From contig CADCAA010000006.1 of assembly GCA_902799285.1 (NCBI GenBank), positions 1 to 33,877 on the forward strand: 33,877 bases of DNA, written 5' to 3'. Made by a program: the position numbers and the translations under genes. Origin of the DNA: an uncultured Pseudomonadota bacterium (GTDB lineage Bacteria > Pseudomonadota > Alphaproteobacteria > Rs-D84). Below are positions 1 to 33,877 of this stretch, in pieces. The notes beneath the pieces are model-generated. The model was not told where the DNA came from, made no database searches, and was given only the letters and a program-made list of their open reading frames with translations. How positions within the stretch are numbered: the stretch's first letter is position 1; every line of letters begins with the position of its first letter.

Positions 1-1
1 A

Positions 2-448
2 TATAACTTGGAGGCAACACCGGCCGAAGGATGTTCGTATCGTTTCGCAAAAACTGATAAAAAGAACTATCCTGATATAATTACCGCCGGAACACCTGAT
101 GCACCGTATTACACAAATTCTACCCAGATGCCGGTGAATTATACCGATGATCCATTTGTCGCATTGGAACACCAGGAAGAATTACAGCGTAAATATACCG
201 GCGGAACCATGTTCCATCTGTATATGGGCGAACCGGTATCCAGTGCGGATGCGGCTATGAAAATCGTTCGCACGATTTTTGAAAATTACAAGATTCCATA
301 TATGACATTAACACCGACATTTTCTATATGTCCAAAACACGGCTATTTGCCGGGGGCATACGATTTTTGTCCAAAGTGTGATGCAGAAATTGCGGCAAAC
401 AGCAACGGAGAGTGTGCCGATTGCCACAACGAAAATTACGACCTGTAA
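2..448 (+). CDS. nrdD: Anaerobic ribonucleoside-triphosphate reductase, C-terminal part of the large polypeptide (5' truncated by window)
   Basis: The reading frame is open at the left edge, so only the end of the protein is seen. Class III ribonucleotide reductase makes deoxyribonucleotides without oxygen in the cytoplasm. Family landmarks are visible: EATPAEG, PYYTNSTQ, a KYTGGT segment, and near the end TPTFSICPKHGY followed by CPKC and CADC, which supply the zinc-binding cysteines. In a normal NrdD the chain continues directly into the glycyl-radical loop. Here it stops (TAA 446-448) just after the zinc cysteines, and the missing radical segment is encoded by the next gene. Identity as NrdD is secure; the stop position is the odd feature. 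Confidence 0.95.
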   Translation, partial: YNLEATPAEGCSYRFAKTDKKNYPDIITAGTPDAPYYTNSTQMPVNYTDDPFVALEHQEELQRKYTGGTMFHLYMGEPVSSADAAMKIVRTIFENYKIPYMTLTPTFSICPKHGYLPGAYDFCPKCDAEIAANSNGECADCHNENYDL

Positions 449-493
449 AAAGGGTTGTTCCAGTTTTAACAAAAAAAATTAAGGAGGAAAAAA

Positions 494-679
494 ATGAACC
501 CGCAAGCAACTTTAAGAACACCATGTGAAAAATTCTCACGCGCGATGGGATATTATCGCCCGGTCAGCAATTTTAACATTGGTAAACGCGCCGAATTCGA
601 AGAACGTAATACATTTAAAGAATGCAATTGTTTAACCACAGGTGCCCGTCACCAGGAATTATTAAAAAAAGCGGCGTAA
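494..679 (+). CDS. Glycyl-radical segment of NrdD encoded as a separate 61-residue protein
   Basis: The 61-residue product contains CEKFSRAMGYYRPVSNFN followed by IGKRAEFEER, the conserved glycyl-radical end of NrdD; Gly19 is the expected radical site. It is preceded by a near-perfect ribosome-binding site (AAGGAGG, 481-487) seven bases before the ATG. It lies in the same frame as the upstream nrdD fragment but is separated from it by two in-frame TAA codons (446-448 and 467-469). A single sequencing error would therefore not restore one gene. I infer a two-polypeptide NrdD in which this small chain carries the radical and is activated by the NrdG encoded three bases downstream. A decayed nrdD is possible, but the strong RBS and intact motifs argue against that. 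Confidence 0.85.
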   Translation: MNPQATLRTPCEKFSRAMGYYRPVSNFNIGKRAEFEERNTFKECNCLTTGARHQELLKKAA

Positions 680-682
680 GTT

Positions 683-1384
683 ATGCGCGAAATTCAAATT
701 GGGGGATTGGTTCCGTTCACAACAATTGACTATCCGGGTAAACTTTCTGGGGTTTTGTTCTTGGTTGGATGTCCGTTGCGGTGTGCGTATTGTTCCAATT
801 CCCATTTAATTGATGTTGGTGATGGCCCGTATGACCCCGAAAAAGTCTTTGATTGGATCAAGGCACGCGTGGGAAAGTTAGAGGCCATCGTTTTTTCTGG
901 GGGCGAGGCTTTGATGCAAGGCGACGCCACCATTAAATATATACAACGTGTGCGGGAATTGGGGTTTGCGATTGGATTGCACACAAATGGTTTTTATCCT
1001 GATTTATTGGCACGGGCGGCACCGTTTGTCGATTGGATTGGATTGGATTACAAGGCGACGCGGGCGAAATATGAATCATTGGTTGGAAATTCTATTGCAT
1101 ATGACCGAATGAGCAAATCTTTGGATTTTTGGTTAACAACCGGCAAAGATTTCGAGGTTCGCATCACATGTGACCCGCGATTTATTACCAAGGATGATTT
1201 ACGCGAAATCGTGGACGATTGTGCGGCGCGTGGCGTTCGCAAAATCGCGATTCAAAAATATACCCCCTATGCCGAGGATGACGCGCACAAAACCACGCCC
1301 GAGGCACGCGAACAATTCTTTAACGACGCCGATTTGCGCGAATACATAAACAAAAAATTTGAATCAGTGATATGGAGAGAGTAA
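683..1384 (+). CDS. nrdG: Anaerobic ribonucleotide reductase activating protein (radical SAM)
   Basis: A 233-residue radical SAM enzyme. Near the N-terminus, GCPLRCAYC gives the CxxxCxxC motif (Cys30, Cys34, Cys37) that binds the 4Fe-4S cluster, and VFSGGEALMQ is the SAM-contacting GGE region. The opening residues (IGGLVPFTTIDYPGKLSGVLFLVGC) match the NrdG2-type activases that generate the glycyl radical on NrdD. The ATG follows the stop of the small glycyl-radical gene by three bases, so nrdD, the radical segment and nrdG form one operon. The next feature downstream is a tRNA promoter. Confidence 0.93.
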   Translation: MREIQIGGLVPFTTIDYPGKLSGVLFLVGCPLRCAYCSNSHLIDVGDGPYDPEKVFDWIKARVGKLEAIVFSGGEALMQGDATIKYIQRVRELGFAIGLHTNGFYPDLLARAAPFVDWIGLDYKATRAKYESLVGNSIAYDRMSKSLDFWLTTGKDFEVRITCDPRFITKDDLREIVDDCAARGVRKIAIQKYTPYAEDDAHKTTPEAREQFFNDADLREYINKKFESVIWRE

Positions 1385-1399
1385 AATAGACCAAAATAC

Positions 1400-1428
1400 T
1401 TGACAACAGGAAATTTTTTATATAAAAT
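1400..1428 (+). promoter_or_regulatory. Promoter of tRNA-Glu
   Basis: TTGACA (1400-1405), a 17-base spacer and TAAAAT (1423-1428) lie 22 bases before the tRNA 5' end, a consensus sigma-70-type arrangement. Confidence 0.75.
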
Positions 1429-1449
1429 TTGTCGGCATTATAGAGTTTT

Positions 1450-1524
1450 GGCCCCATCGTCTAATGGTTAGGACACCGCCCTTTCAAGGCGAGAATCCCG
1501 GTTCAAATCCGAGTGGGGCTGCCA
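1450..1524 (+). tRNA. tRNA-Glu (anticodon TTC)
   Basis: The cloverleaf is recognisable: acceptor GGCCCCA (1450-1456) pairs with TGGGGCT (1514-1520), anticodon loop CTTTCAA gives TTC, the T loop is TTCAAAT, and the genome encodes G73 and CCA (1521-1524). Three irregular pairs are present: G1-U72, a C-A at the top of the anticodon stem, and a C-A in the T stem. It may still be functional, but the stems are imperfect. Its 3' end and terminator are duplicated about 1 kb downstream, which marks it as a recombination site. Confidence 0.9.
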
Positions 1525-1562
1525 AAATAAAAAGACCACCGTTTGGTGGTCGTTTTATTTTG
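1519..1562 (+). repeat. 44-bp direct repeat, copy 1 (tRNA-Glu 3' end plus terminator)
   Basis: These bases are identical to 2570-2613. The repeat starts with the last bases of the tRNA (CTGCCA) and contains a Rho-independent terminator: GACCACC (1534-1540), loop GTTT, GGTGGTC (1545-1551), then a T-rich tail. The duplication of a tRNA end around a short DNA segment has the form of an attachment-site pair. Confidence 0.85.
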
Positions 1563-1858
1563 TTCAACCCCCGAATTTGAACCGCGGTTCACTATGAGTA
1601 AGCGAAAACGAGCAAAGCGAAGTTTGAGCGCAAACGAATGCCGCGCAGGCGTTAGCCGAGCGAATTCCGAGTGGGGCAATTAAGAAAATCTTAAAAAATC
1701 GACAGACGGAGATTTTTTTGATTTTCGTTATTGGTACGAGTTCGTAAATCAGGTATCAAAAACCGCCACCGTTTTGACGATTTACGAACTTTTAAAAAGA
1801 AAAGGTTAGAAATCTAACCTTTTGTTTGGTTCGAATTTATTGTGGGTATTTGAACTTT
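1563..1858. other. Non-coding region with several inverted repeats
   Basis: No gene is supported here. The stretch 1568-1677 is rich in short self-complementary pieces (GAACC/GGTTC near 1580, GTTTG/CAAAC near 1622) and ends with TCCGAGTGGGGC (1666-1677), identical to twelve bases at the end of the tRNA-Glu. A perfect 12-bp inverted repeat AGTTCGTAAATC / GATTTACGAACT lies at 1739-1750 and 1779-1790. Confidence 0.6.
1800..1823 (-). terminator. Bidirectional terminator after the transglutaminase-like gene
   Basis: AAAAGGTTAGA and TCTAACCTTTT form a near-perfect hairpin. On the minus strand it lies 35 bases past the stop of the gene at 1859-2461 and is followed by a T run. Confidence 0.75.
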
Positions 1859-2461
1859 TTAATCTCTTTCTATGCTTTTTTGTGGGATAGAAATTTTTCG
1901 GCGACTTCTGTTTATGATGGCATCCATTGTTTTAATTTGTTCTAATTCTTCACCAGAAATAATATCTATTACTTCATAAGGTTTATCTTTAATTGCATTT
2001 AATATATGAAAAACAGGTTTGCCTATTTCAATAGTTTGTTTCAACATTCTTTGAAAATCTTGTCCCATCACATTATGACAACGCGGTTCAAAGATATGGT
2101 ATTGTCCATCGGATAATTTAACGGCTGGCACAACATGACCGATATTGCTTTTACCGGCGTTTAAACAATCTGTTTCTGTTGTTATAACAGCTTTTAAATC
2201 CAATCCTGAATCTTTCGCGGCATATAAAAACAATTTTGTCATACCCGTACACGAAGCCAAATCGCCCAGTCTTTGTTCATAAAATTCTTTCCCTGATATA
2301 TCAAAACGAACGTCTTTTGTAGACACCCCTTTTGAAATTGCAAGACGAGTTGTTGTTATTCCTTTTGCAAACTTTTTGGCACCACGAAACGCACCAGTTT
2401 TTGGGTCGTGTATTTTATTGAGAACTTTCTGTAAAGATTCCAAAATTTCTTTATCTGTCAT
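1859..2461 (-). CDS. Putative transglutaminase-like cysteine protease-fold protein
   Basis: A 200-residue protein with no signal peptide, so probably cytosolic. The central part reads LASCTGMTKLFLYAAKDSGLDL, then IGHVVPAVKL and YHIFEP. This spacing of Cys, His and an acidic residue is that of the transglutaminase/papain-like fold (nucleophile Cys in SCTGM, His in GHVV, Glu or Asp partner in FEP). The substrate cannot be told. It is the only gene inside the 44-bp repeats and is transcribed towards the tRNA. Its promoter puts the predicted mRNA start at the ATG and there is no RBS. The fold call is by motif only; the gene could belong to an unnamed family. Confidence 0.65.
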   Translation of the reverse strand: MTDKEILESLQKVLNKIHDPKTGAFRGAKKFAKGITTTRLAISKGVSTKDVRFDISGKEFYEQRLGDLASCTGMTKLFLYAAKDSGLDLKAVITTETDCLNAGKSNIGHVVPAVKLSDGQYHIFEPRCHNVMGQDFQRMLKQTIEIGKPVFHILNAIKDKPYEVIDIISGEELEQIKTMDAIINRSRRKISIPQKSIERD

Positions 2462-2468
2462 GGGTGGA

Positions 2469-2497
2469 ATTATACCATAAAATTAACAAATTTGCAA
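2469..2497 (-). promoter_or_regulatory. Promoter giving a probable leaderless mRNA (transglutaminase-like gene)
   Basis: On the minus strand, TTGCAA (2497-2492), a 17-base spacer and TATAAT (2474-2469) are followed by seven bases and then the ATG (2461). The start of transcription should coincide with the ATG. Confidence 0.7.
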
Positions 2498-2569
2498 AAA
2501 CACCTTAATATCTTTCCCGAACGACAACAAATCACGAATAAAATCAACTCGTGAATTGCACAGATGGCC

Positions 2570-2613
2570 CTGCCAAAATAAAAAGACCACCGTTTGGTGG
2601 TCGTTTTATTTTG
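2570..2613 (+). repeat. 44-bp direct repeat, copy 2
   Basis: Identical to 1519-1562, including the hairpin GACCACC (2585-2591) / GGTGGTC (2596-2602) and T-rich tail. The ten bases before it (CAGATGGCCC) resemble but do not match the tRNA end, so it is a partial copy of the tRNA-terminator junction. Confidence 0.85.
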
Positions 2614-2618
2614 CTTTT

Positions 2619-2760
2619 GCCCCACGAAGGATCGGTCAGAGCACCAAGGGTGCGCATGACCAATTCGCAGATAAACAATTAGCAATCGTGCAAAAACGGA
2701 TATGTTTGATAGAGTTTTTGCGTTTACGATTGATTATTGTGTATCAAGCACGAGTGGGGC
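2619..2760 (+). other. Strongly folded element, candidate structured RNA
   Basis: Three nested stems can be drawn by eye. GCCCCAC (2619-2625) pairs with GTGGGGC (2754-2760). GGTCA/TGACC (2634-2638, 2657-2661) encloses GCACC/GGTGC (2641-2645, 2649-2653). A long arm 2675-2697 pairs with 2714-2740 over about 21 positions, with two mismatches and one 4-base bulge. The result is a three-way junction closed by a tRNA-acceptor-like stem. No promoter is visible immediately upstream, because the preceding sequence is a terminator. It may be an RNA, a tRNA-derived relic or a folded recombination site. Nothing else is seen in the 2462-2783 gap apart from the promoter and repeat listed. Confidence 0.45.
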
Positions 2761-2783
2761 CTGATTTTTGACGGTGTTTGTTT

Positions 2784-3113
2784 TTATCTTTTATTTTGTT
2801 TTTCTTGCTGTAATTTTCTTTGTTCGCATGCGGCGATAACTTTTTTATAATCGGTTTTATTCAAAATTAAATAAGATACTTCGACATCATCGGATTCGAT
2901 TGTAAACACGCGACGAAAATCAGAATGAATTGTATATTCGTTATTCACTGTCCATTTGAAAGCGGGAAAAACGACGCCTTCGACACTGGTTGTTAAATCT
3001 TGCTTGAACACCGGGGATGTCGGTATCAAATCCAGTAAATCTTGGACCTGGTCACGGTATTTCATTTTCATATTTTTTTCGATTTTTTTATCATCTTTTG
3101 ATTTGTAATCCAT
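2784..3113 (-). CDS. Hypothetical cytosolic protein, 109 residues
   Basis: I do not recognise this protein. The ATG at 3113 is chosen because an AGGA-type site precedes it; a longer frame to 3170 has no such support. The N-terminal 20 residues are lysine- and aspartate-rich (MDYKSKDDKKIEKN), the middle alternates short hydrophobic strands (VEGVVFPAFKWTV, FRRVFTIES, VSYLILNKTD), and the C-terminus is a charged glutamine/lysine tail. No signal peptide or membrane segment is visible. It may be a small beta-rich domain, function unknown. Confidence 0.6.
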   Translation of the reverse strand: MDYKSKDDKKIEKNMKMKYRDQVQDLLDLIPTSPVFKQDLTTSVEGVVFPAFKWTVNNEYTIHSDFRRVFTIESDDVEVSYLILNKTDYKKVIAACEQRKLQQEKQNKR

Positions 3114-3262
3114 TTTATATCCTTTTTTTACACCATTTATTGTATTACTTGTTTTTCTTTTGTCAAGCAACGTATAAAGTGTTTCTTTATTTTATTGTTG
3201 TGGTTGGTGCAAATATTGTCTATGATACGGATGGCAGAGAGATTTAACCAAAGGACGATAAT

Positions 3263-3436
3263 ATGGCAAAAAAGAAAAATGAATTTTGGGAAAACTCTAA
3301 ACTTGATTTAATTCCTGTATTTATTTGCGCGCGCAAGGCGGCCGAAAAAGCGGCGGCGGCACGGGCGGCGTTGGACAGTGCCAATATGGCCAAGGATACC
3401 GTTGTGTTATCTGCGGTTAAAAATAATCAGAAATAA
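3263..3436 (+). CDS. Hypothetical small basic protein, 57 residues
   Basis: The frame starts with ATG after an AAAGGA site (3250-3255) and codes for MAKKKNEFWENSKLDLIPVF followed by an alanine/arginine/lysine-rich helix (positions 23-40) and a short tail ending NNQK. The strong RBS and isolated position support a real gene. No family is recognised and no membrane segment or signal is seen. An imperfect hairpin (near 3444-3462) follows and could end the transcript. Confidence 0.55.
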   Translation: MAKKKNEFWENSKLDLIPVFICARKAAEKAAAARAALDSANMAKDTVVLSAVKNNQK

Positions 3437-3469
3437 TTTGAATACGCCTGCGATGCAGGGCGTTTCGTA

Positions 3470-3498
3470 TTGATTTTTGATACGTTTTATGATATAAT
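3470..3498 (+). promoter_or_regulatory. Promoter of the lysozyme gene
   Basis: TTGATT (3470-3475), 17 bases, TATAAT (3493-3498). The expected start is near 3505, only a few bases before a terminator-like hairpin. Confidence 0.75.
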
Positions 3499-3510
3499 AT
3501 AGTCAATTCG

Positions 3511-3539
3511 ACAGACGGTATTTGCCGTCTGTTTTTTTT
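3511..3539 (+). terminator. Leader terminator 1 (attenuator-like)
   Basis: ACAGACGG (3511-3518) pairs perfectly with CCGTCTGT (3525-3532) and is followed by seven or eight T. It sits just after the predicted transcription start and before the coding region. Confidence 0.8.
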
Positions 3540-3544
3540 ATTTA

Positions 3545-3577
3545 CCCCGCCCCACCCGCCGGGGATTTTTTATTTTT
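3545..3577 (+). terminator. Leader terminator 2 (attenuator-like)
   Basis: CCCCG (3545-3549) and CGGGG (3560-3564) can pair, followed by ATTTTTTATTTTT. With the preceding hairpin it makes two successive terminator-like structures in the 95-base leader. Confidence 0.55.
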
Positions 3578-3599
3578 AAGAAACAAAGGAGAGAAAAAA

Positions 3600-4667
3600 A
3601 TGAGCGATATGTGGGATGATACTACTTGGAACGAAGATGGCGAGTTAGTTGCAGATATTTACACCAAGCCATCAGATGATGAACACGACCCCGATGATGA
3701 TTTTGATGACGAACCCGATAATGATGATACGGGTCACACATATGCCACCATAGATTGTGGCGGCGACTGTGGCGGATGCGTTGCTTTGGTTGTTGATGAC
3801 GAAGTTGTGTCTGGACCACCATTTCATCCAAATTGTCAATGTTCATTAAATTTATCTGATATAGAAAACGCGGATTATCATGATTCTCATTTGCATCAAG
3901 ATGTCGCAAGCGATAGAAGTGTGGATACTCGCGATATCAAATGGTTAAAAATGGCTTTGGTCAAACTTGGCTACTATACCCCTGATTCCAGAGCGGGAGA
4001 ATCCAATAAAAGACTAAATCAATACCCAAATCAAAGATTATTTGATGCAATAGAAAAATTTAGAAAAGAAAATAAAATCAAAGAAACCGGTGCTGTAAAA
4101 CCAGGTCATTGGACAGAAGTAAAAATAAATGAAGCATTAAAAAAGGAACGCATGGATAAAATGAAAATAAGCAGCGAAGGCATTTCTTGGTTAAAAGATA
4201 AAGAAGACAAAATATTAGATAAACAAGGCAACCATATTATTTATGATGACAGAACCGGCAAACCAGTTAATACAAATGAACCATTACCCAAAGGTGCAAC
4301 TATCGGTTATGGTCATTTGATAAAACAAGGTGAAAATTTTAGGAACGGAATTTCTGAAGCCAAAGCTACAGAATTGTTACGTGCCGACATTGCAATAGCG
4401 GAACGGGCTGTACAAAATAATGTTATCGTTCCATTGTCTCAAAATCAATTTGATGCTCTTACTTCTTTGGCTTATAACATAGGTGCAAAGAATTTTGCAA
4501 ATTCAACAGTAGTAAAATATATCAACAACCCGAATTTTCACAGTTCTGTATATCCAAATTTAGAATCAGCATGGAAAGCATGGAATCGCAGCCAAGGTGA
4601 AATATCAAATGGTTTAATAAACCGCAGACAAAACGAATGGGATATGTATAACCGAGGTATATATTGA
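3600..4667 (+). CDS. Phage-type lysozyme (GH24) with peptidoglycan-binding domain and capsid-protein-like Cys/His segment
   Basis: A 355-residue protein; the ATG at 3600 follows an AAAGGAGAG site. Three regions are visible. Residues 1-45 are very acidic. Residues 50-83 contain DCGGDCGGC and PPFHPNCQC (Cys53, 57, 60, 79, 81), a pattern like the Cys/His end of Mu gpF-type phage head proteins. Residues 110-180 resemble a PG_binding_1 domain (WLKMALVKLGYY, FDAIEKFRKEN). Residues 190-355 are a GH24 muramidase: Glu202, YDD near 216 and TIGYGHL (Thr234) match the E-D-T catalytic triad, followed by LSQNQFDALTSLAYNIG and the NRRQNEWDMY end. It should cut the glycan strands of peptidoglycan. No signal peptide is visible, so export would need a holin, lysis or another route. 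Confidence 0.85.
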   Translation: MSDMWDDTTWNEDGELVADIYTKPSDDEHDPDDDFDDEPDNDDTGHTYATIDCGGDCGGCVALVVDDEVVSGPPFHPNCQCSLNLSDIENADYHDSHLHQDVASDRSVDTRDIKWLKMALVKLGYYTPDSRAGESNKRLNQYPNQRLFDAIEKFRKENKIKETGAVKPGHWTEVKINEALKKERMDKMKISSEGISWLKDKEDKILDKQGNHIIYDDRTGKPVNTNEPLPKGATIGYGHLIKQGENFRNGISEAKATELLRADIAIAERAVQNNVIVPLSQNQFDALTSLAYNIGAKNFANSTVVKYINNPNFHSSVYPNLESAWKAWNRSQGEISNGLINRRQNEWDMYNRGIY

Positions 4668-4668
4668 T

Positions 4669-4697
4669 TTGATTTCTGTTATTATATGATTTACAAT
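4669..4697 (+). promoter_or_regulatory. Promoter giving a probable leaderless mRNA (small lipoprotein)
   Basis: TTGATT (4669-4674), 17 bases, TACAAT (4692-4697), then seven bases to the ATG at 4705; no RBS is present. Confidence 0.6.
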
Positions 4698-4704
4698 AGA
4701 ATAT

Positions 4705-5094
4705 ATGAAAAAAATTATTGCGTTTTTTGCGTTCTTAATCGGCTGTAGTTCTGCTAACAGCCAATCATGTGATTTATGTGGCAACTGGTCTTTTGATAGG
4801 TTTGAATATGCTGGATATATAACCACAGATTGCGAAGGTACTGCGCGGCAATTTTTTAATGGTACGAGCATCATAGTCACAGACAACCATTTTGCAAAAA
4901 CATATAGCACAGATAACAGCGCAAATATGTTTGACAATGTAAATTTTATTTATGGGGATTTTGATTCAGATGAAAACGCCCAAGTAATCATTGTTAAAAC
5001 CGAAGATAAAGTAATTGAAAAATTATATAAATTGTCAACACACACAATCTATTTATCTTTGGATGGTTGTCATTTTTATTTCACACGAAACTAA
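4705..5094 (+). CDS. Small putative lipoprotein, 129 residues
   Basis: The N-terminus MKKIIAFFAFLIGCSS is a lipoprotein signal with lipobox LIGC; Cys14 would be lipidated and the chain anchored in a membrane. The mature part has four further cysteines (two in SCDLCGNW, one each in TTDCEG and DGCHFYF) and looks like a small beta-rich domain. I recognise no family. It starts 37 bases after the lysozyme gene on the same strand but appears to have its own promoter. A role protecting against, or working with, the neighbouring lysozyme is only suggested by position. Confidence 0.65.
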   Translation: MKKIIAFFAFLIGCSSANSQSCDLCGNWSFDRFEYAGYITTDCEGTARQFFNGTSIIVTDNHFAKTYSTDNSANMFDNVNFIYGDFDSDENAQVIIVKTEDKVIEKLYKLSTHTIYLSLDGCHFYFTRN

Positions 5095-5160
5095 AACACC
5101 GCCGGTAATCACCCACAAAATTGTTAGGATTTTGTGGGGTTTGATTTTGGGCGGTGTTTT
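5093..5160. terminator. Large bidirectional terminator
   Basis: A nested inverted repeat: AAAACACCGCC (5093-5103) with GGCGGTGTTTT (5150-5160), and inside it CCCACAAAAT (5112-5121) with ATTTTGTGGG (5129-5138). It lies between the convergent lipoprotein and HTH genes. Confidence 0.75.
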
Positions 5161-5165
5161 GGATT

Positions 5166-5414
5166 CTATCTTTCGGGGCATGGTTTTTGCGGAAACATAT
5201 TTGCAAAATCATCCGGCGTTGTGTGGGTCGCAGATAAAACTTTTGCAATCGTTTCCATCGACAGCCAACGTGGCTGACCATATTTTGATGCGCGCTTTGA
5301 TTTATTAAATGTCGTTGGGTCCAGTCCACTGGCGCGTGCCAGACCGCTGCATGTCATATTATTATTTCGTGCAAGTATTTCGATAGCATTCCATAAGTCT
5401 TCGTGAGTAAACAT
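5166..5414 (-). CDS. Short helix-turn-helix protein, N-terminal part of an S24/LexA-like repressor
   Basis: An 82-residue protein with the pattern DLWNAIEILARNNNMTCSGL, then ARASGLDPTTFNKSKR and WLSMETIAKVL. This is the DNA-binding half of the XRE/S24-type repressors common in alphaproteobacteria. In that family the HTH is normally followed by a self-cleaving peptidase domain. Here the chain ends shortly after the HTH (MFPQKPCPER) and a terminator follows, so it is either a stand-alone regulator or a truncated one. A GGGAGAGGGA site precedes the ATG. It lies directly downstream of the minus arm of the aryl polyene operon and could regulate it, but nothing in the sequence proves that. Confidence 0.75.
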   Translation of the reverse strand: MFTHEDLWNAIEILARNNNMTCSGLARASGLDPTTFNKSKRASKYGQPRWLSMETIAKVLSATHTTPDDFANMFPQKPCPER

Positions 5415-5503
5415 TTCCCTCTCCCTGTGTCTTTTGATTTGCTATCCGTTCACAATAGGTATTTTAACAGAACACCAGGGATTTATTCAATTAGACCTGA
5501 ATC

Positions 5504-6730
5504 CTAGGAATTTTTTTGAAATATCAATGATGTGTTTATGCCACCAAATGCAAAGTTATTATTCATTACAAATTGTGTATTAAATTCACGGCCGGTGCCG
5601 GTTATATAATCCAATTTGCCGCATTTTTCGTCCACATTTTCCAGATTTAATGTTGGGGCAAACCAACCGTTGTTCATCATCTGGATTGACCAAATTGATT
5701 CCAATGCGCCGCATGCGCCCAATGTGTGGCCGACATAACTTTTCAGACTGCTGGCCGGGGTTTTATCGCCAAACACACGATTGGTTGCAACGGATTCCGC
5801 GATGTCGCCAAATGTTGTTCCCGTACCGTGCAGGCATATATAGCCGATGTCGGACGGTTGCAAATTCGCAGATTGCAATGACAATTCCAAACAGTGTGCG
5901 ATTGTGTCCGGGTTCGGTTGGGTTATATGTGTGCCGTCCGTATTTGTGCCAAAGCCGACGATTTCGGCGTATATTTTTGCACCACGACGGATGGCGTGTT
6001 CGCGTTCTTCTAATATCAATGTTCCTGCGCCACAGCCGATAACCAATCCATCACGCGATGCATCAAATGGCGATGGGGTTTTATTTGGTGTGTCGTTTTT
6101 TGTGCTGGTTGCATACAGTGTATCAAATACCGCAACCTGTGTTGGGTCCAATTCTTCGGCACCGCCGGCAATCATAATATCCATGGCACCGGATTTTATG
6201 TTTTCGTATGCGAACCCGATGGCCAAACTGCCCGATGTGCAGGCGGTGCCACTGGGGATTAAACGGCCGGTTGTTTTGAAATACAATGATATATTTACCG
6301 CCGCAGTCTGGGGCATTATTTTGATATACGACGATGATGTGACATCGCCAATTTCATTTGTTTTGACCATTGAAAAGAAATCCGCAACCGGACCCGCCGA
6401 ACCAAATGAAGAACCGTATGCGACGCCTGTGCGACCATTTGTGATTTCATCCGCGCCCAACAATCCGGCATCACGCAACGCGTTTTCGGCGGAACACACC
6501 GCCATAACAGACACCGGCCCCATTGTGCGCATAACTTTACGGGTGAAATGTTCGGGTGGTGTAAAGTCCACAGGAGCCGCCAAGTGCGAATTTAATCCGC
6601 GAATTGCGGCCAAATCATCAATTTGGCGCACCGCATTTTTATAAGTATGCAAACGATTAAATGCGGAATCCAAATCGTTTCCCAGCGCACTGACCAAACC
6701 CATTCCTGTGATAACAACCCGTTTTGTCAT
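5504..6730 (-). CDS. apeR: Aryl polyene 3-ketoacyl-ACP synthase (FabF-like, ApeR type)
   Basis: A 408-residue condensing enzyme that adds malonyl units to an ACP-bound polyene chain in the cytoplasm. The full catalytic set is present: Cys164 in GTACTSGS, His301 in HGTGT and His335 in YVGHTLGACG. The C-terminal NNFAFGGINTSL is also typical of FabB/FabF. Length is normal for the family. It is the last gene of the minus-strand arm; its ATG lies one base after the apeQ stop, so the four genes apeO-P-Q-R are transcribed together. The ape name rests on gene content and order. Confidence 0.9.
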   Translation of the reverse strand: MTKRVVITGMGLVSALGNDLDSAFNRLHTYKNAVRQIDDLAAIRGLNSHLAAPVDFTPPEHFTRKVMRTMGPVSVMAVCSAENALRDAGLLGADEITNGRTGVAYGSSFGSAGPVADFFSMVKTNEIGDVTSSSYIKIMPQTAAVNISLYFKTTGRLIPSGTACTSGSLAIGFAYENIKSGAMDIMIAGGAEELDPTQVAVFDTLYATSTKNDTPNKTPSPFDASRDGLVIGCGAGTLILEEREHAIRRGAKIYAEIVGFGTNTDGTHITQPNPDTIAHCLELSLQSANLQPSDIGYICLHGTGTTFGDIAESVATNRVFGDKTPASSLKSYVGHTLGACGALESIWSIQMMNNGWFAPTLNLENVDEKCGKLDYITGTGREFNTQFVMNNNFAFGGINTSLIFQKNS

Positions 6731-6731
6731 A

Positions 6732-7457
6732 TTAAATCAATCCCCCGTTTACTGATATAACCTGGCGCGTGATGTATGCTGCATCGTCCGACAGCAAATA
6801 TGCGATTAAACTGGCAACCTCGGACGGTTTACCGGCACGACGCATAGGCACCATTTGTTCGACTATGTCGATTGGTAAATCCGCAGTCATATCTGTTTCA
6901 ATAACGCCCGGTGCAACACAATTTACTGTGATATTACGTTTTGCCAATTCCAGTGCCAATGATTTACATGCGCCGATAATTCCAGCCTTGGACGCGGCAT
7001 AATTTACCTGGCCCCGATTACCCATAACCCCAGACACAGATGACAATGCAATTATACGCCCACCACGACGCGCAGATATCATCGGCATGACACATGGATG
7101 CAAAACATTATATAATCCATCCAGATTTGTGTGTAATACCCTGTCCCACATATCAGAGTTTATAGATGGAAATGGCGCGTCCGCATTTATGCCGGCATTA
7201 CAAATAATACCCCAATACGGGCCATATTGTTCTTGGTCCGCGTTCAGCACATGTTCCGATTGCTCGCGATTTGCAATATCAAATGATATCAGGCGTGCGT
7301 TTGCGCCCAATGCATGCACCGCGTCTAATGTTTCATTTGCCGCCGTCGCATTTGAATTATAATGCAAAACTAAATCGTATCCCAATTTTGCTAAATACAG
7401 TGCAATTGCACGACCTATGCCACGACTGGCCCCGGTTATCAGTATTGTTTTATTCAT
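6732..7457 (-). CDS. apeQ: Aryl polyene 3-oxoacyl-ACP reductase (FabG-like SDR, ApeQ type)
   Basis: A 241-residue short-chain dehydrogenase. The NADPH-binding TGASRGIG is at 8-15, NAG at 87-89, and the catalytic residues are Ser140, Tyr153 and Lys157 (YAASK). It reduces the beta-keto group after each condensation so that the dehydratase can make the conjugated double bond. The start overlaps the end of apeP by eight bases and has a GGAG site, showing translational coupling in the arm. Confidence 0.9.
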   Translation of the reverse strand: MNKTILITGASRGIGRAIALYLAKLGYDLVLHYNSNATAANETLDAVHALGANARLISFDIANREQSEHVLNADQEQYGPYWGIICNAGINADAPFPSINSDMWDRVLHTNLDGLYNVLHPCVMPMISARRGGRIIALSSVSGVMGNRGQVNYAASKAGIIGACKSLALELAKRNITVNCVAPGVIETDMTADLPIDIVEQMVPMRRAGKPSEVASLIAYLLSDDAAYITRQVISVNGGLI

Positions 7458-7917
7458 TGTTATTCTCCATAAAAGTTTTTATATCATCTGGGCGAAAGGC
7501 GTTTAATGCACCGTTTGCGATTAAATTGTTGTTTGCATCGAAAATCTGGCAATCAAAGGATGCAATATTATCATCACAAAACATTGACGTCACATGCACG
7601 AAATACGATTGATTTACCAAATATACCGGTATCGATACAGATATCCTGCGCGAACCAAGTACAAAACCAACACTTGGTTTTTTATTCGGATTATCGTGTA
7701 AATCATTCAGTCCAACACATGCCGCGATACTTTGCGCCATAAATTCCAATGTCGCATCCGATGATATGCCGCCAATTGATGCGTCATACAGCAAATCCGT
7801 ATCCCGAACATCCACACGCGCAATCAAAGTTTGTTTTTCATAATCAAAACTTTCCACATCCGATAATAAAATCATCGGTGCGCGCTGTGGAATAATTTTG
7901 GTTAAATCATAATTCAT
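7450..7917 (-). CDS. apeP: Aryl polyene 3-hydroxyacyl-ACP dehydratase (hotdog fold, ApeP type)
   Basis: A 155-residue hotdog protein. IIPQRAPMILLSDV near the N-terminus and ATLEFMAQSIAA at about 57-68 are the FabZ/FabA-like active-site region seen in aryl polyene and flexirubin dehydratases. It removes water to form the double bonds of the polyene. I use the ATG at 7917; a TTG four codons upstream (7929) is also in frame and would overlap the end of apeO. The tight packing with apeO and apeQ fits an operon. Confidence 0.85.
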   Translation of the reverse strand: MNYDLTKIIPQRAPMILLSDVESFDYEKQTLIARVDVRDTDLLYDASIGGISSDATLEFMAQSIAACVGLNDLHDNPNKKPSVGFVLGSRRISVSIPVYLVNQSYFVHVTSMFCDDNIASFDCQIFDANNNLIANGALNAFRPDDIKTFMENNNE

Positions 7918-7918
7918 T

Positions 7919-9055
7919 TTACCGTCCAATTATTATGCTGGCATTGCTGCCACCAAAGGCAAAAGCATTACACAACACCCGATTGATTTCGTGTTTTGTT
8001 GTTGTGACACTCAGGTTTAATTTCGCGCAATCGGTTGCATATTCGCCGTCAAAGACATGTGGCACAACAAATCCGTATTTTATCATCAGCCATGACAGTC
8101 CCAAACTCACCGCGCCAGCCGCACCAAGTGTGTGTCCGGTCAAAGGCTTTGTTGATGCACACAATGTTTTTTCGCCAAATACAGAACTTATCGCCAGTGA
8201 TTCCATCGCATCATTTGCAACCGTTCCTGTGCCATGCATATTTATAAAATCAATGTCTGTCGCTTTTAATCCGGCATCATTTAATGCGGCGCGCATTGAT
8301 GCAATCGCGCCGGCACCTGATGGGTCGGGTGCGGTTAAATGGTATGCATCGGAACTTTCGCCCGTGCCCAACAATTTTATACCGTCCGTGCCACGCGTCA
8401 TTATGAACAGTGCGCAACCTTCGCCCAGGTTTATTCCGTTGCGGTTTTGCGACATTGGGTTTGTATGTTCAAACGATAGTGCCGACAATGCGTTGAATCC
8501 GTTTAGTGCAAAATCACAACGCGCGTCCACCCCACCAACCAATACTGCATCACAGATATCATTTTTAATTAAACTGCGGGCATCGGTAAAGACCTTGGCA
8601 CTGGAAGAGCATGCGGTCGAAACCGTGTATGCCGGACCACAAAATCCCGTTTTTTCAACCAAAAATTTTGTTGGAGAATATAATTCAATTTCATCCAAAG
8701 AAAATTCGTCCGGCATTTTGCCCGTCGACAGTGCCGTGTTTATGTGTTTTTGAGCCTCGTGTATGCCGGTATTACTGGCCCCCAGCACGATTCCCAGGCG
8801 GGTTGATTTGTGTGTCGATTTTAATTCCAGTATTGAATTCCAGATTTGATTTAATGCCGCATTCAATAAGTCATAGCATCGCATAGATTTGGTATTTGGT
8901 AAATTCACCGCACCAAATGGGACGTTTTTTCCATCAACGGTCCGCGGATGCGCGAACATACCGGATGCGTCACCGTTTTTGGCGTTTTTTATAATTTCAT
9001 CGTGCGTTGTTCCCAATGCGCAGACAAACCCAAGATTTTGTAATATCACACTCAT
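7919..9055 (-). CDS. apeO: Aryl polyene 3-ketoacyl-ACP synthase (FabB-like, ApeO type)
   Basis: A 378-residue ketosynthase, first gene of the minus arm. Its catalytic residues are the Cys in STACSSSA, the His in MHGTGT and the His in LTGHTLGAAG, with a C-terminal NAFAFGGSNASI. I start it at the ATG at 9055, where MSVILQNLGF matches the normal beginning of the family; a 25-residue extension upstream is basic and would overlap the divergent promoter. Aryl polyene loci carry two catalytic ketosynthases plus a chain-length factor, and all three are present in this window. Confidence 0.9.
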   Translation of the reverse strand: MSVILQNLGFVCALGTTHDEIIKNAKNGDASGMFAHPRTVDGKNVPFGAVNLPNTKSMRCYDLLNAALNQIWNSILELKSTHKSTRLGIVLGASNTGIHEAQKHINTALSTGKMPDEFSLDEIELYSPTKFLVEKTGFCGPAYTVSTACSSSAKVFTDARSLIKNDICDAVLVGGVDARCDFALNGFNALSALSFEHTNPMSQNRNGINLGEGCALFIMTRGTDGIKLLGTGESSDAYHLTAPDPSGAGAIASMRAALNDAGLKATDIDFINMHGTGTVANDAMESLAISSVFGEKTLCASTKPLTGHTLGAAGAVSLGLSWLMIKYGFVVPHVFDGEYATDCAKLNLSVTTTKHEINRVLCNAFAFGGSNASIIIGR

Positions 9056-9070
9056 TTTTTTCAAACCCGC

Positions 9071-9098
9071 TTGCAAACGGCAATATTTCCTATATAAT
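9071..9098 (+). promoter_or_regulatory. Promoter of the plus arm of the aryl polyene cluster
   Basis: TTGCAA (9071-9076), 16 bases, TATAAT (9093-9098), within the 62-base gap between divergent apeO and apeC. The minus-arm promoter must overlap it, so both arms probably respond to the same control region. Confidence 0.65.
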
Positions 9099-9117
9099 GC
9101 CAGTATTCTATAAAAAA

Positions 9118-9765
9118 ATGCAATTTTCAAGTATGAACGAAAAACGATATATTGATAAATTTATTATATGGCATGAAAGCGAAGACGAAAAAACGCCTGA
9201 TGTATCATTTATTCCGTCTATGATGCGGCGGCGTATGACGAATTTAGAAAAAATCGCAATTGGGCTCGCGGGGGGTATCATGCCGGAAACAAACGATTAC
9301 ACAACTATATTTGCATCACAGTTTGGCGAATGGGGACAAACGATTCAACTGATTAAACAATTTCACGATGATTCCGAAATGTCGCCGGCTGGATTTAGCA
9401 ATTCTGTGCATAATGCGGCGGTTGGGGCTTTTTCTTTGATTACAAAAAACACCAACAATTATACCGCGATTGCGGCGGGTCGGAACACATTGGAAATGGC
9501 AATATTGCGCGCGATTTTGGAACCACGGGATGCATTGGTTGTTTTTGCCGCCGAACATTGTCCTGAAATATATGACGGTATATTTGATGGCGATAATGGT
9601 GCGCATGGTGTGGCGTTTATGATTAAACATTCTGGGGCGCGCGGCATCAATATATCGGATGGTGATGAAAATGCCGATACTTTGACAATGGATAAATTTG
9701 CGGATTTTTTAACAGGCAAAATAAATTCAATCACAACAAAAACGTGGACAATTAAAAATGATTAA
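9118..9765 (+). CDS. apeC: Ketosynthase-like chain-length factor (ApeC type)
   Basis: A protein of about 215 residues, roughly half of a ketosynthase. The start YIDKFIIWHE, then PDVSFIPSMMRRRMTNLEKIA and TTIFASQFGEW match the small 'beta-ketoacyl synthase chain length factor' proteins of aryl polyene loci. There is no Cys-His-His catalytic set, which is normal: the partner binds the active ketosynthase and sets chain length. The ATG at 9118 is my choice because the family motif begins soon after; ATG 9133 is possible. Neither has a good RBS. It overlaps apeD by eight bases. Confidence 0.8.
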   Translation: MQFSSMNEKRYIDKFIIWHESEDEKTPDVSFIPSMMRRRMTNLEKIAIGLAGGIMPETNDYTTIFASQFGEWGQTIQLIKQFHDDSEMSPAGFSNSVHNAAVGAFSLITKNTNNYTAIAAGRNTLEMAILRAILEPRDALVVFAAEHCPEIYDGIFDGDNGAHGVAFMIKHSGARGINISDGDENADTLTMDKFADFLTGKINSITTKTWTIKND

Positions 9766-10492
9766 ATTTGTACGTTCCATATTGTGTGTGTTTTGTTTTT
9801 TTGTGTTTGGATTGGGCGGTTTGGTTATTGGTTCTGCCATATTTCCAATTATTTTGTTGTTTTATAATTCTGATAAACAGCGGAAAATTTTCGTAAACAC
9901 TGTACATATTTCTTGGCGGGCGTTTGTTTGGTTGATGTGTGTTTTGCGTTTAATCAGCATTAATTGTCAATCGCGCACAAAGTTAAAAAATTTGCGCGGG
10001 ACCATTGTGATTGCAAATCATCCGTCACTGATTGATGTGGTGATTTTGGTGTCAATAATTCCAAATTCTGTGTGTGTCGTGAAAAGCAGTTTATTCAGAA
10101 ATTTCTTTATCCGACGGGTAATTCGTAAAATCTATTTATCAAACACTATGAATCCCGGTGAGTTTATCAACAGTGGTATTGACGCGTTATCGCACGGATA
10201 TAATATTGTTATTTTTCCCGAAGGAACACGGACGGTTGCGGGGCGGCCTGTACACCTGCATCGTGGGTTTGCATATTTACAGATGGCAAGTTCGGCCGAC
10301 ATTTTACCAATAAACATAAAAAACAATCCACCGGTTTTGGGCAAAACACAAAAATGGTGGGATGTTGGGGTAAAAGTATCCAAATACGAGATTACACCAT
10401 GTTCGCCAATTTGTTATAAACCAGGCAAAATTAAAAACCGTCGCGACATTGCGTTGGGCATTACACGCACCGTCAAAAAATCATTGTTTTAA
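9758..10492 (+). CDS. apeD: Membrane lysophospholipid-type acyltransferase (PlsC-like, ApeD type)
   Basis: A 244-residue acyltransferase with a long hydrophobic N-terminus (about residues 8-37), then NHPSLID, which contains the NHxxxxD catalytic motif, and FPEGTRT, the glycerol-phosphate binding motif. It should transfer an acyl chain at the inner face of the membrane, probably when the polyene is joined to its lipid. The eight-base overlap with the chain-length factor gene shows co-translation. Confidence 0.85.
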   Translation: MIKFVRSILCVFCFFVFGLGGLVIGSAIFPIILLFYNSDKQRKIFVNTVHISWRAFVWLMCVLRLISINCQSRTKLKNLRGTIVIANHPSLIDVVILVSIIPNSVCVVKSSLFRNFFIRRVIRKIYLSNTMNPGEFINSGIDALSHGYNIVIFPEGTRTVAGRPVHLHRGFAYLQMASSADILPINIKNNPPVLGKTQKWWDVGVKVSKYEITPCSPICYKPGKIKNRRDIALGITRTVKKSLF

Positions 10493-10503
10493 GTATATAT
10501 TCC

Positions 10504-10553
10504 TTGACTTTTTTATATATTTTTCTATCCTTAGGGCCATAGATTCTAAGGAT
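10504..10553 (+). promoter_or_regulatory. Internal promoter/operator or RBS-sequestering hairpin before the ACP genes
   Basis: TTGACT (10504-10509) with a weak -10 TATCCT (10526-10531, 16-base spacer) precedes a perfect 8-bp inverted repeat, ATCCTTAG (10527-10534) and CTAAGGAT (10546-10553). The right arm contains the ribosome-binding site AAGGA five or six bases before the ACP ATG. If transcribed from upstream, the hairpin would hide that site; if read as DNA, it is an operator-like palindrome over the -10. Confidence 0.5.
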
Positions 10554-10558
10554 AATAT

Positions 10559-10834
10559 ATGAAACGCGAATTACTGGAACACGAAATAAAAGAATTGATT
10601 GTGTCGGCATTGGATTTAGAGGATATTACGGCCAATGACATTGATACAAATGCCCCGCTGTTTGGAACGGGTTTGGGATTGGATTCTATTGACGCATTGG
10701 AATTGGGTATGGCGTTAAAGAAAAAATACGATGTAAATTTCAAGGCTGACAAGGATGCTAATCGTGAATATTTCAAATCTGTGTCGGCTTTGGCGGCGTA
10801 TATTGCGGAATCAAAAAACATTACTTTGGAGTAG
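10559..10834 (+). CDS. apeE: Aryl polyene acyl carrier protein 1 (ApeE type)
   Basis: A 91-residue acidic carrier protein. GLGLDSIDALELG contains the phosphopantetheine attachment Ser43. It carries the growing aryl polyene chain between the ketosynthase, reductase and dehydratase; activation requires a phosphopantetheinyl transferase, one of which is encoded at 16704-17198. AAGGA before the ATG lies in a hairpin arm. A second ACP follows five bases downstream, the tandem arrangement typical of aryl polyene clusters. Confidence 0.92.
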   Translation: MKRELLEHEIKELIVSALDLEDITANDIDTNAPLFGTGLGLDSIDALELGMALKKKYDVNFKADKDANREYFKSVSALAAYIAESKNITLE

Positions 10835-10839
10835 TACAA

Positions 10840-11094
10840 ATGCATACAAAAGATGAAATTTTAGCACATATCAAAGAAATCTTGGTCAATGAATTTGATA
10901 TCGCGGCGGATAAATTGGTGCCAACTGCGCGTTTGGTCGAAGATCTGGATTTGGATTCTATTGATGCGGTCGATTTGGTCGTCAAATTGCAAAAGGTTAT
11001 AAATTGCAAAGTTGAACCGGATGATTTCAAACAAATTCGTACTTTACAAGATATGGTTGATGCCGTTGAAAAAATCGTTAATAAAAATAATTAA
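10840..11094 (+). CDS. apeF: Aryl polyene acyl carrier protein 2 (ApeF type)
   Basis: An 84-residue acidic ACP with the attachment site LDLDSIDAVDL (Ser40). It resembles the first ACP in layout but differs clearly in sequence, so it is not a recent duplicate; the two probably serve different steps such as starter loading and elongation. The end overlaps the start of the next membrane-protein gene. Confidence 0.92.
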   Translation: MHTKDEILAHIKEILVNEFDIAADKLVPTARLVEDLDLDSIDAVDLVVKLQKVINCKVEPDDFKQIRTLQDMVDAVEKIVNKNN

Positions 11095-11617
11095 AATTTT
11101 AGGGGTCGGGATTTCTGTTCTGTACCCTTTTATCGTGTTTTTTGCATTGAAAAAGCATATTGCTTTGCGCGCGGTTGCGTTGTTGTTATTGGCCATCGCC
11201 GGCGTATCGACCATGCGCAACAAACAAATTTGGATGTTCGTCGCTGTATTATTTTTGTGTTTGGGACTGATTATATTTAATCAGGGTATTTTTTTGAAAC
11301 TGTATCCTCTTTCGATGAATTTGGGCGTGTGTTTAATGTTTGCTTTATCGTTGCACAACACGCCATTGATTGAAAAATTTGCAATTAAAATGGGATACAC
11401 AATGGACGATGCGGCACGCAAATACGCAAAACGCGCAACCGTTGCATGGGCGATATTTATGGGCGCTTTGGCGATTATATCGGGTGTGACGGTATTTTTA
11501 TCTGATGAAATTTGGGTTTTGTTTAACGGTTTGATTTCCTATGTTTTGATTGCTATCATGATGGGCGTTGAATTTTTCGTTCGCAAAAGGGTTGCACGTG
11601 TCAACAGACATAAATAA
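11060..11617 (+). CDS. apeG: Multi-pass inner-membrane protein of aryl polyene clusters (COG4648-like, ApeG type)
   Basis: A protein of about 185 residues with at least five hydrophobic segments (VGISVLYPFIVFFAL, AVALLLLAIAG, MFVAVLFLCLGLIIF, then two near the C-terminus: AIFMGALAIISGVTVFL and LISYVLIAIMMGV). The start MPLKKSLIKI at 11060 overlaps the ACP gene by 35 bases; no strong RBS is visible, consistent with translational coupling. Its biochemical role is unknown in the family. The hydrophilic loop MGYTMDDAARKYAKRATVAW sits between the two halves. Confidence 0.75.
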   Translation: MPLKKSLIKIIKILGVGISVLYPFIVFFALKKHIALRAVALLLLAIAGVSTMRNKQIWMFVAVLFLCLGLIIFNQGIFLKLYPLSMNLGVCLMFALSLHNTPLIEKFAIKMGYTMDDAARKYAKRATVAWAIFMGALAIISGVTVFLSDEIWVLFNGLISYVLIAIMMGVEFFVRKRVARVNRHK

Positions 11618-13295
11618 ATTCTTTATCGGCAATATTGCACCAAATCGCACTGTGTTTTATCGTGGGGCACATGCTATTTCTTATGTTGAATTTTCATCCG
11701 ATGTGGCGCGTTTTGCAAATATATTTGCTGGTATTGATGGCGATACCGTTATATTGTTTGTGCCGGACGATATTTATTTATTCTGTGTTTATTTTATGGC
11801 ATTGATGCAGGCGGGCCGTGACGTTGTTTTGCCGGCAATGTTAAATATGCAAAATGCACAAACATTACGCGACACAACAAATACAATTGTGACCAATCAG
11901 AAATTAAATTTGGATGGGTTCGATATTGTTGACACAACACAAAATCGCGGTAATGATTGGAATTTTTGCGATATGGATAATCGCAGAATTTATTTCTTTA
12001 CATCGGGCAGTACCGGCACCCCAAAGAAAATATGCAAAACTTTTCACAACCTGGCGGCAGAGGTTCGTCAGCACTGTAAAATGCAAAGTGCGATTTTTGA
12101 CACCCGCCCTGTGATGGTGGCATCAATTGCGCCGTATCATATGTATGGATTATTATGGCGGTTTTTAATTCCGTTGGGTGCGGGTATTGCGATTGACACA
12201 AATTTAATCTTTACACCCGAAGAATTGCAGGCTGCACAAAACAAATTTGAACATATTTTGTTTGCAACGACACCTTCGTTTTTGGACAGTATTACGAAAT
12301 ATCAAAATCAATATGTTTTCAAAAATAACTGTATCGGAATTTTTTCCAGTGGCAGTTTACTGGATGCTAAAACATCCAATGCCGCATTTGAAAAATTCGG
12401 CGTATCCCCGTTCGAAGTTTTTGGCAGTACTGAAACCGGTGGCGTTGCGTATCGGCAACAAAAAAACGGTGTTTTATGGACGGTGTTTGACGATGTGAAT
12501 GTGTCATTGGGCGACGATAATTGCATTGTTGCGGATTCTGAATTTTGTTGTGTGCGCCCGTATCCGATGTCCGATGTAATTGAAATGCAAAACGCGCGAC
12601 AATTTATTTTGCATGGGCGCGCAGACCGCGTTGTAAAAATTGCCGAAGAACGAATTTCACTGCCTGAATACGAAGAAAAATTAAACGTACATAAATTTGT
12701 TGAACGTGCTGTGGTCACGACATTATCGCAAAATAGCCGTATTGTTATTGGGTGTGTTTTGGTATTAAATGATGCGGGGCGTGATTTTATTATTTCAAAT
12801 GGACGACGGAACCTGATTCAAAATATAAAAGATTATTTGGCGGCGTATTTTCCAAATGTTGCCCTGCCCCGAAAAATTCGAATTGTGAACGTGATACCAA
12901 TGAACACACAGGGAAAAATCCTGAAAGCCGAGGTTGCTGAAATTCTGCGGTCCAAAGTGGCGGAACCAGTTGCAAAAAATATTATTAAAACCGATAAATC
13001 ATGGGCTGCGGATTTGGTGTTTTTGGATGACGCAGAATATTTCAAGGGGCATTTTGACGGATATCCAATATTGCCCGGCGTTATTCAGTTGCACTTTGTA
13101 ATGCGATTTATTCGACTGTTCTTTGGGACTGATGCGCGTGCGTATGATATTTCAAAATTAAAATTTTCCAATTTGATTTTGCCAAATACAACTGTGCATT
13201 TTGAATTGAATAAATGTGGCGATAATGAATTTTCTTTCAGTTATGAAAATGGTGATATAAAATATTCGGCGGGAAAAATCGTGATAAAGGAATAA
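11598..13295 (+). CDS. apeH-apeI: Fused AMP-dependent acyl ligase and hotdog thioester dehydratase (ApeH-ApeI type)
   Basis: A 565-residue fusion. Residues 1 to about 450 form an adenylate-forming ligase: FFTSGSTGTPKKI (about 133-145) is the ATP-binding loop, EVFGSTETGG the A5-like region, and LHGRADRVVKI the hinge, with GKILKAEV containing the C-terminal lysine. It should load an aryl acid starter onto ACP. Residues 465-565 are a hotdog domain with HFDGYPILPGVIQL, the FabA/FabZ-like motif of ApeI. In the reference clusters I know these are two genes; here they are one. The GTG at 11598 is chosen because AAGGG lies six bases upstream and it overlaps apeG by 20 bases. Confidence 0.85.
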   Translation: MSTDINKFFIGNIAPNRTVFYRGAHAISYVEFSSDVARFANIFAGIDGDTVILFVPDDIYLFCVYFMALMQAGRDVVLPAMLNMQNAQTLRDTTNTIVTNQKLNLDGFDIVDTTQNRGNDWNFCDMDNRRIYFFTSGSTGTPKKICKTFHNLAAEVRQHCKMQSAIFDTRPVMVASIAPYHMYGLLWRFLIPLGAGIAIDTNLIFTPEELQAAQNKFEHILFATTPSFLDSITKYQNQYVFKNNCIGIFSSGSLLDAKTSNAAFEKFGVSPFEVFGSTETGGVAYRQQKNGVLWTVFDDVNVSLGDDNCIVADSEFCCVRPYPMSDVIEMQNARQFILHGRADRVVKIAEERISLPEYEEKLNVHKFVERAVVTTLSQNSRIVIGCVLVLNDAGRDFIISNGRRNLIQNIKDYLAAYFPNVALPRKIRIVNVIPMNTQGKILKAEVAEILRSKVAEPVAKNIIKTDKSWAADLVFLDDAEYFKGHFDGYPILPGVIQLHFVMRFIRLFFGTDARAYDISKLKFSNLILPNTTVHFELNKCGDNEFSFSYENGDIKYSAGKIVIKE

Positions 13296-13297
13296 AA

Positions 13298-14599
13298 ATG
13301 TTTCGACCTGTGGTTATTATACCTTGTTTTAATCATGCTGATGCGTTTGCAACTGTTGCGAAGCGTATATCTGCGTTCAAAACACCGGTGATTGTCGTTG
13401 ATGACGGCAGTACAACCCCGCAATCAAAAAAATTAAAACAGATTTGTGATGCGCACACTTTTATATACGTAAAACGCGAAAAAAATGGTGGCAAAGGCAC
13501 GGCTATGATTACCGGATTTCACAAAGCGACCGAGCACGGCTTTTCCCACGCCATACAAATTGATGCCGATGGTCAGCACAATACCGCCGATATTGCACGC
13601 TTCATAGCATTGGCAAAAAAATCACCGCACGCATTGATTATGGGACAACCGGTATACGATTCTTCGGCACCAAAGTCACGATTGATTGGGCGAAAAATTA
13701 CAAAATTTTGGGTCACAATTGAAACATTAAATCGCAATATGCCCGATACTATGTGCGGGTTTCGTGTATATCCAATAAACGAAACAAATAAAGTTTTATC
13801 ATCAATCCATTTCAAACGCATGGGGTTTGATATAGAAATTGTTGTTAAATTGTACCGCGCGGGCGTTAAAATTATTACCACGAACACAAATGTTATATAT
13901 CCTGAATCTGGGGTATCGCATTTTAATGTATGGCGCGATAATTTCTATATCAGTTTGATGCATACATATTTATGTTGTGGTTTGCCGATGTGGCTGGTAA
14001 AAAAGTGCGCTAAAAAAATCGCAAATTTATTTGTGATGATGTGTGTTTTTTGCGGTGTGGCAAATGCGAAAAGTATCACGGAAATGCCAGCGGCACTCAA
14101 AACATTTACGGATAATTTAGGGACCGTATCTGCAACATTTACGCAATCAAAAACCATACCGGAATCGGTAAAAATATTTCGTGCAAATGGCGTTGTTAAA
14201 TTTGCAAAGGGCATCGGATTCCGCTGGGTTCAGCAAAAGCCAAATTATTTTGAATTCACATCCACACTGGATTCATATTGCGTGAACGATGAAAAGCAAG
14301 CATTGGCCGCGTTGCCATATTTTTCACAAATTCAATCGATGATTGATGATGTGTTAAACGGCGATATGACAATGTTTTTAATGGCGTTTAATGCGGATTA
14401 TACTGAAAGCAAGGGTGGTCGTTGGACGCTGATGGCAACACCAAAGATTTCCACAATTGCCGAATTTTTATCGTCTATGACATTGGCTGGAAACACAACT
14501 GATTTGAATCAAATGGTGATTATGTATAAAAACGGTATGACGATTACCATTGATTTCAAACGGATGAAAACGGATTTACCAGATGAAATTAAATGTTAA
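13298..14599 (+). CDS. Fused GT2 glycosyltransferase and LolA-like periplasmic carrier domain
   Basis: A 433-residue protein joining two aryl polyene functions. Residues 1-230 are a GT2 glycosyltransferase (VVDDGS at 33-38, IDADGQH at 88-94), like the N-terminal half of ApeJ. Residues 258-433 resemble the LolA-like ApeL (FTQSKTIPESVKIFRANGVV, GFRWVQQKPNYFEF). Between them residues 231-257 (MWLVKKCAKK, then a hydrophobic core ending VANA) look exactly like a signal peptide with an AxA cleavage site. The chain could be a single-pass protein with a cytoplasmic transferase and periplasmic carrier, or be cut by signal peptidase into two. Met231 (13988) lacks a clear RBS. The gene begins two bases after the ligase fusion. 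Confidence 0.8.
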   Translation: MFRPVVIIPCFNHADAFATVAKRISAFKTPVIVVDDGSTTPQSKKLKQICDAHTFIYVKREKNGGKGTAMITGFHKATEHGFSHAIQIDADGQHNTADIARFIALAKKSPHALIMGQPVYDSSAPKSRLIGRKITKFWVTIETLNRNMPDTMCGFRVYPINETNKVLSSIHFKRMGFDIEIVVKLYRAGVKIITTNTNVIYPESGVSHFNVWRDNFYISLMHTYLCCGLPMWLVKKCAKKIANLFVMMCVFCGVANAKSITEMPAALKTFTDNLGTVSATFTQSKTIPESVKIFRANGVVKFAKGIGFRWVQQKPNYFEFTSTLDSYCVNDEKQALAALPYFSQIQSMIDDVLNGDMTMFLMAFNADYTESKGGRWTLMATPKISTIAEFLSSMTLAGNTTDLNQMVIMYKNGMTITIDFKRMKTDLPDEIKC

Positions 14600-16724
14600 A
14601 AAGATTTTATTTTGTGGAATTTTTGTTTGTGCCGCGTTGTGTTTGTGCATTTTGCGCGGAACGTTATCTGTTCAAACGAATTTGAATTCTTTGGTAAGTG
14701 TAAATAATTCCGATTGGCCGATAAACGATTTAACAAATAAATTTTCAAATGTTGTAAATATTGTCATAAAATCCGACAATTTTAATGATGCTGTGGCCGT
14801 CGCGCGTGATACCACCGATATTTTAGCATCTGATAATGTGCCGAACATAAAACAAATAAATACTGATATTTCACTGTCGCAAACCATACAAAAATTTGCC
14901 GAGCATAAAAATTCTTATGTTGGTTTGGAATATCGCAAATTGTTAGAAAATGGTGAGTTTAATAAAATCACAGAACGCGCGGTTGCCAATGTGGCCGGCG
15001 CAATGACGCCGACGGTTTTATCGTTATCTGATGATCCTTTTTTAATTACGACGGATTATATTGGCAATATAAAATCCGCAAATGGTAAATGGGGCGTGCG
15101 CGATGGATTTTTATGGCAATATGTTGCACCCGATCATTATATTCTGATATCGGCAAATGTAAATTCGCGCGATTCAGATGATTTGGTTCGCGAATTGGGA
15201 TTTTTATCAAAATCACTGCGGAAATATAATAGTGGCAATACAAAAGTTTCTGTATCGGGGGTGCCGGTGCATACCGCAGAAATGACAACAACCAGCAAAT
15301 TACAAATGGGTATTTTTTCGGTTATTGCACTGATTGCGGCCGCGTTATTAAACATATTATTGTTTCGTCGTGTTGCGACATTGGTGCCGGTGGTTTTAAG
15401 CCTGGGGGCCGGATTTTTGGCTGGGACATTGGCCTTGTTTTTATGTTTCAATTCGCCGCATATTTTAACATTTGTTTTTGGTGTGACGTTGATTGGGCTG
15501 GGCATAGATTATTCTTTGCACTTTATGAATGCGTTGTTATATAAAAGCGATAAAAGTGTTCGCAAAAATATTATGCATTCATTTATAACAACCGTTGTGT
15601 GCTTTTTGCCATTGTTGTTTTCGGGGCTTTCTTTATTACAGCAAATTTCTGTATTTACGATTTTTGGTTTGGCCGCAATTTATTTTGGATGGCTGGCATT
15701 TATGCCGCGAACGATTGATGCAAAAATATTGCCTGTTAAAATGCCAAAACCGGTAAAACAAAAATATCGGTCGTATATCATTGGTGCGATTATTTTTGCA
15801 ATATGCGCGACACTGCCGTGGGTGCGCGTACAGAATAATTTATCACAACTGTATAAACCAAATGCCGAATTATTGCAGGCCGAGGCCCAGTTGCAAAAAC
15901 TCAGCGGTATTAGCACATCAAAATTTTTAATTATTCGTGCAGAAAATTTGGACAACGCTTTGGCAACATCAGAACAAATTAAGGATGAAACGCGTGATTT
16001 CTTTGATATTGAAACCATTTTGCCGTCCGTCGCGCGTCAAGCCGAAAACCAAGATTTGATTAAATCGTTATATAAATCCCAGGCAAGAAAAATTAAATCT
16101 GAACTGGGGCTGCGTGCCACGCCAAAATTTATTGAAACGCCACCCATTACGGTATCAGACGTTCGTAATGATTCCTTGTTCGGGGCTTTGTTTGATAAAT
16201 TTGTTCTGGATGATGGTAAATATGTATATTTGGTTGCAAATGTAGATTATGATTTTACCACAGACAACAAAAACGCGATTGTTGTATCACCGGTTGAGCA
16301 AATGACGAATTTAATGACCCAATATTCACATGAAGCACAACGGTTATTGGTGATATGTGGTGCAGCGTTGATTTTATTACTATACTGGATATATGGGCGA
16401 CGCGCCACGCTTTATTTGGCACCATCCTTGTTAGCCGTGGGTTTGACCGTTGCGGTACTGACCTGGGTCGGGTGCCCGATTACGTTTTTCCATATGCTTA
16501 GTTTATTTATTGTTGTTGGGTTGACGTTGGATTATTCTATTTTTCATATAAATTCCAATAATAACCGCGAAATTAAACCCGTATTATTTTCATTTTTAAC
16601 CAGTTTAATTGGTTTTGGAATTTTAAGTTTCGCCAGTTTCTTTTTGATTCATTCGATGGGCATAACTTTGGCATTGGGGCTGATATTTGGTTATGCAATA
16701 TCTTTATTCCTGTTCCGTCGGTAA
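14583..16724 (+). CDS. apeM: MMPL/RND-family exporter of the aryl polyene cluster (ApeM type)
   Basis: A 713-residue inner-membrane transporter with the MMPL plan: one N-terminal membrane helix, a large periplasmic domain, five helices, a second periplasmic domain and five more helices. Conserved pieces are LIGLGIDYSLHF in the first bundle and VVGLTLDYSIFH in the second, with the Asp used for proton coupling in RND proteins. Length is normal for ApeM-like proteins. It probably moves the lipid-linked polyene from the inner membrane towards the LolA-like carrier encoded just upstream, with which it overlaps by 17 bases. It ends head-on against the phosphopantetheinyl transferase gene. Confidence 0.88.
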   Translation: MKLNVKKILFCGIFVCAALCLCILRGTLSVQTNLNSLVSVNNSDWPINDLTNKFSNVVNIVIKSDNFNDAVAVARDTTDILASDNVPNIKQINTDISLSQTIQKFAEHKNSYVGLEYRKLLENGEFNKITERAVANVAGAMTPTVLSLSDDPFLITTDYIGNIKSANGKWGVRDGFLWQYVAPDHYILISANVNSRDSDDLVRELGFLSKSLRKYNSGNTKVSVSGVPVHTAEMTTTSKLQMGIFSVIALIAAALLNILLFRRVATLVPVVLSLGAGFLAGTLALFLCFNSPHILTFVFGVTLIGLGIDYSLHFMNALLYKSDKSVRKNIMHSFITTVVCFLPLLFSGLSLLQQISVFTIFGLAAIYFGWLAFMPRTIDAKILPVKMPKPVKQKYRSYIIGAIIFAICATLPWVRVQNNLSQLYKPNAELLQAEAQLQKLSGISTSKFLIIRAENLDNALATSEQIKDETRDFFDIETILPSVARQAENQDLIKSLYKSQARKIKSELGLRATPKFIETPPITVSDVRNDSLFGALFDKFVLDDGKYVYLVANVDYDFTTDNKNAIVVSPVEQMTNLMTQYSHEAQRLLVICGAALILLLYWIYGRRATLYLAPSLLAVGLTVAVLTWVGCPITFFHMLSLFIVVGLTLDYSIFHINSNNNREIKPVLFSFLTSLIGFGILSFASFFLIHSMGITLALGLIFGYAISLFLFRR

Positions 16725-17198
16725 AAGTGCGTTCGCATCAAATTTAGTCAATCGCGGCATATCAAAATGGCGTGTGGACGCAATGCAAATAACATAATCG
16801 CCATGACGCATAAATTGCCGACAATGCGCACAAGTGCCAAGTTTATATGTGGCCTCGGCAAAAGTAAATAAACGATAAAATTCTTTTTTATCCTTTGGAA
16901 TTGGCAAATGCATAAATTCGGCCGCAGCCGCAAAATCACGATCAACTGTCCCGTTTTCTATATCAATTCCGACCGGTGCATTGGATGCCGCCGCAACCAC
17001 AACCAGGTTATCTTTGTGTGCAATAGACGTGTGTTTTTTACCACTGTTTGCCGCCATTAAATGTCCCAAAATAAATTGCAATTTGCGGTTTTGATTTTGA
17101 AATTTTTTCACGCGCGCACGGTGCGTCGGCGACAACAGTGCCGTAAAGGCATCTGGATCCTTGCTTATTGAATCAATGTTTGCTATAAATACTTTCAT
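16704..17198 (-). CDS. 4'-phosphopantetheinyl transferase (Sfp/AcpT-like)
   Basis: A protein of about 164 residues that transfers phosphopantetheine from coenzyme A to the serine of acyl carrier proteins. VGIDIE and FTFAEATYKLG correspond to the two conserved motifs (GIDIE; W/FxxxEAxxK) that bind magnesium and CoA. It is short for the family. Its presence in the locus implies that it activates the two aryl polyene ACPs. It is the only minus-strand gene in the right part of the cluster; its 3' end overlaps that of apeM by 21 bases. The ATG at 17198 is preceded by a promoter rather than an RBS. Confidence 0.85.
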   Translation of the reverse strand: MKVFIANIDSISKDPDAFTALLSPTHRARVKKFQNQNRKLQFILGHLMAANSGKKHTSIAHKDNLVVVAAASNAPVGIDIENGTVDRDFAAAAEFMHLPIPKDKKEFYRLFTFAEATYKLGTCAHCRQFMRHGDYVICIASTRHFDMPRLTKFDANALLPTEQE

Positions 17199-17204
17199 AA
17201 TTCG

Positions 17205-17232
17205 ATTATAGATGAAATTTTTGTAAAGGCAA
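17205..17232 (-). promoter_or_regulatory. Promoter giving a probable leaderless mRNA (phosphopantetheinyl transferase)
   Basis: On the minus strand TTGCCT (17232-17227), 16 bases, TATAAT (17210-17205), then six bases to the ATG at 17198. The -35 coincides with the RBS of the divergent gene (AAAGG, 17225-17229). Confidence 0.65.
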
Positions 17233-17238
17233 GTCACT

Positions 17239-18138
17239 TTGAATACAGGCAATTGGTATCAACAACATGAACGTGGTGCTGGGAAATTCCGGCTGGGGGT
17301 TTTATTTTGGCTGTATAAAATATTTGGCATTCGATTTCTCAAGGTGTGTGTTTGGGCTGTATCGGGCTGTATCGGGCTTTGCGCAAAGCGGGCGCGCGGC
17401 TTTTCACGCGAATATCGGAAAATTTTGAACGTGTACCAGGTTGCACACAACGCACGGCCGACGCGATTTTCGGCACTGGGGCATATTCGTGCGTTCGCGT
17501 ATTCTTGCGTTGATAAAATGGTGGCAATGTGCGACGCGCGCAATCCGATAAAATTTGTTGTGGATAATAATGACGATTGGCGTGAACTGCAAAATCTGAT
17601 TCAAAATAAACATGGTGCGTTTTTGATTTGCAATCACGTCGGAAATATCGAGGCTTTGGCCGCATTCCCGGATGCGAACAATGTCAAAATGCACGCGTTT
17701 CAGCAAGTGCAACAAAACGGCATTTTTCATCAATTTATATCGTCGCATTCTGTGCGGAAAAACACAATTATTCATCCAGTCGAAGATTTGAATATCGGGA
17801 CCGCGGGCGAAATGTTTGATTATATAAACAATGGCGATTTGGTCATGATGGCCGGTGACAGGATTTCGGTCAAAAATCCGGGTAAAACTGTTGCGGTAAA
17901 AATATTGGGGCAAAAATGCGATTTACCGGCCGGTGTATTTCGGTTTGCGCGTTCTATGTCTTGCCCGGTTTTTGCGGTGGCATTGATAAACATTGGTCGT
18001 GAAAAGTACAAGTTATTTGTTCGGCGTTTGGATGAAAAAAACCTGGATAATATGGCGGCGGGTTTTGCGCAATTTACAGAACAGGCCGTTTTATCCGCGC
18101 CAATCCAATGGTTTAATTTTTATAAATTTTTCAAATAA
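17239..18138 (+). CDS. LpxL/HtrB-like lysophospholipid acyltransferase (second half of ApeJ, here a separate gene)
   Basis: A 299-residue acyltransferase of the LpxL/COG4261 type. The N-terminus WYQQHERGAGKF is the family signature, CNHVGNIEAL contains the HxxxxE catalytic pair, and MMAGDRISVKNPGK is the third conserved block. In E. coli-type aryl polyene loci this domain is fused behind the glycosyltransferase in ApeJ; here the glycosyltransferase is fused to a LolA domain and this part stands alone. TTG is the start, supported by AAAGG nine bases upstream. It probably acylates the sugar- or polyene-lipid at the inner membrane. Confidence 0.82.
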   Translation: MNTGNWYQQHERGAGKFRLGVLFWLYKIFGIRFLKVCVWAVSGCIGLCAKRARGFSREYRKILNVYQVAHNARPTRFSALGHIRAFAYSCVDKMVAMCDARNPIKFVVDNNDDWRELQNLIQNKHGAFLICNHVGNIEALAAFPDANNVKMHAFQQVQQNGIFHQFISSHSVRKNTIIHPVEDLNIGTAGEMFDYINNGDLVMMAGDRISVKNPGKTVAVKILGQKCDLPAGVFRFARSMSCPVFAVALINIGREKYKLFVRRLDEKNLDNMAAGFAQFTEQAVLSAPIQWFNFYKFFK

Positions 18139-18146
18139 AAAAAATT

Positions 18147-18878
18147 CTATTTGTGATATGTGTATTTGCATCTGGGGTAATTTGAGCACCCCAGAAAATC
18201 CCCAAAAGCGCCATGTCGCAACACCAATCGACCGCCGCAATTTGGACAAATCCGCGCAGCAATTTTTTTCTTTTTATCGTTTATGGCACGTTGCACGTCC
18301 AAGATATGTTCGCGGTTTGATACGGATTTATATTGCTTTATTTTTTGAATTTGGGCGGCGATTTTATTTGCCTGGGGCACAGATAATTTCACGTCACGAT
18401 AACATTTTATGCGGCCGGCAACTTGCGGCGTATACACCACCGGCACAGACATTTGCGGCAACATTAAACGACTGTTCATAGAAAATACTATTATCGGAAT
18501 AAATTTAGTCTTTGGAATCCCCAGTTTGTGTGCCAATGCATTTATATGCCCGCGATTTTGCGTGATTGGATTAAAAAAAGTGTAATTGCGCCCATGGTGG
18601 GTTTTGGTCCAATTTTCAGCGAATTCTGTTCCATTTATAAAACCCGATATGTTTTTAGTTTCTATGACGAATATACCATATTGAGACACAACAATATGAT
18701 CGATTTGGGTACTGCCCCGCCCCATTTTTATCATCACATCGTTAAACACGATATATTTATTACGCGGCAAAGTTTTCAAATGGCACGCAACAGTGCCTTC
18801 GCCAATATTAGTCTTCAACGGATTGCTGAACGCAAGCCACATCAAAAACACCACAGCAAAAACAATCGCTGTATACAT
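18147..18878 (-). CDS. NERD-domain protein with C-terminal topoisomerase-type zinc ribbon
   Basis: A 243-residue protein. Residues 3-17 are a membrane segment. Residues 25-150 are a NERD (nuclease-related) domain with [19 protein letters not shown], giving the Asp60 and Glu73-x-Lys75 pattern shared with restriction-type nucleases. Residues 213-240 form a zinc ribbon ([17 protein letters not shown]) like the C-terminal fingers of topoisomerase I. It may bind or cut nucleic acid at the membrane; the true function of NERD proteins is mostly unknown. A GGAGAG site precedes the ATG. It ends nine bases from the aryl polyene acyltransferase gene, convergent with it. Confidence 0.88.
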
Positions 18879-18937
18879 ACTCTCTCTCCGTTATGGGTAA
18901 TTATACCACAAAATATTCAAAAATGGTAATTTTACAT

Positions 18938-18965
18938 TTGCGTTGGTGAAAAAATAATATATAAT
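18938..18965 (+). promoter_or_regulatory. Promoter of tRNA-Ser
   Basis: TTGCGT (18938-18943), 16 bases, TATAAT (18960-18965). The 69 bases between it and the tRNA would be a processed 5' leader. Confidence 0.6.
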
Positions 18966-19034
18966 AAGCCCGTCGTTCGGTTGAACAGAACACACCCACA
19001 GGTTTGAAAGACCGGCGGTGAACAAAAAGTTTAA

Positions 19035-19124
19035 GGATGGTTGGCAGAGCGGTCGAATGCGACGGTCTTGAAAACCGCTGACGGGGCAACTCGTCCGGGG
19101 GTTCGAATCCCTCACCATCCGCCA
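19035..19124 (+). tRNA. tRNA-Ser (anticodon TGA)
   Basis: Acceptor GGATGGT pairs with ACCATCC, anticodon loop CTTGAAA gives TGA, a long variable arm (near ACGGGGCAACTCGTC) marks a class II tRNA, T loop TTCGAAT, and GCCA is encoded at 19121-19124. The AT-rich accessory region begins just after it. Confidence 0.97.
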
Positions 19125-19153
19125 GTATTCCGGCATATATGCCAGTACAGATA

Positions 19154-19179
19154 AAAAGCCCGCGGTTCTGCGGGATTTT
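19154..19179. terminator. Terminator downstream of tRNA-Ser
   Basis: CCCGC (19159-19163) and GCGGG (19170-19174) with A and T runs on either side, able to act in both directions. Confidence 0.8.
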
Positions 19180-19273
19180 TCATGCGTTGACTTTGGTATG
19201 GGCGAAAAATGCCCTTTTTTACGCCATAATATCCTGCTTTCTATACACTGCCCATTTTTCGATAGTCAATACC

Positions 19274-19303
19274 TTGAAAAATAGCCCAAAAATCCTATAT
19301 AAA
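19274..19303 (+). promoter_or_regulatory. Promoter of the SEFIR gene with flanking inverted repeat
   Basis: TTGAAA (19274-19279) and TATAAA (19298-19303) form a promoter. The -35 lies in one arm of ATTTTTC (19254-19260) / GAAAAAT (19276-19282), and the left arm also matches CGAAAAATG at 19203-19211. These repeats could be operator sites. Confidence 0.5.
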
Positions 19304-19338
19304 TACCGTAATAAAATTATAAAACACAGGAGAAAAAA

Positions 19339-20799
19339 TTGGATACTATAATAAAACCGAAAGTATTTATATCGTATAGTTGGTCTGGTCAAGAATATGA
19401 AGAACGAATAAGAAAAATTGTCGACATGCTGAGAGAACATGGTATTGATACGGTGTACGACAAATACGATTTAACTCATGGTGCAAGTATATATACATTT
19501 ATGGAACAGTCTGTTAATGATCCAACAATAACAAAAGTTCTTATATTTTGCGATAAACAGTATAAAGAAAAGGCGAACGCGAAAAAAGGTGGCGCAGGAA
19601 CAGAAACTTTAATAATTTCGCCCAATGTATACGAAGATGCAAATTCTGTTGGAAAAGACAAGAAATTTATCCCGATAGTTATGGAAAAAGATGAAACAGG
19701 TAAAGCATGCTTGCCAACTTATCTGAACGGACTACTTTTTATAGATTTTTCCAGGAGCCAATCTGAAAATTCCGAAGAGTTTATAAAATTAGTGCGACTT
19801 TTATATGGAAAACCAGAATTTGTTGCACCAGCGCTTGGGAATATGCCGTCATATCTAGATGAAACGAAGCCACATTATATGATAACAGGTTTAAAGAAAG
19901 ATTGTGCTATAAATGCTTTAAAAAATGGTTTGTCTGGTGCTTTGAACTTATGTGAAGATTTTTTTAATCAGGTTTATGATTTTTTGGATAAATTAATAAT
20001 TGAATACGATCCTAACCAGACGAAAGTAGTCGATTGCGTGTGGAACAGCATTGAAGAGTTATTACCCCTGCGAAATGATTGTTTGGATGTTGTTGAAACA
20101 ATGATAGTTTGCAATAAAACGGAAGAAACTATTCGCTCTATTCATACGTTTTTTGAGAAGATACTTGGATATAAAAATAAAGTAAATACCAAAAATAGGT
20201 TTTGGAATTTTCAAGCAGATCACTTTAAATTTTTTGGATACGAAATATTCATGAACTTCACGACATTTTTAGTGGACAAAAGGTATTTTGAACAATTAAA
20301 AATTTTTTTGGATGATTATTATTGTAAATTTGACATCGAAACCCCAAAGTTAAGGAATTTTACAATCTTTGATTCCGATATGTATTCGTTTGATATTAAA
20401 AATAGAACGCTCAACCCGCAACGAATTTCACTAAAAGCAGACCTTTTAAAGAAAAGATGGCGTGGAAGAACAGAGGAATTTGAAAAATTAATGCAAACAG
20501 ATCTTTTGTTGTATTTATGTGCGTTAAATATGCAAACCCTGGATAAAACAGATATGTATACACGGTGGTATCCTGTTTCATTGGTGTATGCAAATCCTGG
20601 AGAGTATGCATTTGAATTATTTTTACGTGCAACTAGTCGTAACTTTTTTAATCAAACATTGGGCAAATTAGGCCTGACGTTGGATGGTTTAAAGAACATG
20701 AAGCAAGATCTAGATAGACTACGTGGACACTATAATGGACTTGGTTGGATTGATCCACAAGCTTTAATTAATTTGGATAAATTGGCCACTAAAGACTAA
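19339..20799 (+). CDS. SEFIR/TIR-like domain protein, candidate antiphage defence effector
   Basis: A 486-residue protein. Residues 5-160 carry a SEFIR (TIR-related) domain: KVFISYSWSGQEYEERI, then HGIDTVYDKYDLTHGASIY and MEQSVNDPTITKVLIF, with Glu56 a candidate catalytic acid. Bacterial TIR and SEFIR proteins are often NAD-consuming or signalling effectors of defence systems. The 320-residue C-terminal part (helix-rich, ending GHYNGLGWIDP) is not recognised and may be the sensor or oligomerisation region. TTG is the start, with AGGAG seven bases upstream. It is AT-rich, sits after tRNA-Ser and next to a broken recombinase, and has its own terminator at 20824-20858. No partner gene is evident. 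Confidence 0.75.
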   Translation: MDTIIKPKVFISYSWSGQEYEERIRKIVDMLREHGIDTVYDKYDLTHGASIYTFMEQSVNDPTITKVLIFCDKQYKEKANAKKGGAGTETLIISPNVYEDANSVGKDKKFIPIVMEKDETGKACLPTYLNGLLFIDFSRSQSENSEEFIKLVRLLYGKPEFVAPALGNMPSYLDETKPHYMITGLKKDCAINALKNGLSGALNLCEDFFNQVYDFLDKLIIEYDPNQTKVVDCVWNSIEELLPLRNDCLDVVETMIVCNKTEETIRSIHTFFEKILGYKNKVNTKNRFWNFQADHFKFFGYEIFMNFTTFLVDKRYFEQLKIFLDDYYCKFDIETPKLRNFTIFDSDMYSFDIKNRTLNPQRISLKADLLKKRWRGRTEEFEKLMQTDLLLYLCALNMQTLDKTDMYTRWYPVSLVYANPGEYAFELFLRATSRNFFNQTLGKLGLTLDGLKNMKQDLDRLRGHYNGLGWIDPQALINLDKLATKD

Positions 20800-20809
20800 T
20801 CTGATTTTA

Positions 20810-20995
20810 TTAACATCCATAAAACGCAGATTCTTGTTTATCAAAATCTGCGTATTTTTGTGCGATGCCGAACAGAGTTTGCAGGTTCACGTGCGTAGGC
20901 ACTTCGCCTTCCAGTATGTCGGATATTATTTTTGGTGACAAGTATGCTAAGTTCATGTATTTATATACCGTTCTGTCGGCACGATGAGCTATATC
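20810..20995 (-). pseudogene. C-terminal remnant of a large serine recombinase
   Basis: Reading on the minus strand from 20995, the frame gives DIAHRADRTVYKYMNLAYLS followed by PKIISDILEGEVP and ends at TAA 20812-20810. The LAYLSPKIISDILEG pattern is the conserved end of alphaproteobacterial serine recombinases. It lies in the same frame as, and directly after two stop codons ending, the hypothetical gene at 20999-21436. The recombinase N-terminus is 0.5 kb upstream. The central region is missing. The SEFIR gene's terminator lies inside this remnant. Confidence 0.6.
20824..20858. terminator. Terminator of the SEFIR gene
   Basis: ACGCAGATT (20824-20832) pairs with AATCTGCGT (20845-20853) and is followed by five T. 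Confidence 0.8.
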
Positions 20996-20998
20996 TTA

Positions 20999-21436
20999 TT
21001 AACGCACCACGATGTGTTTATGTGTGTTTGCTATATGCAAAATTTCTGATCTTATTTTATTACATTCTGAATCGGGGATAGAACCGTATGCTGCCCCTTG
21101 GTCTGGGTAATATATTAAACTAAAAAAATCTGGTTGATCGTGTCCATAATTGGAGCTTTTATCAAGTCTAATTTCATAATTCAAATCACTGTGTATCTGC
21201 TGTCCTAATGGTGCATAAATACGCATAATTTCTGGCCAATATTTCTTATGAACTGACCATATTCCACCATAAGAAATAATACGTGAACCAGCTTTGTAAA
21301 TACTGTGCAAATTTTGTGTATAGTCAACCTCATAAAGCAAATCTTTATCGTTTTGTAATGTTTTATGTGTCAAATTTATTAATTGAACAAGATATTTGTT
21401 AGGGATATCTATTGGGTATATTATTTCTTTAGTCAT
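20999..21436 (-). CDS. Hypothetical protein, 145 residues, lying between two recombinase fragments
   Basis: I recognise no family. The protein is soluble, rich in tyrosine, isoleucine and aspartate, with no signal or membrane segment (MTKEIIYPIDIPNKYLVQLI at the start; HDQPDFFSLIYYPDQG in the middle). AAGG lies about nine bases before the ATG. It stands exactly between the N-terminal and C-terminal remnants of the serine recombinase on the same strand, so it probably arrived by replacement of the missing centre. Its neighbour is the SEFIR gene in opposite orientation, so it could be an accessory of that system or unrelated cargo. Confidence 0.55.
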   Translation of the reverse strand: MTKEIIYPIDIPNKYLVQLINLTHKTLQNDKDLLYEVDYTQNLHSIYKAGSRIISYGGIWSVHKKYWPEIMRIYAPLGQQIHSDLNYEIRLDKSSNYGHDQPDFFSLIYYPDQGAAYGSIPDSECNKIRSEILHIANTHKHIVVR

Positions 21437-21530
21437 TATAAAACCTTAACTGTTCCAACGAGAATACTACAAATTTCTGTAATATCAAGTTATTTCAATT
21501 TTTGTATATTTAGGTATTGGAAAGTTTGCA

Positions 21531-21905
21531 TCAGAATTTCTCCCCGCCATAAATATAATCAAATGACTGGGTAATAGAAACGAAATTGGCATTATATTTT
21601 TCAAAATATTTCATCATATTATGGAAATCCAGAATTGAACGTGATAATCGGTCAACCTTATACACAACCACAGTATTAACCAAGCCATGCGCCATATCAT
21701 CCAGCATTTGTTTTAGTGCAGGCCGTTCCATCGTTCCGCCTGAAATCGCCGCATCACTGTATGTTTTATAATATTGCCACCCATTAAACGATTGAGATGC
21801 AATATAGGCCTTGCACGATTCTTCTTGGTTCTGCAAAGAATTAAATTCCTGTTCAAGTCCATGTTCAGTTGATTTACGCGTATAAATAGCACATCTAATT
21901 GTCAT
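21531..21905 (-). pseudogene. N-terminal fragment of a serine recombinase (resolvase/invertase catalytic domain)
   Basis: A 124-residue frame with the catalytic domain only: CAIYTRKSTEHGLEQEFNSL contains the nucleophilic serine, followed by YSDAAISGGTMERPALKQML and VYKVDRLSRS. It stops shortly after SITQSFD, whereas intact relatives of this type are several hundred residues longer and carry a recombinase and a zinc-ribbon DNA-binding region. The C-terminal piece is found at 20810-20995. The two pieces are best explained by an internal deletion and replacement, so recombinase activity is unlikely. The start overlaps the DUF2924 gene by 11 bases. Confidence 0.85.
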
Positions 21906-22224
21906 GTTTGTACCTTTTGTTTATACCAAAGAAGAAGTTGCCAGACATTTTCATGCCAGCTATCTTGGTTGCTACCGCCGATAAAGTTGAATATTTATCG
22001 CCATTATAAGAAAAACTGCCGTCGTCGTTGACTAAGATGGCGTATTTTATACCTTTGAAATATCTTGTTAAAATGGTGCCAGGAACAAAGTTATACTTAT
22101 TTGGGCACGCATGATCTAAACACTGTTCTGGGTTATCCTTGTATTTTCGAATTTTTACTAGATATTTATGTTCAATTCGAAGATTTAACCTGTCGCATTG
22201 AATATAATACCAAAGCGATCGCAT
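21895..22224 (-). CDS. DUF2924-like protein, partner of serine recombinases
   Basis: A 109-residue protein. The C-terminal part reads PGTILTRYFKGIKYAILVND, then FSYNGDKYSTLSAVATKIAG and FFFGI, the pattern of DUF2924 proteins found directly upstream of serine recombinases in alphaproteobacterial phages and elements. Its molecular role is unknown; a recombination directionality or DNA-binding role has been assumed from position. The ATG overlaps the region just after the stop of the small gene upstream (TAAATG), and the 3' end overlaps the recombinase fragment, so the three form one transcription unit. Confidence 0.75.
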   Translation of the reverse strand: MRSLWYYIQCDRLNLRIEHKYLVKIRKYKDNPEQCLDHACPNKYNFVPGTILTRYFKGIKYAILVNDDGSFSYNGDKYSTLSAVATKIAGMKMSGNFFFGINKRYKHDN

Positions 22225-22335
22225 TTACCGTTTGAACGGATATTGTGAATATTTTGCCCATAATCGCGCCCGTTCATCAAATGACAGGGCTTTTAACTCC
22301 TCCATCGTCTTTGGCATGTTATCTTTATATGACAT
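22225..22335 (-). CDS. Small protein (36 residues) heading the recombinase module
   Basis: The frame begins at ATG 22335 with AAAGGAG six bases upstream and codes for MSYKDNMPKTMEELKALSFD followed by ERARLWAKYSQYPFKR, then TAA directly abutting the DUF2924 ATG. The strong RBS and abutting arrangement support a real gene. The MEELKALSFDERARLW part resembles a short helix-loop-helix. Function is unknown; it probably belongs to the recombinase cassette. Confidence 0.6.
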   Translation of the reverse strand: MSYKDNMPKTMEELKALSFDERARLWAKYSQYPFKR

Positions 22336-22401
22336 ATCGGCTCCTTTATAACGTCACGCAATTACCGCTCTAAAGTCGCCGAAAGTCAAGTTAATAATAG
22401 A

Positions 22402-24075
22402 TTAAAAGACAATATATTTTTTATATATTTTTGCCCATTTTAATAGGACATAAAGCCCCCATATAGCTGTATAATCAGAATATTGCTTTAATGGTTTGTT
22501 TATCAAATTTAATAATTCGGGTTGAGAAACATCAAATAAATCACACAAAGATTTGTTGTTAAATGTGCGCATTATATCTTTATGCAAATATCCATCAATC
22601 CAATCAACCCAAGGTGCTGTAAAAGGTTGTTTTTTACGATTTAGTATATTTGCAGGCAATATATTACTAAATGTTTTAGCCAGTTGCTGTTTTGGTGGGT
22701 TTGTGTAAATTTTCCTTAAAGAGTGCCCTGATAAATAATTAATAATTTCCTGGGACAAATAAGGAACGCGGCCCTCAACTGAATTTGCCATTGTCATTTT
22801 ATCTAACCTGAACAAATGATAATCGGGCAATCTATATTTCCTTTCAAAATCTGCAATAGTCTGCAAAGGATTATCTGATGTTTTTATCAAATTTAAATTT
22901 TTTGGTTTACGATTAAATAATCTTTTCTGCGTATCCCGTGGCAGCCAAGATATTTGCTGTTTATATGTTTGTAATTCAGAACCAACATTATTCATTGCGG
23001 TGCGTATATAGTTATATCCAATGAACATTTCATCGGCACCATCACCACTGATTATACCTTTTACATATTTTTTTGCAGATTTTGCTAGCAAATATGTACT
23101 AAGTGCGACCGTTGAATACAATGGTTCTTCAAGTGCCAAAATAGTTTTATCAAAATTATTTTTTATTATTTGTTTATTGGCATTGACTATGTGATGTATT
23201 AAATTATTTTTATGGGCAACACTTGCAGCGAAATCTGTTTCGTTAATCACTCTGTTGATATCGTATTTAATTGTAAAAACGTGTTTTTTATCTCCGAACA
23301 ACGAGCATAAAATACTTGAATCTAATCCCCCACTTAAAAAAGCACCAATTTTAACTTCTGAACTATCATAATTAGCGATACTTTTGCCCCATTTTGACAA
23401 AGTTTTTGCGGGGGAACAAATAATTTTATAATTATATTTTTTTACACCTTTTGCTGTTATTTCTAATATTTGGCACGGTCCAAATTTAAATATATCTTCA
23501 AATATAGTTAAAGGATGTGCAACAAAACGGTATTGTAAAAAACTGGATAAGCCTTTTGCGGAAATCCTATGTTTTTTAGTTATACTTAGAATAGCTTTTA
23601 ATTCAGAAGAAAACACAAAATTCCCATTTGATAAAATGGAATAATATATGGGTTTTATTCCGAATTTATCAGAAAACAACAACAATCTATCTTTATCCAT
23701 AATAGCAATTGAAAACATACCATCCAAATACTTTACGAAATCTTTACCGTATTTTTCATACATGGGAATTATGATATCTGCATCATTATATTTTTTACCT
23801 GATACAGTATTTAATTCCAATTTTTTTCGTAAATCTAGATGATTGTATATTTCGCCATTAAATACACAGAAAATATCATTTTTTGTATTAGCGTGTACAT
23901 GTGTTGGTGTTTTTATGGAATTCATAGATAAACGCACCAAACCCAAAGATACAAAATCATTATGTTTATATGCCCATCCATCAGGACCACGATGCTTCAT
24001 AGTGCGCAACATGCGTTTCACAAGTCGCTTATTATCACATTTTGTTGTATCAAAGATCCCAGCAATTCCACACAT
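22402..24075 (-). CDS. Asparagine synthase-type glutamine amidotransferase
   Basis: A 557-residue AsnB-like enzyme. MCGIAGIF gives the N-terminal nucleophile Cys2 of the glutaminase domain (about 1-200; HRGPDG at 28-33, FNGEIYNH at 72-79). Residues 248-254 (SGGLDSS) form the ATP-pyrophosphatase loop of the synthetase domain, and SGDGADEMFIGY follows. It should transfer ammonia from glutamine to a carboxylate. In a glycan or small-molecule cluster the likely substrate is a sugar acid or a biosynthetic intermediate, not free aspartate; this is inferred from position. It is the last gene of the minus operon, and its ATG overlaps the preceding stop (TAATG). Confidence 0.88.
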   Translation of the reverse strand: MCGIAGIFDTTKCDNKRLVKRMLRTMKHRGPDGWAYKHNDFVSLGLVRLSMNSIKTPTHVHANTKNDIFCVFNGEIYNHLDLRKKLELNTVSGKKYNDADIIIPMYEKYGKDFVKYLDGMFSIAIMDKDRLLLFSDKFGIKPIYYSILSNGNFVFSSELKAILSITKKHRISAKGLSSFLQYRFVAHPLTIFEDIFKFGPCQILEITAKGVKKYNYKIICSPAKTLSKWGKSIANYDSSEVKIGAFLSGGLDSSILCSLFGDKKHVFTIKYDINRVINETDFAASVAHKNNLIHHIVNANKQIIKNNFDKTILALEEPLYSTVALSTYLLAKSAKKYVKGIISGDGADEMFIGYNYIRTAMNNVGSELQTYKQQISWLPRDTQKRLFNRKPKNLNLIKTSDNPLQTIADFERKYRLPDYHLFRLDKMTMANSVEGRVPYLSQEIINYLSGHSLRKIYTNPPKQQLAKTFSNILPANILNRKKQPFTAPWVDWIDGYLHKDIMRTFNNKSLCDLFDVSQPELLNLINKPLKQYSDYTAIWGLYVLLKWAKIYKKYIVF

Positions 24076-25271
24076 TATTTATTGACCAATTTGTTAAATT
24101 CACAGCATAGTTTTTCAGCTATTTTTTCCGGGGAATATTTATGTGCTGATACAAAACATTGTTCTGACATTTGTTTTACAAAGGCATCGTTCGTTTGCAA
24201 TTTAGAAATGATTTTATTTAATTGTCTTTCGTTTTTATACAATAAAGATTGCGGAATGAACTCTGGAAAAGCGGCCATGTTTGGTGCAATAACTGGTATA
24301 CCCATCCCCATACAATCCATACAAGCCATAGACCAAACGCATGCTTTACGCAAGGGTGCAAAACAAGCAAACCCAGAATTCAATATTGATTTATATTCTG
24401 CCCTGGTTTTATTGTTTTGTGCTATGCTCATGCCCGGCATTTTTGACATAATTTTTACAAAATCTGCGGGGGTATTATTTTGTGACGCCCGCTTTTGGCT
24501 ACGTTTTTGCATAGGATCAAGAACAACACATTGTATGTCAAACTGTTTGTGTAAACCTGCAAAAATATTGATAAAATCTTGTGTCCCATACGTTTTGTAC
24601 AAACGATGGTTGTATATATAGTTTTTTCTGTTTTTTAGTGTTGTGATATATCTGTTCTTTTTATCCAGAAACAATGGATCAGATGGCGGCGCTATCACAA
24701 TAAATTTTTTAGAATCATATGGAACTTTGTAATATTTTGCTGCTTTAACTATGAGTGATTTAGCAAATTCGCTTTGTATAATAAATAAATCAGCTGTCTG
24801 TAATGCGGTCAATATATCAAAAACAATTTTATTGCCTAAATTCCTAGCATTAAGACTCTGGTCTATTTCTGGGGTTCGTGATTTCATATTATTTGCCCAC
24901 AATGCCGGATAATGACAATATGTGACGATTGGTATATCCAATTTATTCCATACTAATACACTGCGAATTGCAGAGGTTAGTTCAACCTGGGTATTGAATA
25001 TTATGTCTGGTTTTGTCCTCTTTATCAACTTAGCAAATTCTTCAGAATTAAAGTCAAAACGAGAAGAGAATTTATTTGTTCCCAGATTTATATATTCTTT
25101 TTTGCATTTTAACTCCTTTGCTTTCTTGAATTCTAGGCAATTGGCGCCAGCGACAACATATTTATGACCCATATTTTCAAACTGGCTGGATAATATAGAT
25201 TGAAAGATATATCCAGAATCACAGCTAATATTATCTTTGTTAGATATATTCAATATAGATAAGATTTTCAT
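24075..25271 (-). CDS. Glycosyltransferase, GT-B fold (GT4-like)
   Basis: A 398-residue protein with two Rossmann halves. The N-terminus MKILSILNISNKD, TKPDIIFNTQVEL and IPIVTYCHYPALW are typical of acceptor domains. The C-terminal half holds the donor site, with SMACMDCMGMGIPVIAPNMA corresponding to the family's E-x7-E region, although the first acidic residue is replaced. It probably transfers a sugar from a nucleotide sugar. Overlaps by four bases with the gene before it and by one with the amidotransferase, so translation is coupled. The altered region means that donor preference cannot be guessed. Confidence 0.78.
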   Translation of the reverse strand: MKILSILNISNKDNISCDSGYIFQSILSSQFENMGHKYVVAGANCLEFKKAKELKCKKEYINLGTNKFSSRFDFNSEEFAKLIKRTKPDIIFNTQVELTSAIRSVLVWNKLDIPIVTYCHYPALWANNMKSRTPEIDQSLNARNLGNKIVFDILTALQTADLFIIQSEFAKSLIVKAAKYYKVPYDSKKFIVIAPPSDPLFLDKKNRYITTLKNRKNYIYNHRLYKTYGTQDFINIFAGLHKQFDIQCVVLDPMQKRSQKRASQNNTPADFVKIMSKMPGMSIAQNNKTRAEYKSILNSGFACFAPLRKACVWSMACMDCMGMGIPVIAPNMAAFPEFIPQSLLYKNERQLNKIISKLQTNDAFVKQMSEQCFVSAHKYSPEKIAEKLCCEFNKLVNK

Positions 25272-26578
25272 TTTAATACTCTTGCCCCCAATTTTATTAA
25301 CTTTTCGATAAAACCATCGTACCCACGTGTTAAGTGTTCTATATTTGTTATTTTAACTGTTTTGCCAGATTTTATTGCGGCAATACACAAAACTGCAGTG
25401 GCACGGGTATCTGTTGCATTTAGAATTACATTAGTTCGTAACCTGTTGTGTTCATAAGGTTTGATAATAATTTTATTTGAATACTTTTTAATAGAATAAC
25501 CCAATTTATTTAATTCGGGGACATACGCAAAACGTGAACGCCATACTGTTTCTTTAATAACAGATTCTCCGTTTGCAAACGATAACAGCAATGCAATAAA
25601 AGGTTGGTGATCGCTTTGGATACCTTTATGCGTTATTGTAATATTTGTGCCAGATAACTGTCTTTGCTTTGGAACAATAATTTTATTATTCCCTAAGATA
25701 AGATTTACACCTATTTTTTGTAATATTTTCAATTCTGGGTATAATATATTTTGTAAAACATCTAAATTCTTAACCAGGATGGTCAATTTTATATCATTTA
25801 CAATGGCCAAAGTGATAAAAGTCATTACTTCACTCTGACAATCTGATAAAGTATAAACAATATTGTCTGAGATATTTTTATTTTCTGTGTTGATTACCAA
25901 TCTGTTATCTGTTCGTTTTATGTCAATTCCACATAATTTTGCAAAATTTAACAAATCGTGAACATCGGTTCTGAAATAATAGTTTTTTATTATGGTCTTT
26001 GTATTTTCTGTTCCAATTGCAGCCAATATGCATAGTTTTGTTGCACTGCTAACCTTTTCGCCTGTCAGACGGAACATACTGTCCGAAAAACGCATAATAT
26101 TTTGAACAACATTTGTTTTTTTACATGGTTTCCATGAATATTCTGTTTTGTTCAACTTATTCGTAACACCAAAGGTATTCAAAATGTCTACCAGGTGATT
26201 ATATGGCCGCATGCCTTGGGCGCTTATATTACATCCACCTGTTGGCACAACAGAAAACTTGTGGAATCTTATCGCTAAAGCAAAAATAAAATACAAAGCC
26301 CCATGAATTTTATTACATAAATTCTCATCAATTCGCTTATATTTCATGGACTTAGTATCAATATATACGGTGTTGTTTTTAAAAACGGCTTTGCCGCCAA
26401 ACTTAACTATCAGTTTGCATAATATATCCGTATCATCTGTTTTGGGTACGTTGTGTATAGTGCATTTTGTATTGAAAATTATTGTGGCTGCAACTAATTG
26501 AACAAAAGAATGTTTGTGACCTAAAACCTTTATCGTTTTATCAGATTTTAATTTTGATGGTTTTATAACTATGTTCAC
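25268..26578 (-). CDS. Divergent MurA-like enolpyruvyl transferase
   Basis: A 436-residue member of the EPSP synthase/MurA family, normally the enzyme that adds enolpyruvate to UDP-GlcNAc. Conserved points: Lys22 in GHKHSF (but His replaces the usual Asn23), Cys116 in PTGGC matching the catalytic Cys115, Arg124 in GMRPYNH, Asp323 in SDHQPF, and Arg392 in TDTRAT, with LTRGYDGF near the end. The active site is thus nearly complete but the sequence is far from a housekeeping MurA and the gene is AT-rich and in an accessory operon. Related paralogues act on nucleotides in nikkomycin-type pathways (NikO/PolA). Substrate is unknown. Confidence 0.82.
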   Translation of the reverse strand: MNIVIKPSKLKSDKTIKVLGHKHSFVQLVAATIIFNTKCTIHNVPKTDDTDILCKLIVKFGGKAVFKNNTVYIDTKSMKYKRIDENLCNKIHGALYFIFALAIRFHKFSVVPTGGCNISAQGMRPYNHLVDILNTFGVTNKLNKTEYSWKPCKKTNVVQNIMRFSDSMFRLTGEKVSSATKLCILAAIGTENTKTIIKNYYFRTDVHDLLNFAKLCGIDIKRTDNRLVINTENKNISDNIVYTLSDCQSEVMTFITLAIVNDIKLTILVKNLDVLQNILYPELKILQKIGVNLILGNNKIIVPKQRQLSGTNITITHKGIQSDHQPFIALLLSFANGESVIKETVWRSRFAYVPELNKLGYSIKKYSNKIIIKPYEHNRLRTNVILNATDTRATAVLCIAAIKSGKTVKITNIEHLTRGYDGFIEKLIKLGARVLK

Positions 26579-26582
26579 AATA

Positions 26583-27176
26583 TTACCTTTGTTTAATCAT
26601 ATGGTTATCTACACATTCTAATAAACTGTTTGCCGTTGGTATCAACAAATCGCGTGCGATAGCAATATGTTCTTTGTTTTGAAGCAAACTTATAAAAACA
26701 GCATCATGCCCACAACTGATGGCATCTTGAATATTAAAAATGCTGTCATCTATTACAATACCCTTTGGCAATTTCTTGTATTGGGTTAATTTATTTGCCC
26801 ACCCCAATGGTAATAATATAATATCATCAAATACGTCACCAAATACGTTTTGTAAATTTTGCAATCTGTTATTTCTGGCAACTGAATTTGTAGATATCGA
26901 ACTTATTACAGATAATGATGCCCCAGTATTTTTTAATTTTTGAATTGCTGTTTTTGCACCCGAAACCGCAGGTACTTCCTCAAAATAATGCGTTTGTGTA
27001 AATAATTCTGTTGATTTATTAAAATCCAGTCCCGAATTTGCCGGAAAAACCCAATGGCTGGGGTATGTGTTTTTATCAACGATTATATTATATTCTTGTT
27101 GTAAAAACAGCGCGTGAGTCTGGGCGGTTTGTAATAAAACCTCGTCACAGTCCAAATAAACATTGCACCAGTTCAT
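26583..27176 (-). CDS. HAD-superfamily phosphatase, 5'-nucleotidase (NT5C)-like
   Basis: A 197-residue HAD protein. YLDCDEVLLQT carries the nucleophile and acid Asp9 and Asp11. SVISSISTN is the second motif (Ser/Thr), and GIVIDDSIFNIQDA holds the Asp pair of the last motif. The general layout resembles small 5'-deoxynucleotidases. It should remove phosphate from a sugar phosphate or nucleotide. It is the first gene of the minus operon, four bases before the enolpyruvyl transferase gene. A TTGACT element lies upstream but its -10 is poor, so the promoter is not assigned. Confidence 0.75.
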   Translation of the reverse strand: MNWCNVYLDCDEVLLQTAQTHALFLQQEYNIIVDKNTYPSHWVFPANSGLDFNKSTELFTQTHYFEEVPAVSGAKTAIQKLKNTGASLSVISSISTNSVARNNRLQNLQNVFGDVFDDIILLPLGWANKLTQYKKLPKGIVIDDSIFNIQDAISCGHDAVFISLLQNKEHIAIARDLLIPTANSLLECVDNHMIKQR

Positions 27177-27218
27177 ACTAAAATGGTAAACCCTATATTC
27201 ATAAAGTCAAATAATTTG

Positions 27219-27247
27219 TTGATTTTCTGGTGTTTTTTACTTAAAAT
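27219..27247 (+). promoter_or_regulatory. Promoter giving a probable leaderless mRNA (plus operon of the accessory cluster)
   Basis: TTGATT (27219-27224), 17 bases, TAAAAT (27242-27247), then seven bases to the ATG at 27255; no RBS is visible. Confidence 0.65.
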
Positions 27248-27254
27248 TTCCATC

Positions 27255-28211
27255 ATGGATATAAAAACTCAACGCCAAATTGAAAAAATACTGGGGTCAG
27301 CAATCGTTTCACAAGAACGAATTGGTGGGTTTTCTGCGGAAAATTATATAGTAAAAACAAAAGACAACCATAAATTTGTGGCGAAAATTTTACGAAACAA
27401 CGCTAATGATTATGTTAATCAGATAGAAAAGGTAAGTCGCCTGTTCAACAACAAAAGTGGTAAATTTTTTACAAAACCAATCCAAGAAGATGTTAAGCAC
27501 AAAATTATTATATCTAAATTTATAAAAGGCGACGTATTACATGGGGATGATATAAAAGAATGTTTTTATGAACCCATCGCAAAAGTTTTAAAACATTATG
27601 AACGTATAAAAACAGATGATAGCCTGAAAAACAGTTTTGATTTATATTTCAATATAAAAGCAAGTCAGCATAAAATTGATGATATAAAAGGAAAACTGAA
27701 AAAGACAGATTCATATTATGAACTGGTTAAGAATATATTGGAATTAAAAACTTCTATATTGAATAAATATAAGAAAAATGATGATTTGGTTAACTGGATA
27801 AAAAATTCTAATTCTTTTGTCCATGGCGATTTTCATAATGAAAACATATTATTTTCTAAATCTAGCGTAAAGGCAATATTAGATTTTGAGCTGTCTCACA
27901 AAGGGAATTCTGCGGAAGATATGGTAAACTTTGTTTGGTTCGCATTTTTAAATAATGATTTGTCAGATAAATCGTTATCAAGAGCACATGATTTCTTGAA
28001 AACGTGTGAAAATGTAGCAAAAGTTTCTAAAACAGATTTAGAAAACGCTTTTAAACTAACGTTTTTACGCTTTGTACAATCATCTGTTCTTGAAAAATCT
28101 TTAATTGAATACAAAGAATCTTTTTATGAAGGTCTGCTTAAACGAGATTTGAGAAAGTTTAAAGAAATTGATAATAATATGAAACCCATATTAAAGAAAT
28201 TACTGGCATAA
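27255..28211 (+). CDS. Aminoglycoside-phosphotransferase-family kinase
   Basis: A 318-residue kinase of the APH/choline kinase fold. An N-lobe with IGGFSAENYIVKTKDNHKFV (nucleotide-binding strands) and KFVAKIL (lysine) is followed by the catalytic loop FVHGDFHNENILF and the metal-binding ILDFELSHKGN. It should phosphorylate a hydroxyl of a small molecule such as a sugar, choline, or antibiotic. The ATG at 27255 is chosen over an upstream start because the promoter lies between. It is the first gene of the plus operon and overlaps the next by one base (TAATG). Resistance kinase and biosynthetic sugar kinase both remain possible. Confidence 0.8.
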   Translation: MDIKTQRQIEKILGSAIVSQERIGGFSAENYIVKTKDNHKFVAKILRNNANDYVNQIEKVSRLFNNKSGKFFTKPIQEDVKHKIIISKFIKGDVLHGDDIKECFYEPIAKVLKHYERIKTDDSLKNSFDLYFNIKASQHKIDDIKGKLKKTDSYYELVKNILELKTSILNKYKKNDDLVNWIKNSNSFVHGDFHNENILFSKSSVKAILDFELSHKGNSAEDMVNFVWFAFLNNDLSDKSLSRAHDFLKTCENVAKVSKTDLENAFKLTFLRFVQSSVLEKSLIEYKESFYEGLLKRDLRKFKEIDNNMKPILKKLLA

Positions 28212-29047
28212 TGAAACCAAAGATATCAGTTGTCGTTTTAACCCACAATTCTTATACAGAAAAATCTGGGTCGGTGGAATTTGTTATTAATTCTTATCTT
28301 AATCAAAAGACATTGCCCTTTGAAATAATAGTGGTAGATAACACTTCGAATAATGGTGATTCAAAACAACTGGAAACGTTTTGTTCAAACAAGCCATTTA
28401 TAAAAATTATAAAGGCATGTACCACAATAGGCGGTGCAAGAAATATGGGTGTAAAACATGCATCTGGTACCCATATAATTTTTAATGATGATGATACCAT
28501 TCCATTAGGAAACAGTATATTAGACCAGATTTCAGCATATTGCACGAAAGGTTCTTATGGGTATGGCGCAAATAGATTATGGAGTCCTGATATAAATTGG
28601 GTAAAATCTCATGTTTCTGATATAACTACGGAATTAGAAAGTAAAAACTGGGACTATTTGCGTGAATTTTCTCTAAATCCATCTCAAGACATAAGGCATA
28701 AAAACGACATCTCTGTAAAAATGCTTACAAGGTCTTTTATAGGAAATTTCGGTTTTATATCTGTTAAAGATTTTATTGCTGTTGGTGGTTTTCCGGAATA
28801 TCCTGGATACGGATGCGAGGACGACGCTTTCGCCTTTTTGTGTTATTTGAAACTTGGTAAACCTGTTATATTAAGCAACGAAATCTCGGTGTTGCATATT
28901 TCCCACCCAATTAATAACTCAAATTTACAACAGTTAGAAAATAACAAGATTTTATTACAAAAATTATTTGAACAACACAACTGTAAACATTTTCATATAA
29001 GCAGAGTGTTATTCCCTTCCGACAAACCGATTATCGATTGTAAATAG
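28211..29047 (+). CDS. Glycosyltransferase family 2
   Basis: A 278-residue GT-A fold enzyme. ISVVVLTHNSYTEKS, IIVVDNTSNNGDS and IGGARNMGVKHASG are the donor-binding N-terminal strands. FNDDDT (about 95-100) is the metal-binding DxD region. GGFPEYPGYGCEDDAF is the acceptor/catalytic part, with ED as general base. It transfers one sugar in glycan or glycoconjugate assembly. Start codon overlaps the kinase stop. After it comes a 56-base gap with a new promoter. Confidence 0.88.
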   Translation: MKPKISVVVLTHNSYTEKSGSVEFVINSYLNQKTLPFEIIVVDNTSNNGDSKQLETFCSNKPFIKIIKACTTIGGARNMGVKHASGTHIIFNDDDTIPLGNSILDQISAYCTKGSYGYGANRLWSPDINWVKSHVSDITTELESKNWDYLREFSLNPSQDIRHKNDISVKMLTRSFIGNFGFISVKDFIAVGGFPEYPGYGCEDDAFAFLCYLKLGKPVILSNEISVLHISHPINNSNLQQLENNKILLQKLFEQHNCKHFHISRVLFPSDKPIIDCK

Positions 29048-29056
29048 CGAAAATTA

Positions 29057-29084
29057 TTGACATTGGCTATATTTGTTCTATTTT
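29057..29084 (+). promoter_or_regulatory. Promoter of the ABC-F gene
   Basis: TTGACA (29057-29062), 16 bases, TATTTT (29079-29084). AAAAGG lies before the ATG at 29104. The ABC-F gene can thus be expressed apart from the kinase and GT2. Confidence 0.6.
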
Positions 29085-29103
29085 TATACAAAAGGCTTAA
29101 AAT

Positions 29104-30528
29104 ATGTCACACAAACCTATAACTATAACTAATTTATCTTTAGATTTTCCTCACAAAGTGTGTTTTGAAGGATTTAACACACAAATATTACCTGGTGACA
29201 GAATTGGAATTATTGGTCGTAACGGAAGTGGTAAATCGTCATTGGTCAAAATGTTAATGGGCGAAATGGACCCTTCGGGTGGCCGTATCAGTGGTATTGA
29301 CAATTTGGTTGTCGGATACGTTCCACAAACTGTTTTGGAACACAGCGAATTAAGTGGTGGCGAAAGATTTAATAAGGCATTTACAGAAGCCATTGCTACA
29401 CAACCAGATTTGCTTATTCTGGACGAACCGACAAATCATTTGGATCAAAATGTAAAATATTCTTTGTTACGTAAATTAGATAATTACCAAGGGACTTTGA
29501 TAATTGTTAGCCATGATTTGGATGTTTTAACAAATACAGTTGACAAATTGTGGCACATCAAAGATGGCAAGATAACAGTGTTTTCTGGCGATTATAACGA
29601 TTATATGTATGAAAATGGTCTGGCATTGGCATCTCAACAAAAAATGCTGAGCGATTTGAAAAAAGAAAAGAAAAAACTAAAGATACAGCGTCAACAAGAA
29701 TCTCAAAAAGCCGGCAAAGCAGGTAAAAAGAAAGCCAAAGACAATGATAAATTGGGATTTGATGCAAAATCAGACAATGCACAAGCCAAGGCAGATGCAA
29801 AAATCGCTAAATTAAACGAACGCCTTGGGAATGTACAAAGTTCTTTGCAGCAAAATCGTTTGCCAGAAGAATATAAATTGAAATTCAATATTGACAATGC
29901 CTATGTTCAATCTGGTGCTAATTTGGTATCGGTCTCTTTTGGCGAATGCTCTTATGGAGCACATATAGTTTTATCAGATGTATTCTTCTCTATGGCACCA
30001 ATGGATAAAGTTTCTATAAGTGGTAACAATGCTTCTGGTAAAACAACTTTTATCAAGGCAATAATGCAAAATAAATCAATAAACGTTTCTGGTGATTGGG
30101 TTTTACCAAAGCCATCAGATATTGGATATTTAGAACAACATTACACCAATTTAAATCCAGATGATACAGTAGAGGAAGTTATACGTGAACGTGCACCATC
30201 AATGGACGCAAAGGCAATTCGTAAACACTTAAATGATTTCCTGTTTCGTAAAAATGAAGAAGTGTTTGCAAAAGTAAAAACGTTATCTGGTGGTGAAAAA
30301 GCTAGATTATCATTAGCGCAAATTGCGGCTAGACCACCTAAGCTTTTGATATTGGATGAAATTACAAATAATATTGATTTGGAAACAAAAGAATACATTA
30401 TTTCTGTGCTGAATGCTTATGCAGGTGCATTTATAATAGTATCACACGAAAGTGGCTTTTTAGACAGACTGAATTTGACCAACAGATATTTTATACAAAA
30501 CGGGACATTAAAACAAAAATTTAGATAA
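29104..30528 (+). CDS. ABC-F ATPase, antibiotic-resistance-like type
   Basis: A 474-residue soluble protein with two ATP-binding domains and no membrane segment. Domain 1: GRNGSGKS (38-45), LSGGE (83-87), LILDEPTNHLD. Domain 2: GNNASGKT, LSGGEKARLSL, LILDEITNNID. The lysine-rich linker between them (about 185-260) is the arm that enters the ribosome in ABC-F proteins. Only eight residues separate the Q-loop glutamine (75) from the first signature; housekeeping EttA-like proteins have far more, and the Vga/Msr resistance proteins are similarly short. I infer ribosome protection. Its stop overlaps the next start (TAATG), tying it to the glycosyltransferase. Confidence 0.85.
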   Translation: MSHKPITITNLSLDFPHKVCFEGFNTQILPGDRIGIIGRNGSGKSSLVKMLMGEMDPSGGRISGIDNLVVGYVPQTVLEHSELSGGERFNKAFTEAIATQPDLLILDEPTNHLDQNVKYSLLRKLDNYQGTLIIVSHDLDVLTNTVDKLWHIKDGKITVFSGDYNDYMYENGLALASQQKMLSDLKKEKKKLKIQRQQESQKAGKAGKKKAKDNDKLGFDAKSDNAQAKADAKIAKLNERLGNVQSSLQQNRLPEEYKLKFNIDNAYVQSGANLVSVSFGECSYGAHIVLSDVFFSMAPMDKVSISGNNASGKTTFIKAIMQNKSINVSGDWVLPKPSDIGYLEQHYTNLNPDDTVEEVIRERAPSMDAKAIRKHLNDFLFRKNEEVFAKVKTLSGGEKARLSLAQIAARPPKLLILDEITNNIDLETKEYIISVLNAYAGAFIIVSHESGFLDRLNLTNRYFIQNGTLKQKFR

Positions 30529-31361
30529 TGAATTATAAGAATTATTTGTCTGCGACATGTATAATAAAAAACGAGGCAGAATATATGCCAGAATGGTTGG
30601 AGTACTATTTGCTTGTCGGGTTCGAAAAATTTTATGTATATGATAACGAAAGTACAGATAATATAAAACAAATACTGCGTCCCTATATAGATTCAGGTAT
30701 TGTTGAATATACATATTGGTCAGGAACAGCTATGCAGATGCCTGCATATCACGACTGTGTTGAAAAACATAAAAATGATACTTTTTGGTTGGCAGTCATA
30801 GATATAGACGAATTTATAGTCGCAGATTCTGGGAATGTTGCAACATGTTTGCAACCTTTTGAAAAATATGCTGCTGTTGTTCTACAATGGTTGGTTTATG
30901 GCGATAACAATATCGTAAAAAAAGAACCTGGATTGGTCATGGAACGTTTTACCGCACATAATCTTTTTGATACAAAAACAGAAATGTGCAAAAGCATAGT
31001 AAATCCACGAAAGATAGAGGTAAAAACTTTACATCTGCCGACTCCTATTAATGGATATTATGCCGTTAATGCAATTGGCGAACAAATAATACCTGTATCA
31101 AATGCCAGAATTCAAAATGGTACTTATAAAAATCTGCATATAAACCATTACATATTTAAGTCGTATGAAGAATTTATGATAAAAAAGACAAAAGGCGATG
31201 CACTTAGTTCAAAGACCCCAAGGTTCAAAAACGATGAAAAATCTTGGCAACTGGCATATACAGAATACAACCATAACGAAATACAAAATGATACAATGAT
31301 GGAAAAATATGTTCCTTTGGTCTATAATGCAATTCGAAAAAGATATCAAACAAAGAGATAG
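30528..31361 (+). CDS. Glycosyltransferase family 92-like protein
   Basis: A 277-residue protein with the GT92 (DUF23) hallmarks: ATCIIKNEAEYMPEWLEYYL at the N-terminus, then GFEKFYVYDNESTD, and AVIDIDEFIV, the DxD metal-binding motif. HINHYIFKSYEEFMIKK near the C-terminus is also typical. GT92 enzymes transfer galactose or related sugars. It is translationally coupled to the ABC-F gene and followed two bases later by the acyltransferase. Confidence 0.85.
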   Translation: MNYKNYLSATCIIKNEAEYMPEWLEYYLLVGFEKFYVYDNESTDNIKQILRPYIDSGIVEYTYWSGTAMQMPAYHDCVEKHKNDTFWLAVIDIDEFIVADSGNVATCLQPFEKYAAVVLQWLVYGDNNIVKKEPGLVMERFTAHNLFDTKTEMCKSIVNPRKIEVKTLHLPTPINGYYAVNAIGEQIIPVSNARIQNGTYKNLHINHYIFKSYEEFMIKKTKGDALSSKTPRFKNDEKSWQLAYTEYNHNEIQNDTMMEKYVPLVYNAIRKRYQTKR

Positions 31362-31363
31362 AT

Positions 31364-32041
31364 ATGAAAAACGTTCGTCAAACCTTATTCAAAAAATATA
31401 CAATTATCGGAAAGAATAATCGTATTATCATCAAAGACGGCAAGAAAGATATTGTCTTAACAAAGTATAAAAGAATTTCTGGTTTGGATATCGAAATCAA
31501 TGGTTCTGACAACACCATAACTTTGACTCCAGAAACTTTATTTAAATCATCAAAAATAATCATTGAAGCAAATAATGCGAATCTTACATTTGGAACCAGT
31601 CCAGAAATAAATAATTTATCTGTATTTGTTCGTTTAGGAAACAATCAACGTCTGATATGGGGGAACGGCAGTACCATTACAGGTGGTTATATTGAATTAT
31701 GCGAAACAAATGCATCAGTCAAAATAGGACACGATTGTATGATTGGTTGGCATGTTAGTATGGTTGCAACAGATTTTCATGCAGTCATTGATAAAAAAAC
31801 AAAAAAAGTATTAAATGGTCCAGGGGATATAATTATTGGTGACAACTGCTGGCTTGGACATGGGGTAAGATTACTAAAAAATGCTAAGATACCAAATAAT
31901 ACGATTGTTGGTGCTGAAAGTGTTGTGACAAAGAAATTTACCGAAACATATACTGTAATTGGTGGTAATCCAGCCAAAATTGTTAAGAAAAATGTTTGTT
32001 GGGACAGAAAATCTCCAACAGACCTAAAAGAAAAGCGTTAA
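31364..32041 (+). CDS. Left-handed beta-helix acyltransferase (hexapeptide repeat)
   Basis: A 225-residue protein. After an N-terminal part of irregular strands, residues 110-215 show hexapeptide-repeat spacing: VKIGHDCMIGWHVSMVATDF, then GDIIIGDNCWLGHGVRLLKN and NTIVGAESVVTKKF, ending VIGGNPAKIVKKN. This is the LbH O- or N-acetyltransferase family that modifies sugars (WbbJ/maltose acetyltransferase type). Likely donor is acetyl-CoA. It is the last gene of the plus operon and probably decorates the glycan or sugar made by the cluster. Confidence 0.87.
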   Translation: MKNVRQTLFKKYTIIGKNNRIIIKDGKKDIVLTKYKRISGLDIEINGSDNTITLTPETLFKSSKIIIEANNANLTFGTSPEINNLSVFVRLGNNQRLIWGNGSTITGGYIELCETNASVKIGHDCMIGWHVSMVATDFHAVIDKKTKKVLNGPGDIIIGDNCWLGHGVRLLKNAKIPNNTIVGAESVVTKKFTETYTVIGGNPAKIVKKNVCWDRKSPTDLKEKR

Positions 32042-32094
32042 TACTATTTTAGTCAGAAAAAGACTGGACTTTAAGCAAAATGTAATCACTAATA

Positions 32095-32118
32095 CGACAA
32101 CCTTAAAAAGGATTGTCG
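32095..32118 (+). promoter_or_regulatory. Hairpin over a ribosome-binding site
   Basis: CGACAACCTT (32095-32104) pairs with AAGGATTGTCG (32108-32118) with one bulged base. The right arm contains AAGGA six bases before an ATG at 32119. Confidence 0.4.
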
Positions 32119-32271
32119 ATGAAATATAAACATTTTAATGATATTAAACCAAATCACCGTATGGATTTTATTATGTTGTATTTTGCCGCTTGCCGCATAA
32201 AAAAACGCCGTTGCGGGCGTTTTTGTTTAAAACTGGGATTCACGCAGTGGGAGTTGAATTCGGGCCCATAA
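32119..32271 (+). CDS. Doubtful small ORF, 50 residues
   Basis: Begins MKYKHFNDIKPNHRMDFIML and is basic at the C-terminus. The RBS is good but lies in a hairpin, and the frame runs through a Rho-independent terminator (32201-32224), so full-length translation is doubtful. No family is recognised. Confidence 0.2.
   Translation: MKYKHFNDIKPNHRMDFIMLYFAACRIKKRRCGRFCLKLGFTQWELNSGP
32201..32224. terminator. Terminator
   Basis: AAAAACGCC (32201-32209), loop GTTGCG, GGCGTTTTT (32216-32224): a strong bidirectional-looking hairpin that probably ends the plus operon. Confidence 0.8.
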
Positions 32272-32390
32272 AAAAGCCTTAACGAAATCCCCGTGGAGTC
32301 AAGCATATTCCCTCTGATATCCGATGTTTATTATTTCACATTGCGGGGCCGTTTGCCATGGGACAGTTTTCTGGCCTGTGGATTTTTTAC

Positions 32391-32418
32391 TTGTTTTTAT
32401 TCGCGTGGTGCATATAAT
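32391..32418 (+). promoter_or_regulatory. Promoter of the small coiled-coil protein
   Basis: TTGTTT (32391-32396), 16 bases, TATAAT (32413-32418), 36 bases before the ATG. Confidence 0.6.
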
Positions 32419-32454
32419 AGGCCGGCTGAAACAAAAAAATGAAAGGATAAAATT

Positions 32455-32616
32455 ATGGATAAAAATAGTGTACAATACCTGGAAAGACAAATCAGTGCTT
32501 TGAAATCCGATCGTAAAAATACGGCCATTAACGCCAAACGCATCAAAGTTTTAGAGGCCAGATTAAAGGTCGCAAAAACACGCGAACACAAAATGACCCA
32601 AGGCCGTCAGTACTAA
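32455..32616 (+). CDS. Small basic coiled-coil protein, 53 residues
   Basis: The ATG follows AAAGGA. The product MDKNSVQYLERQISALKSDR continues as an amphipathic basic helix (leucine, isoleucine and valine at heptad-like spacing) and ends MTQGRQY. It has its own promoter and a terminator straight after the stop, so it is a single-gene unit. No family is recognised; a nucleic-acid or ribosome-associated role is possible given its charge, but nothing shows it. Confidence 0.6.
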   Translation: MDKNSVQYLERQISALKSDRKNTAINAKRIKVLEARLKVAKTREHKMTQGRQY

Positions 32617-32624
32617 TAAAAATG

Positions 32625-32649
32625 CCGCGATTTTATCGCGGTTTTTTTA
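32625..32649. terminator. Bidirectional terminator between the small protein and lgt
   Basis: CCGCGAT (32625-32631), loop TTT, ATCGCGG (32635-32641), then seven T. The stop codon of lgt lies in the loop. Confidence 0.85.
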
Positions 32650-33433
32650 TGGCGTGTGCAAATATTATCGCGCCGGCCGTGAACAGCACGACGGACAATA
32701 ACTGGCCCATTGTTAATCCCCATGATGTTAAAAATCCAATCTGGGCGTCGGGCGCACGGAATATTTCGCAAACAATGCGTATCACGGCGTACAGCATCCC
32801 CATTATGCCCGTCAGTGCGCCAGGATGATTTTTCAGTTTTGTTTTATTGTATAATATCATCATTGTGATGAATAATACTATGCCTTCGCCAAATGCCTCG
32901 TAAAGGGGACTGGGGTGGCGGGGTGTGGTGGACACGCCGTTAAATACGACCGCCCATGGGACATCTGATGTTCGACCCATAACCTCGATATTAATAAAAT
33001 TCGCAATGCGGCCAAAGAATAATCCCAATGGGGTCACGACCGACGCCAAATCCAACAATTTCCAACCATTGACACGTGCGCGACGTGCAAATAAAAAGTT
33101 CGCCACAACCAACCCAATCAGTCCACCGTGAAAACTCATCCCGCCATGCCATACCGCAAAAATTTCCAATGGATGCGCAATAAAAAATGCCAGATTATAA
33201 AACAATACATAACCCAATCGCCCACCGATAACAACGCCCAAGATAATTGCGGTCATAAAATCATCGTTTTGCTTTTTATCCAAAGTAATTGTTGCATCCG
33301 CACGATGCGTCAGACGACCAAAAATCCAAAAGCATGTAATAAACGCGACAACATACGCAATCGCATACCAGCGAATATCAATACCAAAAACAGAAATCGC
33401 AACCGGCGAAATTGGATTTATAGTAATTGCCAT
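32633..33433 (-). CDS. lgt: Prolipoprotein diacylglyceryl transferase
   Basis: A 266-residue inner-membrane enzyme that transfers diacylglycerol from phosphatidylglycerol to the lipobox cysteine of preprolipoproteins. Seven hydrophobic segments are seen. The family signature appears as GRIANFINIEVMGR, with HGGMSFHGGLIG and HPSPLYEA upstream and downstream of it. The ATG at 33433 (MAITINPISP, then VFGIDIRWYAI) fits the normal Lgt start; a longer frame would cross the promoter. It is needed for lipoproteins such as the one at 4705-5094. The gene is alone between two terminators. Confidence 0.95.
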   Translation of the reverse strand: MAITINPISPVAISVFGIDIRWYAIAYVVAFITCFWIFGRLTHRADATITLDKKQNDDFMTAIILGVVIGGRLGYVLFYNLAFFIAHPLEIFAVWHGGMSFHGGLIGLVVANFLFARRARVNGWKLLDLASVVTPLGLFFGRIANFINIEVMGRTSDVPWAVVFNGVSTTPRHPSPLYEAFGEGIVLFITMMILYNKTKLKNHPGALTGIMGMLYAVIRIVCEIFRAPDAQIGFLTSWGLTMGQLLSVVLFTAGAIIFAHAIKKPR

Positions 33434-33437
33434 TTTT

Positions 33438-33466
33438 ATTATACCTTTGGCATTAAGTGTAAGCAA
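33438..33466 (-). promoter_or_regulatory. Promoter of lgt, mRNA start at or near the ATG
   Basis: On the minus strand TTGCTT (33466-33461), 17 bases, TATAAT (33443-33438), then only four bases to the ATG. An AAAGG just upstream overlaps the -10 and would be lost from the mRNA if this promoter is used. Confidence 0.55.
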
Positions 33467-33488
33467 AAGCACACAGAAAAACAATAAA

Positions 33489-33516
33489 AAAACACCACGA
33501 TTACGCGTGGTGTTTT
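33489..33516 (-). terminator. Terminator after the surface-protein gene
   Basis: AAAACACCACG (33489-33499) and CGTGGTGTTTT (33506-33516) form a perfect hairpin with T runs on both strands. Confidence 0.85.
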
Positions 33517-33584
33517 TTGATTTTAGAACCAAGCCTTTCAATGTTCAATGGGAGTTGGGTTCGGGGCTTTTTCTAAAATCAAAA
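33515..33584. repeat. 14-bp inverted repeat with nested stem
   Basis: TTTTGATTTTAGAA (33515-33528) is perfectly complementary to TTCTAAAATCAAAA (33571-33584). Inside, AAGCC (33531-33535) pairs with GGCTT (33565-33569), and TTCAATG occurs twice in tandem (33538-33551). Confidence 0.6.
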
Positions 33585-33588
33585 CTGA

Positions 33589-33877
33589 TTAATTTACGGC
33601 GTTGAATATTGCCGATCGGAAGTTCGCGTCGCCGTGAACGTTGCTCGCGCAGTAGTACGCACAGCCGTTCGCACAAGAGGCCGCCGAACCGAAGGTGGCG
33701 TAGAACACCCACGCATCGTTATCCGTGGTATTTGTATCGCCACCACTTGTTAATCCCGTTGCACGGCACCAACAGTCTGCACCACTCTGATTCCATGCTG
33801 AACTGCTTAAATTCGCGGATGTTGCTGCAACGCCCAAAGAAGTTCCACTCACGTTATTACACTTCACCTCGCCGTAG
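33589..33877 (-). CDS. Cysteine-rich surface protein, C-terminal part (5' truncated by window)
   Basis: The frame is open at the right edge, so the N-terminus is missing. The visible 95 residues are low in charge and rich in Ala, Ser, Asn, Gly and Cys: GADCWCRATG, then DNDAWVFYATFGSAASCANG and CAYYCAS, ending DANFRSAIFNAVN. The paired cysteines and CWC motif suggest a disulfide-stabilised extracellular domain. I have an impression of similar C-terminal domains in multi-copy surface proteins of gut alphaproteobacteria, but cannot verify it here. A terminator lies about 70 bases after the stop. Confidence 0.6.
   Translation of the reverse strand, partial: YGEVKCNNVSGTSLGVAATSANLSSSAWNQSGADCWCRATGLTSGGDTNTTDNDAWVFYATFGSAASCANGCAYYCASNVHGDANFRSAIFNAVN

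Follow-up and report, generated by a model that had tools for sequence, protein, structure and literature searches.

In the nikkomycin and polyoxin pathways, a radical SAM enzyme (NikJ/PolH) converts an enolpyruvyl nucleotide to octosyl acid. The A201A cluster carries an APH-type phosphotransferase, Ard2, and is not known to have a NikO-type enzyme. Agrocin 434, a disubstituted cytidine nucleoside, has been known as a biocontrol antibiotic since 1993, and strain K84 of Rhizobium rhizogenes is a crown-gall biocontrol strain. NikO and PolA form 3'-enolpyruvyl-UMP (3'-EUMP) from PEP and UMP (PMC5365060; PMC6801904), and PolJ dephosphorylates 3'-EUMP in the polyoxin pathway (PMC5365060). The A201A cluster of Streptomyces capreolus encodes the ABC-F protein Ard1, which provides self-resistance specific to nucleoside antibiotics (PMC10201436). 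Strain K84 harbors pAtK84b (nopaline), pAgK84 (agrocin 84) and a third plasmid encoding agrocin 434 and its resistance (PMC4231840), which is named pAtK84a, not pAtK84c, in that review. Rs-D84 alphaproteobacteria of farm-animal guts have reduced genomes (PMC12306168).

The window analysed here, a stretch of 33,877 nucleotides, comes from a gut bacterium of the Rs-D84 lineage with a very small genome, the assembly of which is estimated to be 94% complete. Based on the ORFs and profile families of the window, positions 22402-32041 form an island of nine genes arranged as two divergent operons (Table 1). Operon 1, on the minus strand, encodes a HAD-like phosphatase, a NikO-like enolpyruvyl transferase, a GT4 glycosyltransferase and an AsnB amidotransferase, with neighboring genes separated by 4 bp or overlapping by 1-4 bp, the spacing of one transcription unit. 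These four ORFs (22402-27176) had already been delimited in the first-pass annotation, and all four are confirmed. What that annotation had missed is operon 2, which runs in the opposite direction from a shared 78-bp gap up to position 32041 and encodes an APH kinase, GT2, ABC-F, GT92 and an acetyltransferase; its APH kinase and ABC-F protein point to an antibiotic with self-resistance. A promoter scan of the shared gap gave promoter-like matches no commoner than those in shuffled sequences. With a probability of roughly 0.7, the island is interpreted here as a horizontally mobile gene cluster whose product is a nucleoside antibiotic, glycosylated and derived from an enolpyruvyl nucleotide; in this reading, the APH kinase and the ABC-F protein provide self-resistance.

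Table 1 Features of the nine-gene island in the window and of the related locus on plasmid pAtK84c, with identities (and E values) of the window proteins to their pAtK84c counterparts.
Feature	Coordinates	Strand	Characteristics	Identity to pAtK84c counterpart
AsnB-type glutamine-dependent amidotransferase	22402..24075	-	557 aa; Asn_synthase and GATase_7	31% (1e-96)
GT4-type glycosyltransferase	24075..25271	-	398 aa; Glyco_transf_4, 5e-7	42.5% (1e-107), Arad_12094
NikO-type enolpyruvyl transferase	25268..26578	-	436 aa, GTG start; assigned by profile, tree, residues and fold	30% (1e-67), Arad_12092
HAD-like phosphatase	26583..27176	-	197 aa; DxD at 9-11, DD at 143-144
Divergent intergenic region	27177..27254	.	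Between both operons
APH-family kinase	27255..28211	+	HGDxHxxN and DFE motifs; ORF readable from 27183	31.6% (1e-19), Arad_12088
GT2-family glycosyltransferase	28211..29047	+	Assigned by profile family
ABC-F ATPase, antibiotic-resistance type	29104..30528	+	Ribosomal-protection model best	29% (2e-39)
GT92-family glycosyltransferase-like protein	30528..31361	+	Assigned by profile family
Hexapeptide-repeat acetyltransferase	31364..32041	+	Assigned by profile family
pAtK84c locus	64.4-74.1 kb of pAtK84c	one strand	Arad_12088 APH, 12091 MATE, 12092 NikO, 12094 GT4, 12096 AsnB, 12097 Cof-type HAD, 12098 ABC-F

The enolpyruvyl transferase is a member of the NikO clade, not a MurA, and its earlier designation as a divergent MurA is abandoned. 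The protein matches EPSP_synthase (PF00275, E 3.6e-37) and scores 200 bits against the MurA model TIGR01072, far under the 392.7-bit cut-off of that model. Its best solved-structure match by sequence is NikO of Streptomyces tendae (4fqd) with 163 bits, versus 118 bits for the best MurA, and NikO is also the top fold match (E 5e-40, TM 0.88) of its AlphaFold model (pLDDT 87). In a maximum-likelihood tree of 47 proteins including MurA, AroA and NikO, the window protein and its orthologues fall into one clade with Arad_12092 of K84, a Mesorhizobium protein, four actinobacterial proteins and NikO (support 99/96), with Arad_12092 as the sister of the window group (100/97). This clade was recovered in 100% of 200 bootstrap trees, with MurA and AroA outside.

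In the alignment to E. coli MurA, the catalytic residues K22, C115, R120, D305, R331, D369 and R397 are kept in the window protein as K22, C116, R124, D323, R349, D390 and R418, in line with what had been noted earlier for the catalytic Lys, Cys and Arg. In contrast, the acceptor-side residues of MurA are replaced as in NikO (N23H, R91H, A92G, E188K/R, T304S and F328W), the window protein having H23, H92, G93, R203, S322 and W346 at these sites. The substrate-side Asn-to-His change on which the first-pass annotation had remarked is thus a marker of the NikO clade. The Mesorhizobium protein, which is interrupted, deviates at some of the clade-distinguishing residues. The analogy to NikO and PolA that had been drawn on the basis of this change is borne out by clade membership and by the best sequence and fold match; the window protein shares with them the clade, the fold, the catalytic Lys, Cys, Arg and Asp residues and the acceptor-side markers Lys-His-Ser, Ile-His-Gly and Trp. 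However, it is only about 28-30% identical to them, and its partners are GT4, AsnB, APH and ABC-F without octosyl-acid genes. No radical SAM gene of the NikJ/PolH type is present among the ORFs of 22402-32041, and an octosyl acid product is therefore not expected. The NikO loci of Streptomyces and Amycolatopsis contain no GT4 or AsnB matches. Matches of the NikO-like protein in a phage collection were set aside; those that carry an annotation are MurA, and among the matches listed, all are 24-29% identical.

The enolpyruvyl transferase is the sole PF00275 protein in the window genome. The description of it as an accessory enzyme is misleading, as the genome has no housekeeping MurA beside it; yet the protein clusters outside housekeeping MurA and is not a housekeeping one either, so that of the two observations that together would have told against the first-pass annotation (a place inside housekeeping MurA and no other murA) only the second was made. 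As the only such gene, in a genus retaining MraY above cut-off in 26 of 29 genomes and transpeptidase-domain (penicillin-binding) proteins in 59 of 59, it might be a housekeeping MurA that has diverged in the course of genome reduction without losing its role at the start of peptidoglycan synthesis. However, MurB was found in none of the 59 genomes of the genus, Mur ligases were found in 3 of 78 genomes and not in that of the window, and a MurA homologue is absent from most of the 58 other genomes; moreover, the gene sits in a sporadic low-GC island. The window protein has the same fold and catalytic residues as MurA, whereas its acceptor-site residues and tree position differ and the remaining cytoplasmic steps toward peptidoglycan are missing. 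Since no further MurA or AroA protein is encoded in the window genome and the genus has no MurB and almost never Mur ligases, the NikO-like protein cannot serve peptidoglycan synthesis. A diverged housekeeping MurA, which we regard as extremely improbable, was rejected on the grounds of the tree, the residues and the missing MurB and ligases. The view that the genus lacks peptidoglycan, drawn from the missing Mur ligases, was itself withdrawn in light of the retained transpeptidases and MraY.

A search for the gene set elsewhere recovered it in other species of the genus and, as NikO-GT4-AsnB, on a plasmid of Rhizobium rhizogenes K84. This plasmid, pAtK84c (CP000631, 388 kb), is the top plasmid match of both the NikO-like protein and GT4, and the best plasmid matches of five window genes all lie within 64.8-74.1 kb of it. 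The order NikO-GT4-AsnB is the same as in the window, and an APH kinase, an ABC-F gene and a HAD phosphatase are found within about 10 kb. There are also differences between the two loci. The K84 genes are all on one strand, whereas those of the window form two divergent operons; no GT2 or acetyltransferase adjoins the K84 locus, and its GT92 homologue lies about 7 kb off, beyond transposases. The K84 locus includes a MATE exporter, whereas the window cluster has no exporter, which speaks against the antibiotic reading. The K84 HAD belongs to the Cof (IIB) type, a different subclass that is not alignable with the window HAD, and the phosphatase step therefore recurs without homology.

Within the genus, the island was found in four species. 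In addition to the window, it is complete or nearly so at L046, where GT92 is fragmented, and at L048 (G042), and it is divided over two contigs (L047 and L158) in G108. The dN/dS values of the nine genes are 0.03-0.25 for nearly all orthologue pairs, the exceptions being one low-divergence HAD pair (0.31) and the pairs with the fragmented GT92, for which the values are unreliable; the island genes are under purifying selection. At 32% GC, the island is poorer in GC than window bases 1-18900 (40%) and the lgt gene on its far side (43%). The lgt gene adjoins the island in the window and at L046, whereas L048 has other neighbors. The GT4 family is rare, being present in 6 of 183 genomes of the host's taxonomic family, all six in this genus, and only in the window's own genome in samples of the class (385 genomes) and the phylum (398 genomes); none was found in viral contigs. 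Genomes G006 and G048 of the genus carry a GT4-AsnB pair. GT4 relatives on Streptomyces plasmids (28%) lie beside a peptide deformylase gene without NikO and were assigned to a different cluster. Sporadic as it is, the island is functional as a unit, and its gene set is no chance assembly: other congeneric species carry it under purifying selection, and part of it is found on pAtK84c.

The island could alternatively be a surface-glycan (LPS or capsule) locus, in which an enolpyruvyl or lactyl sugar nucleotide would be built into a polysaccharide by the three glycosyltransferases, AsnB and the acetyltransferase. GT4, GT2, GT92, hexapeptide acetyltransferases and AsnB are all common in glycan loci, and the compatibility of GT2, GT92 and the acetyltransferase with such a role weighs against the antibiotic reading. 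However, the acceptor-site residues are of the NikO type and not of the MurA type, the APH-family kinase and ABC-F have no evident role in glycan assembly, the island contains no flippase or polymerase, and the K84 counterpart lacks an adjoining GT2 or acetyltransferase. A surface-glycan function is therefore considered unlikely. Of the two products envisaged in the first-pass annotation, an enolpyruvyl or lactyl sugar is now less favored and a nucleoside-like metabolite is favored, because the enzyme falls into the NikO clade, has NikO 4fqd as its best match and carries the Asn-to-His clade marker.

The presence of putative resistance genes bears on the role of the predicted nucleoside. The window ABC-F protein scores 355 bits against the ribosomal-protection model (cut-off 380), versus 229 bits for Uup and 209 bits for EttA, and the K84 ABC-F protein likewise matches the ribosomal-protection model best, with 344 bits against the same cut-off; that the window protein lies just under the curated cut-off counts against the antibiotic reading. 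Close ABC-F proteins (at least 96% identity) occur in the genus only where the cluster is present. The A201A cluster resembles the island, as interpreted here, in being a nucleoside antibiotic cluster with an ABC-F protein, Ard1 (PMC10201436); its sugar chemistry is different. That a kinase and an ABC-F protein have been kept beside the biosynthetic core in two hosts so distant from each other speaks for self-resistance and suggests the ribosome as the target of the product. Instead, the cluster might serve a function other than antibiosis, its product being a nucleoside or a metabolite derived from a nucleotide, for example a signal, with ABC-F and APH as mere neighbors; ABC-F relatives at 64% identity do lie beside other genes in G034 and G027. 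This is judged quite improbable, as APH and ABC-F accompany NikO-GT4-AsnB both in the gut genus and in K84, and K84 is known to produce agrocins (PMC4231840).

From the relationships of the encoded proteins, we infer the substrate base, order of steps, product and biological role for the nucleoside antibiotic cluster as follows. Using PEP as donor, the NikO-like enzyme likely attaches an enolpyruvyl group at the 3'-OH of UMP or CMP, both pyrimidine nucleoside 5'-monophosphates. The 5'-phosphate may then be removed, in the way PolJ acts on 3'-EUMP, by the HAD protein, whose matches to HAD_2 (E 0.002, under cut-off) and to the PHROG 'HAD-superfamily hydrolase' (E 2.7e-4) are weak and whose DxD and DD motifs are conserved; its AlphaFold model was too poor (pLDDT 42) and was left out. 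The glutaminase Cys2 and the ATP-binding SGGLDSS loop of AsnB are intact, so amide formation is expected; the enzyme would amidate a carboxylate, the enolpyruvyl one being the simplest target. Decoration of the product may fall to GT4, with GT2/GT92 and the acetyltransferase assisting. Self-protection would come from the APH kinase, which would phosphorylate the drug, and from the ABC-F ATPase, which would clear it from the producer's ribosome.

The pAtK84c locus is probably, by elimination, the locus for agrocin 434, since pAtK84c is the sequenced K84 plasmid left after pAgK84 and pAtK84b and the locus is its sole nucleoside-type cluster in the surveyed annotation, which covered nearly the whole plasmid (up to 50.0 kb and from 53.4 to 380 kb). 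The assignment also leans on the description of agrocin 434 as a disubstituted cytidine nucleoside and on the review, where the plasmid goes under the name pAtK84a (PMC4231840). No description of agrocin 434 biosynthetic genes was found in the open literature searched. Nor did the literature searched yield a paper on the combination of NikO, GT4, AsnB, APH and ABC-F, or one combining NikO, asparagine synthetase, a nucleoside antibiotic and a glycosyltransferase. Tentatively, and at somewhat less than even odds, we propose that the two loci represent an unrecognised class of ribosome-acting nucleoside antibiotics, in which a 3'-O-enolpyruvyl pyrimidine nucleotide is amidated and glycosylated rather than cyclised by a radical SAM enzyme. 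Its producers would be K84, with agrocin 434, and gut bacteria that depend on partners and have genomes of less than 1 Mb.

If this is true, the K84 locus would provide candidate genes for agrocin 434, and NikO chemistry would feed a second pathway without octosyl acid. Moreover, bacteria with sub-megabase genomes, having lost most of their biosynthesis, would keep and exchange an antibiotic cluster.

A second version of the GT4 and AsnB genes was found in two of the compared genomes (G006 and G048), with identities of 57% for GT4 and 43% for AsnB. The AsnB of this version starts with MYGITGI and has therefore lost the glutaminase Cys2. Both contigs (L156 and L157) begin 26 bp ahead of GT4, and no NikO-like or APH genes were found in these two genomes. 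The left edge of the island holds a SEFIR/TIR-domain gene and a serine-recombinase N-terminal fragment with DUF2924. Related TIR and recombinase sequences border the cluster in L158, a contig of genome G108, and the recombinase is also present in L157.

Outside the cluster, relatives sharing 64% with its ABC-F protein neighbor a radical-SAM (SPASM-like) protein and a PHP-domain phosphatase, possibly forming another small biosynthetic unit. The apparently interrupted NikO-like gene of Mesorhizobium plasmids adjoins genes for a TruD-like pseudouridine synthase, a radical SAM protein, a 2OG-Fe(II) oxygenase, a methyltransferase and a phosphatase, making this locus a candidate C-nucleoside (malayamycin/ezomycin-like) cluster. 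The Rhizobium plasmid pAtK84c (CP000631) also encodes an indigoidine synthase (Arad_12458), and a gene for a phosphopantetheinyl transferase lies close to it.

Coordinates of the features described
Feature	Genome or replicon	Position
Second GT4 and AsnB version	G006, G048	L156:1-2842, L157:1-2842
SEFIR/TIR-domain gene, left edge	G000 (window)	19339-20799
Serine-recombinase N-terminal fragment with DUF2924, left edge	G000 (window)	20999-22224
ABC-F relatives with neighboring genes	G034, G027	L141:7102-10735, L142:10045-13627
Locus of the apparently interrupted NikO-like gene and its neighbors	Mesorhizobium plasmids	L044:7645-14120, L045:7644-14120
Indigoidine synthase	pAtK84c	L150:17810-21862
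Strongly divergent MurA-family protein	G010, G038	L033:9207-10514, L034:9899-11203
Transpeptidase (example)	G000	C3:28231-29220
MraY (example)	G000	C5:31786-32802

MurA is absent from nearly all genomes of the genus. The strongly divergent MurA-family protein of G010 and G038 (about 245 bits) does not cluster with NikO but with divergent MurA proteins found in the order's other families, and is distinct from the NikO-type enzyme of the window. MurB was detected in none of the 59 genomes of the genus, and any Mur ligases are present in just 3 of 78 genomes. Penicillin-binding transpeptidases occur in all genomes of the genus (59/59), and MraY exceeds the cut-off in 26 of 29. The genus thus lacks the cytoplasmic precursor pathway and retains the late peptidoglycan steps, as if UDP-MurNAc-pentapeptide came from outside.
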